Below are positions 1 through 47,876 of a DNA stretch of 47,876 nucleotides, one piece after another. The position numbers and the translations under genes were made by a program. Numbering within the stretch: position 1 is the stretch's first letter; each line of letters opens with the position of its first letter. Origin of the DNA: Nitrospiraceae bacterium (GTDB lineage Bacteria; Nitrospirota; Thermodesulfovibrionia; UBA6902); contig QZIL01000049.1 in NCBI GenBank assembly GCA_003599025.1, positions 1 through 47,876 on the forward strand. Direction: 5' to 3'. The notes below the pieces were generated by a model. It was given only the letters and a program-made list of their open reading frames with translations. It did not search any database and had not been told where the DNA came from.

Positions 1-2
1 TT

Positions 3-95
3 GAGGTCAAGGCAGGTTCTTCGACCACTGCGGATGTGACGTTCAAAAAGACTGTGACCCCTGCATTTCTCAGCAGGGTGGAGGAAGCAGGATAA
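3..95 (+). CDS. C-terminal end of an unknown protein (partial, runs off the left edge)
   Basis: The third frame is open from the window edge to a TAA at 93-95 and encodes about 30 residues ending in SRVEEAG. The stretch EVKAGSSTTADVTF resembles the last strand of a carboxypeptidase-regulatory-like (beta-sandwich) domain, where 'V-KAG-TTT-V-F' patterns are common. It lies 72 bases upstream of a nosL-like gene in the same direction, so it may belong to the same transcription unit. Too little is visible to assign a function. Confidence 0.45.
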   Translation, partial: EVKAGSSTTADVTFKKTVTPAFLSRVEEAG

Positions 96-104
96 AAAAT
101 CATT

Positions 105-142
105 GTTCCGCCGTTCCATTTTTATTCGTGGAACGGTGGAAC
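105..142 (+). terminator. Hairpin between the partial gene and nosL
   Basis: Two 14-base arms (105-118 and 129-142) pair with a single G-T wobble around a 10-base AT-rich loop. No T-run follows the downstream arm, so it is a weak candidate as an intrinsic terminator. It could instead be an mRNA-stabilising hairpin or a small repeat. It separates the partial upstream gene from the NosL gene. Confidence 0.4.
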
Positions 143-167
143 AGCCACATAACCTGAATGGTGCTGT

Positions 168-662
168 ATGAAAATAAGATTTCCCGGCTCTGTCTTGCTG
201 TTATCATTTCTGGTCTTCGCCTGTACAGAAGAGAGACCTTATAAGCCTCTTCCCGCAGAACTTACCCGCGATCATGCATGCAGCGTCTGCGGTATGATTA
301 TCGTAGACTTCCCCGGGGCCAAGGGCCAGATACATTATAAAAACGGAAAGATTGACCGCTTTTGCAGCACTCTGGACCTGTTTGTTTTTTATAATCAGCC
401 GGACAGGCCTGCGAACATAGCAGCAATATTTGTTAATGATATGGGAAAGGCAGACCCCAACCATCTGCATACTTACTGGACAGACGCGCAAAAGGCCTTT
501 TATGTCTATGGCGGGGATGTCATGGGGCCCATGGGAGAGGCCCTTGTCCCCTTTTCAGAGAAAGAAGCAGCCGGAAGATACATTAAGGAACATGGCGGGA
601 GAATCGTGTCATTTGGTGAGGTAACAATGGAAATGCTGAGACCTGATGTCCACGATCATTGA
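168..662 (+). CDS. nosL: NosL family lipoprotein
   Basis: This 164-residue protein has a short signal peptide ending in a lipobox (LVFAC, lipidated Cys19), so it should be anchored in the envelope. The NosL hallmark CSVCGM (Cys38, Cys41, Met43) follows, then FCSTLDLFVF and 'PMG..LVPF', both typical of the family. NosL proteins bind Cu(I) and deliver copper to nitrous oxide reductase; related proteins occur in other metal-handling clusters. No nosZ is visible, so the client is unknown; it could lie left of the window. A second NosL-like protein is encoded at 1972-2481. The ATG has no strong ribosome binding site. The family call is firm, the copper role is inferred from the family. Confidence 0.9.
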   Translation: MKIRFPGSVLLLSFLVFACTEERPYKPLPAELTRDHACSVCGMIIVDFPGAKGQIHYKNGKIDRFCSTLDLFVFYNQPDRPANIAAIFVNDMGKADPNHLHTYWTDAQKAFYVYGGDVMGPMGEALVPFSEKEAAGRYIKEHGGRIVSFGEVTMEMLRPDVHDH

Positions 663-685
663 AGCGAAAAGAGAGGCAGTGATGG

Positions 686-775
686 CCACAGATTATATTT
701 ATTTATCTGTAGGGTGAACGGTAAAAAGTTAGTCAAGTTTTTATATCTCTGTGATAATCTGCGTTAATCTGTTGA
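686..775. repeat. Degenerate ATCTGTG-type intergenic repeat
   Basis: The 166-base gap between nosL and the next gene holds copies of an ACAGAT/ATCTGT word in opposite orientations (CCACAGATTA near 686, then TCTGTGATAATCTGCGTTAA near 748). The same word set recurs at 24126-24257 upstream of scpB. It looks like a dispersed repeat family with imperfect inverted halves. No promoter or coding potential was recognised here. Confidence 0.5.
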
Positions 776-828
776 TGTTTTTTAAAGATTGAGCAGATGG
801 CAGCTTTTTCAGTAAAGGGAGGTGCGGG

Positions 829-1563
829 ATGAAAATATTTATGACTTTAATGACAGCAGTAGGATTGATTTTTATCGGCCATGCTGCAGCGGAAGAAAAG
901 CTGCAGTCCATTGCCGTAGCGCTTGCCGACTATCTCACAGCCGGAAGGGCAGTTGTTGCCGACAACCAGCTGCTCATCAATGACCCTTCAAAGGGGGACA
1001 AGGGGTTTACCCCGGAGGCATATGAAGAGCAGGTAAATGTGGAATTCAGGAAGAGGGCAGGTATTGATATAAAGTCTTTAAGCCCGGCCGATGATTTCGG
1101 CAGGTCGATAATTGCTATCCATGACTCTGCCAGAGAGGTCGTCGCCGAGGCCCAGCCTCAGATCAATGAACCCGGCAAAGAATTCAAGGGATTTATCCCT
1201 GCAGTCTTCGGCAAGAAGGTGGGTGACAGGTTTTACAGGAAATCCGGGATTACAGTTAAACAGACGAGTCTCAAATTCAGGGGGGAATATAACAAGCCGG
1301 ATGATTTTGAGGCGGAGGTGCTAAGAAAATTAGAGAGTTCGGGAAAGGGTAACACATACTATGAAGAGACCAGGTTCGGGGAATTGCGGGTACTCAGATA
1401 TGTGGTCCCGCTTTATATTGAACAATCATGTCTGCCCTGTCATGGAGACCCTGCAGGAGAAATGGACATAACCGGAAAGAAAAAAGAAGGATATAAAGAG
1501 GGAGACATGAGAGGCGCTATAAGCGTAATAGCCCCGATAAAGTGCGTATTGGACAGTAACTGA
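829..1563 (+). CDS. Periplasmic DUF3365 (Tll0287-like) c-type heme protein
   Basis: The 244-residue product starts with a signal peptide ending near AAA-EE. Its C-terminal half carries one c-type heme motif, CLPCH (Cys201, Cys204, His205), within PLYIEQSCLPCHGDP...GDMRGAISV, the signature of the DUF3365/Tll0287-like domain, which is PAS-like and binds a single heme. The same domain forms the sensor of the histidine kinase at 18605-20260. Residues 42-79 and 104-141 are two diverged copies of one 38-residue segment (each ending FRKRAGI or FYRKSGI), an internal duplication. A good ribosome binding site (GGGAGGT) precedes the ATG. It sits between two NosL genes, suggesting an envelope redox, heme or metal task. 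The domain call is firm; the role as redox carrier or sensor is unknown. Confidence 0.82.
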   Translation: MKIFMTLMTAVGLIFIGHAAAEEKLQSIAVALADYLTAGRAVVADNQLLINDPSKGDKGFTPEAYEEQVNVEFRKRAGIDIKSLSPADDFGRSIIAIHDSAREVVAEAQPQINEPGKEFKGFIPAVFGKKVGDRFYRKSGITVKQTSLKFRGEYNKPDDFEAEVLRKLESSGKGNTYYEETRFGELRVLRYVVPLYIEQSCLPCHGDPAGEMDITGKKKEGYKEGDMRGAISVIAPIKCVLDSN

Positions 1564-1640
1564 ACAATTTAATTCGCAATGGCCCGGACTTGTCGGAATG
1601 GACGGACTGTCCCGGGGCCGGGTATGAAAGATATCAGTGA

Positions 1641-1931
1641 ATGGGTAATTACAGGGGGATAATAATACTGGTGTGTATACTGTCAGTCCTTTCACTGGCA
1701 CTGACTGTTTACGAGTGGCAGGCAGGCAGCAATGACGGCCATGAAAAGGCAGTGGTTTTCCAGAAAATTGCCTGCGGTTTCGGCATGGGCTTATCTGTAA
1801 ATCCGAAATGGGGTTTTGTAACTTTTGATCCGCGTATTGATAATGTGGATGAGACTGTGCTTTTTCCTGTGCCCGGCGGGTACAGTTATTCTCCGGATAT
1901 GGGGATGACAGCGGCCGGTCCAGTGAAGTAA
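1641..1931 (+). CDS. Small single-span membrane protein, unknown
   Basis: The 96-residue frame opens with one hydrophobic segment (about residues 6-23, IIILVCILSVLSLALTV), followed by a polar tail that would face the periplasm and contains a lone Cys and several Gly/Pro-rich stretches. No family is recognised. It fits the gap between the DUF3365 gene and the second nosL in the same direction, which supports it being real, but no Shine-Dalgarno sequence precedes the ATG. A competing 12-codon frame starts at 1624. Treat it as a probable small member of the cluster. Confidence 0.45.
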   Translation: MGNYRGIIILVCILSVLSLALTVYEWQAGSNDGHEKAVVFQKIACGFGMGLSVNPKWGFVTFDPRIDNVDETVLFPVPGGYSYSPDMGMTAAGPVK

Positions 1932-1971
1932 CTGTTGAGTCAAATTTATAATGCACAATGGAGAGAGTAAA

Positions 1972-2481
1972 ATGAACAGAAGAACTGTGCTGAAATATCT
2001 TGCGGCCGGCTTTGCATGTCTGCTATGGCCGACAGGCAGCAGGTCAGCTGCGGACAAAACAGCAATTGAACATCCTTTTAAAGAACCGCCGGAGTATACG
2101 AAGCACGTACGGTGCGACAACTGCGGCATGGACAGGAACAAATGGGCACGCACAAGGTATTCATTCGACAGTCCCCATGGAGAATTTCATACGTGTTCCA
2201 TCCATTGCCTGGCTGTATTAAGTATAAAGTTGAAGACGGTCCCCCGGAACGTAAAGGCCGCTGAATACTTCCACCCTGAAAACATGCTCGATGCTGAGAA
2301 GGCCTTGTATGTAATCGGTTCCAGTGCCCCCGGCACCATGACAATGTCGAGCAAGATAGCCTTTTCATCCAGAGAGGAGGCTGAAGCCTATTCACGGGAA
2401 CAGGGAGGCAGAACAGCCGGGTTCGACGGGGCCATGAATGCGGCCATGAATGAAATAAATCGTCACATGAAATCTCATTGA
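1972..2481 (+). CDS. Second NosL-like protein, exported
   Basis: Starting at the ATG at 1972, preceded by GGAGAGAG, the product is 169 residues. It begins MNRRTVLKYLAAG and has a hydrophobic core ending near GSRSAA, a Tat-like signal lacking a lipobox. CDNCGM (Cys48, Cys51, Met53) is the NosL metal motif; FHTCSIHCL adds further potential ligands, and the PGTMTMSSKIAF and EEAEAY segments match the NosL fold. An in-frame ATG at 1951 would add seven residues but lacks a ribosome binding site. The protein is diverged from the lipoprotein NosL at 168-662, so the pair may handle different steps or metals. It is followed after 22 bases by an ABC permease, in the order nosL-permease-ATPase. Confidence 0.85.
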   Translation: MNRRTVLKYLAAGFACLLWPTGSRSAADKTAIEHPFKEPPEYTKHVRCDNCGMDRNKWARTRYSFDSPHGEFHTCSIHCLAVLSIKLKTVPRNVKAAEYFHPENMLDAEKALYVIGSSAPGTMTMSSKIAFSSREEAEAYSREQGGRTAGFDGAMNAAMNEINRHMKSH

Positions 2482-2503
2482 ATAACGGGACACAAGAGAT
2501 CCA

Positions 2504-3673
2504 TTGATACATCTCAATATTTTTTATGCGGCGGCAGGGAATATTGCAAGGCATAATCTGAAGAGTATGATTGTTGTGCTTTGTCTTTCGGCCATTCTTG
2601 TGCCGTTCATTTCAGCCCTGTCCATTTCTGAAGGGACCAAAAAGCAGTCCATGATATCTGTTGAACAGGGTGCGGATATCTACCTCACAATGGACATGTA
2701 CGGAAGAAACGGGATGATCCCCGCGGCATTAAGCGGAGAAATCGAAAAAATTGACGGGGTAACAGAGGCGGTCCCGAGGGTCATAGGGAGAATTTATGTT
2801 GAGGGCCGTCTGGCAGTCCTGCTCGGCCTGCCTGAAAAGAGGTTTGCCTCTGCAGCCGGATTTATTGATGGACCCCCTCCTGTCCGTGACGGGATCGTTA
2901 TCGGGAAAGGGCTTGCAGAAAGTCTCGGTCTCAGGACAGGGAGCGATCTCAGTATCGGCGTACGTATATTTGCCATTCTTGAACACGTCCCTTACATACA
3001 AAAGAAGGTGTATACTGTGTCAGGTATTTTTGATGCTGAATCATCCATTTGGACTTCCAGCCTCATACTGATGGACATTGAAGAGGCCATAGCCATGTTT
3101 GAGATGGAGGGGTTTGTGAGTGACATAGCTGTGTATGTGCAACCGGGACATACACAGCAGGTCGTGGAATCAATCCAGAAGATGAACTCATTTTTCAGGG
3201 TGCAGACAAAGGGCACTGCAATGACATATATGGAAAGGGGCTTTAATACAAAAAACGGTGTTTTTGCCTCTCTGTATACTTTAGCCTTTGCAGTGGCCAT
3301 CCCTCTGGTCCTGATGCTGTCAGGTTTCGGGCTGTCTGAAAGGAGAAAGGAAGTGGGAATATTAAAGGCCACGGGCTGGCACACACATGAAGTGCTTGAG
3401 ATGGTCTTTTATGAAAATCTGGTCCTTTCGCTGATTGCAGCCTCATTCTCTTATGTTCTCTCCTTTATATGGGTCAGGTTGTTAAATGGTGCATTTATTT
3501 CGCGGATATTCATTCCCGGGATTGAGAGTATGTCTTCGTTTCCTGTGCCTGCGGAATTTTCCGGGATGCAGTTGTTCCTTTCTTTTTTCGTGTCACTTGT
3601 CCTCACAATGAGCGGCAGCATTTATCCTGCGTGGCGGACGGCCGTTATTCCCCCTGCAGAGGCTGTTAGATGA
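2504..3673 (+). CDS. FtsX/MacB-type ABC transporter permease
   Basis: The 389-residue protein has the layout of the FtsX/LolC/MacB superfamily: one N-terminal transmembrane segment (about residues 20-42), a large periplasmic domain (about 45-250), then three C-terminal segments (about 255-280, 300-325, 350-375). The cytoplasmic stretch SERRKEVGILKATGW and the ending YPAWRTAVIPPAEAVR are typical of these permeases. The start is a TTG at 2504 with AAGAGA upstream. Its last codons overlap the ATPase gene by four bases (ATGA), so the two are coupled and form one transporter. Such permeases usually move lipoproteins or peptides, or drive envelope processes, rather than transporting small ions. Next to nosL it probably serves metal-center or lipoprotein handling, which is inference. 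Confidence 0.85.
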   Translation: MIHLNIFYAAAGNIARHNLKSMIVVLCLSAILVPFISALSISEGTKKQSMISVEQGADIYLTMDMYGRNGMIPAALSGEIEKIDGVTEAVPRVIGRIYVEGRLAVLLGLPEKRFASAAGFIDGPPPVRDGIVIGKGLAESLGLRTGSDLSIGVRIFAILEHVPYIQKKVYTVSGIFDAESSIWTSSLILMDIEEAIAMFEMEGFVSDIAVYVQPGHTQQVVESIQKMNSFFRVQTKGTAMTYMERGFNTKNGVFASLYTLAFAVAIPLVLMLSGFGLSERRKEVGILKATGWHTHEVLEMVFYENLVLSLIAASFSYVLSFIWVRLLNGAFISRIFIPGIESMSSFPVPAEFSGMQLFLSFFVSLVLTMSGSIYPAWRTAVIPPAEAVR

Positions 3674-4461
3674 ACAACTCAGAGGACAGAGCCCAGAGCC
3701 CAGAGCACAGAACACAGAGCACAGAACACAGAATAAAGACGGAAGAACATATAACGCAGAGTCATGCGTTGATCCGTTGTGACGGCATATGGAAAATTTA
3801 CAATGAGGGAAAACCCAATGAAGTCCGGGCGCTCAGTGAGGTGTCCCTCTCTGTCGAAAGGGGGAAGTTTGTGGCAATTCATGGCCCATCGGGGTCAGGC
3901 AAGACCACGTTCATAAGCATAATAGGGAGCCTTGAAAGGCCGAGCCGTGGGACTATAACCATTGACGGAAAGAATATTGCGGGTTTCTCTGATGCCGCGC
4001 TTTCGTCTTTAAGGAGGAGACGCATCGGATTTGTCTTTCAGGATTATAATCTCATCCCCGGACTTTGCGCCTGGGAAAATGTGTCTGTCCCGCTCATCCC
4101 TGAAGGAATCGCTAAAAAACAGAGGAAGGAGAGGGCTGCAGGACTTCTGAAGACATTCGGACTTGACGGAAGAGCAGAGCATCCGCCTGAGGAGATGAGC
4201 GGCGGTGAGCGCCAGAGGGTCGCGATTGCACGGGCGCTGGTGAATGGGCCGGACATACTCATCCTGGACGAGCCGACTTCCAATATAGATAAAGAAAGCG
4301 TGTCCGGACTTACGGACATCCTCAACAGCCTGAAGGCAGAGGGCAGGACTATTATTGTTTCTACCCATCAGGAAACTCTGTCCGGAAATGCGGATGTGGT
4401 CTACGAACTGACAAAGGGGCGCATAACCGGCCATAAAGATTATAATGGACCAAATTTATAA
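3670..4461 (+). CDS. LolD/MacB-type ABC transporter ATPase
   Basis: All ATPase motifs are present in the 263-residue product: Walker A GPSGSGKTT, Q-loop FVFQDYNLIP, signature MSGGERQRVAIARAL, Walker B ILILDEPTSN and the switch His in IIVSTHQE. The sequence is closest in style to LolD/MacB ATPases that pair with FtsX-like permeases, and it overlaps such a permease gene by four bases. The first ~32 residues are unusual: they are rich in Glu, His, Gln, Ser and Thr and are encoded by a short tandem repeat (3680-3733), and the ABC domain proper begins only at ALIRCDGIWKIY. A shorter native start may exist, but no alternative ATG is obvious. The stop overlaps the next start by one base (TAATG). Confidence 0.9.
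   Translation: MNNSEDRAQSPEHRTQSTEHRIKTEEHITQSHALIRCDGIWKIYNEGKPNEVRALSEVSLSVERGKFVAIHGPSGSGKTTFISIIGSLERPSRGTITIDGKNIAGFSDAALSSLRRRRIGFVFQDYNLIPGLCAWENVSVPLIPEGIAKKQRKERAAGLLKTFGLDGRAEHPPEEMSGGERQRVAIARALVNGPDILILDEPTSNIDKESVSGLTDILNSLKAEGRTIIVSTHQETLSGNADVVYELTKGRITGHKDYNGPNL
3680..3733. repeat. Low-complexity CAGAGCA/CAGAACA tandem repeat
   Basis: About 54 bases are built from 7-base units that vary between CAGAGCC, CAGAGCA and CAGAACA. The repeat lies in the first codons of the ABC ATPase gene and is translated as an E/H/R/Q/S/T-rich leader. It differs sharply in composition from the flanking coding sequence. Confidence 0.8.
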
Positions 4462-5495
4462 TGATCCTGAATACATATACAATACTATTTCTGTTCACAG
4501 CAGCAGTTACCGGTGTACTCGCTCTTTTGCTTGCCTTTTTTTCCTTCAGGATATTTTACGCAAGCAGCAGGGGCCTTGCCCCTGAGGAAAGGACAGACCT
4601 GGAAAACAGGTCTTATCTCCTGCTGTATATTGCGACAGTCATACTATGGGTGAAGCTGCTTTCATGGCCGTTGTTCTATTTTACCCTCCATAGCTACGTT
4701 CCTTACATACATGGTGCTATGTGTATATTTGGAGTTACACAGGCCCGGCTCTACAGCGGAAGCACTGCACAGATCATCAAGCCGGCAGTATTTTTTTTGG
4801 CAGGGGCATGGCTGCTGTTAAGCGGGTTCGACAGACGCGCTGAGACATCCCCCCTGTTCAGAAGGATAATCCTTTTTCTGGGAGTCCTGAGCCTTGTTGT
4901 GCTGGCTGACAGTGTCCATGATTTTATGTGCCTGACATCTTTTGATGTCACCTCGGACGTGTCGTGCTGCACGACTTTTTTTGATCTTCCTGACAGGGCT
5001 ACTGCTTCACTTTCTGTATCGCTGATAGGCCACAATTATGAAAAATACCTGCTGCCGCTTTATTATCTGTCCAATATTATGATGATCGCCTTTTTAACAG
5101 GAGCGCGTTTGAAGTTTGTATCAGCAAAAAATCAGGACTGTTCTGTAATGCTCCTGCTCATCTCAGGGGCGATGCTGTCCCTTGTAAACGCTGCTGTTAC
5201 GGTAATTGCTCTCTTTGAGGTCATTGCACCGGTTGTTATGGAGCTGCCTTATCATCGCTGCATATATTGCATGTGGCAATATGCACCCGGCACTGTTTTA
5301 ATGACAGGGTCCTTTGTACTCGGGACGTTTTCTGCGGGCTGGGCCTTATTGATATATTTGCTCGGCAGGCACGAAGAAACATCAGGGCGGCTTTCAGTCT
5401 GGCTGATGAATCTCTATCTTTCTGCTATCGCATGTCTTGGCGCATCACTGGTTATGGCAATAATTTATATGATAATAAAAAGGGGGCACTCATAA
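4461..5495 (+). CDS. Polytopic membrane protein with conserved-looking Cys/His, unknown
   Basis: The 344-residue protein has about eight hydrophobic segments (near residues 8-30, 50-75, 105-122, 133-150, 195-215, 228-253, 273-300 and 315-338). Notable polar features in or near membrane boundaries are MCIFG, a loop with DFMCLTSFDV...VSCCTTFFD, and HRCIYCMWQ (a CxxC pair beside His). These would suit disulfide exchange or binding of heme or copper, but no family is recognised. The start overlaps the ATPase stop by one base, making it the last gene of the nosL-ABC unit. It ends 37 bases from the convergent napD. Candidate roles include a membrane redox or metal partner of the transporter, as inference only. 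Confidence 0.7.
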   Translation: MILNTYTILFLFTAAVTGVLALLLAFFSFRIFYASSRGLAPEERTDLENRSYLLLYIATVILWVKLLSWPLFYFTLHSYVPYIHGAMCIFGVTQARLYSGSTAQIIKPAVFFLAGAWLLLSGFDRRAETSPLFRRIILFLGVLSLVVLADSVHDFMCLTSFDVTSDVSCCTTFFDLPDRATASLSVSLIGHNYEKYLLPLYYLSNIMMIAFLTGARLKFVSAKNQDCSVMLLLISGAMLSLVNAAVTVIALFEVIAPVVMELPYHRCIYCMWQYAPGTVLMTGSFVLGTFSAGWALLIYLLGRHEETSGRLSVWLMNLYLSAIACLGASLVMAIIYMIIKRGHS

Positions 5496-5532
5496 TGTTC
5501 TCTTTTTTACGTGGCAGACGGGACGCTGTTTG

Positions 5533-5820
5533 TCAGTCCGGCGAAGGACCCGCCCCGGATCCTTTTATCTGCCCGACTGCCTTTGTCAGTTCATCCTCAC
5601 AATAGGAATATGCCAGGTTTGCAGTAAAAACAAAAGGTATCCCCTGAATCAGCTTCAATCTTTCCATCTGCTCATCAATGCTGCTGCCTTCTATCGTTAC
5701 AATTATCTGCCCATGAGGATCAAAGAAATGCACTTCGCATAAATCGACTGCTTTAATCCTGTCCATGACTTCCTGCATGTGCTCCGGTTTTGTTTTAACG
5801 ACTATGCTCGATACGTTCAT
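5533..5820 (-). CDS. napD: NapD, nitrate reductase maturation chaperone
   Basis: The 95-residue product has the NapD pattern: MNVSSIVVKTKPEHMQEVMDRIKA, then VHFFDPHGQIIVTIEG and a final helix-strand IQGIPFVFTANLAYSY (ferredoxin-like fold). NapD binds the Tat signal of NapA in the cytoplasm and holds it until the molybdenum cofactor is loaded. Here it is the last gene of the nap operon, 21 bases after napB, with AAAGGGA upstream of the ATG. A second NapD-like protein is encoded at 21207-21437. The C-terminal tail (QIKGSGAGPSPD) is dispensable-looking. Confidence 0.9.
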   Translation of the reverse strand: MNVSSIVVKTKPEHMQEVMDRIKAVDLCEVHFFDPHGQIIVTIEGSSIDEQMERLKLIQGIPFVFTANLAYSYCEDELTKAVGQIKGSGAGPSPD

Positions 5821-5841
5821 GGTGCTGTTCCCTTTCTCTGT

Positions 5842-6420
5842 TTATTCTGCGTTCACACCTTCATTCAGGAGGTTAAGCAGATTAGACCTGTAACGTCCCT
5901 GCTTGTCCCTGAACTCGCCCTTGAAGATGTTTTCAACAGCTGGTGTAAGAGCGGTCTGGACAACATGACACTGCAGACAGTTGAATCTGGAGCCGTCGAG
6001 TTTGCCTCTCAGATACTCACCGGTGGTAAGGTTTATAAGATGGGATGAGGGAATAGGGGTAGCGCCGCTGAATACCGCTTCTTCAGGCATATGGCACCCC
6101 ATGCAGATATTGTCCCGCTCCAGAGGCAGCATGCCGGTAATGTCGTGCGCGATCAACGGAGGACTGTTTTCAAAGGACCTTTCGAATTTTGTACTCTCAC
6201 CGGGTTCCTTTGTGGTGGTTTCACCATGGACCGGGGTTATGTTGTCCTCAGTGTAGAGAGTTTCATGCCTGAGACCGAGCTCCTCCTCTGTATAGATTTT
6301 ATCCCCTTTTTCTGCCGTGGCCATTGTAGCGGTTTTGGTCTGTGCACAAGAAACAAATAATCCTAGAGAAACAGCGGCTGACAATACAGCTGGAAACCAT
6401 TTAAATCTCTTACCGTTCAT
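5842..6420 (-). CDS. napB: NapB-type diheme cytochrome c, predicted lipoprotein
   Basis: Two c-heme motifs, CMGCH and CLQCH, lie in the order and spacing of NapB, with the NapB hallmark SPPLIAHDI just before the first. NapB passes electrons to NapA in the periplasm. The N-terminus is odd: LGLFVSC (Cys25) is a good lipobox, so this NapB is probably membrane-anchored, whereas classical NapB is soluble. About 60 residues of polar linker separate the lipobox from the heme domain. A strong ribosome binding site (AGGAGGG) precedes the ATG. It lies downstream of napH, separated by 130 bases that include a low-complexity repeat. Confidence 0.88.
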   Translation of the reverse strand: MNGKRFKWFPAVLSAAVSLGLFVSCAQTKTATMATAEKGDKIYTEEELGLRHETLYTEDNITPVHGETTTKEPGESTKFERSFENSPPLIAHDITGMLPLERDNICMGCHMPEEAVFSGATPIPSSHLINLTTGEYLRGKLDGSRFNCLQCHVVQTALTPAVENIFKGEFRDKQGRYRSNLLNLLNEGVNAE

Positions 6421-6463
6421 AAGTTGACCCTCCTTTTTCTATTAATATGGTTGTAGGAAGAAT

Positions 6464-6573
6464 GTAGTAAGTAGCAGGTAGTAAGGGATAAAACATGGAA
6501 CAACCCTGTCTACCGTGCAATTTAATTTCATAATTTCCTTTCCATGACTACTATCTACTGCCTACTGACTGCT
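6464..6573. repeat. AGTAGGCAGTAG-type low-complexity inverted pair
   Basis: The words GTAGTAAGTAGCAGGTAGTAA (near 6464, here given approximately) and, on the other strand, CAGTCAGTAGGCAGTAG (near 6573) form an imperfect inverted pair about 60 bases apart. The right-hand arm overlaps the 3' end of napH: the last codons of NapH (QSVGSR, stop TAG) are read from the repeat. It resembles simple-sequence repeats found between genes elsewhere and could form a long stem in the napH-napB transcript. Confidence 0.55.
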
Positions 6574-7372
6574 TTTTCGCATATATATTACTGAAATTAA
6601 CGGCGTCATCATCACATGCCTCTACGCATCTTCCGCAATTAATGCATTCTCCGGAAAGTACTGCACCGCTCTGACTGCCTACCATGTGGAGGACCTGCTT
6701 TTCCGGGCAGATCTCAATACACTTCATGCACATAGTGCATTTGTCCCTGTCATAGCCGATCCTCAGAAATCCGTACCGTCCGGCGAGTGAATAAAAACCG
6801 CCGAGGGGGCATACATGACCGCAGAAGCCGTTCTTTACTGCGAAAAGGTCGAATAAAAACACAACGAGGACAAATGCCCATCCAAATCCGAAACCATATA
6901 TAATGCCCCTGTGGAGCATTCCAATCGGGCTTATCCATTCAAAGGCCGCAACCCCCAGTGTTACTGATAATGTGATGGACAATCCCGCCACCCAGTAACG
7001 CATGCTTCTGCTGATGTCCCATGATTTCCAGGATGAATCGAGACGGAAATGATTCCGGAGACTACGGGCCGTATCTGTTACCATATTGACCGGGCATACC
7101 CAGCCGCAAAATACCCTGCCGCCAAGAACAGCATAAAAAAGAAAAATTATCAGCGCCCCTGTCAGCGCATCTTTTGCGATTGCGGTGCCTGCTGAAAAGC
7201 TTTGTGCTACAGCAAAGGGATCAGACAACGGGAGAGTGTCAAGCACCTTTGCAGAACTCAGGTTGCCCCTCAGGATTTTCCAGCCGTAGGCATTCCCCGC
7301 GAAGAACAGGAAAAGCACCGCTATTTGTGTCATTCTTCTTGATATGAGATATTTATATTTTCTCATGTCCAT
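6551..7372 (-). CDS. napH: NapH, membrane quinol-oxidising Fe-S protein of nitrate reductase
   Basis: The protein has four to five transmembrane segments and two cytoplasmic CxxxCP motifs, CGWVCPVN and CGHVCPLG, followed by a C-terminal pair of [4Fe-4S] motifs (CTMCMKCIEICP and CINCGRCVEAC). This is NapH, which with NapG takes electrons from quinol toward NapB and NapA when NapC is absent, as here. The frame is open further upstream to an ATG at 7432 overlapping the napG stop, but that extension would translate a palindromic repeat (7381-7408). The family-like start RKYKYLISRRMTQI favours the ATG at 7372 or 7366. Neither start has a clear ribosome binding site. The C-terminal QSVGSR is encoded by another repeat. 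Confidence 0.9.
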   Translation of the reverse strand: MDMRKYKYLISRRMTQIAVLFLFFAGNAYGWKILRGNLSSAKVLDTLPLSDPFAVAQSFSAGTAIAKDALTGALIIFLFYAVLGGRVFCGWVCPVNMVTDTARSLRNHFRLDSSWKSWDISRSMRYWVAGLSITLSVTLGVAAFEWISPIGMLHRGIIYGFGFGWAFVLVVFLFDLFAVKNGFCGHVCPLGGFYSLAGRYGFLRIGYDRDKCTMCMKCIEICPEKQVLHMVGSQSGAVLSGECINCGRCVEACDDDAVNFSNIYAKKQSVGSR

Positions 7373-7380
7373 GGCATGTT

Positions 7381-7408
7381 GTAGGGGCGTATTGCAATAC
7401 GCCCCTAC
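7381..7408. repeat. GTAGGGGCG palindrome at the napG-napH junction
   Basis: A perfect 28-base palindrome has arms GTAGGGGCG and CGCCCCTAC around a self-complementary core (TATTGCAATA). It belongs to the same family as 8218-8246 and 40917-40944, which share the outer nine bases but differ in the core. It lies immediately upstream of the preferred napH start and would form a strong hairpin in the nap mRNA. Confidence 0.9.
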
Positions 7409-7415
7409 GAATTCA

Positions 7416-8204
7416 TCAAAACACCTCTTCATTTAAATAATCGACGGCCTTTTTATCACTCCTCGGTGTCTCGGTAATGACTTTTTCCGGAACGTCCTTC
7501 AATCGCTCTTCATCCCGTTCCTCCCACCCCTTCACATAACGCTCGCTTGCTTCTCCCATGGCCAGCGCCACTGGCAATACGAATATGGATGCCTTCTTTG
7601 TAACACAAGCCTTTTCACATATGCCGCAGCCGGTACATGCATTGCTGTGGACTACAGGTGCGAGCATGGCGTGTTTGCCGGTGCGGACGTTTCTAGTGTG
7701 TTCAACAGTTATGGCACTGTCAATCAAGGGACAGGCGCGGTAGCAGGCGTCGCACTGAATACCTGAGTAGGCAATGCATGTTTCCCTGTCTATTACCGCA
7801 AGCCCCATTCTCGCAAGACTGATATTGAATATCAGCTCTCCGTCTTTATCTTTATCGCTTACCAGGGCCTTGTCAAGGGACCCTGTCGGACATGCCGGCA
7901 CGCACGGGATGTCTTTACACATACGGCAGGGGGTTGTCCTCGGAATGTAAAACGGGGTGCCGATGGGCCTGCCGTCACCCGGCTGGCTGAGTTTCAGTGA
8001 ATCATAGGGACAAGCCTCAACACACATTCCGCATTTTATACAGGAAGCTATGAACTGTTTTTCAGGGACTGCTCCCGGCGGTCTTAATATCAGAGGCGCT
8101 GACCTGCCTTCTTCAATAAATCCGGCCCAGACCAGTCCGCCAGCTGTGGCCAGCCCCAGGCTCTTGATCGTCTTTAATAGAAAATCTCTTCTTTCCGGCA
8201 TCAT
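7416..8204 (-). CDS. napG: NapG, periplasmic Fe-S electron transfer protein
   Basis: The product carries four ferredoxin-type cysteine clusters: CIKCGMCVEACP, CRMCKDIPCVPACP, CIAYSGIQCDACYRACP and CTGCGICEKAC. A twin-arginine signal begins at ERRDFLLKTIKSLGL. These features identify NapG, which forms with NapH a quinol dehydrogenase feeding NapA through NapB. I place the start at the ATG at 8204 (an ATGATG pair) because AGGAC lies upstream. An earlier in-frame ATG at 8234 would translate half of a palindromic repeat (MKPAPTDRTS) and push the Tat motif inward. The stop lies 16 bases beyond the alternative napH start, so the two genes are tightly linked. Confidence 0.92.
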   Translation of the reverse strand: MMPERRDFLLKTIKSLGLATAGGLVWAGFIEEGRSAPLILRPPGAVPEKQFIASCIKCGMCVEACPYDSLKLSQPGDGRPIGTPFYIPRTTPCRMCKDIPCVPACPTGSLDKALVSDKDKDGELIFNISLARMGLAVIDRETCIAYSGIQCDACYRACPLIDSAITVEHTRNVRTGKHAMLAPVVHSNACTGCGICEKACVTKKASIFVLPVALAMGEASERYVKGWEERDEERLKDVPEKVITETPRSDKKAVDYLNEEVF

Positions 8205-8217
8205 GCTTGTCCTGTCC

Positions 8218-8246
8218 GTAGGGGCGGGTTTCAAACCCGCCCCTAC
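8218..8246. repeat. GTAGGGGCG palindrome at the napA-napG junction
   Basis: The arms GTAGGGGCGGGTTT and AAACCCGCCCCTAC pair around a single central base. It shares its outer nine bases with the palindromes at 7381-7408 and 40917-40944. It occupies nearly all of the short napA-napG gap, just after the napA stop. Confidence 0.9.
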
Positions 8247-8250
8247 ATTC

Positions 8251-11022
8251 TCACGCCTTATATAGCTTCACAGCGCATTTTTTAAAATCCGTCTCCTTTG
8301 ATAGTGGACAGGTTGCGTCAAGGGTGACTTTGTTAATAAGAACACGCTCGTCAAACCAGGGAACGAAGATCATTCCCCTTGGAGGATTGTTCCTCCCCCT
8401 CGTGTCCACCCTTGCCTTTACTTTGCCCCGCCTTGATTCTATCCATATAAGCTGGTTGTCCCTGAATCCGTTTGAAGATGCATCATTTGGGTGCATAAAA
8501 CAGAGGGCCTCAGGAGCGGCGCGATATAATTCCGGAACGCGCATGGTCATTGTTCCACTGTGCCAGTGTTCAAGGACCCTTCCGGTGCTGAGCCAGAACG
8601 GGTACTCTGCATTTGGCACCTCGGCAGGCTCGGCGTAGTGCCTGAGGAATATCTTTGCCTTATTGGGCAGACTGACTTTCTCACTCCCTTTGGGTCCGAA
8701 GAGGTCCCCCTTCGGGATTTCTTTAAGGGCCTTGCCGTAAAAGGCGAACTTGCCGTTATTGCTTTTTCTGGCGTAGGGATCGTAATCTGCGTTGAATCTC
8801 CAGGCAGTTTCCTTTCCATCTACTACCGGCCATTTCAGACCCCTGACTTTATGGTATGTGTCAAAGTCCGCCAGGTCATGTCCGTTGCCTATGCCGAATT
8901 TTCTGTATTCCTCCCAGAGGTACTTTTGAATGAAAAAGCCGTAGCCCTTGAATCCTTCAACGTCTCTCTTGTCGCCCCCGGCTTCCGAATTCATAAACCC
9001 TGTTCCAACAGGGTCTGGCCAGGCAAAGGACTTTGCCTCTTTATTTGCATACAGGACATCAAACAGTGTATCTGTGTCTTTGTAACCCATTGCCCTTGCT
9101 TTGTCCATTACATCAGGGAGTGTCACTTCGTTATCGATCTTATGGGACTTCCAGACTTCCGCCAATGTAAATCTCTTTGAGAACTCGACAGTCTGCCATG
9201 TATCGGACATCGCATTTCCGACCGGGGTGACCTGCTGCCTCCAGTGCTGTGTCCTGCGTTCGGCATTGCCGTATGCGCCCCATTTTTCAAAGATCATTGC
9301 TGTGGGAAGGATCAGGTCAGCTACTTTAGCGGAAATGCCTGGATATACCTCGGACACTACGATGAAATTGTCCATTTCCCTGGCAGCATTGATCCAGTGG
9401 TTCATATTGGCCGTATTCTGCCAGGGGTTGTTCACCTGTACCCAGGTCCATTTGACCTTGCCGTCCTCCAGGTCTCTCATGATTTTCGTGTAGTGTGAAC
9501 CTGCCACTGGATTGAGGGTTCCTTCAGGCAGTTTCCAGAGTTTTTCCGATATTTCCCTGTGCTTGGGGTTATCAACTACCATGTCAGAAGGCAGTCTGTG
9601 AGCGAATGTACCCACTTCCCTCGCCGTACCACAGGCGCTCGGCTGGCCGGTCAGGCTGAAGGGACTGTTGCCAGGCTCGGCGATTTTTCCGAGGAGCAGA
9701 TGCACCGTGTATATCTGCTCATTGACCCAGGAACCCCTGACATGCTGGTTAAAACCCATGGTCCAGAAGCTTGATACCTTCCTGTCCTTTGCAGCATAGT
9801 AATCAACAAGCTTGACGAGCTTCTCTTTAAAACCTGAAAGAGACTCATCAGGGTCGCCTTTGGCAAGAGAGGCCACAAAATCGAGTGTATACGGCTCAAG
9901 ACCCTTTTTAAAATCTTCAAAACTTATGGCCCAGTGTTTGACAGGTGTTTTCGCGTTTTTCATTTCGAGCGTTGAGCCTGCCTTTATTCCGAGAGAACTC
10001 CATGCCTGTGCTTCATCTTCTGTGACTGTCTTTGATGCTTCACGTGATGCAGTATCCAGTTCGCTGGCTCTGTATTTGGAATGATTGATTTCCGGCCTCA
10101 TTCCATATCCGATGTCTATCGGTCCTGTAGCGAATACACAATATTTATCAACGAAATCCTGGTCGATAGACTCAGGCCGGTTGTATACGATTTCTCTGGC
10201 TATATAATTAAGGAGGGCAAGGTCGGAATTGGGTTTTATTACGATTTCCATGTCCGCAATATTTGAGCACCTGTTGGAGAAGGTGGTGATGTTTATGAGT
10301 TTTACCCAGTCAGGTCTGCTCAGTTTTCTGTCTGTGACCTTTGACCACAGTACAGGATGCATCTCTGACATATTGGCACCCCAGAGTACTATTGAATCGG
10401 CATGATGCATGTCGTCGTAGTTGCCTGCAGGTTCGTCAATGCCGAATGTCTGGATAAAACCTACAACAGCACTTGCCATACAGTGACGGGCATTAGGGTC
10501 TATGTTGTTGCTTCTGAATCCCCCCTTGATCAGTTTGACAGCTGCAACTCCCTCCATGATTGTATACTGTCCGGACCCGAAGATCGAAACACCCGTGGGG
10601 CCCAGTTCATTGTAATACTTCTTGAACTGACTGGACATTACATCAAAGGCTTTTTCCCAGGTAACGGGTTTAAATTTACCTTTTTTATCAAATTCTCCAG
10701 CTTCATTAACGCGTAGTAAAGGATCGGTCAGTCTGTCTGCGCCGTACATGATCTTTGCATTGAAGTATCCCTTTATACAGTTCAGTCCCATATTAACAGG
10801 TGCGAGCGGGTCGCCCTTGACAGCGACTATCATATCGTTCCTGGTTGCAACCATAATGCCGCATCCGGTCCCGCAGAACCTGCAGACACACTTGTCCCAT
10901 CGCCAGCCGACCTCTGTTTCTTTTACGACTGCCATTAATTCATCCGGTACAGCCATGCCTATTGCGGTTGCAGCACTGACTGCTGCCGTGGTCTTCAGAA
11001 AGTCCCGTCTTGTAACCTTCAT
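8251..11022 (-). CDS. napA: NapA, periplasmic nitrate reductase catalytic subunit
   Basis: The 923-residue protein starts with a twin-arginine signal ([17 protein letters not shown]). A [4Fe-4S] site follows at Cys47, Cys50, Cys54 and Cys82 (CRFCGTGC...CIKG), matching the CxxCxxxC-x27-C spacing of Nap-type enzymes. The likely molybdenum ligand is Cys181 in [10 protein letters not shown]. Later motifs, such as [13 protein letters not shown] and the C-terminal [17 protein letters not shown], fit the bis-MGD-binding domains. It reduces nitrate to nitrite in the periplasm. The length is at the long end for NapA. AAGGAGG precedes the ATG, and it is the first gene of napA-G-H-B-D, divergent from a Crp/Fnr regulator. 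NapC and NapF are not present. Confidence 0.96.
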
Positions 11023-11057
11023 ATCAGGCCTCCTTTTAATAAAATCATCGATTTGTA

Positions 11058-11083
11058 TCTGATAATGGTAAATTTATATCAGA
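11058..11083. promoter_or_regulatory. Inverted repeat upstream of napA
   Basis: Seven-base arms TCTGATA and TATCAGA flank a 12-base AT-rich centre, 36 bases upstream of the napA start and in the divergent region facing the Crp/Fnr gene. It could be an operator for nap control. Its spacing is wider than a canonical FNR site (TTGAT-N4-ATCAA), which I did not find in this region. Confidence 0.3.
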
Positions 11084-11326
11084 GATCGCCAATGCAACCT
11101 CCTGAAATCATATGAATAACTTGCCTGTCATTTTGAGCTGAATGAGTAACTAAGTAATTTAATATCACAATATCGATTCATTTGCAATCAGTTAATAGAT
11201 ATATAAAAAAATAACAGGTTTTTGGGTAAATGTGATGTTAATGATTGTAAAGAAACAGTAAATTATGGTCCTTGCGCTATTACTGTCTCCAGGTGTATTG
11301 ACATAGTCTTATCGATTAATTACGCT

Positions 11327-12028
11327 ATGTTAGTGAAAAGATCCAATGCAGACATACTGGACGATCTCCGCGTATTGCCGTGCCTGTCGGGTTTAAAAAA
11401 GGATGAACTGTCTTCAATAGGGGGGCAGGCACATATCAGGTCCTTTGTAAAAAATGAAATCCTCTTCAGAGAGTCAGAACAGGCCGATTTTTTGTTTGTG
11501 GTAAAAAAAGGGCAGGTAAAACTGTTTAAAACCTCTTCTGAGGGGAGAGAACTGTCGATCAAGATAATGGGGCGGCATGAATATTTTTGCTGCGCACCCC
11601 TCTATCATGACGGTAAATATCCAGTAAGCGCCTCTGCAAAAGAAAATTCTTCGGTCGTAGTCATACCATCAAAAGAGTTCAAGGATGTAATTGGTTTCAG
11701 TACAAATGAAATAGGATTGAAAATCATTAAAGGTCTGTGCAACAGGATTAAATATCTCTCAGGTCTCGTAGAAAATCTTTCATTCAGGGACGTTGAGCAG
11801 AGGATCCTTATGGCCCTTTTGCGGCTGTCAGAAGAGAAGGCACCCATGGACAACATAGTCTCTCTCTCAATATCCCATAACGATATAGCGTCTATAACAG
11901 GGACTGTGAGAGAGGTTGTTTCGAGAATTATGTCGAGGCTGAAGAAGGAGGGGACCATTGTTGACAGCAACGTAAGAGGTTTTAAGATAAACAAGGACAG
12001 GCTCAAAAATATCATCAGCAAAAAATAG
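11327..12028 (+). CDS. Crp/Fnr family transcriptional regulator
   Basis: From the ATG at 11327 the product is 233 residues, the usual length for the family. It has an N-terminal cyclic-nucleotide-binding-like beta-roll (LRVLPCLSGLKKDEL to about residue 120), a long dimerisation helix (GLKIIKGLCNRIKYLSGLVENLS) and a C-terminal winged helix with the recognition helix in HNDIASITGTVREVVSRIMSRLKKEG. It contains YFCCAPLYHDG in the sensor domain, a Cys pair unlike cAMP sites, suggesting a redox, heme or Fe-S effector. The frame is open to a TTG at 11222, which would add 35 residues with four Cys (at 4, 9, 18 and 25); neither start has a good ribosome binding site. Divergent from napA, it probably regulates nitrate respiration. 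Confidence 0.85.
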   Translation: MLVKRSNADILDDLRVLPCLSGLKKDELSSIGGQAHIRSFVKNEILFRESEQADFLFVVKKGQVKLFKTSSEGRELSIKIMGRHEYFCCAPLYHDGKYPVSASAKENSSVVVIPSKEFKDVIGFSTNEIGLKIIKGLCNRIKYLSGLVENLSFRDVEQRILMALLRLSEEKAPMDNIVSLSISHNDIASITGTVREVVSRIMSRLKKEGTIVDSNVRGFKINKDRLKNIISKK

Positions 12029-12082
12029 TTATATTTCCCGCTTTGGTCCCCCCGCTGCCGGATAGAGGCAGTGCTGTCTCCC

Positions 12083-12511
12083 TTAAAACCTGCTGGCCAT
12101 TTTCTCAATCATGGATATATGAATAAGATACTGCCCGTCCTGAACGCGTCCGGTCAGCGGAATAGGGAAACAGCTGCCGACGCCCTTTTCAATTTCCGAA
12201 ACAGGATATCTCACATTGCACAACCTGCAGACAAGGAAACCTTCCTCAAATCTGTAGCCGAGCTTTGCATGATGGCAGTTCTCACATGCATCGAAAAAAG
12301 AAAACACCTTGTCGTCGATTTTTATAACAAAAAAACTTATTTTCCTTCCCATGTGTCGGTACGTATAAAACACGGGGACATCCGGCTTGAGTGCAGCCAG
12401 TTTCACTACAACATTTGAATCCCTCACTAACGGTCTTTGATATGAGGGCTGTCCTGAACAGGAGACCGAGAGCAGCATGACGGTCAATAAAATATATTGA
12501 AAGTATCTCAT
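12083..12511 (-). CDS. DUF2318-domain lipoprotein with two CxxC pairs
   Basis: The signal peptide ends in a lipobox (LLSVSC). The core, ISFFVIKIDDKVFSFFDAC, then CENCHHAKLGY and CRLCNVRYP plus GSCFPIPL, matches the C-terminal DUF2318 domain, whose CxxC pairs are thought to bind a metal. Note that CENCH has the form of a c-heme motif, but in DUF2318 these cysteines act with the second CxxC pair. DUF2318 proteins often accompany iron or copper uptake systems. The ATG at 12511 is preferred; a TTG at 12526 overlapping the tonB stop is possible. It is the last gene of the tonB operon and converges on the Crp/Fnr gene. Confidence 0.75.
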   Translation of the reverse strand: MRYFQYILLTVMLLSVSCSGQPSYQRPLVRDSNVVVKLAALKPDVPVFYTYRHMGRKISFFVIKIDDKVFSFFDACENCHHAKLGYRFEEGFLVCRLCNVRYPVSEIEKGVGSCFPIPLTGRVQDGQYLIHISMIEKMASRF

Positions 12512-12522
12512 AATATAAAGTC

Positions 12523-13275
12523 TCAATTCAGCCTGTAAACAACCGGTATCACTATCTCTGCCCTGAGCGGCGGTTCAGGGAACGGGAGGACTTTCTTTAC
12601 GGTCTCCACTGCACTTCTGTCCAGTATACCAAATCCCGAGCTCTCTATGATTTTTATGTCCTCTGCATTGCCGTTTTCACAGATGACAAAGGAGATAGTC
12701 ACTTTTCCCTGCCACCCCATTTTTCTCGCTGCCTGCGGGTAAGAAAGGTTTTTCAAGATTCGGTCTCTTATATATGTAAAATGCTCTCTTAAATATCCTG
12801 CCTTTGCGCCTTCAGCAGTATCAGCGACGTCCCTGCCGGATACAGTGCCGGCATCCTGTTTAATACCCTCTGATGAATCATTTGTTCTCCCTTCCAACGT
12901 GTCAACCACGGCTTCTCTATCATTCATATCCGGTGACACTTCAGAAAGTACCGGCTGGTGACTGTCAGATACTGGAACTGCAGGCACATCATCTGATGAA
13001 GGCCGGACCGGTCTTTGTTCAGCTTTTTTTATTCCGGACTCTCTGCTGATGACTTTTGCCTTCCGGCTATCTGCAGACGGCTTCTGTTTTTTGGCTGACG
13101 CCTTCCGTGGCGTATCACTGTTTGCCCCTGCCTTTGACTCCTGAACGCCTGCCAGACTGAAATCGAGCACAAGAATTTTATTTGCAGGCATGTAACGGCT
13201 GAGGACAAGGACGGCCGCAAATATCAGAGCATGAACAGCAACTGAGAATACCGACGCCCTGAATTGTGTGTTCAT
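12523..13275 (-). CDS. tonB: TonB energy transducer
   Basis: The 250-residue protein has one N-terminal membrane anchor (VFSVAVHALIFAAVLVLSRYM), a long polar periplasmic spacer (about residues 40-160) rich in Ser, Asp, Glu, Lys and Ala, and a C-terminal TonB domain (YIRDRILKNLSYPQAARKMG, GKVTISFVI, IIESSGFGILDRSAVETVKK, then PFPEPP). TonB transmits the energy of the ExbB/ExbD proton channel to outer-membrane receptors; a receptor is encoded in the same block at 15863-17935. The spacer is less proline-rich than in E. coli TonB. The start follows the exbD stop by three bases with GAAGGGA as ribosome binding site. Confidence 0.92.
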   Translation of the reverse strand: MNTQFRASVFSVAVHALIFAAVLVLSRYMPANKILVLDFSLAGVQESKAGANSDTPRKASAKKQKPSADSRKAKVISRESGIKKAEQRPVRPSSDDVPAVPVSDSHQPVLSEVSPDMNDREAVVDTLEGRTNDSSEGIKQDAGTVSGRDVADTAEGAKAGYLREHFTYIRDRILKNLSYPQAARKMGWQGKVTISFVICENGNAEDIKIIESSGFGILDRSAVETVKKVLPFPEPPLRAEIVIPVVYRLN

Positions 13276-13278
13276 TAA

Positions 13279-13662
13279 TCAATCCCTTCTCTGTTCTGTC
13301 TGAAGACTGACCTTTTTGAAACCGAGGTTTTTCACCGTATCCAGCACATCCACAAACATCTGGAGCGCAATGTCCCGGTCGGCCCTTATGAGCATAGGGA
13401 CTGACCTGTCGAGAAAACAGATGGAATTTTTCAGGCCGTCAAGGGTCACCTGTTTTGTATTAAGGTAAAGATTCCCCTTTTTGTCTATCTCTATGGTCTG
13501 GGACTTAAGTGCATCATTGTGGCTCCTCGAAGCGGCAGGCAGCTCGACCGGCACGACCCCTGTTGCAATAAACGTGGACGTGGTGAGCACTATGGTCAAG
13601 AGCACGAGCATGACATCCACCAGCGGGATGACATTCATGTAATCAAATTCTTTCTCTTCCAT
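13279..13662 (-). CDS. exbD: ExbD/TolR biopolymer transport protein
   Basis: The 127-residue protein has the ExbD layout: a short cytoplasmic N-terminus, one membrane segment with the essential Asp ([17 protein letters not shown]), and a periplasmic domain ending in [30 protein letters not shown]. With ExbB it forms the proton-driven motor for TonB. Its start overlaps the exbB stop by about 20 bases, so the two are translationally linked. Confidence 0.93.
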
Positions 13663-14077
13663 TCTCTATCTCCCATCGCATGATCAGGACCTTTACCTTT
13701 CTCAGGAGAAAGTTGTAAAGCGCAACTGACGGGATCGCCACGATAAGCCCTACAGCAGTCGCCTTCAGTGCAAGCGCAAGCCCTGACATTATCTTTCCTG
13801 TGTCCATGAACCCTTCATTCCCCATCGTATAGAATGTGAGCATTATTCCGAGCACAGTCCCGAGCAGTCCTATGTATGGCGCATTGCTGCCGATGGTCGC
13901 AATTATGTGCAGCTTTTTTGTGAGCTCAAGCTCCAGCGACTTTTTATCAGCATATTCAATGAGGTTGATGCGCCTGTAAATAAGATGTCTCTCAACAGCT
14001 ATTGAAAGGGCGATCATGCTCATGATGAGCAGAAGCCCTATCACTCCGTAGTCGATCGCAGCGCTAAGCCATTCCAT
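13643..14077 (-). CDS. exbB: ExbB/TolQ-type proton channel protein
   Basis: From the ATG at 14077 (AAGGGGAAAAG upstream) the product is 144 residues, a short ExbB. Three membrane segments are visible: residues 5-27, and a pair around [21 protein letters not shown] and [23 protein letters not shown]. The GLLGTV and ALKATAVGL motifs are typical of ExbB/TolQ/MotA. A longer reading from 14116 adds 13 polar residues without a ribosome binding site. It works with ExbD and TonB encoded directly downstream. Confidence 0.92.
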
Positions 14078-14261
14078 TGTCTTTTCCCCTTGTCCTGATT
14101 TTTTGTATAGCGGCAAGCAGCAGGACGCTCACACCAACGCCTGCGCATCCGAAGCATGCTGTGCACGCTCCGCCTGAACAGTTTGAAACCGAGGTCAGTC
14201 CGGACAGGCCGGTGGCTGCGCCGATTGCAGAGCAGAGTATCTTATTTTTTAAATCTGCCAT
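14064..14261 (-). CDS. Cys-rich membrane miniprotein, unknown
   Basis: The 65-residue product has two hydrophobic stretches separated by a glycine- and cysteine-rich motif, [20 protein letters not shown] (five Cys in the whole protein, including one near residue 10). AAGGGAGG lies upstream of the ATG. The gene overlaps the polyferredoxin gene upstream by 20 bases and the exbB gene downstream by 14 bases, so it is almost surely translated within this operon. The cysteine run could bind a metal or an Fe-S cluster in or near the membrane. No family is recognised. Confidence 0.7.
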
Positions 14262-15042
14262 AGTTTATCGCCTCCCTTGTACAGACTTTTTCACACTCCC
14301 TGCAGGGCATGCAGGAGAGCTGATCAATCTTTGCCTTATCACTGATCCCGATTGCCCAGGTCGGGCAGGCCTTCGCGCATATACCGCACGCATTGCACTT
14401 TGCTTCATTCACGGTCACCCTTTTGCCGAATCTGAGGCCGAGCCTGTTGGAGACAGCGTCAAGCGCACCTATTGGGCATAGGAAATTGCAGTATGCCCTG
14501 CCGCCCTTTGCAAGGAACCCGAGAACGACCACCAGACCGAGATTTATCAGCCCTGCTGTTCGGAAGAAATAAGACATGTCCGCAGGTGAAAACGCAGCGC
14601 CGAAGATCCTTGGCACTGCTGCAAAGTTGCAGTAATTGCAGCAGAGACTGCCGAGCCCTATAGCAGGGGCGATCAGGTATACGGACAAATATCCGTACCT
14701 GACCGGCGATGACGGGACCCCCGAATAATTGATCTTCAGGAAATCCGGAACGATTTTACTTCCCACTTCCATGCTGCCGCCGATAGGGCAGAGGTGGCTG
14801 CACCAGTATCTGCCGAGAAAAAACGTGCTTATCAATACACCGAAGACAAGGGCAACCCCGAGGTAGCTCCTTGCAAAACCGATGAGGAATTCCCCGCCTG
14901 TCATCCCCTTTCTCCATGAAAAAAACATCCTCGGGCACCATGTGCCGCAGAAATTGGTGTCCTGAGAAAATTGAAAGAGCAGCGACAGCGGCGGCATCAG
15001 CAGGAGTATGCCCCCGATGATTATCCAGTATCTGTATTTCAT
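14242..15042 (-). CDS. NapH-like membrane polyferredoxin
   Basis: The protein has four to five membrane segments and paired CxxxCP motifs (CSHLCPIG and CNFLCPIG), with additional NFCGTWCPRMF and SLCCNYCNF loops, followed by two C-terminal [4Fe-4S] motifs (CNACGICAKACP and CMPCRECEKVC). This architecture is shared by NapH, NosR C-termini and CcoG-like proteins, which move electrons across or along the inner membrane. It is not napH of the nap operon (6551-7372). The ATG at 15042 has AAGGGA upstream; an earlier ATG at 15078 overlaps the preceding gene. In this operon it could reduce a metal such as Cu(II) or Fe(III) during TonB-linked uptake, which is inference. Confidence 0.85.
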   Translation of the reverse strand: MKYRYWIIIGGILLLMPPLSLLFQFSQDTNFCGTWCPRMFFSWRKGMTGGEFLIGFARSYLGVALVFGVLISTFFLGRYWCSHLCPIGGSMEVGSKIVPDFLKINYSGVPSSPVRYGYLSVYLIAPAIGLGSLCCNYCNFAAVPRIFGAAFSPADMSYFFRTAGLINLGLVVVLGFLAKGGRAYCNFLCPIGALDAVSNRLGLRFGKRVTVNEAKCNACGICAKACPTWAIGISDKAKIDQLSCMPCRECEKVCTREAINYGRFKK

Positions 15043-15055
15043 AAAAAATCCCTTA

Positions 15056-15685
15056 TCAGTGATGGTGTCCGCCTGCATCGTGCGTGTCCTCCTTTGTCTT
15101 GAATATCACGGGGACGTTCAGGACAGAATTGCCTGTGATTGTGTCGTAAAAGGCCAGTGTGTATTTGCCTCTTACACCCACGTTCTGATACCTGCCTGGG
15201 GCCTGCCTGAAGGTTTCAAGGCAATCTTCAGAACAGAAAAAATAGTCCTTTCCCTCATGTGTGTGTTTTGAGAATTCATTTGTATAAGACATACCGCAGA
15301 CAGGGTCCAGAACCGGCGGCTTCATCAGCACCCATAACGCTATCCTGTCGCTGGGCTGAAGATCGTAGAGGACATCATCTCTCAGTTCAGGCTTTCTGTG
15401 CAGCTTCAGGTCCACCACCGGCGCTGACAGATGGATTTTGTAATCAAGCTTCGGTTCTCCCTCAAGAACGACCCTGGCATTTCCTTTATAGGGTGGAATG
15501 ACGGTAGCGGTTGCTATGAGTGAATATCCTGTTTCACCACTCTGAAGTGCCGCCGGATGTCTCGCCTTGCCTCCTTTGCTGGTGATCAGGCCGATGGAGT
15601 GGGCCGAGTCCCCCCATCTGTGCCCGGCTGCAGTAAGCGAGACTGCAACAGTCAGGATGAAGAATATTGTCTTTTTTATGTTCAC
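15056..15685 (-). CDS. Exported YHS-domain protein with His-rich tail
   Basis: The start is a GTG at 15685 behind AAAGGAGA. A signal peptide (NIKKTIFFILTVAVSLTAAG) leads to a beta-rich domain with FixH-like flavour (residues ~50-120), then a YHS domain: DPVCGMSY...KHTHEGKDYFFCSEDCLETF, a metal-binding motif seen in heavy-metal proteins and copper ATPases. The C-terminus ends DTHDAGGHHHH-like, another metal-binding feature. It is the first gene of the unit that continues with the polyferredoxin, Cys-rich miniprotein, ExbB, ExbD, TonB and DUF2318 genes. A role as periplasmic metal-binding protein is likely; copper or iron cannot be decided. Confidence 0.8.
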   Translation of the reverse strand: MNIKKTIFFILTVAVSLTAAGHRWGDSAHSIGLITSKGGKARHPAALQSGETGYSLIATATVIPPYKGNARVVLEGEPKLDYKIHLSAPVVDLKLHRKPELRDDVLYDLQPSDRIALWVLMKPPVLDPVCGMSYTNEFSKHTHEGKDYFFCSEDCLETFRQAPGRYQNVGVRGKYTLAFYDTITGNSVLNVPVIFKTKEDTHDAGGHHH

Positions 15686-15742
15686 GTTGTCTCCTTTAAT
15701 GTTTATCTGGGAAGGCAGCACATGGCATCTTCGCTCATTCTC

Positions 15743-15760
15743 GTCCCGATATATCGGGAC
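15743..15760. repeat. Perfect 18-base palindrome upstream of the YHS gene
   Basis: The arms GTCCCGATA and TATCGGGAC are perfectly complementary. The site lies 58 bases upstream of the YHS gene start, in the 177-base gap after the TonB-receptor gene. A second 14-base palindrome (GGCCTTTAAAGGCC, 15847-15860) adjoins the receptor stop codon. The first could be an operator or a small repetitive palindrome; the second may be a termination hairpin without a T-run. Confidence 0.5.
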
Positions 15761-15862
15761 TCCGAGGTTTTTGCCTCCTGATTTTAAATATAAGTTATGC
15801 GGACTATCTGCAAAAAAATCCGCTCAAATACTATGTGCTGCCTTCCGGCCTTTAAAGGCCTT

Positions 15863-17935
15863 CTAAAATTTATATCCTGCCTTTGCCATCCAGCTCAGCG
15901 GGGCCGCCGGTCTGTATTTCGCCGCACCCCCCGATTCCTTTGTCACCTCCATTGCATACCCTTTATCAAAAATATTGTAGACATCAAATGTAAGGTCCAG
16001 TCTGCTGTTCTCATATCCGACAAGGGCATTCGTAATGAATTTGTAGCCTTCATATTTTTCCGTGTTCGCATTGTCTATGTAGTAGCTCCCCCATGTACTG
16101 GTGTCAACTTTTGCTTTGAATCCCTTCGCATGTTTATATGATGCGTAGATGGTGTACTGATGTTTGGGTATGTAGGGGAACCTGTTGCCGTCTCTATCAT
16201 AATTGACGCCTTTAACAGGCTCTGTGAAGTCTATAAACTTGAAGTTGCTGTACGAATATGACCCGCCCAGAAACAGACCTTTCAGCACCTGCAGTTTCCC
16301 TGAAAGCTCAGCGCCCTTCTTCAAGGATTTTCCTGCATTGCTGTAGGAAGAGATATTTCCCGGCTCTGTTATCTGGACAATCTCGTCTTTCACTTTCATG
16401 TAAAAAACAGCGAGGTCCAGACTGTGTCCTCCTTCAAACCGGCTTTTAACACCTGCTTCGTAGTTGTATGTTGCTGAAGGGTCCAGGTCCGTATTGACAC
16501 TCAGCTCTGACGACTGGGGGGTCTGAAATCCTGTAGAAGCGTTGCCGTAGAGGTTGGACACTTCTGTGAGCTTATAGAGTATCCCGAGTCTGGGACTTAT
16601 GTTGCTGAAAGTCTGAATTTCATCGATGGTCTCTGATTTTGTTGCATACTTGCCGGTGCTGTAGTTGTATTCCTTGAACTTTTCAGTATGGATATCGAAC
16701 CCCACCTCATCATATCTCAAACCAATATCGATGATCCATTTTTCAGACGGGGAGATGGATTCCTGAACGAACACACCCCACTTGGTTGTAGTGTCGTCGC
16801 CTTTCTCAGCAAGGTCGCCCTTCTCGTCTGAAAGGGTATATGAAATCCTGCCACCGCCTCCTGTAACGTATTCCCCGTATGTATATTTGTCGCCTTCTGC
16901 CTTGTCTATCTGACCGGTAAGACCTGTTGTAAGGGTCCCCTCCATTCCTGCGATTTTGTGTTTTATATCAGCCTGAATGTCCGTGCCGTAAACACTCGCC
17001 CCTCCTTCATTTATGAGACCTGTGACCGGATGATAATGGTCCCATTTGCTGAAGTAGACCGCAGGCTTGAGTTTGACCCGGCCGAGCTCGGTCTCCATTT
17101 TCAGGTTTGTGAAAAAAACCTCGCTGTATCTGCCGCTGTGCCTCCAGGTGTCTGATGTCAGCTGTGTTATGTCGTGTTCAAACTGCGCTTCGGTAAGCGT
17201 GCCGGGAAGCTGAATGTCGGCCTTTGTAAAATTAACGGTGGCCTCAACTGATGTATTGTCGTTGAACATGTGACCGATTTTGAGATTGCCCTGGTCAGTC
17301 TCGAATTCATTCCACTCTCTCCAGGAGTCAGTGGAGCGCCGGCTACCTGATACCGTGAAATATGTACTGCCTATGTGATTTCCGTAAAGGAAGTTATACA
17401 TCTGTGTGTCATTGCTGCCGTAGCCGAGTTTTATGCTTTTTACTTCTTCAAAGGGGCTCCCGGTTATTATATTAATGACCCCGCCTGCTGCATTGGCCCC
17501 GTATAGCGTTGAATTAGGGCCTTTCACAATGTCGATCCTGTCTACGAGCTGTGTGTCGACAAAGTCAAGCCTTGACAGCCCGTCGGGATCGGTTATCGGT
17601 ACTCCGTCAAGCAGGACCATTATCTCCCGCACCCCGTATCTCGCCTTCAGTCCGGCCCCCCTTATGATCAATCGTGCGTCATATCCTCCGTTTCTTGATT
17701 CTGCCTGGACTCCTGACAGTCCTGTAAGGGCCTCTTTTATACTGAACATCCTTGTGTTTTTGATGTCTTCTTTTGTGACAGCGCTTACTGCTGCAGGTAT
17801 TTCCGCAGTGGACCTCTCTGTCCTTGTAGCGGTCACTACTACTTCCTCGAGCTCTTCCGGTTTCACCGCAGTTTCTGCAAATACATAGCTTACGGACAAG
17901 AGTGCGCTCAAGAATACTAAAAAGATATATCGCAT
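15863..17935 (-). CDS. TonB-dependent outer-membrane receptor
   Basis: The ATG at 17935 is preferred, four bases after AGGAGG; a longer frame to 18028 lacks a ribosome binding site. A signal peptide (MRYIFLVFLSALLSVSYVFA) is followed by a TonB box-like ELEEVVVTATRTE, the plug domain (SIKEALTGLSGVQAESRN...GVREIMVLLDGVPI...IDIVKGPNSTLYGANAAGGVINIIT) and a ~550-residue beta-barrel ending in the C-terminal aromatic (AKAGYKF). The closest visible flavour is BtuB/FepA-like metal-complex receptors. Its substrate is unknown; the neighbouring YHS, DUF2318 and NosL-like genes point to a metal or metallophore. It is transcribed toward the tonB operon but separated from it by 177 bases. Confidence 0.93.
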   Translation of the reverse strand: MRYIFLVFLSALLSVSYVFAETAVKPEELEEVVVTATRTERSTAEIPAAVSAVTKEDIKNTRMFSIKEALTGLSGVQAESRNGGYDARLIIRGAGLKARYGVREIMVLLDGVPITDPDGLSRLDFVDTQLVDRIDIVKGPNSTLYGANAAGGVINIITGSPFEEVKSIKLGYGSNDTQMYNFLYGNHIGSTYFTVSGSRRSTDSWREWNEFETDQGNLKIGHMFNDNTSVEATVNFTKADIQLPGTLTEAQFEHDITQLTSDTWRHSGRYSEVFFTNLKMETELGRVKLKPAVYFSKWDHYHPVTGLINEGGASVYGTDIQADIKHKIAGMEGTLTTGLTGQIDKAEGDKYTYGEYVTGGGGRISYTLSDEKGDLAEKGDDTTTKWGVFVQESISPSEKWIIDIGLRYDEVGFDIHTEKFKEYNYSTGKYATKSETIDEIQTFSNISPRLGILYKLTEVSNLYGNASTGFQTPQSSELSVNTDLDPSATYNYEAGVKSRFEGGHSLDLAVFYMKVKDEIVQITEPGNISSYSNAGKSLKKGAELSGKLQVLKGLFLGGSYSYSNFKFIDFTEPVKGVNYDRDGNRFPYIPKHQYTIYASYKHAKGFKAKVDTSTWGSYYIDNANTEKYEGYKFITNALVGYENSRLDLTFDVYNIFDKGYAMEVTKESGGAAKYRPAAPLSWMAKAGYKF

Positions 17936-17967
17936 CATTCCTCCTGAAACATATTTATAGTAAGTGT

Positions 17968-18060
17968 GATTCCGGGCCGGAATCAGTAATTTTCGAAGCG
18001 GAGTCAATTGCGAAGGGAGGTATGTCAAAAGGTGACAGACCGGAGAGGCGCTTATCGCCT
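17968..18060. promoter_or_regulatory. Three inverted repeats upstream of the TonB receptor
   Basis: A 17-base palindrome with arms GATTCCGG and CCGGAATC lies at 17968-17984. At 18019-18041 arms GGTATGTCA and TGACAGACC (eight of nine pairs) flank five bases. At 18046-18060 arms AGGCG and CGCCT flank five bases. They fill the leader region of the receptor gene. The second has the geometry of a repressor or activator operator; the others may be transcript hairpins. No cobalamin riboswitch signature was found. Confidence 0.4.
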
Positions 18061-18110
18061 GAACAATACCTGATTAATACAAAATAACTCTCAGCTTCGT
18101 GACTGCGTGG

Positions 18111-18395
18111 TCAGACGTTTGGAGGGAGCTCTATAGGGATAACTGTAAGAGGCAGATAATTTGAAGGATTTGAATATCCGGGATAATGTGTAAAACTTAA
18201 AGGGGCCTGTGCACAGGGACATTCAGAAATGAACGGCATCTCCATACTGCCGAAAATCATGTTCCCTGACTGGTGGCAGACGTCAAGTGTTTTAAAAGAC
18301 ACTGTCTGTTCGCCGTAAGTTTTCCGGACGGTAGTCAGTGGGGATAATGAAGATATACACAGAACGATCAGAATTATCGCTGCGATGTGTTTCAT
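18111..18395 (-). CDS. Small exported Cys-containing protein, unknown
   Basis: From the ATG at 18395 (a GTG at 18404 is also in frame) the product is 94 residues. A hydrophobic N-terminus (KHIAAIILIVLCISSLSPL) looks like a signal peptide. The rest has VCHQSG and ECPCAQ, giving three Cys in the mature part, and a Pro/Leu-rich end. No family is recognised. It lies upstream of the TonB receptor in the same direction and divergent from the heme-sensor kinase, so it may be part of the receptor unit. No good ribosome binding site is seen, so confidence is moderate. Confidence 0.5.
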   Translation of the reverse strand: MKHIAAIILIVLCISSLSPLTTVRKTYGEQTVSFKTLDVCHQSGNMIFGSMEMPFISECPCAQAPLSFTHYPGYSNPSNYLPLTVIPIELPPNV

Positions 18396-18484
18396 ATTGA
18401 GCACATTATATTTGATATTTATTTAGATTGCAACCGGTTCCCGGCTTAATATTAAGATAGAATTTAATGTAATATACTGCCAAA

Positions 18485-18508
18485 TGTCAGTAACTTTTGT
18501 TACTGACA
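18485..18508. promoter_or_regulatory. Perfect inverted repeat upstream of the heme-sensor kinase promoter
   Basis: Ten-base arms TGTCAGTAAC and GTTACTGACA are perfectly complementary around TTTT. The centre is 34 bases upstream of a good -35 box, about 68 bases before the expected transcript start, where an activator such as a Crp-type protein would sit. It also lies in the divergent region facing the small exported protein gene. The inner TGTCA/TGACA half-sites recur in the inverted repeat at 18019-18041. A transcript hairpin is the alternative. Confidence 0.5.
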
Positions 18509-18529
18509 GCCTGCAGAAAGGTGGTTGAT

Positions 18530-18558
18530 TTGACATGCTCCTGCTTAGATCTTACAAT
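18530..18558 (+). promoter_or_regulatory. Sigma-70-type promoter for the sensor kinase operon
   Basis: TTGACA (18530-18535) and TACAAT (18553-18558) are separated by 17 bases, an almost consensus housekeeping promoter. Transcription would start near 18565, about 40 bases before the kinase start codon. Confidence 0.65.
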
Positions 18559-18604
18559 CAATATAATCAAAAAATGAAATCAATGCATCTATCCCGTAAT
18601 ACTC

Positions 18605-20260
18605 ATGCAGACGCCTAGACGCTTATTAAGACAGTTCAGGGCCCTCAAGATCAGCCTTATCCTTAAATTTATCATCGGGGTAGCTGTTGTACTGGCTGTT
18701 ACAACCGGGCTGACGATCTATTTCATCAATAAGAACCACAAGAAACTCGTTATAGAGCAGATCGACCAGCAGGCAAGGGCGCTGTTCAGGCAGATCGTCC
18801 TGACGCGAAAATGGATATCCGACCACGGTGGAGTGTTTGTAGAGAGGGTACCGTGGAAAGAGCCGAGTCCCTATCTCATGGAACCGGAGATCGTAGACAC
18901 TCACGGGAAAAAATATGTCAAACAAAGCCCTGCCATGGTAACAAAGGAGCTGTCAAAGTATGCCAGGGAAAAAGGCCTGTACTGGTTCCACATAACGAGT
19001 CTTAAACTTATTAATCCTGAAAACGCACCTGATGAATTTGAAAGGAACGCACTTAAGGAGTTTGAAACAAGGGGGACAAAGGAATCTGCAAAGGTAGAAA
19101 AGATCAATTCATCATATTTCTATCGCTATATCGCCCCGCTTTATGTTGAAGAGACATGTCTCAAATGCCATTCTCATCAGGGATACAAGACAGGAGATGT
19201 GAGGGGTGCCATAAGTGTTACGGTGCCTATGGAATCCGCACTGGTCATGATAAACTCCGGGAGGAGGGACCTTATTATCGCAAGTATTGTAACCATCGGC
19301 ATATTGATGATCGTACTTTTTGTCATGATGAAAGAACTTGTGATAAGGCCTGTCAATGAGTTGAAGACCTCGATTGAGGATTTTTCAAAGGGAAGAAGAT
19401 CCCGGACAGTGGCTGTCAGTACCGGCGACGAACTGGAGGACCTTAGCAATTCCTTTGTAGATATGTCAAAGGCACTGGCAGAGTACCATGAAGACCTTGA
19501 GGACAAGGTGCAGAAGGCCACGAGGGGACTTGAAGAGGCAAACGTGAAACTGGTTGAGCTGAACGAAAAGAAATCTGACTTTATCGCCAAGATCTCCCAT
19601 GAACTGAGGACCCCCATGACCTCGATCAAAGGCGCCATGGACTATATATCTGCCAAGATGGACAGGGACAGCAAGGGAAACGGGGAACTTGCGGAATTCC
19701 TGGATGTTATTAAAAACAACGCCGACAGGCTTATTCGTCTGGTAAACGATACTCTTGACCTTGAGCGTATTGAATCAGGAATGTTTGACCTTCATTACAG
19801 TCCTGTGGATATTCTGTCTCTTCTTAAGGATGTGGCTATCAGCTTTCAGTCGATTGCCGGTGAAAAAAATATTACTTTCAGGTTAACGGCAGCCCCCGAT
19901 GTGCTGATTGATGCTGATGAAGACAGGATCAGGCAGGTGTTGATAAATCTCGTATCAAATGCACTAAAGTACGGTCCTGACAATTCAGAAATTGAGATGT
20001 CTGTTAAAGAGACAGACGGTTATGTAACAGTTTATATTAAGGATGAAGGCCCGGGGATACCTGATGACATACGGGGGAAAATCTTCGACAAGTTCTATAC
20101 AATAGGGAAGCGGCACGGGACCGGGCTTGGACTTGCCATATGTAAAGGCATAATCGAAGCCCATAAGGGGGAGATAAATGTAACAAGCGAACCTGGCGCT
20201 GGAAATAACGCGTTTTATTTTACACTACCGAAGAGGAAAGAGAGAAAGGAGTCTGATTGA
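18605..20260 (+). CDS. Sensor histidine kinase with a periplasmic DUF3365 heme domain
   Basis: The 551-residue protein has a first membrane segment (about 20-42), a periplasmic DUF3365 domain (about 50-215) with a c-heme motif CLKCH (Cys185 to His189), a second membrane segment (222-242), HAMP (243-295), a coiled-coil, HisKA with the phospho-acceptor His332 (FIAKISHELRTPMTSIKGA) and HATPase (NLVSNALKYGP, DEGPGIP, GTGLGLAICKGI). It should sense a redox state or a gas such as NO through the heme and phosphorylate the response regulator encoded in overlap with its stop. The free DUF3365 protein at 829-1563 shares the heme domain. The heme-sensing role is inference from the domain order; the architecture is directly visible. 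Confidence 0.92.
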   Translation: MQTPRRLLRQFRALKISLILKFIIGVAVVLAVTTGLTIYFINKNHKKLVIEQIDQQARALFRQIVLTRKWISDHGGVFVERVPWKEPSPYLMEPEIVDTHGKKYVKQSPAMVTKELSKYAREKGLYWFHITSLKLINPENAPDEFERNALKEFETRGTKESAKVEKINSSYFYRYIAPLYVEETCLKCHSHQGYKTGDVRGAISVTVPMESALVMINSGRRDLIIASIVTIGILMIVLFVMMKELVIRPVNELKTSIEDFSKGRRSRTVAVSTGDELEDLSNSFVDMSKALAEYHEDLEDKVQKATRGLEEANVKLVELNEKKSDFIAKISHELRTPMTSIKGAMDYISAKMDRDSKGNGELAEFLDVIKNNADRLIRLVNDTLDLERIESGMFDLHYSPVDILSLLKDVAISFQSIAGEKNITFRLTAAPDVLIDADEDRIRQVLINLVSNALKYGPDNSEIEMSVKETDGYVTVYIKDEGPGIPDDIRGKIFDKFYTIGKRHGTGLGLAICKGIIEAHKGEINVTSEPGAGNNAFYFTLPKRKERKESD

Positions 20261-20940
20261 ATAACAGGATTCTTGCTGTAGATGATGACAAAGACATACT
20301 GAAAGTTGTCAAGGCCAACCTCGAACTCCACGGTTATGAGGTTGATACCGCTGAAAACTGGGAAGCTGCACAGGAGAAGCTGTCAGTCCGGCCCCCTGAG
20401 CTTGTTCTTCTCGACGTGATGCTGCCCGACGGGGACGGCATGGAGATATGCCGCGACCTGAGAAAGGACTTTCCTGAAATGCCGATCATTATGCTGACAG
20501 CCAGAGACAAGGTCTCTGATAAAGTCTTTGGTCTCGAAAGCGGGGCCGATGACTATGTGGTCAAGCCTTTTGAGACACTTGAACTCGTTGCGAGGATCAA
20601 GGCGTGTCTCAGAAGAGCAGGCACTCCCGTTGTCAGGGAAAATGCGGTGATCGGGAACCTTAAGGTCGATTTTAAAAAACGGATAGTCACTGTTTCAGGG
20701 AAACAGGTCGATCTGACTCCCAGGGAGTACAGTCTGTTGTGTTTTTTTGTCGACCACAGGGGTGAAGCGGTCAGCAGGGAGCAGATCAGGAAGAACATAT
20801 GGAAAGATTCCAAGATCTATTCATGGAGCAGGGTCATAGACGTCCACATTCAGCACCTCAGGCAGAAAATAGAAAAAGACCCGTCAAACCCTCAATATAT
20901 CATCACAGTGCCAGGGGCAGGGTACAGGTTTATGGATTAA
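20257..20940 (+). CDS. OmpR/PhoB-family response regulator
   Basis: The 227-residue product has a receiver domain with the acidic pair in AVDDDKD, the phospho-acceptor Asp in LLDVMLPDGDG and the conserved Lys in VVKPFE, followed by a C-terminal winged helix (DLTPREYSLLCFFVDHRGEAVSREQI, then RVIDVHIQHLRQKIEKDP and PGAGYRFMD). The start is a TTG overlapping the kinase stop, with AAAGGAG upstream, so the two are a coupled two-component system. OmpR-type regulators bind tandem direct repeats spaced about 10-11 bases, and exactly such arrays lie at 21034-21103 and 21487-21524 before the next two genes. Confidence 0.94.
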   Translation: MNNRILAVDDDKDILKVVKANLELHGYEVDTAENWEAAQEKLSVRPPELVLLDVMLPDGDGMEICRDLRKDFPEMPIIMLTARDKVSDKVFGLESGADDYVVKPFETLELVARIKACLRRAGTPVVRENAVIGNLKVDFKKRIVTVSGKQVDLTPREYSLLCFFVDHRGEAVSREQIRKNIWKDSKIYSWSRVIDVHIQHLRQKIEKDPSNPQYIITVPGAGYRFMD

Positions 20941-21033
20941 TTACTGAAAAAGATTTGCAGGCAAGAATTACACCCACTTCTGCAATGTATTTATCATGAC
21001 TATTTCTTTAGTCCTCCTTTGCGCATTCGTACC

Positions 21034-21127
21034 TTAATTTCTCATTAATTTTTCATTCAGCAAAATTAACATTTTCTTTACACACATTAACAACATATTT
21101 ACCCTGAAACCGGTTAAACAGTATGTA
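21034..21127 (+). promoter_or_regulatory. Tandem TTWACA direct repeats and promoter before the NapD-like gene
   Basis: Hexamers TTAACA (21066), TTTACA (21077), TTAACA (21087) and TTTACC (21098) follow at 11, 10 and 11 bases. Two looser copies, TTAATT (21034 and 21045), continue the 11-base phase upstream. The last hexamer can act as the -35 box for TATGTA (21122-21127) 18 bases later. The same core with identical spacing stands before the Hao-like gene. This is the pattern of an OmpR-type binding array, and the regulator is encoded just upstream. Confidence 0.7.
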
Positions 21128-21206
21128 TCGGAATTTTGCGATTAATTGAGGGTGCCGGATTGAGGGGCAATCACTCACTTATCAATTAAGATCTAATGAG
21201 GTAATC

Positions 21207-21437
21207 ATGGTTGTTGCCAGCGGATATATAGAAGTTAACGGGAGACATAATGTCGGGAAAATATTGAATGAACTGAAAATAAGAAGTATCGGCATTGATG
21301 ACATTTCAGAGGATCGGATAATGTTTCTTATGGAAAGAGAAAACATAGATGTCATAAAAAGTGAAATCGGTTTACTTAAAAGCATTGGAGATGTGAGGAA
21401 CGTGCACCTCACTTATTACAGTAATGAGGAGCGTTAA
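21207..21437 (+). CDS. NapD-like small protein
   Basis: The 76-residue product (GAGGT upstream of the ATG) follows the NapD ferredoxin-like pattern: an initial strand MVVASGYIEV, a helix NVGKILNELKI, a central strand RIMFLMERE, a helix and a final strand SIGDVRNVHLTYYS. It is shorter and diverged from the NapD at 5533-5820. NapD proteins bind twin-arginine signal peptides, but the neighbouring Hao-like cytochrome has a Sec signal, so the partner may be elsewhere, for example NapA. It has its own promoter with the TTWACA array and is thus probably co-regulated with the Hao-like gene. Family assignment is likely, not certain. Confidence 0.65.
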   Translation: MVVASGYIEVNGRHNVGKILNELKIRSIGIDDISEDRIMFLMERENIDVIKSEIGLLKSIGDVRNVHLTYYSNEER

Positions 21438-21486
21438 GAAGTCAATCTGAACCGGGACAGACAATGAAATAGGTAAGCGGACAAAA

Positions 21487-21548
21487 TTAACTTTTTCTTA
21501 ACAGATGTTAACAGCACCTTTACAGGAAAAGCAGTTACTCTTTTTATA
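21487..21548 (+). promoter_or_regulatory. Tandem TTWACA direct repeats and promoter before the Hao-like gene
   Basis: TTAACT (21487), TTAACA (21498), TTAACA (21508) and TTTACA (21519) repeat at 11, 10 and 11 bases, the same register as the array at 21066-21103, and both arrays are preceded by CAAAA. An 18-base spacer separates the last hexamer from TTTATA (21543-21548), a plausible -10 box, as in the other promoter. The leader to the start at 21731 is then about 175 bases long; no further structure was recognised in it. Confidence 0.7.
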
Positions 21549-21730
21549 TGGATGCGGTGCTCATATCAATATCAGGGACACGTGAAGATATAATCTGCGG
21601 CAGGAGAAGTGGAATGCTGTTGCAGACTGAAAGAAAGATGAGAGGGGAGGTGATGGATGCACTATAAGGCCGTACCGGCTTTCCAGAGGGGAGAGAACAA
21701 TAATTTAGAAGTCATGTAAGGAGGGTAAAA

Positions 21731-23194
21731 ATGAAGAAAATTATATCACTGGCTGTAATAGCTTTTTTCCTGGTCATCGGGACCAGCGCATTTGCTTTAA
21801 CAAAAGTCAACTTGCCAAAGGAACTCTCAAAGGAGAGCAAAGACTGTATAAGCTGCCACAAGGAGTCAACGGTCAACATCTACCAGCAGTGGGGCTACAG
21901 TAAACACTTCCGCGCGAACATAGGCTGTTATGAATGTCATGAGGCACAGAAAGGTGAACCGGACGCCTTTGAACACGAAGGTAAATTTATTTCGATCATA
22001 GTGTCACCTAAAGACTGCTCAAAATGTCACGAGAAGGAAGTTGATGAATTTGTAAATTCCCATCACGCTAAGGCAGGCAGGATCATGGGGTCACTTGACA
22101 ATACGCTTGCTGAAGTAGTTGAGGGCAACAAGGGCATGAAGACCGCAGGGTTTCCTGATGGCGTTTCCGCAGCTGCGGTCAACGGCTGCTGGCAATGCCA
22201 CGGTTCCATTGTGAAGGTCAACAAGGACGGGACCCTGGACCCTGCAACCTGGCCGAATACCGGCATGGGAAGGGTAAATCCTGATGGGACGGAGGGCAGC
22301 TGCTCAGCGTGTCATCAGCGCCACGAATTTTCGGTTGCACAGGCGCGCCAGCCTGAAAACTGCGGCAAATGCCACATGGGGCCTGACCATCCGCAGATAG
22401 AAATCTATAATGAATCCAAGCACGGGATCAATTACTATGCTAACAAGGACAAGATGAACCTCAATTCGGCCAAGTGGATCGTTGGTGAAGACTATTCAGC
22501 TGCACCGACCTGTGCAACATGTCATATGTCCGCGACCAGCAATATGCCTGTTTCTCACAATATAGGTCTTCGTATCAAATGGAACAACCGCCCTCCGCAG
22601 CTGAAGCTTGCTCATGAGTCTGACGTAAAGTGGGGCCTGGCTTCGGGATCTGTTACCGGAGACATGCGTAAAGCGAATATGGTCAAGGTATGCGTTGCAT
22701 GCCACTCCGAGAGCTTTGTGGACGCGTTCTATATTCAGTATGAAGCCCAGCTACAATTGTATAGTGAGAAGTGGGCCAAGCCAGGAGAGAAACTGTTCAA
22801 GAAGGCGACAGAGGTCCTGAAGGCGGTGAAGGGTAAAGAGTATGCCGAGTTTGCCCAGAAGATAGATTATACGTGGTTCGAGCTGTGGCACCATGAAGGC
22901 CGCCGGGTACGTCATGCTGCTTCAATGCAGGCGCCGGATTATACCCAGTGGCACGGCAACTATGATCTGGCAAGGAACTGGTATGGTGAGTATGTCCCTG
23001 AACTGAGAGAAGTTATTGAAACGGGAATGCACAGCAGCAACAGCGATGCAAAGAAACTTGCAGGTGAACTCGAAAAAATGCTGGCAGAAGTCATCAACGA
23101 TGAAAACCATAAATGGTCAATCGGGCATGAAGATCCTGCTGACAAGGCAGAACGTGACAAACGCCGCAAGGAGTTCCTGGACCGTTATAAATAG
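21731..23194 (+). CDS. hao: Octaheme Hao-family cytochrome c (hydroxylamine oxidoreductase-like)
   Basis: The 487-residue protein has a Sec signal peptide and eight CxxCH motifs starting at Cys39, 66, 96, 153, 191, 211, 261 and 321. Their spacing, and the C-terminal stretch ELWHHEGRRVRHAASMQAPDYTQWHGNYDLARNWY, are those of the Hao family. Members either oxidise hydroxylamine (P460 heme cross-linked to Tyr) or, in some anaerobes, reduce nitrite or hydroxylamine. With Nap and no NrfA or ammonia monooxygenase in view, a reductive role forming ammonium is more likely. Heme 4 (Cys153) would be the catalytic one by analogy. Whether the cross-linking Tyr is conserved I cannot tell without an alignment. 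No dedicated quinol dehydrogenase gene adjoins it. AAGGAGG precedes the ATG. Confidence 0.9.
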   Translation: MKKIISLAVIAFFLVIGTSAFALTKVNLPKELSKESKDCISCHKESTVNIYQQWGYSKHFRANIGCYECHEAQKGEPDAFEHEGKFISIIVSPKDCSKCHEKEVDEFVNSHHAKAGRIMGSLDNTLAEVVEGNKGMKTAGFPDGVSAAAVNGCWQCHGSIVKVNKDGTLDPATWPNTGMGRVNPDGTEGSCSACHQRHEFSVAQARQPENCGKCHMGPDHPQIEIYNESKHGINYYANKDKMNLNSAKWIVGEDYSAAPTCATCHMSATSNMPVSHNIGLRIKWNNRPPQLKLAHESDVKWGLASGSVTGDMRKANMVKVCVACHSESFVDAFYIQYEAQLQLYSEKWAKPGEKLFKKATEVLKAVKGKEYAEFAQKIDYTWFELWHHEGRRVRHAASMQAPDYTQWHGNYDLARNWYGEYVPELREVIETGMHSSNSDAKKLAGELEKMLAEVINDENHKWSIGHEDPADKAERDKRRKEFLDRYK

Positions 23195-23232
23195 GGATGG
23201 ATATATGTAAGTGATTAAATGTCTGTAAGAAT

Positions 23233-23260
23233 GCGGGGCCAGAGAGGCCCCGCTTTTTAT
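23233..23260 (+). terminator. Intrinsic terminator after hao
   Basis: Eight-base GC arms GCGGGGCC and GGCCCCGC enclose a five-base loop and are followed by TTTTTATTTTTT. It closes the Hao-like transcription unit. Confidence 0.92.
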
Positions 23261-23310
23261 TTTTTATTCCATATAGATTTTTACCCATGAAATAGCCTAA
23301 ACTATCTAAG

Positions 23311-24048
23311 ATGTTAATCATCAGTTTTATCTTATCCATACTTTTGGTCCCGTCGCTTGCAGATGCGTGGGGGCCTCTCACACATATTTATCTGGGTTAC
23401 CAGATTATTGATTTCGGCGCAGCCCTTGTACCTGCCGGCATATACTCGATCATAAAGAAATACAGAAGTGATTTCCTCTATGGAAATGTGAGTGCTGATA
23501 TCATTCTCGGCAGGCGGTTCCAGACATTTGAGTCCAACTCCCATAGCTGGGAAATAGCCTGGAAAGTGTTAGGGTCTGCTAAAACAGACAGACAGAAGGC
23601 CTTTGCCTATGGCTACCTGATGCATCTTTGTGCCGATACTGTGGCCCATAATATGGAAAGGTCGAGAATTCCTTTTATTCATTCGATACTTGAGATCAAG
23701 TCAGACAGTATCATAGACAAGAAATACAGAAGAATCATGAAGAGACTAGACAAGAGGATGCAGATGAAAAACGATATCTTCCTCGAAAAAAGACTCCAGA
23801 GCCTATTCTTCTCCTTTAAGACAAACAAGAGAATATTCAATGGGATTCTCGTGTTATCAAGGATACCCAACTATACTCCTTTATCCAATTTTATTGACGG
23901 CAGGTTCCCTTACGAAATACCTGTTGAGAATATCTATACATTTCAGCAGGAGGCCCTGACCAGGATGATTGAGTTACTGAATAATGGCAGGGAGTCGCAA
24001 GTCCTTAAAGAACATCCCTTGGGGAGATACCAGCGAAAGGCTTCCTGA
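23311..24048 (+). CDS. Zinc-dependent phospholipase C family protein
   Basis: The 245-residue product has a signal-like N-terminus ending before WGPLTHIYLGYQI. The residues that would bind zinc in this family are visible: W and H in AWGPLTH, D in SADIILG, H in SHSW, and H and D in GYLMHLCADTVAHN. The family includes secreted phospholipases, but in many anaerobes the proteins are uncharacterised, so the substrate is unknown. It is a single gene between the hao terminator and scpB. The ATG lacks a strong ribosome binding site. Confidence 0.75.
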   Translation: MLIISFILSILLVPSLADAWGPLTHIYLGYQIIDFGAALVPAGIYSIIKKYRSDFLYGNVSADIILGRRFQTFESNSHSWEIAWKVLGSAKTDRQKAFAYGYLMHLCADTVAHNMERSRIPFIHSILEIKSDSIIDKKYRRIMKRLDKRMQMKNDIFLEKRLQSLFFSFKTNKRIFNGILVLSRIPNYTPLSNFIDGRFPYEIPVENIYTFQQEALTRMIELLNNGRESQVLKEHPLGRYQRKAS

Positions 24049-24125
24049 TGTCCGCCCCGGCATTGTAATTTTCACCAGATTCTGCTACGATTTTAGCTTA
24101 TTAACAAAAAAACGACAGTAATATC

Positions 24126-24257
24126 CGCTGATTTCACAGATAACGACGCAGATATAAATCAGATAAGCATATTAATATACCGCCTAAAAATGTGAAAATC
24201 AAAAGTTGGGGATACTTTTAATGAATCTGTGGTAATCTGCGTTTATCTGTGGATAAA
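24126..24257. repeat. Inverted ATCTGTG-type repeat upstream of scpB
   Basis: Words CACAGATAACGACGCAGAT (near 24134) and ATCTGTGGTAATCTGCGTTT (near 24226) are imperfect reverse complements flanking about 70 bases, so the region could fold into a long stem. The family is the same as at 686-775. The 263-base gap between the phospholipase-like gene and scpB holds nothing else that I recognise. Confidence 0.6.
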
Positions 24258-24311
24258 TATTTATCTTAGGATTAAATAACACTAATTTCATTTACAGAGG
24301 AAAACAATTAT

Positions 24312-25061
24312 ATGCAAGACGAGGAAGCAAAGTCTGTTATTGAAGCGATACTATTTATGGCTGGAGAGCCTGTATCGCTTGATACAATAAGGAAAATAAC
24401 AGAAATAGACAAGTATAATACCGATCGGCTCACAAGGGAACTGATCAGCGATTATTCCGTCAGAAATACAGGACTGTTTATCGTTGAAGTTGCCGAAGGC
24501 TACCAGATGGTCACAAATCCTGCCTGTGCCCCATGGGTCAAGAAGCTCCTTTCTACTTCAGTGCCCAAGAAACTAAGCCAGTCGTCGCTTGAAACCATGG
24601 CGATTATCGCGTATAAGCAGCCGATTATAAAAGCGGAAATAGAGGCCATCAGGGGGGTCAACTCTGACGGGGTTGTCAAGACGTTGCTTGATAAGAGGCT
24701 TGTCAAAATCCTCGGCAGGAAAGAGGTCCCGGGCAGACCGCTGATGTATGGAACAACAAAGGAGTTTTTACAGTATTTCGGTCTAAAGGATTTATCAGAG
24801 CTTCCGACGCTTAAGGAATTTCAGGAAGTTGACATCCCGGAACCAGGGGAGGGACTGCCTGAAACCGCCTCAGCATCTGAATATACAAGTGGGCAAGATG
24901 AAACCGCTGCCGTTTCCGTTGGAACGGGACAGACAGACCCGGAACCTCATATGGAAGACGCGACCCAATCAGGTGATGAACAAGAATATAATGGTGTCCA
25001 TGAACAGGAAGCTGATGCTGAGGGGCCTTCTACTGATGAAGCAGTAAGGACTCAGGAATGA
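24312..25061 (+). CDS. scpB: ScpB, segregation and condensation protein B
   Basis: The N-terminal ~175 residues match ScpB: EEAKSVIEAILFMAGEPVSLDTIRKI, YQMVTNPACAPWV, SLETMAIIAYKQPIIKAEIEAIRGV and LGRKEVPGRPLMYGTTKEFLQYFGL, forming two winged helices. ScpB joins ScpA and SMC to organise and segregate the chromosome in the cytoplasm. The last ~70 residues are an acidic, low-complexity tail rich in Glu, Asp, Thr and Gln, longer than usual. ScpA, commonly the gene upstream, is not adjacent. GAGGAAAA precedes the ATG. Confidence 0.93.
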   Translation: MQDEEAKSVIEAILFMAGEPVSLDTIRKITEIDKYNTDRLTRELISDYSVRNTGLFIVEVAEGYQMVTNPACAPWVKKLLSTSVPKKLSQSSLETMAIIAYKQPIIKAEIEAIRGVNSDGVVKTLLDKRLVKILGRKEVPGRPLMYGTTKEFLQYFGLKDLSELPTLKEFQEVDIPEPGEGLPETASASEYTSGQDETAAVSVGTGQTDPEPHMEDATQSGDEQEYNGVHEQEADAEGPSTDEAVRTQE

Positions 25062-25082
25062 CCAGAGCAGACTGCCGGGAAA

Positions 25083-26798
25083 TTACCTTATATATGCCTC
25101 AGTGACATATCTGCGCATCATCCTCTGGGTGTTGAAATAGTATGCGTTCTTACCAATAGCGTTCTGCATCATCCTGATCCAGCATTTGCGGTCATTATAA
25201 TAAAGGGGAATTATGGTCCGTTCAAGTTTATTGTAAAGATCATCTGAATCTACCTGATTCATGTTAGTATCTGACTCTATTTCTTTTGGTGCAGGTCCGA
25301 TGGCCCAGCCTGTGTATCCTTCGATATGACCTTCTATCCACCATCCGTCAAGCACACTGAAGTTCATCACCCCGTTATGGGTCGCCTTCATGCCGCTTGT
25401 TCCTGAGGCTTCAAGGGGTCTGAGAGGGGTGTTCAGCCAGATATCAACCCCTGATACGAGTTTAAGCGCAATCGCCATGTTATAGTTCTGAATAAATGCG
25501 ATCTTTATCTTTCCTTTAAACTGTTCCTTATAGGAAAATATCTTTTCAATTAATTGCTTTCCTACCGTGTCCTTCGGATGGGCCTTGCCTGCATAGATGA
25601 TCTGTATTTTACCTGAGCCGATCTGTTCAAGTCTTTTCAGGTCCGAGAAAAGCAGGTCGGCCCTTTTATAGGCTGTGGCCCTTCTTGCAAAACCTATGGT
25701 CAGTGTATCACTGTCCATCTCAGCTTCTGAAACAGAATTGACATAATCTATGAGTATCTTTTTTGCCTCGAGGTGCGCAGTCCAGAGTTCATCATCAGGG
25801 ATCGCTCCTATTCTTACAAATATCTCAGGTTCATTGGCCCATCCGGGAAGATACTTGTCGTAAATCTTTTTCATGCTGTCGCACGTCCATGTGTATGAAT
25901 GCACGCCGTTCGTTATGGCGTTAATCTGATATCCGGGAAACATGCTCTTTGAGACCTGACCGTGCTTTTTTGCCACCCCGTTCACATATTTGCTTAAATT
26001 AAATCCGAGGAGCGTCATATTAAGGCTTTTTTCACCTGCAAGTTTTTTCAGAATGTTCTTTGGAAAGTAATCATTAAAGACCTTGTCGTAGAGTTCATAT
26101 GTGAATTTATCGTGTCCTGCCTCTACAGGGGTATGGGTAGTGAAAACGCAAAGGTCCTTCACCGGTTCGGTGTCCCAGATATGGTCTTCATCCCATACAG
26201 ATTCTATGTCTTTTTTGTGTTCGTGCAGGAGCTCAAGAGTCAGAAATGCAGCATGACCTTCATTCATATGGTATTTCTTGATATGGAACCCGAGTTTTCT
26301 CAGCATCCTTACGCCTCCAATACCGAGGACCATCTCCTGCTTTATCCTGTAACTTTCATCTCCTCCGTATAAATAGTCTGTAAGTGTCCTGTCATCGGCA
26401 CTGTTTTCAGGCAGGTCGGTATCAAGATAGATGACAGGGACCTTGCTTCCTTCTCTCGGGCTCTCTACAAAATAGACCCATGCCTGTATGAATACAATTC
26501 GGCCTTCTATTTTGACATAAACTCTTTCTGTCGATTGTTTTAACAGCCTGGAGGGGTCCCATGTGGCCGGAAGTTCTGTCTGATGGCCTTTGGCATCGAT
26601 TTCCTGAAGGAAATAACCTTTACGGCTGATAAGCGTAACAGCGACAAAAGGAAGGCAGAGGTCAGCTGCGGATTTTACCGTATCCCCGGCAAGCACACCC
26701 AGTCCACCGGAATAAGTGGGTATCTCGTCCCTGAGACCTATTTCCATCGAGAAATAGGCTATCTTTGGTTCTGTGATGAATTTTTCGAGTATTGTCAT
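25083..26798 (-). CDS. glgP: Alpha-glucan (glycogen) phosphorylase, short form
   Basis: The 571-residue protein is a GT35-type alpha-glucan phosphorylase of the short bacterial/archaeal class (classical GlgP is about 800 residues). Visible signatures are IAYFSMEIGL, YSGGLGVLAGDTVKSAADL, YHMNEGHAAFLTLE, TTHTPVEAGHDKF, TNGVHSYTW and the PLP-lysine region EASGTSGMKATHNGV followed by NFSVLDGWWIEG. It releases glucose-1-phosphate from storage glucan. It stands alone and converges on scpB. Confidence 0.93.
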   Translation of the reverse strand: MTILEKFITEPKIAYFSMEIGLRDEIPTYSGGLGVLAGDTVKSAADLCLPFVAVTLISRKGYFLQEIDAKGHQTELPATWDPSRLLKQSTERVYVKIEGRIVFIQAWVYFVESPREGSKVPVIYLDTDLPENSADDRTLTDYLYGGDESYRIKQEMVLGIGGVRMLRKLGFHIKKYHMNEGHAAFLTLELLHEHKKDIESVWDEDHIWDTEPVKDLCVFTTHTPVEAGHDKFTYELYDKVFNDYFPKNILKKLAGEKSLNMTLLGFNLSKYVNGVAKKHGQVSKSMFPGYQINAITNGVHSYTWTCDSMKKIYDKYLPGWANEPEIFVRIGAIPDDELWTAHLEAKKILIDYVNSVSEAEMDSDTLTIGFARRATAYKRADLLFSDLKRLEQIGSGKIQIIYAGKAHPKDTVGKQLIEKIFSYKEQFKGKIKIAFIQNYNMAIALKLVSGVDIWLNTPLRPLEASGTSGMKATHNGVMNFSVLDGWWIEGHIEGYTGWAIGPAPKEIESDTNMNQVDSDDLYNKLERTIIPLYYNDRKCWIRMMQNAIGKNAYYFNTQRMMRRYVTEAYIR

Positions 26799-26848
26799 AA
26801 CGGGATATTATACCAGATTTATAATGTATGTAGAGACAACCTGGTACA

Positions 26849-27544
26849 TTATTTTCTTAAATAGAATTTTCTCTTGTTATCGTCGAATTTTTCGATAGCG
26901 TATCTAAGCATAGTTCTCGGCATTATCGAGTAATACTTTAACAGGAAGCGTTCTTCGGTTTCGCGGTCTCTTTTGCCGATTTCCCGCAGCATCCAGCCGA
27001 CTGCTTTGTGAATAAGGTCGTGGCTGTCATTCAATAGTATCTCTGCTACAGCAAGCGTCTCACTGAACTGATTGTTCTTAATGAAATGGAATGTTGTCAT
27101 AATGGCTATCCTTCGCTCCCAGATATTTCGGGATTTAGCCATTCTGAATAATATCCCCCTGTCTCTTTTGAGCAGGTGTGTCCCAAGGATTTTATCTGCC
27201 GACAGGTCGACCAGGTCCCAGTTGTTGATGTGCTTCATGTTGCTTAAATAAAAATTGAAAATATCTTCCCTGCTGTCTTCATCTGCTTTACCGTATTTAA
27301 TAACAAGAATAAGCAAAGCTGTCAATCTGTGTTCATGGATCTTGCTCGACAGAAGCTTCTGCAGTTTATTGAGCGGAAGCAGGGAATATTTCCTGGCTAT
27401 CTTACGCTGCTCAGGCACAGTTATTCCCAGAAAGAGGTCGCCTTCACCATATTCCCCCTTGCCGGTCTTGAAGAACCTTGACAGGACCACGGCCTTTTCC
27501 GGATTTGCGATGTGCTTCATTTCTGCTTTTATTTGTTCAATCAT
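26849..27544 (-). CDS. AlkD-like DNA alkylation repair HEAT-repeat protein
   Basis: The product is an all-helical protein with the AlkD pattern: KAVVLSRFFKTGKGEYGEGDLFLGITVPEQRKIARKY, INNWDLVDLSADKILG, RNIWERRIAIMTTFHFI and SHDLIHKAVGWMLREIGKRD. These HEAT-like repeats line a DNA-binding groove in the AlkC/AlkD glycosylases, which remove alkylated purines. The ATG at 27544 is preferred; an in-frame TTG at 27559 adds five residues. It lies just downstream of the methyltransferase-like gene, on the same strand. Confidence 0.9.
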   Translation of the reverse strand: MIEQIKAEMKHIANPEKAVVLSRFFKTGKGEYGEGDLFLGITVPEQRKIARKYSLLPLNKLQKLLSSKIHEHRLTALLILVIKYGKADEDSREDIFNFYLSNMKHINNWDLVDLSADKILGTHLLKRDRGILFRMAKSRNIWERRIAIMTTFHFIKNNQFSETLAVAEILLNDSHDLIHKAVGWMLREIGKRDRETEERFLLKYYSIMPRTMLRYAIEKFDDNKRKFYLRK

Positions 27545-27579
27545 ATTGCCAGTGGACAAGGGATTGCAGGTATTAGTAA

Positions 27580-28221
27580 TTACTTTATGAGAGAGATAAT
27601 TTCGGATATCGGGTATTCATGGAGCAGTTTCAAAAGAGCAAGCACAATCAGGCAGGTGCAAAGGGCGTAATATTCTCTGTGTCGGAGCCACTGACTGAAT
27701 GACCAGTGCGCACGCAAAGCAGGGTACGTCTTTGGATAGAATATAGACGTATGGTTTTTATATATGGTCCATTCTTCCCCGAATGTATCAAAAAGTCTTG
27801 TTTCTTCCCTGTGTATTTTCGGAACATAAAATATTACTGCCACCGCGAAAATGACCAGAAAATTATTGACATCACCGATAACCGTGCAAAAGCCGATAGC
27901 CATCAGAAGGGAGCCGATGTATAAAGGGTGTCTTGTCAGGGAATATGGCCCTATCGTTGCAAGGGACTCGCTTTTATGAATTATTCCGGCTGCCCAGGAC
28001 CTGAGGCCTACCCCTGCCAGGACGAGCAGCATCCCGGCCGGCCCCCAGGCATCCCGAAAATCAAAGATGTCGTGAGGCTGTACCTGATCAACGATATTCT
28101 TAGATATAAATATGGTGAAGATTAATAATGACAGTCTGATACGGTTACGCTTAAGTACTTTTTGTACCTTTTGATACATTGTTTCAGTTTCCAAATGATA
28201 AACCTCTCTGCTGCTTTTCAT
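27580..28221 (-). CDS. Isoprenylcysteine carboxyl methyltransferase-like membrane protein
   Basis: The 213-residue protein has about five membrane segments and the ICMT/PEMT catalytic region: GVGLRSWAAGIIHKSESLATIGPYSLTRHPLYIGSLLMAIGF and REETRLFDTFGEEWTIYKNH. Such bacterial proteins transfer methyl groups from S-adenosylmethionine to lipids or small thiols; the actual substrate is unknown. An internal ATG at 28179 could be the true start, since neither ATG has a strong ribosome binding site. Confidence 0.8.
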   Translation of the reverse strand: MKSSREVYHLETETMYQKVQKVLKRNRIRLSLLIFTIFISKNIVDQVQPHDIFDFRDAWGPAGMLLVLAGVGLRSWAAGIIHKSESLATIGPYSLTRHPLYIGSLLMAIGFCTVIGDVNNFLVIFAVAVIFYVPKIHREETRLFDTFGEEWTIYKNHTSIFYPKTYPALRAHWSFSQWLRHREYYALCTCLIVLALLKLLHEYPISEIISLIK

Positions 28222-28618
28222 TGACTTGTATTGGGCATGATGTCGTATTTTAAAAAAAGACAGGTTAGATTATATCTTTTTGCTGGAATAAAGTTCAATG
28301 AACATGTACAGACTGAATGTTTTGCTGAACTGCTTATTGTTGAAAAATATTCGTAACGGATTAGGAGTTTCGCCCCCCATTTATTCCAAAACAATCAATT
28401 TCCACTTGCTAAATTCTGTTTTTGTTTTTCCTTAGATGACTTATCTTCAGATAGCCTTATTTCTGGGGAACTCCTGGAATGGATTATTGACACCTGAATC
28501 AATTGGTGATAATGCTTATATAAGCGATTAAACGTGAGCTATCGTAATATGTTAAAAAAAACTATCTGTCACTGTGACTAATATTGGAAGGGGATAGAAA
28601 GAGCATTTGCGTCGAATG

Positions 28619-28686
28619 GTAAACATGTTTACACTTCTGGGCAACAATGATATATTGCTTGACATTGAATTGGTTTATGCTAAAAT
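28619..28686 (+). promoter_or_regulatory. Promoter with upstream palindromic site for the secreted protein
   Basis: The -35 box TTGACA and the -10 box TAAAAT are 16 bases apart. A perfect 14-base palindrome (GTAAACATGTTTAC) ends 26 bases upstream of the -35 box and could be an activator or repressor site. Confidence 0.5.
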
Positions 28687-28770
28687 AAACATACTGTTTT
28701 TTCTATAACTTTCTGACAAAGAACAGCTCTATTCAACAGTGAAGTGTGCATACGACGTGCGGGGGCATGT

Positions 28771-28881
28771 ATGAAAGTGGGTTTAATTATACCTATTCAT
28801 TATTTCATGGTAGTTCGTCCCCTCGAAAAGGAGGAGGTGATATTTCAAGTTAATAGATCAGTTTTGATAGATTATCAATAA
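28771..28881 (+). CDS. Candidate 36-residue leader ORF
   Basis: An ATG at 28771 behind GGGGG opens a 36-codon frame (starting MKVGLIIPIHYFMVV, ending VLIDYQ) that stops 36 bases before the secreted-protein start. Its AT-rich content resembles non-coding DNA around it, so it may be chance. It could be a leader peptide. Confidence 0.2.
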   Translation: MKVGLIIPIHYFMVVRPLEKEEVIFQVNRSVLIDYQ

Positions 28882-28917
28882 TTAAATAATCGTGTGTTCC
28901 ATTATAAGGAGGAAAAT

Positions 28918-30009
28918 ATGAGTAGATTGCTGAAGCGATGTTTTAATAAGTCCTGCATGGTGTTAATTATGGCTGGATTGTATTTACTGAATAGCGCTGC
29001 TGTATCTCAGGCTGCTGCTGTATTGGTTACCGACCCGGCGGACTGGGAAGCCATGGTTTCGGATATAGAATTATTCACAACTATATCTGAAAATATCGCC
29101 CTTGCAGATGAATTGGCCTCACAACCAGGGATGAATGCACAGCTTGGTCCTATACTGACATTTCAAAGCACCAAAACCGGTCTCTCAAGAGGTTTTTTTG
29201 TTGAAACGCTTCAGGAAGGGGCAGGATTCACTTTTAACGAAAGCGAGGGTGGCGTAACTCAGATATCATTTCAGGATGCACTTTCTGTGGGAGATATTAA
29301 CGGATGGGAAGATGATGACTGGCAACTTTCTCTTCTTGACGGTGCCAGTATGATGGCTTTTGCTGTAGAGATAAGGTCTGCCCGATTTGGACCCGGAGAA
29401 GCTATGACTTTATATTCCGGTAGCGAGCCCGTAGGCTCAGTGGATCTCAACTCATTGCCGAATATAGGAGACGAAAATTATTTCATTGGCCTTATCTCTG
29501 ATGTTCCATTTGACAGAGTCAGTTTCGATGAGGACCCTGATGGAGATGATATAGGAATTGCCGATTTCCGTTTTGCTAATGTGCTTCCATCAGAAATAGA
29601 AGCAGTTGTTGACATTAAACCGGACACGATAAACCTGAAAAGCAGAGGCAGATATGTCACCGCTTACATTGAACTGCCGGAAGGATATTCAGTTGAAGAA
29701 ATTGACCGCAGCACTGTAGTTATTTCTGGCATTGAAGGCGATATTATCGACCCGGCCCTGCATACAGTGGGTCCCTGGCAGATTGGAGATTATGATCAGG
29801 ACGGCAATGCAGACCTTATGGTCAAGTTCGACAGACAGGAGTTAATCCCCCTACTTAAGGTAACAGATAAAACCATAACGGTGTCCGGGGAATTGACAGA
29901 TGGGACTCAGTTTACCGGTATGGACAAGAGCAGGATTATTAAGCCCAAAAAGAAGATATGTTTTTCCAGAAAGTACGGTCATCTGTTTAAAAAATGGAAT
30001 GTTAGATAG
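28918..30009 (+). CDS. Secreted protein with C-terminal Ca/Asp-rich adhesion-like domain
   Basis: The ATG at 28918 follows AAGGAGGA. A signal peptide (CMVLIMAGLYLLNSAAVSQAAA) leads to an N-terminal domain (about 25-225) of beta type with acidic stretches (EDPDGDDIGIADF), then a second domain (about 230-345): AVVDIKPDTINLKSRGRYVTAYIELPEGYSVEEIDRSTVVISG ... GDYDQDGNADLMVKFDRQEL. That second domain is a recurrent module in secreted proteins of deltaproteobacteria and related groups; the DYDQDGNADL loop looks calcium-binding. The C-terminus is basic (KPKKKICFSRKYGHLFKKWNVR). Function is unknown, perhaps surface-associated. A terminator follows. Confidence 0.75.
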   Translation: MSRLLKRCFNKSCMVLIMAGLYLLNSAAVSQAAAVLVTDPADWEAMVSDIELFTTISENIALADELASQPGMNAQLGPILTFQSTKTGLSRGFFVETLQEGAGFTFNESEGGVTQISFQDALSVGDINGWEDDDWQLSLLDGASMMAFAVEIRSARFGPGEAMTLYSGSEPVGSVDLNSLPNIGDENYFIGLISDVPFDRVSFDEDPDGDDIGIADFRFANVLPSEIEAVVDIKPDTINLKSRGRYVTAYIELPEGYSVEEIDRSTVVISGIEGDIIDPALHTVGPWQIGDYDQDGNADLMVKFDRQELIPLLKVTDKTITVSGELTDGTQFTGMDKSRIIKPKKKICFSRKYGHLFKKWNVR

Positions 30010-30019
30010 TTTTCCGGAC

Positions 30020-30058
30020 AGCCCTGGGGAGTTATCTCCTCAGGGCTTTATCCTCTTT
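30020..30058 (+). terminator. Intrinsic terminator after the secreted-protein gene
   Basis: Twelve-base arms (AGCCCTGGGGAG and CTCCTCAGGGCT, one mismatch) flank TTAT and are followed by TTATCCTCTTTT. It separates this gene from the convergent rlmN. Confidence 0.8.
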
Positions 30059-30086
30059 TGAAAGTGCTTTATTTCGGTATGGTTCT

Positions 30087-31208
30087 TTATTCGGCCTTGT
30101 ATGCAGCCTTAAGCTGACCGCATGCAGCTGAAATGTCCCCACCCATGCTTTTTCTGATTATCGTTGTAATGCCCGCCTTTTTAAGTATGTTCTGGAATGC
30201 AAGGACCCTGCTTTCTGAAGGGGGGTGTAAATCCCCGGCCAGATCGAGCGGATTATGAGGGATCAGGTTTACCTTTGAATTGATTCCTGAAAGAAGCTTG
30301 ACAAGTCGTCTGGCATCATTATCTGTATCGTTCATGCCTTCGAGCATAACATATTCAAATGTAATGCGATTTCTGGGAGGTATCGGAAATTCTCTGCAGG
30401 CACGGATAAGTTCCTTTAAAGGATATTTCCTGTTAATCGGCATTATCCTGTTTCTCACCTCATCAGTTGTTGCGTTTAGTGATACGGCAAGGTTTACGAG
30501 CGGTTTGATTTCACCCAGTTTCCTGATCCCGGGGACTATCCCGGAAGTGGAGACTGTGATCTTTCTCCTTGAATAACCCATGAGGTCAGTTAATTTCAAG
30601 AGCGCCTGACTGACCTCATTAAAGTTATTGAAGGGCTCTCCCATTCCCATAAATACGATATTGGTTATCTCCGGTTTTTCTCCTGCCTTCTTTTGCGGTT
30701 CATCCGGTACCTCATTCCCTGATGGAATCAAAGGGGCGGGTGTGAGGCCTGACGATTGCTGTGCAATAAGTCTTTTAACAGCGATGACCTGGTCCACGAT
30801 CTCGTAAGCCTTGAGGTTTCTTTTCAGGCCCAGTCTGGCGGTCATGCAGAATTCACAGCCGACAGCACAGCCTACCTGCGATGAGATACAGAGGGTGAAA
30901 CGTCCCTCTCCCTTGCTGTTAGGGATAAGCACGCTTTCAATGGTTTGCCCGTCCTCAAGTTCAAAGAGGAATTTCTGAGTACCATCTTTTGATTCCAGTC
31001 TTTTGAGAAGAATCAGGTTGCTGATGAAAGCAGATTTATTAAGTTCCCGACGAAAGTCCTTTGAAAGATCAGTCATTTCATCAAAGGAGGCGGCAAGTTT
31101 TATATATAACCAGCTGATAATCTGGTTAGTCCTGAATTTTTTCTGGCCGGACTGTTCCATGAAATGGAAGAGTTCCTGTTTTGATAATTGCTTGAGGTTG
31201 GTTTTCAT
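30087..31208 (-). CDS. rlmN: RlmN, 23S rRNA (adenine2503-C2) methyltransferase
   Basis: This radical SAM enzyme methylates A2503 of 23S rRNA and A37 of some tRNAs. The Fe-S cysteines are at 114, 118 and 121 (VGCAVGCEFCMTARLG). Other RlmN signatures are FRTNQIISWLY, NIVFMGMGEPFNNF, ITVSTSGIVPGI, LAVSLNATTDEVRNRIMPINRKYP and the C-terminal SMGGDISAACGQL with the catalytic Cys. Residues ~151-179 (SSGLTPAPLIPSGN...QKKAGEKP) are an insertion absent from most RlmN between KRLIAQ and EITNIVFMG. The start is the ATG at 31208. Confidence 0.95.
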   Translation of the reverse strand: MKTNLKQLSKQELFHFMEQSGQKKFRTNQIISWLYIKLAASFDEMTDLSKDFRRELNKSAFISNLILLKRLESKDGTQKFLFELEDGQTIESVLIPNSKGEGRFTLCISSQVGCAVGCEFCMTARLGLKRNLKAYEIVDQVIAVKRLIAQQSSGLTPAPLIPSGNEVPDEPQKKAGEKPEITNIVFMGMGEPFNNFNEVSQALLKLTDLMGYSRRKITVSTSGIVPGIRKLGEIKPLVNLAVSLNATTDEVRNRIMPINRKYPLKELIRACREFPIPPRNRITFEYVMLEGMNDTDNDARRLVKLLSGINSKVNLIPHNPLDLAGDLHPPSESRVLAFQNILKKAGITTIIRKSMGGDISAACGQLKAAYKAE

Positions 31209-31287
31209 ATGTTATGACTTATTACATGAAATGAATTACAGTTGATATCTTTAATATACCCTAATGCTGCATAAATCAGGCGCGCGG

Positions 31288-31312
31288 CTTCGAAATCGAG
31301 TCAAGCAGACCT
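31288..31312. repeat. Short repeat shared with hemW
   Basis: CTTCGAAATCGAGTCAAGC and the following GACCT are nearly identical to a segment at 37536-37562 inside hemW (CTCGGAATCGAGTCGAGCC...). The copy here lies in the 278-base gap upstream of rlmN. A 16-base inverted repeat (arms AACTTCA and TGAAGTT) also lies in this gap at 31371-31386. Confidence 0.5.
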
Positions 31313-31486
31313 GCCGTAGAACCTTTACAATGCGACAGGACATTGGAATTAAACCTATGAAGCAGATATTAACTTCAAGTGAAGTTCAGAAAGATATGGT
31401 TTATGCTTTCATTTATCTCGCTAAGGTATATTTTAAATGATTAAGAGGTAAAACTGTTTATCGGAGCTGTCTAATATTTTATCGGG

Positions 31487-32749
31487 TCATGCGGAAGGCA
31501 GATTGTCCGGCCCACGTCCAAGTATATTCAGAAAGGCCTCGGACACCCGTGTATCAAATTGGGTCCCTGTGTGCTGTCTGATTTCTGTTATGGCGTAGTC
31601 TGTTCCGCGTGAACTGCGATATGGCCTGTCAGATATCATTGCATCATATGAGTCGGCAACACAGAGAATTCTGGCGAGCGGGTGGATTTTATCTCCCTTT
31701 AGTCCGTCAGGGTAACCCGTTCCGTCGACTCTTTCGTGATGCGATCTTATAATCGGGATGATATTCCTCAGGCCTTTTATGGGTTTCAGTATATCTTCCC
31801 CCTTTATAGTATGCTGTCTGATAAGTGTACGCTCGACATCGTTCAGCTTATCCGGCTTGTCGAGGATCTCATCGTAAGTGCCGATCTTGCCGATATCATG
31901 CAGAAGCGCGGCTATTCTCAGGGTCTCGATCTCACGTTCATCCAGCCCCATTTCCCTTGCAATGACGGTTGAATAATTGGCAACATCCATGGAATGTCCC
32001 CTTGTCCAGGGGCTTTTAGCATCGATGATGTTTGAAAAGGTCATAAGCAGGTTATTATGAATGTCCTTGAGGTCTTTATACGCAGAGTCAACATCCTTAA
32101 GCATATTGAAGAAGGCGTCTTTAGACTGGCTAAGTTTCTTTTCTTTCTCCCTGGAGTCTGTAATATCAATAAGCACATGAACGAATGACGTAATCTCACC
32201 TGCCTTATCGAACATCGGGGTAATACTTTCATTTACAAAGGAACCCTGTTTGTTGTCATGGAATTCGTATGTTTTTGTGGCATTAAAGCCGGCAGCTTTC
32301 ATCGCAGCACAAATGCTTTCAGATTTGTTCTGTTTACAGATTATGTCATGGCATTTCCTGTCTGATATAAGTTCTTTTACAGGGATACCGACCATGTGTT
32401 CAACATACCTGTTGGCCCGGATTATATTGCAGTTGCGGTCGGTAAGCAGTACACCGTAAGGTATGGAGTCAAATGTGGCCTTCCATTCATGGGCGGCATG
32501 TTTCAGCTGTTCCTCGGACTTCATGGTCTTGATCAAAAGCTTTCTTCTTTCGTTTACAAGATAGGCTGTTACATGGGTCCCTATGAGTGTGCTGATGATA
32601 ATCAGGTGAAAAAAGGTGTCCGCTGTGGAGTTAATGGAAAAAATGTGCCTGAACAGACCTGCCTGATGATATGCATAATCATAATATAAATATGATCCGG
32701 CAAGAAGCCATCCGGCAGATATTATAAAAATTGAGAGTCTGGACTTCAT
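31487..32749 (-). CDS. Membrane PAS-HD-GYP protein, probable c-di-GMP phosphodiesterase
   Basis: Two membrane segments (about 5-25 and 45-62) are followed by a PAS domain (about 90-200), a short coiled-coil and an HD-GYP domain (about 230-400). The catalytic motifs are intact: HD in LHDIGKIG, then HHERVDGTGYPDGLKG (the GYP signature) and ARILCVADSYDAM. HD-GYP enzymes hydrolyse cyclic di-GMP. The PAS domain contains three Cys (RKCHDIICKQ...SICAAM) in a pattern repeated in the neighbouring PAS protein. Its ATG overlaps the stop of that upstream gene by one base, so they are coupled. Confidence 0.92.
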   Translation of the reverse strand: MKSRLSIFIISAGWLLAGSYLYYDYAYHQAGLFRHIFSINSTADTFFHLIIISTLIGTHVTAYLVNERRKLLIKTMKSEEQLKHAAHEWKATFDSIPYGVLLTDRNCNIIRANRYVEHMVGIPVKELISDRKCHDIICKQNKSESICAAMKAAGFNATKTYEFHDNKQGSFVNESITPMFDKAGEITSFVHVLIDITDSREKEKKLSQSKDAFFNMLKDVDSAYKDLKDIHNNLLMTFSNIIDAKSPWTRGHSMDVANYSTVIAREMGLDEREIETLRIAALLHDIGKIGTYDEILDKPDKLNDVERTLIRQHTIKGEDILKPIKGLRNIIPIIRSHHERVDGTGYPDGLKGDKIHPLARILCVADSYDAMISDRPYRSSRGTDYAITEIRQHTGTQFDTRVSEAFLNILGRGPDNLPSA

Positions 32750-34026
32750 CAGCAGGTCCCGGGGCAGTGTTTTACTGCTTTTGCCTTTAACTCTTCTATT
32801 TCATTTTTAAGCTCTATCATTCTCAGCTCTCTGCCTACCGCCATTTCATAAAAAGTCTCAAGTTCACGGACCCGCTTTATCAGTTCGTTTTCGAGTTCTA
32901 TCTTTTCTGTAATATCACATACCCTTTCAACTACTGATACAACGTTTCCGGCCAGGTCCCTCAGGGGATAGGCCACTGTTTCGACATTTATCCTTTTATT
33001 ATTGCTGTTGATATGAGTATGGATGATTTTGCTGCTGACACCTGTATCAAATGCAATTTTTGCGCTGCACTCATCACCGGATAGAAAGCATGGTTTTGTA
33101 TTATGGTGTGATACTTCAAAGCAGTGACGGCCCCTGATCTGGTCCGGAGAGGTATTGGTCTGTTTTGCATAACTGCTGTTGGCATATACAATTTCAAAGT
33201 TCCGGTTCAGGACAACCATACCGTCCTGCATGCCCTCAAGTATGGAAGAAAAGAAGAGTTCCTGTTTTCTTGAAAGTTCCCCCATTAATTTCCGGTCGCT
33301 TATGTTCATGAGCATACCGGACAGGACATCACCATCAAGACTGGCGCTCAAGAGAGCGTGTATTGTTCTGCTCTTTTTGGTAATCAGTTCAACCTCGAAA
33401 TTACTGACACTGCCTGCTTCCATAAGTCTCCTGATCAGGGTCTCCCTCTGCGCAGGTTTTTTGTATCTTAGAAGTACACTGCTTTTTATCATCTCATCAG
33501 GGGATTTGAATTCAAGCATTTCAGACAAGGCCCTGTTTACATATAAAATCTGGCCTGTGACATTAGTTTTGTAGATGCCGATCAGTGAATTTTCAACAAG
33601 ATTCTGATATCTGGTCTCTGCGTCTTTAAGTAAATTTTCGGTCTGGGTTTTATCGGTTATGTCTTTCAGGATTTTTACAACCTGGAGGACCTGTTTTTTA
33701 TTATTGTCCATTAATGGTGTGGCGGTGACATCATAGAGCTTTTTTTCACCGTTCTTCAGGATGAAAGGGTATCTGACGGATACCGGCTTCCCGGTTTTAA
33801 AGACCTCAGAATGGGGGCAGCGCTTGAATTCGTAATTATCATTACAGGGTGAAGAGAGGCGGTGAAAGAGTTTATGGCATGTAAGGTCCCCGGGACTGTT
33901 CTTGATCCCGAAGACACGACTTGCCTCAGCATTGGCAAAGGTTATTTTATAGTCCCTGTCTATGAGAACAATGCTGTCGCTAATGCTGTCAGTTACTGTT
34001 TCAAAAATATTTACCGGCCAGTTCAT
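32749..34026 (-). CDS. Triple-PAS sensor protein without an output domain
   Basis: Starting at the ATG at 34026 (GGGAGAG upstream), the protein has three PAS domains (about 5-125, 140-245 and 255-375) and a C-terminal coiled-coil (ENELIKRVRELETFYEMAVGRELRMIELKNEIEELKAK). There is no kinase, cyclase or phosphodiesterase domain. PAS1 and PAS3 carry Cys triads (TCHKLFHRLSSPCNDNYEFKRCPHSE and RHCFEVSHHNTKPCFLSGDECS), a pattern also in the PAS of the HD-GYP protein. It is coupled to that gene and likely forms a sensing complex with it. A GTG at 34053 is an alternative start. Confidence 0.85.
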   Translation of the reverse strand: MNWPVNIFETVTDSISDSIVLIDRDYKITFANAEASRVFGIKNSPGDLTCHKLFHRLSSPCNDNYEFKRCPHSEVFKTGKPVSVRYPFILKNGEKKLYDVTATPLMDNNKKQVLQVVKILKDITDKTQTENLLKDAETRYQNLVENSLIGIYKTNVTGQILYVNRALSEMLEFKSPDEMIKSSVLLRYKKPAQRETLIRRLMEAGSVSNFEVELITKKSRTIHALLSASLDGDVLSGMLMNISDRKLMGELSRKQELFFSSILEGMQDGMVVLNRNFEIVYANSSYAKQTNTSPDQIRGRHCFEVSHHNTKPCFLSGDECSAKIAFDTGVSSKIIHTHINSNNKRINVETVAYPLRDLAGNVVSVVERVCDITEKIELENELIKRVRELETFYEMAVGRELRMIELKNEIEELKAKAVKHCPGTC

Positions 34027-34267
34027 GGGTTGCTCTCCCAGTTGAGACTTCACTGGTTTGTTACAAATTCAGCATCTGTCCTGCGACCGCCTGAAAACGG
34101 AAGAGCCGGGATATTTCATCCCATCTTGAGAGTAGCAAAAGCAATGCCATGGCAGGAACGTAATTATTTTAAGCAGTTAAGTTATGGGTAGACGGTTAAA
34201 TTACCAGAGTCTGGTCAAAATGGCATGGATTATGACCAGGTCTGACGAAGATTGGACAGGTTTTGAT

Positions 34268-35314
34268 TTATTTTTTACTGAGCCTGTGGACCATTTCTAC
34301 CAGAGCAATTACATTATCACGCGGGGTCTCAGGGACTACACCGTGCCCGAGGTTAAAGATATGGCCGCGGGCTGATGATGCCCTTGATAGGACATCTTTC
34401 ACGTTCTCTTCTATTTTGTCTTTTGGCAGGAAAAGTGAAAGAGGATCGAGGTTACCCTGGACAACTACGTCTCCACCAAGCCGTTTAGCAGCGTCATCGA
34501 TATTAATCCGCCAGTCAACACCGAATACGTCGGCTCCTGATGTCTTTATTTCTTCGAGCAGGCCCGCGGTAGAGCCGACAAAATAAATAACAGGGACTGT
34601 CTCACCCCTTTTCTGCATCCATTCTTTCAGATCTTTGATGATCTGCTGGACATAAGAAAGTGCGTGCATACGAAAGTCCGCAGGTGAAAATATCCCTCCC
34701 CAAGTATCGAATATCTGCACGGCCTGTGCCCCGGCCGCAACCTGTGCCTTTAGATATTCTGTTATTGTGGCAGTTACTTTATCCATGAATGATTTGTAAA
34801 GCGCGGGGTTTTCATATATCATACGTTTGGTGTGAAGGAAACCCTTTGAAGTACCGCCCTCTATCATATAAGTTGCGGTAGTGAACGGAGCGCCGGCAAA
34901 ACCGATAAGGGGCACCCTGTTGCTGAGCGCCTTTCTAAGAAGGCGTATCGCGTCCATGACAAAACCCATGCTCTCTTCCGGGTCAGGCACGAACAGCTTT
35001 TTGACCGTATCTTCGTCCCTTATCGGGGGGCCCAGTATCGGTCCCTTTCCCTCATGGAAATCAAGCCCCTGTCCCATTGCCTCGCAGGGAATAAGAATAT
35101 CTGAAAACAGAATGGCAGCATCGACATTCAGGATATCAATTGGCTGAATTGTAACTTCTGCGGCAAGTTCCGGGGTTTTGCACATCGTAAGGAAATCAGC
35201 CTTGCCTCTGACAGCCCTGTATTCTGCAAGATATCTGCCGGCCTGGCGCATGATCCAGACCGGTGTATAGTCGACTTTTTCGCCTCTGCATGCCTTAAGA
35301 AATGTATCGTTCAT
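34268..35314 (-). CDS. hemE: HemE, uroporphyrinogen decarboxylase
   Basis: The 348-residue product has the HemE signatures: YTPVWIMRQAGRYLAEYR near the N-terminus, GFAGAPFTTATYMIEGG, and the substrate-site Tyr/Asp regions (AQAVQIFDTWGG, FNLGHGVVPETP). It decarboxylates uroporphyrinogen III to coproporphyrinogen III in heme synthesis. GGAGAG precedes the ATG. It is followed by an AhbD/NirJ-like gene and hemW upstream in the same direction, a tetrapyrrole cluster. Confidence 0.96.
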   Translation of the reverse strand: MNDTFLKACRGEKVDYTPVWIMRQAGRYLAEYRAVRGKADFLTMCKTPELAAEVTIQPIDILNVDAAILFSDILIPCEAMGQGLDFHEGKGPILGPPIRDEDTVKKLFVPDPEESMGFVMDAIRLLRKALSNRVPLIGFAGAPFTTATYMIEGGTSKGFLHTKRMIYENPALYKSFMDKVTATITEYLKAQVAAGAQAVQIFDTWGGIFSPADFRMHALSYVQQIIKDLKEWMQKRGETVPVIYFVGSTAGLLEEIKTSGADVFGVDWRINIDDAAKRLGGDVVVQGNLDPLSLFLPKDKIEENVKDVLSRASSARGHIFNLGHGVVPETPRDNVIALVEMVHRLSKK

Positions 35315-35356
35315 TTTCTCTCCGTTTCAATGCTTGTAAAGATGATTATTGGAAAT

Positions 35357-35419
35357 CTGGATTCCCGTTTTCATGGGAATGACAAAATGGCCGTCATTCC
35401 TGCGTAAGCAGGAATCCAG
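35357..35419. repeat. CTGGATTCC-type double-hairpin repeat
   Basis: Outer arms CTGGATTCC and GGAATCCAG enclose two inner hairpins, one with ATTCCC/GGGAAT and one with ATTCCTGC/GCAGGAAT, giving a cloverleaf-like shape. A second, shorter copy lies at 40028-40081. Both are intergenic. This is a dispersed REP-like element. Confidence 0.85.
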
Positions 35420-35428
35420 TTATAGCAC

Positions 35429-36502
35429 TTAACTGCTTTTTCTTATCCTGTACGGTATATATCCGCAGAACGGCTCTTCATCCATGTAATCACCGGTCAC
35501 TGCGTACGCACGCGCACGGCATCCGCCACAGACGTTTACATATTCACACGACCCGCATCTGCCTTTGTATTCCTTGAAGTTCCTCATGTCTTTGAACAGT
35601 TCGGAATTTTCCCATATATCTTTAAATGACTTTTCCCTTATGTTGCCAGCCGCCTTCGGGAAATAGCTGCAGGGAAGGACATTTCCATCAACATCTATCA
35701 GGCATATTAACTGTCCCGCCAGACATCCCTTTGACCCGCCGGTGGAGAATTTAAGGGTCCTACGTTCGATCTTCTCGCCTTCCTCTTTCTGTTTCTGAAG
35801 GACCACCCTGTAATAGTGCGGGGCGCATGTGGGTCTCACCAGAAGGTCTTTCTCTTCCTTTTCCATCTGGTAATGCCATTCAAGCAGTTCTTCGTAATCT
35901 TCCTTGGAAATAAGTTCATTCATAATATCTTCGCCCCTGCCTGTAGGCACGATCATGAACATATACCATGCGGTGGCGCCGAGTTTCTTGGCGAGCTTAT
36001 ACACCTTGGGTATTTCCTGCTGATTGCGCTTTGTGAAAGATGAGTTGATAAGAAACTTGATGCCGTGTTTATTAAACAGTTCGGTCGCATTGACTACTCC
36101 TGCAAACGCGCCTTTCTGGTTCCTGAAATTATCATGCACTTCAGCAGTAGATCCGTCGAGACTCAATGACACCATCTTGATGCCGGACTCCTTCATGCCC
36201 TCACATATCTCTTCAGTGACAAGCGACCCGTTTGTAGCTATGCACATCCTCAGGTCTTTGGAAGTGCCGTATCTGGCGATATCGAAAACATCTTTTCTTA
36301 AAAGAGGCTCACCCCCTGACAGTACCATAACAGGTTTGGCATAGGATGCAATGTCATCTATGACCCTGTATGCCTCCTCAGTCGAAAAATCGGGATGGCC
36401 CTTTGCCTCCATTTCTGAGGAGGACCGGCAGTGGACGCATTTTAGATTACACCTTCTTGTGATTTCCCATGCAATCCACTTCGGCTCGAATTCCTTTATC
36501 AT
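35429..36502 (-). CDS. AhbD/NirJ-like radical SAM protein with SPASM domain
   Basis: The radical SAM cysteines are at 18, 22 and 25 ([14 protein letters not shown]). The C-terminal SPASM part shows [23 protein letters not shown] and [24 protein letters not shown]...EEPFCGY, the style of AhbC/AhbD and NirJ. Those enzymes remodel heme side chains: AhbD makes heme from Fe-coproporphyrin III in the siroheme-based route, and NirJ acts in heme d1 synthesis. Adjacent hemE and hemW support a heme role. Which of these it is cannot be decided from the sequence alone. AAGGAG precedes the ATG. Confidence 0.8.
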
Positions 36503-36590
36503 GCTGCTCCTTAAATATTATTCTGAAAACATAGAGGCGAAGGAACTTTCACCCTTACAGATAAGTATTATTCTACCTTTTTTTTTACAG

Positions 36591-37820
36591 TTATGAAAGC
36601 TTGATGAACTTTGTGAAGACTTCATTAGACAGTACCAGTCCTTTGCGCGTTAGTTGCATTGTAGTCTCATATGCGCACTCAGAACTGGTAATTTGAATCA
36701 GGCCTGCTGCCCTAAGGTCTTCTATTTCCTTATGAAAAATGTTTAGGATTTTAACATTGTACCGCTTTGAAATTGTTTCAATATTGATGCCTCCTGTTTT
36801 ACGCAATCCAAGGAAAATCGCTTCCGACAATGCCATATCTCCGGTTATGGATTCTGATCCTTTTACAGCACTCTTATCTTCTGAAATGAGTTCGAGATAT
36901 TCGTCTATATTGTCCGTGTTATGAAATCGGGTTTCGTTTAAGAACGAATGGGCACCCAGCCCTGCACCGTAATATTCACCTCTGTCCCAATAATTGAGGT
37001 TGTGCCTGCACTGATAGCCGGGCAGTGAGAAGTTTGATATTTCGTAATGGAGGTAGCCGGCGGATGTCAGATAATCGATTGTGTGTTCATACATTTCAAT
37101 GGCCTTGTCTTCAGCCGGGAGGGTAACCCCACCTATCCTCCCCTTATTTAAGGGGAGGAACAAGGAGGGGTTATTAATATTCTTATACAACTCTGTCCCT
37201 TTCTCCACCGTTAACTCATATGTGGAAATATGATTCGGCCTTAATGTCACAGCCTTTTCAAGGGTCATCTTCCAGGTATTAATGTCCTGTCCCGGTATCC
37301 CGTAAATAAGATCGATGCCAATATTTTCAAAACCGGAATTTTCTGCAATATGGACCGCCAGTTCAGCCTCTTCAGATGTATGTATCCTGCCCAGAAATGA
37401 AAGCTCATCGTCATCAAAGGACTGAACGCCTATGCTGATCCTGTTGATGCCTGCTGAACGGACTGCCTTTAATTTGACTGTATCAACAGTCCCCGGATTG
37501 GCCTCGATGGTCGTTTCTACCCCCTCTTGCCCCCCCTCGGAATCGAGTCGAGCCGACTTGTTAAGGGGGGGAGAAAAACTGAAGTGTGTGAATATGTGAT
37601 TAAGCAGACTTGATAATATGTCAGAGGGAAGCGCTGTCGGGGTGCCGCCTCCGATGAAGAGAGTGGACAGCGATTTTTCTTTCGGTATATTTGAAATCTC
37701 TCTTTTCAGCGCCTCAATGTAGTCAGATGCTCTGTCAGGATTATAAAGACCTGAGACAAAATCGCAGTATATGCATCTTTTGAGGCAGAAAGGAATGTGG
37801 ACGTAAAGAGATGGTGACAT
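36591..37820 (-). CDS. hemW: HemW-like radical SAM heme chaperone (with repeat insertions)
   Basis: The N-terminal Fe-S motif CLKRCIYCDF (Cys12, 16 and 19) and the HemW patterns TLFIGGGTPTALP, GINRISIGVQSF, GIDLIYGIPGQ, ISTYELTVEKGT, YEISNFSLPGYQCRHNLNYW and GAGLGAHSF identify HemW, a cytoplasmic heme-insertion factor (formerly confused with HemN). At 409 residues it is about 30 longer than usual. The excess is explained by two in-frame insertions: residues ~82-101 (SPPLNKSARLDSEGGQEGV) and ~216-234 (NNPSLFLPLNKGRIGGV), both encoded by palindromic repeats. They sit in likely surface loops outside the motifs, so the enzyme may remain active. Confidence 0.9.
   Translation of the reverse strand: MSPSLYVHIPFCLKRCIYCDFVSGLYNPDRASDYIEALKREISNIPKEKSLSTLFIGGGTPTALPSDILSSLLNHIFTHFSFSPPLNKSARLDSEGGQEGVETTIEANPGTVDTVKLKAVRSAGINRISIGVQSFDDDELSFLGRIHTSEEAELAVHIAENSGFENIGIDLIYGIPGQDINTWKMTLEKAVTLRPNHISTYELTVEKGTELYKNINNPSLFLPLNKGRIGGVTLPAEDKAIEMYEHTIDYLTSAGYLHYEISNFSLPGYQCRHNLNYWDRGEYYGAGLGAHSFLNETRFHNTDNIDEYLELISEDKSAVKGSESITGDMALSEAIFLGLRKTGGINIETISKRYNVKILNIFHKEIEDLRAAGLIQITSSECAYETTMQLTRKGLVLSNEVFTKFIKLS
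37125..37172. repeat. In-frame palindromic repeat within hemW (copy 1)
   Basis: Outer arms AACCCC and GGGGTT flank a core with perfect 10-base arms (CCTCCCCTTA and TAAGGGGAGG). It is read in the hemW frame as NPSLFLPLNKGRIGGV, the PLNKG-type peptide shared with the copies at 37514, 40564 and 40979. Confidence 0.85.
37514..37576. repeat. In-frame palindromic repeat within hemW (copy 2, with nested element)
   Basis: The outer arms TTTCT and AGAAA surround C- and G-runs of the PPLNKG family, but the centre is interrupted by a ~27-base segment (37536-37562) similar to the repeat at 31288-31312. Translation gives SPPLNK-SARLDSE-GGQEGV: one repeat nested in another, both in frame. Confidence 0.8.
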
Positions 37821-37869
37821 GAGCTCATTTTAACAGAGTTGAAGATTTTACTGGGTTCTCCTGATAGGC

Positions 37870-38262
37870 CTATGAAAGCTCTTTAATAAAAGCCGTGAAA
37901 TCTTTGACAGCGGAGGGGACGCTTTTATGGACGATTTTATAATCTATTGCTTCATATTCATGGACAAGGATATTTCTAAGGCCTGCACTGAGGGCCAGAC
38001 TTTTACTTAACTTTTTACTTATTATCCTTAATTCACCTGCCCGCAGGAAAGCGGCCTTATAAGAAGACGGGGCTGGTTCGCCTTTATCTGAAATCAGGTG
38101 GAAAACAATATCACTGGCTGTCATTACAAGCAGTTCGAGTATCCTTTCTATTTCATAATGCTTCTGCATGAACTCATCAAAAGGGATCTTTTTATATGGC
38201 AAAAGATCATTAAGATAATTCGCAATGGATTCTAGTTTCTTCTTTACAACCTCAGGCGACAT
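37870..38262 (-). CDS. hepT: HepT-like toxin of a type VII toxin-antitoxin pair
   Basis: The 130-residue helical protein has the HepT/DUF86 pattern, with the RNase motif RX4HXY as RNILVHEY. It also has an N-terminal helix (KKLESIANYLNDL) and a SYKAAFLRAGELRIIS helix. HepT is a tRNA-targeting or mRNA-cleaving HEPN toxin, neutralised through tyrosine AMPylation by MntA. The tyrosine of the motif is present. The gene overlaps the MntA-like gene by 11 bases. Confidence 0.85.
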   Translation of the reverse strand: MSPEVVKKKLESIANYLNDLLPYKKIPFDEFMQKHYEIERILELLVMTASDIVFHLISDKGEPAPSSYKAAFLRAGELRIISKKLSKSLALSAGLRNILVHEYEAIDYKIVHKSVPSAVKDFTAFIKELS

Positions 38263-38653
38263 GAAATACCTTTCTTACAAATTTCTTCAGATAACGTGAG
38301 CGCATATCACGTATTTTTTCCGTATCAAGGTAGAGCTTCCAGGCGCGTAATCTGTTCTTTTCAAAAAGGTGAGCTCTCTTTTCAAAAAGACATACTCCTT
38401 TCATAAATACTTCATAAAGCAGCAAAGGGGGAGTGTCTGCCGTAAGCACGACAAGATCGATTTCTTTGTCGGTGAAAAAGTCGTCAAGCTTATAAATCAG
38501 TTCAAGCTTTGATATCTTTGTCCCTTCTTTCAGTTTGACTGCAAGGTCGATATCTCGGGAGCCTTCAGGTTTGTCGCCGGCAGCGGAACCGAAAAGTACA
38601 AGCATATCAATCCCGTTAGCCTTACAAAAGTTTTTGATTCCCATGATTTTCAT
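38252..38653 (-). CDS. mntA: MntA-like nucleotidyltransferase antitoxin
   Basis: The nucleotidyltransferase motif GSX10DXD is clear (GSAAGDKPEGSRDIDLAV), and a third acidic residue lies in EIDLVVL. MntA-type proteins AMPylate HepT to silence it. The C-terminal half (KNRLRAWKLYLDTEKIRDMRSRYLKKFVRKV) is basic and helical. It precedes and overlaps hepT on the same strand, the usual arrangement. The ATG at 38653 is used; an alternative lies at 38644. Confidence 0.85.
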   Translation of the reverse strand: MKIMGIKNFCKANGIDMLVLFGSAAGDKPEGSRDIDLAVKLKEGTKISKLELIYKLDDFFTDKEIDLVVLTADTPPLLLYEVFMKGVCLFEKRAHLFEKNRLRAWKLYLDTEKIRDMRSRYLKKFVRKVFHVA

Positions 38654-38841
38654 TTCTTAATCTTAAGATTGAAAGATGGCATTGTCAAGGAAATATTATC
38701 CGATATTTTATATGGCTTTTTTCGTATTGTTTTGATATTAGATTTAAAACCCGGCAATTTATATAATATCTCTGCATTGAAATAACTTAGTTCCCCTCAT
38801 GCTCTGTTTCTTTACCATCAGGGCAGAGAGAGTCTAACCTG

Positions 38842-40026
38842 ATGATTATGAGAACAATAGTACAAACCGGACTCGACATATTTGAAAAAAACTGGCCGAA
38901 GGAACTAAAGGGCGCGAGGGTGGGGCTTGTCGTGCACCCTGCCTCGGTGAACAAGAGGCTTGAGCACGCTTCTGACTGCCTTTATAAATCCCGAAAGCTT
39001 GAACTGAAGGCCCTCTTCGGCCCACAGCACGGAATCAGGGGCGAGACGCAGGACAATATGATCGAATGGGAAGGGTTCAGGGACAAAAAGACAGGGCTTC
39101 CTGTCTACAGCCTCTATGGTGAGACACGTAAGCCGCATCCGGCAATGCTCAGTAATATTGATGTAATGGTAATTGATATGCAGGATGTGGGCTCACGGTA
39201 TTACACATTCATCTGGACCATGGAATTGTGCATGCAGGCCTGTGAAGAAGCCGGGAAATCAGTTGTCATCCTTGACAGGCCGAACCCTCTGGGCGGTGTT
39301 CTCACGGAAGGGCCGGTGCTTGATATGAAATACACATCATTTGTCGGACAGCGTCCCCTTACAGTGAGACATGGAATGACGATAGGGGAGATCGGTACTT
39401 ATTTGAGGAATGAAATTTATCCCTCCCTCGATTTTCACGTTATACCAGTCAGGGACTGGGGAAGGGGAATGTGGGGGGATGAAACCGGTTTGCCATGGGT
39501 ATTGCCTTCGCCTAATATGCCTACAGTTGATACAGCACTTGTCTATCCTGGCATGTGTCTGCTGGAAGGCACAGACCTTAGCGAGGGCAGAGGGACAACG
39601 CGTCCTTTTGAGATTTTCGGTGCGCCTTTTATTGATCCCGATGCTCTGGTTAAAAGGCTGACGTCATTTAAACTTTCCGGGGTGGTCTTCAGACCGATGT
39701 ATTTCCAGCCGACCTTTCAGAAACATGCAGGCGAGCTTTGCGGAGGAGCACAGATACATGTAATCAACAGGGGAAAATACAGGCCCTTCAAAACAGGTGT
39801 TGCAATTATCAAGGCTATACATGATCTTTATCCTGACGGCTTTAAATGGAAGCAGCCGCCTTATGAGTATGTAACGGACAAACTCCCGATAGATATCCTT
39901 GCAGGTACGGACAGATTAAGAAAAGATGTTGAACGTGGCAGACCTCTTAACAGTATGGATGAGTGGTGGAAGGCACAGTGCAAAGAGTTTGATAAAAACG
40001 TGAGAAAGGAATATTTAATTTACTGA
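38842..40026 (+). CDS. namZ: NamZ-like exo-beta-N-acetylmuramidase (DUF1343)
   Basis: The 394-residue product has the DUF1343/NamZ motifs: LVVHPASVNKRLEH, LFGPQHGIRGETQDN, VYSLYGETRKPHPAMLSNIDVMVIDMQDVGSRYYTF, VILDRPNPLGG, GMTIGEIGTYL, LPSPNMPT and YPGMCLLEGTDLSEGRGTTRPFEIFGAPFID. NamZ removes terminal MurNAc from peptidoglycan fragments. This copy has no recognisable signal peptide, unlike secreted versions, so it should act in the cytoplasm on imported fragments. The next gene encodes a MurU-AmgK-like fusion, giving a coherent route from MurNAc to UDP-MurNAc. Confidence 0.88.
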   Translation: MIMRTIVQTGLDIFEKNWPKELKGARVGLVVHPASVNKRLEHASDCLYKSRKLELKALFGPQHGIRGETQDNMIEWEGFRDKKTGLPVYSLYGETRKPHPAMLSNIDVMVIDMQDVGSRYYTFIWTMELCMQACEEAGKSVVILDRPNPLGGVLTEGPVLDMKYTSFVGQRPLTVRHGMTIGEIGTYLRNEIYPSLDFHVIPVRDWGRGMWGDETGLPWVLPSPNMPTVDTALVYPGMCLLEGTDLSEGRGTTRPFEIFGAPFIDPDALVKRLTSFKLSGVVFRPMYFQPTFQKHAGELCGGAQIHVINRGKYRPFKTGVAIIKAIHDLYPDGFKWKQPPYEYVTDKLPIDILAGTDRLRKDVERGRPLNSMDEWWKAQCKEFDKNVRKEYLIY

Positions 40027-40027
40027 A

Positions 40028-40081
40028 CTGGATTCCTGCTTTCGCAGGAATCACGTTATTTCCGTGAAAACGGGAATCCAG
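40028..40081. repeat. CTGGATTCC-type double-hairpin repeat (second copy)
   Basis: Outer arms CTGGATTCC and GGAATCCAG surround an inner hairpin with ATTCCTGC/GCAGGAAT and a less perfect second one. It fills the gap between namZ and the fusion gene, starting two bases after the namZ stop. The related copy is at 35357-35419. Confidence 0.85.
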
Positions 40082-40094
40082 ATACTTTCTTTTT

Positions 40095-42029
40095 ATGAAA
40101 AGAGTTATTAATGTCTTTATTCCTGCAGCAGGCCTCGGGGAAAGACTTCGCCCGATTACAACCCATATACCCAAACCACTTCTCCCTGTTCTTGGCAAAC
40201 CGGTGATTCAGCATGTTCTTGACAATGTTGTCAAACTGCCTTTTAACAGGATTGGGATAAATCTTCACTACAGGAAAGAGGCGGTTGAAGAATGGGCTAG
40301 GTCCTGTTCGCTGAAAGAAAAGATTGTTCTGTTCCCTGAAGAAAAAATCCTTGGCACAGGTGGTGCCCTGAAGAACGCCGGGGAATTTCTGAAGGCCGGC
40401 ACATTTCTGGTACATAATTCGGACATACTATCCGACATAAATTTGTCCAGCCTGCTTGACTATCATATGGCGTCAAATAATCTTGTGACACTTGCTGTCC
40501 ATGACTATCCGAGGTTTAACAGTGTTGTAGTGGATGGAAATGGAATTCTGGAAGGTATTGAAATACCCCCCCATCCCCCCCTTGGCAAGGGGGGGAGAAG
40601 AGGGAGGGTAGCCTTTACAGGCATAGCTGTCTACGAGCCGGAATTCCTGGACTATTTGCCGGAGGGGAAATCCAGTGTTGTTGATGCATGGCTGGATGCT
40701 GTTGCTGCAGGGAAAAGCATAGGAACATTTGATGTAAACATGGTCGAGTTTGACCCCCACCCCTACTGGAGTGACATAGGAACACCGGATGCGTATGCTG
40801 CAGCGGTCTTTGAACTGATGAGAAGGGAAGGGGAGACGGTATTCGTTCATCCGTCAATTGACATGTGTCCTGATATAGATATGCAGGGACATGTTGTCAT
40901 TGAGGAGGGGTGTAATGTAAGGGCGTTGCATGCAACGCCCCTACTTCGGAATTGCATCGTGCTTCCGGAAGGTATAATACCCCCGCATCCCCCCCTTAGT
41001 AAGGGGGGGCCACCAAGGGGTGAATTCAATAACTGCATCATCGGCCCCGGTTTTAAGGTCGACCTCACCTGCTCTGAGATATTGAGTATTGATAAGGACA
41101 ATAGACAATTGATCGGGTCCGGAGGATCGGACAGAAGATACTACAGGACCAGCAGGGAAAATAAATCAGTTGTGCTCATGCAGTGTAAGGCAGATGATCC
41201 TGACTATGAACGGCAGATTGAGTATACGAAATATTTCCTTAAGCACACTCTGCCTGTTCCCGGACTGATTGAAATGGACAGGGAGAGGAAAAACGCCCTG
41301 ATTGAAGACGCCGGGGACATTTCCCTTTACAGCTGGCTTAAGTGTCCCCGTGACAGGATGGCAATAGAAAATATTTACAGGAAGGTGATAGACATCATTG
41401 TCCTTCTGCATACAGATGTTACCGAAGATGTCTCGGCCTGCCCGCTTCTTGCAGGCAGGACCTTTGATTATGAACATTTCCGTTGGGAGACTGAATATTT
41501 CATTAAGAGATTTGTAGAGGGCGTGAGGAATATTAGTATCAAAAACCATTCAGCCCTTGATGAAGAGCTTCATCAGCTTGCAGTAAAAGCAGACGCTTTA
41601 CCCAAGACAGTGGTACACAGAGATTTTCAGTCCCAGAACATCATGGTCATAAAAGGGCGGGAGCTGCGCCTGATAGATTATCAGGGTGCCAGGCTCGGAC
41701 CGCCGGCTTATGATGTAGCGTCTATGTTATGGGACCCGTATTATCGTATAGAGGATGGGATAAGAGAGCAACTGCTGGACTATTATATTGTTAATATGAA
41801 TTCTCGATCATCAGGTAAATTTGATGAAGTTAATTTTCATTCCTCGCTTGTCATATGCAGGCTTCAGAGACATATGCAGGCACTCGGGGCTTACGGCTTT
41901 TTGTCGTTGGTGAAAGGGAAGAGTTATTTTCAGAAGTACATGCCGGAGGGAGTGAGGCTGCTGAAGGAGGATGTCTGCAATGTCAAGGAAGAATTCCCTG
42001 AATTATATGAGCTGATTATTGGTTTGTAA
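40095..42029 (+). CDS. MurU-AmgK-like fusion: sugar-1-phosphate nucleotidyltransferase plus sugar kinase
   Basis: The 644-residue protein joins two enzymes. Residues 1-245 are an NTP-transferase (AAGLGERLRPITTHIPKPLLPVLGKPVIQH; EEKILGTGGALKNA; FLVHNSDILSDI; YWSDIGTPDAY), followed by beta-helix-like repeats to ~325. Residues ~340-640 are an APH-type kinase (VVHRDFQSQNIMV with Asp510, LIDYQGARLGPPAYDVAS). This matches MurU plus AmgK, which turn MurNAc into MurNAc-1-phosphate and UDP-MurNAc. A generic sugar use cannot be excluded. Three repeats are translated in frame at residues ~157-171, 275-284 and 295-309. The ATG at 40095 lacks a ribosome binding site. Confidence 0.85.
   Translation: MKRVINVFIPAAGLGERLRPITTHIPKPLLPVLGKPVIQHVLDNVVKLPFNRIGINLHYRKEAVEEWARSCSLKEKIVLFPEEKILGTGGALKNAGEFLKAGTFLVHNSDILSDINLSSLLDYHMASNNLVTLAVHDYPRFNSVVVDGNGILEGIEIPPHPPLGKGGRRGRVAFTGIAVYEPEFLDYLPEGKSSVVDAWLDAVAAGKSIGTFDVNMVEFDPHPYWSDIGTPDAYAAAVFELMRREGETVFVHPSIDMCPDIDMQGHVVIEEGCNVRALHATPLLRNCIVLPEGIIPPHPPLSKGGPPRGEFNNCIIGPGFKVDLTCSEILSIDKDNRQLIGSGGSDRRYYRTSRENKSVVLMQCKADDPDYERQIEYTKYFLKHTLPVPGLIEMDRERKNALIEDAGDISLYSWLKCPRDRMAIENIYRKVIDIIVLLHTDVTEDVSACPLLAGRTFDYEHFRWETEYFIKRFVEGVRNISIKNHSALDEELHQLAVKADALPKTVVHRDFQSQNIMVIKGRELRLIDYQGARLGPPAYDVASMLWDPYYRIEDGIREQLLDYYIVNMNSRSSGKFDEVNFHSSLVICRLQRHMQALGAYGFLSLVKGKSYFQKYMPEGVRLLKEDVCNVKEEFPELYELIIGL
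40564..40610. repeat. In-frame PPLGKGG palindromic repeat in the MurU-like domain
   Basis: Outer arms TACCC and GGGTA, inner arms of seven C and seven G around a short loop. Read in frame it gives IPPHPPLGKGGRRGR, inserted between two strands of the nucleotidyltransferase domain. Confidence 0.85.
40917..40944. repeat. In-frame GTAGGGGCG palindrome inside the fusion gene
   Basis: A 28-base palindrome with arms GTAAGGGCG and CGCCCCTAC (one mismatch) and core TTGCATGCAA. It is the third member of the family at 7381 and 8218. Here it is translated as VRALHATPLL within the beta-helix region. Confidence 0.85.
40979..41022. repeat. In-frame PPLSKGG palindromic repeat in the fusion gene
   Basis: Inner arms of seven C and seven G surround TTAGTAA; outer arms are TACCCC and AGGGGT-like. 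Translation gives IPPHPPLSKGGPPRGE in the linker before the kinase part. Confidence 0.85.
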
Positions 42030-42093
42030 ACAGCGCCGTTGTTTCTATTTCTTGTAGCGATCTTTGTTATTTCATGAGAAGGAGATGTCCAAC

Positions 42094-42492
42094 ATGCAGC
42101 TTGGCAATACAATTTACGTCAGGATTTATGAAAACAGAGTCCATATTCGAAACATAGATGATCGAAATGATATTGAACTTTCATCTGAATCACCTTTTAC
42201 ATCAGAAAGACTTCTGATAGGTAATTTTAGTGCTGCCCAGACACTCCTGAAAAAAGGCCTGAAAATAGTAATGGGGAAGAAGTTTTATCCGCCGGCCATC
42301 TTGATGCATCCGATTGAAAAAATTGATGGCGGATTATCTCAGGTTGAGGAGAGGGTATTAAAAGACCTGGCCATTATTACAGGCGCCCGGAATGTGGTTG
42401 TGTGGGTTGGTCACGAACTGGACGATGATGAAGTGTTGAAGTTGATACGGAACGATAATGACCAGGATGTCATTTGCGATAATAAAGGTTAA
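42094..42492 (+). CDS. MreB-like actin-fold fragment protein
   Basis: The ATG at 42094 is chosen because AAGGAG lies nine bases upstream; a TTG at 42064 and an ATG at 42085 are in frame. The 132-residue product has LIGNFSAAQTLLKKGLKIVMGKKFYPPAILMHP and GLSQVEERVLKDLAIITGARNVVVWVG, which parallel the MreB region 'GVIADF-VTE-ML...VVICVP-GITEVERRAVRE-A-GAREV'. It thus corresponds to part of the first actin subdomain and ends before the rest of MreB. It may be a small standalone family rather than a broken gene, because its own ribosome binding site and clean ends are intact. Function unknown; it follows the peptidoglycan-recycling gene. Confidence 0.6.
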   Translation: MQLGNTIYVRIYENRVHIRNIDDRNDIELSSESPFTSERLLIGNFSAAQTLLKKGLKIVMGKKFYPPAILMHPIEKIDGGLSQVEERVLKDLAIITGARNVVVWVGHELDDDEVLKLIRNDNDQDVICDNKG

Positions 42493-42550
42493 CAGTACAT
42501 GGGAGACAGAAGAACCACTTCTCCTGGTCCATGAATGATGGAGAGCAGGA

Positions 42551-42907
42551 TCAATAACTCAGTATTTCCCGTATCTTACTCTTCAGCTCATCGAAGTTGG
42601 ATGATTTTACCACATAGTGGTCAGCGGCCACTGCTGAAAAATCTGACTTGTATACACTGTAGGCAGAACATATGATTACCGGCAGATCGTACTCGATTTC
42701 CCTTATTTTCCGCAGAACACTAAGGCCGTCTTCTCCGGGCATCTTAATGTCCAGTGTTACGAGGTCCGGCCTTTCTTCTCTTATCATCCTAAGGGCCGTC
42801 TCGCCTCGGTCAGCCAGAATAACGTCATAGCCCTCGTCAGTGAGTTCTTCCTGAAAAAGGAGTCTCATATTTTTTTCGTCGTCTACGACAAGGATTTTCT
42901 TCTTCAC
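42551..42907 (-). CDS. Stand-alone response regulator receiver (CheY-like)
   Basis: The 118-residue protein is a complete receiver domain: acidic pair in VVDDEKN, phospho-acceptor Asp in LVTLDIKMPGEDG, and conserved Ser/Thr and Lys in IICSAYS and HYVVKSSNFDEL. There is no output domain. The GTG start overlaps the upstream glycosyltransferase stop (GTGA), so they are coupled. It might regulate that enzyme or a phosphorelay. Confidence 0.93.
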   Translation of the reverse strand: MKKKILVVDDEKNMRLLFQEELTDEGYDVILADRGETALRMIREERPDLVTLDIKMPGEDGLSVLRKIREIEYDLPVIICSAYSVYKSDFSAVAADHYVVKSSNFDELKSKIREILSY

Positions 42908-44220
42908 CCGGTTACCCCTCTCTTATGGTCAAGACCCCACCGCTCTGCCAGGTAGGGCTTTAATTTCTCAAAAATATAACGCTGCTGATTGATTATTTCT
43001 TCGGCCTGATGAGAATCCAGATTTATGGTTTTTCTGACAAAGGACGCTACCTTTGCATAATATAGCGGGACCAGCGCTTCTATTACATCATCAGGGCCCA
43101 GTCCTCCGGGGCTTTTTGTGTAGGCAATCGCGAAATCAAATAATGATTTTATCCATATTTCCTCAGGAAGCTCAAAAAGAGCATGGTCCATTCCTGCAAT
43201 CTCTTCGACCTTCTGAAGGTTTTCAGGAGACAGCACTTCTTTCAATACAGTCATGCACAAGGGCAGGCTGTCTTTGAACTTGTTTATCAGATTTTCAGGG
43301 TCCACCTCAATCGGTTTCGGGGCAGCCTCTGACTCAAACCCGAATATGGCAGTAGGACGGCTCCCTTTCACCTGGAGCCATTTTCCTTCATAGGATTCCA
43401 TCAGACTGAATATAGTACCGACAACCTGCCTGAACATGGGGCTGAGGTCCTTGCCGGGATCTTTATCATCGTGGAGTTTGGCGCCGAGAAACGACTGGCA
43501 GATCCTGAAATTTTCGCATATGGCAGTGGTCGTCATCCAGATATCTATACCGAACCTTGCGATGTCCGACTCCCATACATCCTTGGCCAGAAGACTTTCA
43601 GCCAGCTCCGGTGAAAAACCGAAATCGCCTCCGATGGGCTGGCGTACACGTCTGCCGTAAAGGGCACATGTCATCGGATAGGCTATCATGTTCGTAATGG
43701 TGCCGTCATATTTATGCCGGCTGTAATATGGGGTAACGAACCCGAAATTCTTGAGTGCTACGGGGGCGATAAGCATTTCGATCCATTCTGGAGAGATGCT
43801 CCTCAGGTCTGCATCAAGCATACAGCCTGCCCTGAAGCCGAGAAACTTCCCGGCCTCCAGGATCGCCTTTACAGCAGTGCCTTTTCCTGATGGTCCGAGG
43901 TATTTTGCGACGAGTATGCCGGTTTCATTTTCAGGTCTGGGAATAAATGCATTTTCAAAATAATGCTTGTCCGTGAGGGCATTGACAGCCCTTTGGGTCT
44001 CTTCAATATTTCCCCCTTCGGATATTATTATCAATCCTTTTAACGAGGGGAAGTATTTTGCAAGGCCAAGTTCAGCGGCCTTGATGACCCTGCCTATGCT
44101 TTTTGCATTGTTATAACTCGGGATACCAATAATGATGTCTGCATGGCCGGTTTCTTTTAATTTCTCCAGGGCTTCTTCATTAATTGCGGTAAAGTTGTAA
44201 GGGATGTCCCTGCTGCTCAA
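42904..44220 (-). CDS. GT81/GT2-like family glycosyltransferase
   Basis: The 438-residue protein has a GT-A fold: IIIGIPSYNNAKSIGRVIKAAE, SEGGN, KYLGPSGKGTAVKAILEA, the DxD metal site in CMLDADLRS, and PIGGDFGFSPELAESL with IARFGIDIWMTTTAI, as in glucosyl-3-phosphoglycerate and mannosylglycerate synthases. A ~150-residue helical C-terminus follows. The donor and acceptor are unknown. A TTG start at 44220 behind AAGGAGG is used. It is coupled to a CheY-like gene. Confidence 0.85.
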   Translation of the reverse strand: MSSRDIPYNFTAINEEALEKLKETGHADIIIGIPSYNNAKSIGRVIKAAELGLAKYFPSLKGLIIISEGGNIEETQRAVNALTDKHYFENAFIPRPENETGILVAKYLGPSGKGTAVKAILEAGKFLGFRAGCMLDADLRSISPEWIEMLIAPVALKNFGFVTPYYSRHKYDGTITNMIAYPMTCALYGRRVRQPIGGDFGFSPELAESLLAKDVWESDIARFGIDIWMTTTAICENFRICQSFLGAKLHDDKDPGKDLSPMFRQVVGTIFSLMESYEGKWLQVKGSRPTAIFGFESEAAPKPIEVDPENLINKFKDSLPLCMTVLKEVLSPENLQKVEEIAGMDHALFELPEEIWIKSLFDFAIAYTKSPGGLGPDDVIEALVPLYYAKVASFVRKTINLDSHQAEEIINQQRYIFEKLKPYLAERWGLDHKRGVTG

Positions 44221-44358
44221 TTTAAGGCCTCCTTCTGTCCTGAAGTTATTATAGTCTACAATTTCAATGGAGAAAAATCTTCCGGGATAGATTGGGAGAC
44301 ACCATCATTACAGGGAACTCACAACACGTACATGCTGCGGGAATCGTTAAGCTTCAGG

Positions 44359-45351
44359 TTAACGGTCAATATAGTTTGCCTGTCTTAAGATATTGCCGGG
44401 GACATTAATACCTAAAGCCTGTGCGGCTTTCAGGTCGATTCTAAGGAAAAAGTCTGCTGTTTCAACAGGCAGGGCAGAAGGAGGTGTCCCTCTGAGAATA
44501 GTGTGTGCCAAACGGCTCACCTGTTTGCCCAGCTGGAAGTCGCTCTCACCGTATGCGACAACTATGCCTTTCCTGTTCGGCGACTGGGTGGATGATGCGG
44601 AGGGGATTTTAGAGGACAGTGCTGCCCCGACAATTTTATCGACATTCGAAAAGAGCAGATGCGAACAGGTCATCCACAGGGCGTCGGCATCGTCAGGTAC
44701 ATGGGCCAGTGCATTTTCCAGTTCCTGCGCATTGCTTATGTTTTCAGTTGTTATCTGAATGTCCAGTTTGGCAGCAGCTTTCCGGAGGTCCTCCACCGTA
44801 GCGAAGGCCGCATCATCAGTAAAATGGAAAGGGACATAAACGTGCTTCACGCCAGGGGCTACCTTATGAAGGTATTCCAGTGCCTTGGGGGTGCTGCCGC
44901 GTACACTTACTCCGGTGAGCATGCCCCCCGGTCGGGTCATGGATTCTACTATACCTGAAAAGACCGGATCAAATACCGGACCGAAGACACCGGGCACCTC
45001 CTTGCCTGTAAGGGCCTCTTTGAGTTTTTTAGTAACCGGTGTGGTTAGCGAATATATCAGGTCGACTTTATTTGCCAGCATTTCATCGATTGCCGGATCG
45101 ACCCTGTCTGTACTGTCCAGAGGTCCGGCATAGAGGTAGGTTATATTTTTGCCCTCATGATACCCATGTTCTTCCATCCCGGACCTGAATCCCCTTACTA
45201 CTTCCTCAAGTCCGGTGCTGGGATTGATAATGCCGACAGTATAGTGTTTTTCTTTTACTGTGTCACAGCCGGAAAAAGTCGTAAGGTTAAGTATTATTAT
45301 GAAGCAGATGGATGACAGAAATAAAATTGATACACGCGTCATATCTCTCAT
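44359..45351 (-). CDS. ABC transporter substrate-binding protein (PF04392-like), orphan
   Basis: The 330-residue product has an N-terminal hydrophobic segment with a possible lipobox (TTFSGC) and the periplasmic binding-protein pattern of the TrpX/'sugar' DUF534 family: YTVGIINPSTGLEEVVRGFRSGMEEHGYHEGKNI, KVDLIYSLTTPVTKKLKEAL, RPGGMLTGVSVRG, IPSASSTQSPNRKGIVVAYGESDFQLGKQVSRLA and the C-terminal LKAAQALGINVPGNILRQA. The cognate permease and ATPase genes are not adjacent, so its ligand and role (transport or sensing) are open. Confidence 0.85.
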   Translation of the reverse strand: MRDMTRVSILFLSSICFIIILNLTTFSGCDTVKEKHYTVGIINPSTGLEEVVRGFRSGMEEHGYHEGKNITYLYAGPLDSTDRVDPAIDEMLANKVDLIYSLTTPVTKKLKEALTGKEVPGVFGPVFDPVFSGIVESMTRPGGMLTGVSVRGSTPKALEYLHKVAPGVKHVYVPFHFTDDAAFATVEDLRKAAAKLDIQITTENISNAQELENALAHVPDDADALWMTCSHLLFSNVDKIVGAALSSKIPSASSTQSPNRKGIVVAYGESDFQLGKQVSRLAHTILRGTPPSALPVETADFFLRIDLKAAQALGINVPGNILRQANYIDR

Positions 45352-45670
45352 TGCTTGATTTCATATTTACAGATGGAGAGAAATATGTCAACCCATTGAT
45401 AATAAATGGCCGGGTCAGGACCGAAAATGAAAAATTGCATGGCTGATTATAATTTATTTCTTATCAATTTGAGACATGACTGCTTATTAGCTCATAGGTG
45501 ACCAGCTTGAACCGTGTGGTATCATGGATTGAAAGGTAACATTTAGCAGGAAGATGTGGCTGCTGCAATCGGAAATAAATAAAATATGTGACGAGCGGAT
45601 ATTATATTCATGATGATCATGTGTGATATTAAAGAATATCACTGAGAAATAAAGAGACAGTCATATTATT
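45352..45670. other. Divergent intergenic region with two inverted repeats
   Basis: This 319-base gap separates the binding-protein gene and the AEC transporter gene. A 13-base palindrome (CATGATGATCATG) lies at 45609-45621. A 20-base inverted repeat with arms GTGATATT and AATATCAC around AAAG lies at 45623-45642, 29 bases before the transporter start. The rest is AT-rich with no gene recognised. Confidence 0.55.
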
Positions 45671-46573
45671 ATGGAAAATTTCATAGTTACAATATCATTG
45701 CTGCTTATTGGCATGGCGTTGAAACGCATCCCGGTCTTTTCGACTGAGACAGGAAATATTTTAAATCTTTTTGTCATATATGTATCTTTGCCGGCATTGG
45801 TCCTTCTCAAGATCCCCGAGTTGAGCTTCTCCCGGAACTTGCTGGTCCCCGCAGTAATGCCGTGGACAATGCTGCTTTTTTCCTGTGCAATGATATTAAT
45901 CCTGTCCAGACTAATGAAATGGGAGCGTACGACAACAGGGTGTCTTCTACTGTTGATTCCATTAGGCAATACATCATTCCTTGGGATACCTATGGTGCAG
46001 GCTTTTTTTGGAGACCAGGCTGTTCCATATGCGCTGTTATATGATCAGCTGGGTTCATTCCTGGCTTTGGCTACATACGGCTCCCTGGTCCTTGCCCTTT
46101 ATGGAACAGGGACGACCAGCCCGACCTTGCAAAGCGTAGTTAAGAAGGTTATTTCATTTCCTCCATTTATTGCACTTGTCCTTGCCTTTATTCTTAAAGC
46201 CGTCCCTTATCCGTCTGTTGCTGTGGCTGTTTTGAAAATACTGGCCGCTACGCTGGTCCCCACAGTAATGATAGCAGTTGGCTTTCAATTAACGCTGCGA
46301 TTAGACAGAAAAGTAATTTCTCAACTCGGTATAGGGCTTTCCATAAAACTTATTGCCGCCCCCTTAACAGCATTGTTAGTATGTAAAACAATCGGGCTGG
46401 AGGGAGAGGCTGTACAGGTTTCGGTCTTTGAGGCCGGAATGCCCCCCATGGTATCAGCCGGAGCACTCGCCATATTGGCCAATCTCTCTCCTGCCCTGAC
46501 AGCAGCGTTAGTCGGAATTGGCATTGTGCTCAGCTTCGCGACATTGCCGGTGCTTTATCAGCTGCTGGTATGA
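45671..46573 (+). CDS. AEC (auxin efflux carrier) family transporter
   Basis: The 300-residue protein has about ten membrane segments in the AEC arrangement, with motifs NLFVIYVSLPALVLLKI, LGNTSFLGIPMVQAFFG, YDQLGSFLALATYGSLVL and EAGMPPMVSAGALAI. AEC proteins export or import organic acids such as malate. The substrate is unknown. It stands alone after the divergent region. Confidence 0.92.
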   Translation: MENFIVTISLLLIGMALKRIPVFSTETGNILNLFVIYVSLPALVLLKIPELSFSRNLLVPAVMPWTMLLFSCAMILILSRLMKWERTTTGCLLLLIPLGNTSFLGIPMVQAFFGDQAVPYALLYDQLGSFLALATYGSLVLALYGTGTTSPTLQSVVKKVISFPPFIALVLAFILKAVPYPSVAVAVLKILAATLVPTVMIAVGFQLTLRLDRKVISQLGIGLSIKLIAAPLTALLVCKTIGLEGEAVQVSVFEAGMPPMVSAGALAILANLSPALTAALVGIGIVLSFATLPVLYQLLV

Positions 46574-46903
46574 CATCCCATCCTGTTATTAGTTCCTGAA
46601 GTAGTTTTTATCATAGTATTAACTTTTTTAATTTTTAAAAAAAAAGACCAGCCTGATACATTAATGCAATCTCGATTCTGAAATATAATACTTAATTCCC
46701 TGAATGATGGGAATCGGAGCATATCGGAATTAATAAAACAGGTTACCTTTAATTCATGTTATCAGCCGGGCACTTAAGCATTAACAAATAAAGGAGGTAA
46801 CAGCTTATGACGTGAAGACGTGAACATGATACTGCTGCGTAATTGACGGACGTGAGTATTCAGCTCTTTTCTTTAATCAATTTATTCCACAAGGAGGTTT
46901 GTT
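46574..46903. other. Intergenic region before the carbonic anhydrase gene
   Basis: This 330-base AT-rich gap holds a run of A and T (46621-46645) and, at 46793-46815, a strong ribosome binding site (AAAGGAGGTAACAGCTT) directly before ATG ACG TGA, a start codon followed almost at once by a stop. No gene or promoter was recognised with certainty. Confidence 0.4.
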
Positions 46904-47707
46904 ATGAAATCATTAATAGTAGTCCTGTTTGTCAGCCTGGCGCTGGCAGGCAATCTGTACGCCGAAGAGAAGAAACACGAGGCCAAGCACGAGGCCAAAC
47001 ATGAGGCCCCTGCTGAACAGAACCAGTGTATCGGTGCAGGGCCGCAGTCGCCACGTGATATAGACAGCAAGGCCGGCAGCAATAAAGTAATATTCAATGC
47101 GGCCCCCTCGATCAAGGACATGAACCTGTGTAATGTCCATTTTCACAGAAACGCGGAACACAAAGCAGCGGCATATTCAACATATGTGGAAGATGGCAGC
47201 AATTCAGGCTGGGCATGCAAGGAGCCGGCAGCAGGACGTCTTTCAGAAAAACATGCTGAATATAAGGGCTGCGAGGGTGTAGCAGAAGGGGACACTATCG
47301 AGGTCCATTGGGTGCACACAACCTGTGATATAAATACCCATGGAGTAAAGCCGCTGGGCGGAGGACTGAACGCCTGCATGACGACCATGTGTCCCAACCC
47401 TGAATTAAGGGTCGTGGCCCAGGTTTATGTGCTTGAGAAAAACGGAAAAGTAAAATTTACCGAAAAAGCCCCGGTCTCTCACAAAGATCCTACAGTGGTG
47501 TACACTGGTTCCACAACAGGGACCAGCTGGAACAACCACCACTGTTCGCCGCTGCAGGTCACCTGGGACGTTAAAACAACATGCGATACGCTGGATATCG
47601 ATGATTTCAGCAAATGGTGCAGTGATAATAAATACCATGAGAAACACGCTCACGGTGTTAGGGAACTGGTAACTTCGGAGAAGCTGTTAAGCAAAATACC
47701 AAAGTAA
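46904..47707 (+). CDS. Delta-class carbonic anhydrase
   Basis: A signal peptide (KSLIVVLFVSLALAGNLYA) is followed by three KHEA units and a Cys-rich catalytic domain. The patterns NLCNVHFHRNAEHKA, EVHWVHTTCDI, GGLNACMTTMCPNPELRVVAQVYVLEK and HCSPLQVTWDVKTTC match the delta-class carbonic anhydrases (first known from diatoms, with bacterial members), with His residues as zinc ligands in NVHFHR. The enzyme interconverts CO2 and bicarbonate in the periplasm. Eleven or so Cys suggest disulfides. AAGGAGG precedes the ATG. No clear operon partner is visible. Confidence 0.85.
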   Translation: MKSLIVVLFVSLALAGNLYAEEKKHEAKHEAKHEAPAEQNQCIGAGPQSPRDIDSKAGSNKVIFNAAPSIKDMNLCNVHFHRNAEHKAAAYSTYVEDGSNSGWACKEPAAGRLSEKHAEYKGCEGVAEGDTIEVHWVHTTCDINTHGVKPLGGGLNACMTTMCPNPELRVVAQVYVLEKNGKVKFTEKAPVSHKDPTVVYTGSTTGTSWNNHHCSPLQVTWDVKTTCDTLDIDDFSKWCSDNKYHEKHAHGVRELVTSEKLLSKIPK

Positions 47708-47727
47708 ATATCTTCAGGTGCTGGGGG

Positions 47728-47769
47728 CAGGTCTGCATTCTTAATCAATGCCGGTAAAATGCAGACCTG
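47728..47769. terminator. Long hairpin after the carbonic anhydrase gene
   Basis: Perfect 12-base arms CAGGTCTGCATT and AATGCAGACCTG surround an 18-base loop. No T-run follows, so it may be a terminator of weak type or a repeat arm pair. Confidence 0.5.
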
Positions 47770-47801
47770 GCACTACCGTTTAGCGAAAGCTTTGTAGAAT
47801 C

Positions 47802-47875
47802 CCCCGTGGCTTGCCACGGGGATGAATACATGCATTACCCAGAGGGTTATTAGGGAGACGGGAAGGCTCCCTAAT
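47802..47875. repeat. Two further palindromes at the right edge
   Basis: A hairpin with perfect 9-base arms CCCCGTGGC and GCCACGGGG (47802-47821) is followed by one with arms ATTAGGGAG and CTCCCTAAT (47849-47875). With the hairpin at 47728 they make three in 150 bases, typical of dispersed palindromic repeats. The last may continue beyond the window. Confidence 0.65.
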
Positions 47876-47876
47876 C

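Follow-up and report, generated by a model that had tools for sequence, protein, structure and literature searches.

Pho boxes of Escherichia coli replace the -35 and lie some 10 bp upstream of the -10, and the core sites of Bacillus subtilis PhoP are tetrads of TTAACA-like repeats. PhoB recognizes 11-nt half-sites arranged as direct repeats, binding them head to tail and contacting sigma-70 (PMC4415409). The cyanobacterial regulator RpaB reads the HLR1 element, direct repeats of (G/T)TTACA(T/A)(T/A) that lie 2 nt apart (PMC9241938). NarX-NarL, NarQ-NarP, Nss and NrfS-NrfR have been described as coordinating nap and nrf in response to nitrate, nitrite or NO, with NarL and NarP reading heptamer inverted repeats (PMC12285233), while Nss proteins are of the Crp/Fnr type (PMC11539149). 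In Nautilia profundicola, whose reverse-HURM pathway combines Nap with a Hao-like octahaem cytochrome, nitrate induces napA and hao together; the paper describing this does not mention regulation under any word with the stem 'regulat' (PMC3701875). According to a 2026 preprint, the Tll0287/sCache_heme family was recently found to bind NO: a signalling-fused member without an axial cysteine, from P. azotoformans, binds NO tightly and releases it slowly, and a stand-alone member shows redox-type behaviour (PMC12889525).

The window analyzed here, a 47,876-nt stretch of DNA from an uncultured Nitrospirota bacterium taken at its full length, contains three arrays of four TTWACA hexamers at 11-10-11 spacing, a kinase/regulator pair and genes for nitrate reduction:

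Array 1, 21066-21103 (+): TTAACA-TTTACA-TTAACA-TTTACC; 141 bp from array start to the ATG of the NapD-like gene; conserved in relatives
Array 2, 21487-21524 (+): TTAACT-TTAACA-TTAACA-TTTACA; 244 bp from array start to the hao ATG; conserved in relatives
Array 3, 11225-11262 (-): four hexamers at 11-10-11; 240 bp from array start to the napA ATG
Histidine kinase, 18605-20260 (+): periplasmic Tll0287-like c-haem Cache domain (CLKCH), HAMP, HisKA and HATPase by Pfam
OmpR/PhoB-type response regulator, 20257-20940 (+): gene overlapping that of the kinase by 4 bases; recognition helix YSWSRVIDVHIQHLRQKIE
NapD-like small gene, putative first target, 21207-21437 (+): 76 aa; weak NapD profile match (E 0.001, probability 21%)
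Hao-like octahaem cytochrome c, putative second target, 21731-23194 (+): 8 CXXCH; nearest solved structure 4qo5
napA, periplasmic nitrate reductase, putative third target, 8251-11022 (-): NCBIfam match above cut-off
napG, napH, napB-like gene and napD, 5533-8234 (-): downstream of napA, probably one operon

As in the PhoB and PhoP systems, direct repeats here appear to be paired with an OmpR/PhoB-type regulator. Unlike PhoB, the window system has no array at PstS loci and its candidate targets are nitrate and nitrite reductases, and unlike PhoB and PhoP sites, its arrays have a fixed 11-10-11 spacing and conserved bases between the hexamers. The regulator scores below the curated PhoB cut-off (TIGR02154, 212.5 bits against 296.2), and its best-scoring NCBIfam model, that for RpaB (NF045944, 214.8 bits), also misses its cut-off of 330. 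RpaB/HLR1 likewise combines an OmpR-type regulator with direct repeats, but has two repeats rather than four, another spacing and other targets. The only output domain of our regulator is Trans_reg_C, which sets it apart from NarL/NarP, since NarL has a LuxR-type output domain, and as an OmpR-type protein the product of 20257-20940 is not an Nss regulator. Coordinate control of nap and nrf is nevertheless what the proposed regulon would share with the Nar, Nss and NrfS-NrfR systems; none of the nap/nrf regulators covered in PMC12285233 (for the Nss type, PMC11539149) is PhoB-type with a c-haem Cache kinase. Like reverse-HURM (NapABGH, Hao-like octahaem cytochrome, CycB and Hcp), the window encodes Nap and Hao, the two components that the comparison covers; unlike in Nautilia, the same array in Nitrospirota relatives also stands before nrfHA or a multihaem cytochrome c552 gene. 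The kinase resembles sCache_heme (Tll0287/DUF3365) kinases in its CXXCH c-haem Cache domain, membrane anchor, HAMP and HisKA (PMC12889525). The word 'operon' does not occur in the text of the preprint, and we noted no target genes in the sections consulted; the window system would give such a kinase a proposed regulon and operator.

Arrays in the window and in related genomes

An earlier note on this DNA, made from the sequence alone, had described arrays in two promoters. Both are real, each with TTWACA hexamers at 11-10-11, a single mismatch to the four-hexamer pattern and CAAAA directly 5' of the array, but a third array before napA, on the minus strand, had been overlooked. Allowing up to 3 mismatches, we found 3 sites in the whole window (0.00 expected from 100 dinucleotide shuffles) and 4 in the 3.13-Mb genome, where the reversed pattern gave 0. 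The fourth genomic site, on contig C79, has perfect hexamers without the conserved inter-hexamer bases or -10, is missed by the refined pattern described below and is probably fortuitous. A continuation of array 1 upstream by degenerate copies, also suggested from the sequence, is not supported: hexamer scores there are at background level and conservation ends 3-4 bases before the first hexamer.

The repeats are conserved in relatives, contrary to what the earlier note had named as grounds for refuting its proposal. We compared 11-10-11 with the 26 other spacings obtainable from steps of 10-12 (27 in all) across 115 sequences, comprising the kinase matches in 101 relatives, the Hao matches in named genomes, the window and the first four loci. 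At 23/24 or better, 11-10-11 yielded 52 sites, duplicates included, and any other spacing at most 1. The 41 distinct sites give a consensus of roughly TTTACAnnTTCTTTACAnAnATTAACAkCACATTTACA, in which bases between the hexamers are conserved as well. A refined pattern finds about 75 sites in the 101 genomes, where the reversed control gives 2, and 29 in 296 genomes drawn across the phylum, where that control gives 0; the genomes compared are mostly metagenome-assembled, incomplete and related to one another, and so are not independent.

Genes preceded by the array in relatives are napA, the NapD-like gene and hao; other families of the class have it before nrfHA (L115, L123 and L287) and before a multihaem cytochrome c552-family gene, identified by profile at L116, L117 and L193 and by N-terminal sequence similarity at L281-L285. 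Part of the sites precede genes without an evident link to nitrogen. Further arrays of the same geometry, with a GTGnTA-type flank, occur at L175-L187 and L134 (genomes G014, G016, G018, G023, G027, G029 and G011), before genes that encode, among others, a cupredoxin-like protein, a CBS-domain protein and small secreted proteins, some of which have ECDPCDYNIDYG-like repeats. Such sites before small secreted, cupredoxin-like and CBS-domain genes in a few genera may extend the regulon or may belong to another regulator. A variant array, roughly TTTACAnAAAATTAACAnTTATTAACnnCAAATTTAC and in most cases followed by TAGTAggat, stands before the cytochrome c552-family gene at L116-L121 (families f9 and f12), in genomes that mostly carry a kinase about 50% identical to that of the window.

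Kinase, regulator and haem sensor

The earlier note had placed an OmpR-type regulator and a haem-domain kinase just upstream of arrays 1 and 2, and the Pfam domains agree: the regulator matches PF00072 and PF00486 (receiver and Trans_reg_C winged helix) above cut-offs, and the kinase sensor matches PF11845 with 87.2 bits against a cut-off of 24.1. Across 28 orthologues, the recognition helix region of the regulator (residues 188-206) is on average 99% conserved, compared with 76% over residues 130-227, and the recognition helices of OmpR-type paralogues in the same genomes differ from it.

At the family level, the array is present in 26 of 27 genomes with the kinase and in 1 of 10 without it (Fisher p = 8e-7, a value that relatedness makes optimistic). 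The 26 include G014, where only the 3' end of the regulator is present at a contig edge, and G036, where the kinase is partial; in the one kinase-bearing genome without an array, G007, the kinase lies at a contig edge. The array is present in each of the 10 hao neighbourhoods that hold both kinase and regulator. In the remaining 70, it is found only at L037, where the regulator is cut by the contig end, and at L038, L042 and L056, whose genomes (G035, G008 and G009, matched via the site sequence) carry the kinase at another place, apart from a weak match at L106. That match (L106:3233-3270, -, Desulfobacteraceae) is a weaker TTACA repeat array adjoining (3') or overlapping an OmpR-type output-domain match of 40% identity; being weak and without the consensus, it was rejected.

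Two genomes are informative for having no kinase or regulator orthologue that we could find. G006 keeps napA (78%) and hao (76%), which are divergent, and lacks the array, which by gene content makes it a natural knock-out of kinase, regulator and array together. G011 has an array before napA at 21/24, its first hexamer decayed, and one other site; these two sites fit a recent loss of the pair, but could mean that another protein reads the array. At the threshold used, no array appeared in several more distant genomes whose kinase is 45-52% identical. Taken together, the conserved targets, the co-occurrence with the pair, the joint loss in G006 and the invariant recognition helix support the proposal of the earlier note that the direct repeats are OmpR/PhoB-type sites defining a small regulon. 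We put the probability that the arrays are operators of the kinase/response-regulator pair at 18605-20940 at about 0.8.

A sequence search of the sensor against the PDB gave no match. Fold comparison of an AlphaFold model built with 18 sequences (mean pLDDT 84) gave Tll0287 (5b82) as the best PDB match, at E 1.9e-06; the TM-scores are modest (0.44/0.59) because the model includes membrane helices. The haem sensors GSU0935 and GSU0582 were also near the top of the fold matches. CXXCH is present in 30 of 30 kinase orthologues, of which 26 have no cysteine ahead of it and the other 4 have one, in the first membrane helix; the periplasmic part of the kinase has the CXXCH cysteines only. In architecture, a HAMP and HisKA fusion without an axial cysteine, the window kinase fits the NO-sensing sCache_heme sub-type, whose other marks are tight NO binding and the lack of a stable oxy-complex. 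Since the NO-binding member is likewise signalling-fused and without an axial cysteine, NO is the favoured signal for this kinase by analogy, though unproven.

Two other gene groups in the window deserve mention. The sensor family is represented a second time at 829-1563 (+), adjoining a NosL gene (171-662), by a gene whose Tll0287-like c-haem product stands alone and has no cysteines outside CXXCH. Between nap and the kinase, 12523-18028 (-) encodes TonB, ExbB, ExbD, a YHS-domain protein, a NapH-like polyferredoxin and a TonB-dependent receptor, which may together form a unit for metal uptake.

Promoter layout and rival explanations

Of 77 sites, 75% have a TAnnnT hexamer that begins 11 bp downstream of the final TTWACA. 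The -10 had previously been placed 18 bp after the last hexamer, where TAnnnT occurs in 5% of the 77 sites; this placement was rejected, the 18-bp box not being the conserved one, and all remaining offsets between 0 and 35 bp gave 6% or less. Because part of the 77-site set was collected with a pattern fixing T50 and A51, the fair test of these two bases is the set of 41 sites found by hexamers alone, in which T50 reaches 100% and A51 98%. In the 41 distinct sites, T55 stands at 78%, and the array is followed by a conserved CTGTTA and then by a conserved A at position 62. Read from the alignment, the conserved bases after the array are an extended -10 pattern (TGnTAnnnT) whose hexamer starts 11 bp past the last TTWACA, and the A at position 62 coincides with the expected +1. 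The corresponding positions in the window are:

Conserved -10 position of array 1, 21115-21120 (+): TAAACA, a weak match; predicted start near 21127; placed by alignment column
Conserved -10 position of array 2, 21536-21541 (+): TACTCT; predicted start near 21548
Conserved -10 of array 3, 11208-11213 (-): TATTTT with extended TG; predicted start near 11201

At arrays 1 and 2 the -10 matches the consensus poorly. The distance of 11 bp from array to -10, without a -35, would by analogy be the layout of PhoB promoters, and an array upstream of the -10 with no -35 favours activation.

The likeness to PhoB also raises the possibility that the arrays are Pho boxes of PhoB, or sites of another OmpR-type paralogue, and lie next to the pair incidentally. 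The geometry is that of Pho boxes, the genomes encode several more OmpR-type regulators at 35-45% identity, and G011 retains sites without the pair. Against this, none of 30 PstS loci has an array, which led us to reject PhoB boxes at pst loci; the array targets are nitrogen-oxide reductases; and the array tracks this pair, whereas the paralogues, with their different recognition helices, persist in array-free genomes. We therefore consider this explanation improbable. A Crp/Fnr-type gene (11327-12028, +) adjoins napA divergently, and its product, or another nitrogen-oxide regulator, might be the true controller, with the repeats incidental. This is very improbable: the Crp/Fnr family reads palindromes, the conservation of the direct repeats goes far beyond what incidental sequence would show, and the other Nitrospirota hao neighbourhoods examined did not yield the gene, so that we rejected it as the cognate factor even with the precedent of nap and nrf being under Crp/Fnr-type regulators in other bacteria (PMC12285233, PMC11539149). 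The chance that the arrays are fortuitous matches in AT-rich promoter DNA is close to negligible. The hexamers are indeed AT-rich, and contig C79 shows that a perfect match can apparently arise by accident, but shuffles expect none, conservation extends to the inter-hexamer bases, the association with target genes is strict, and the spacing specificity and near-empty reversed-pattern controls in 101 and 296 genomes refute a chance origin in practice.

A different kind of alternative keeps this regulator as the reader of the array and makes it a repressor, or has the sensor respond not to NO but to redox state, oxygen or, indirectly, nitrate or nitrite. We regard it as possible though unlikely. 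Stand-alone members of the sensor family are reported to act as redox proteins (PMC12889525), and the ligand of this kinase is predicted from its family; the kinase, however, is signalling-fused and has the CXXCH cysteines alone in its periplasmic part, like the tight NO binder, and the array position and missing -35 speak for activation. We infer binding by this regulator, activation over repression, and the identity of the signal, all three.

Proposed control of nitrate ammonification

With the pair acting as an activator at its own operators, the c-haem Cache domain in the periplasm would perceive NO, or a related N-oxide or redox signal, and the kinase would phosphorylate the PhoB-type regulator. 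Two head-to-tail regulator dimers would bind the four TTWACA half-sites, at about -61 to -24, replacing the -35 element and recruiting sigma-70 polymerase to the (extended) -10 that starts 11 bp downstream. The result would be expression of napA with the genes that follow it, of the NapD-like gene and of hao, joined in relatives by nrfHA or the multihaem cytochrome c552, giving a nitrate-to-ammonium route under a PhoB-like class II activator.

Systems of this kind are already known; the combination of sensor, operator and regulon appears to be new. The literature searched, an open-access subset in which absence is not proof of novelty, yielded no dedicated regulator of Nitrospirota ammonifiers. 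We think it reasonably probable that the pair is such a dedicated nitrate-ammonification regulator across Thermodesulfovibrionia-type Nitrospirota, with a c-haem Cache NO-sensing kinase, one promoter grammar for nap, hao, nrfHA and multihaem cytochrome c552, and a periplasmic haem that reads by-products of the pathway. The array is specific enough for predicting targets in uncultured genomes, the c-haem Cache kinase gains a candidate gene set, and two or three promoters suffice for a direct test of the NO-sensing proposal. It is the timing of expression of such pathways that decides whether nitrate is retained as ammonium or escapes as gas.
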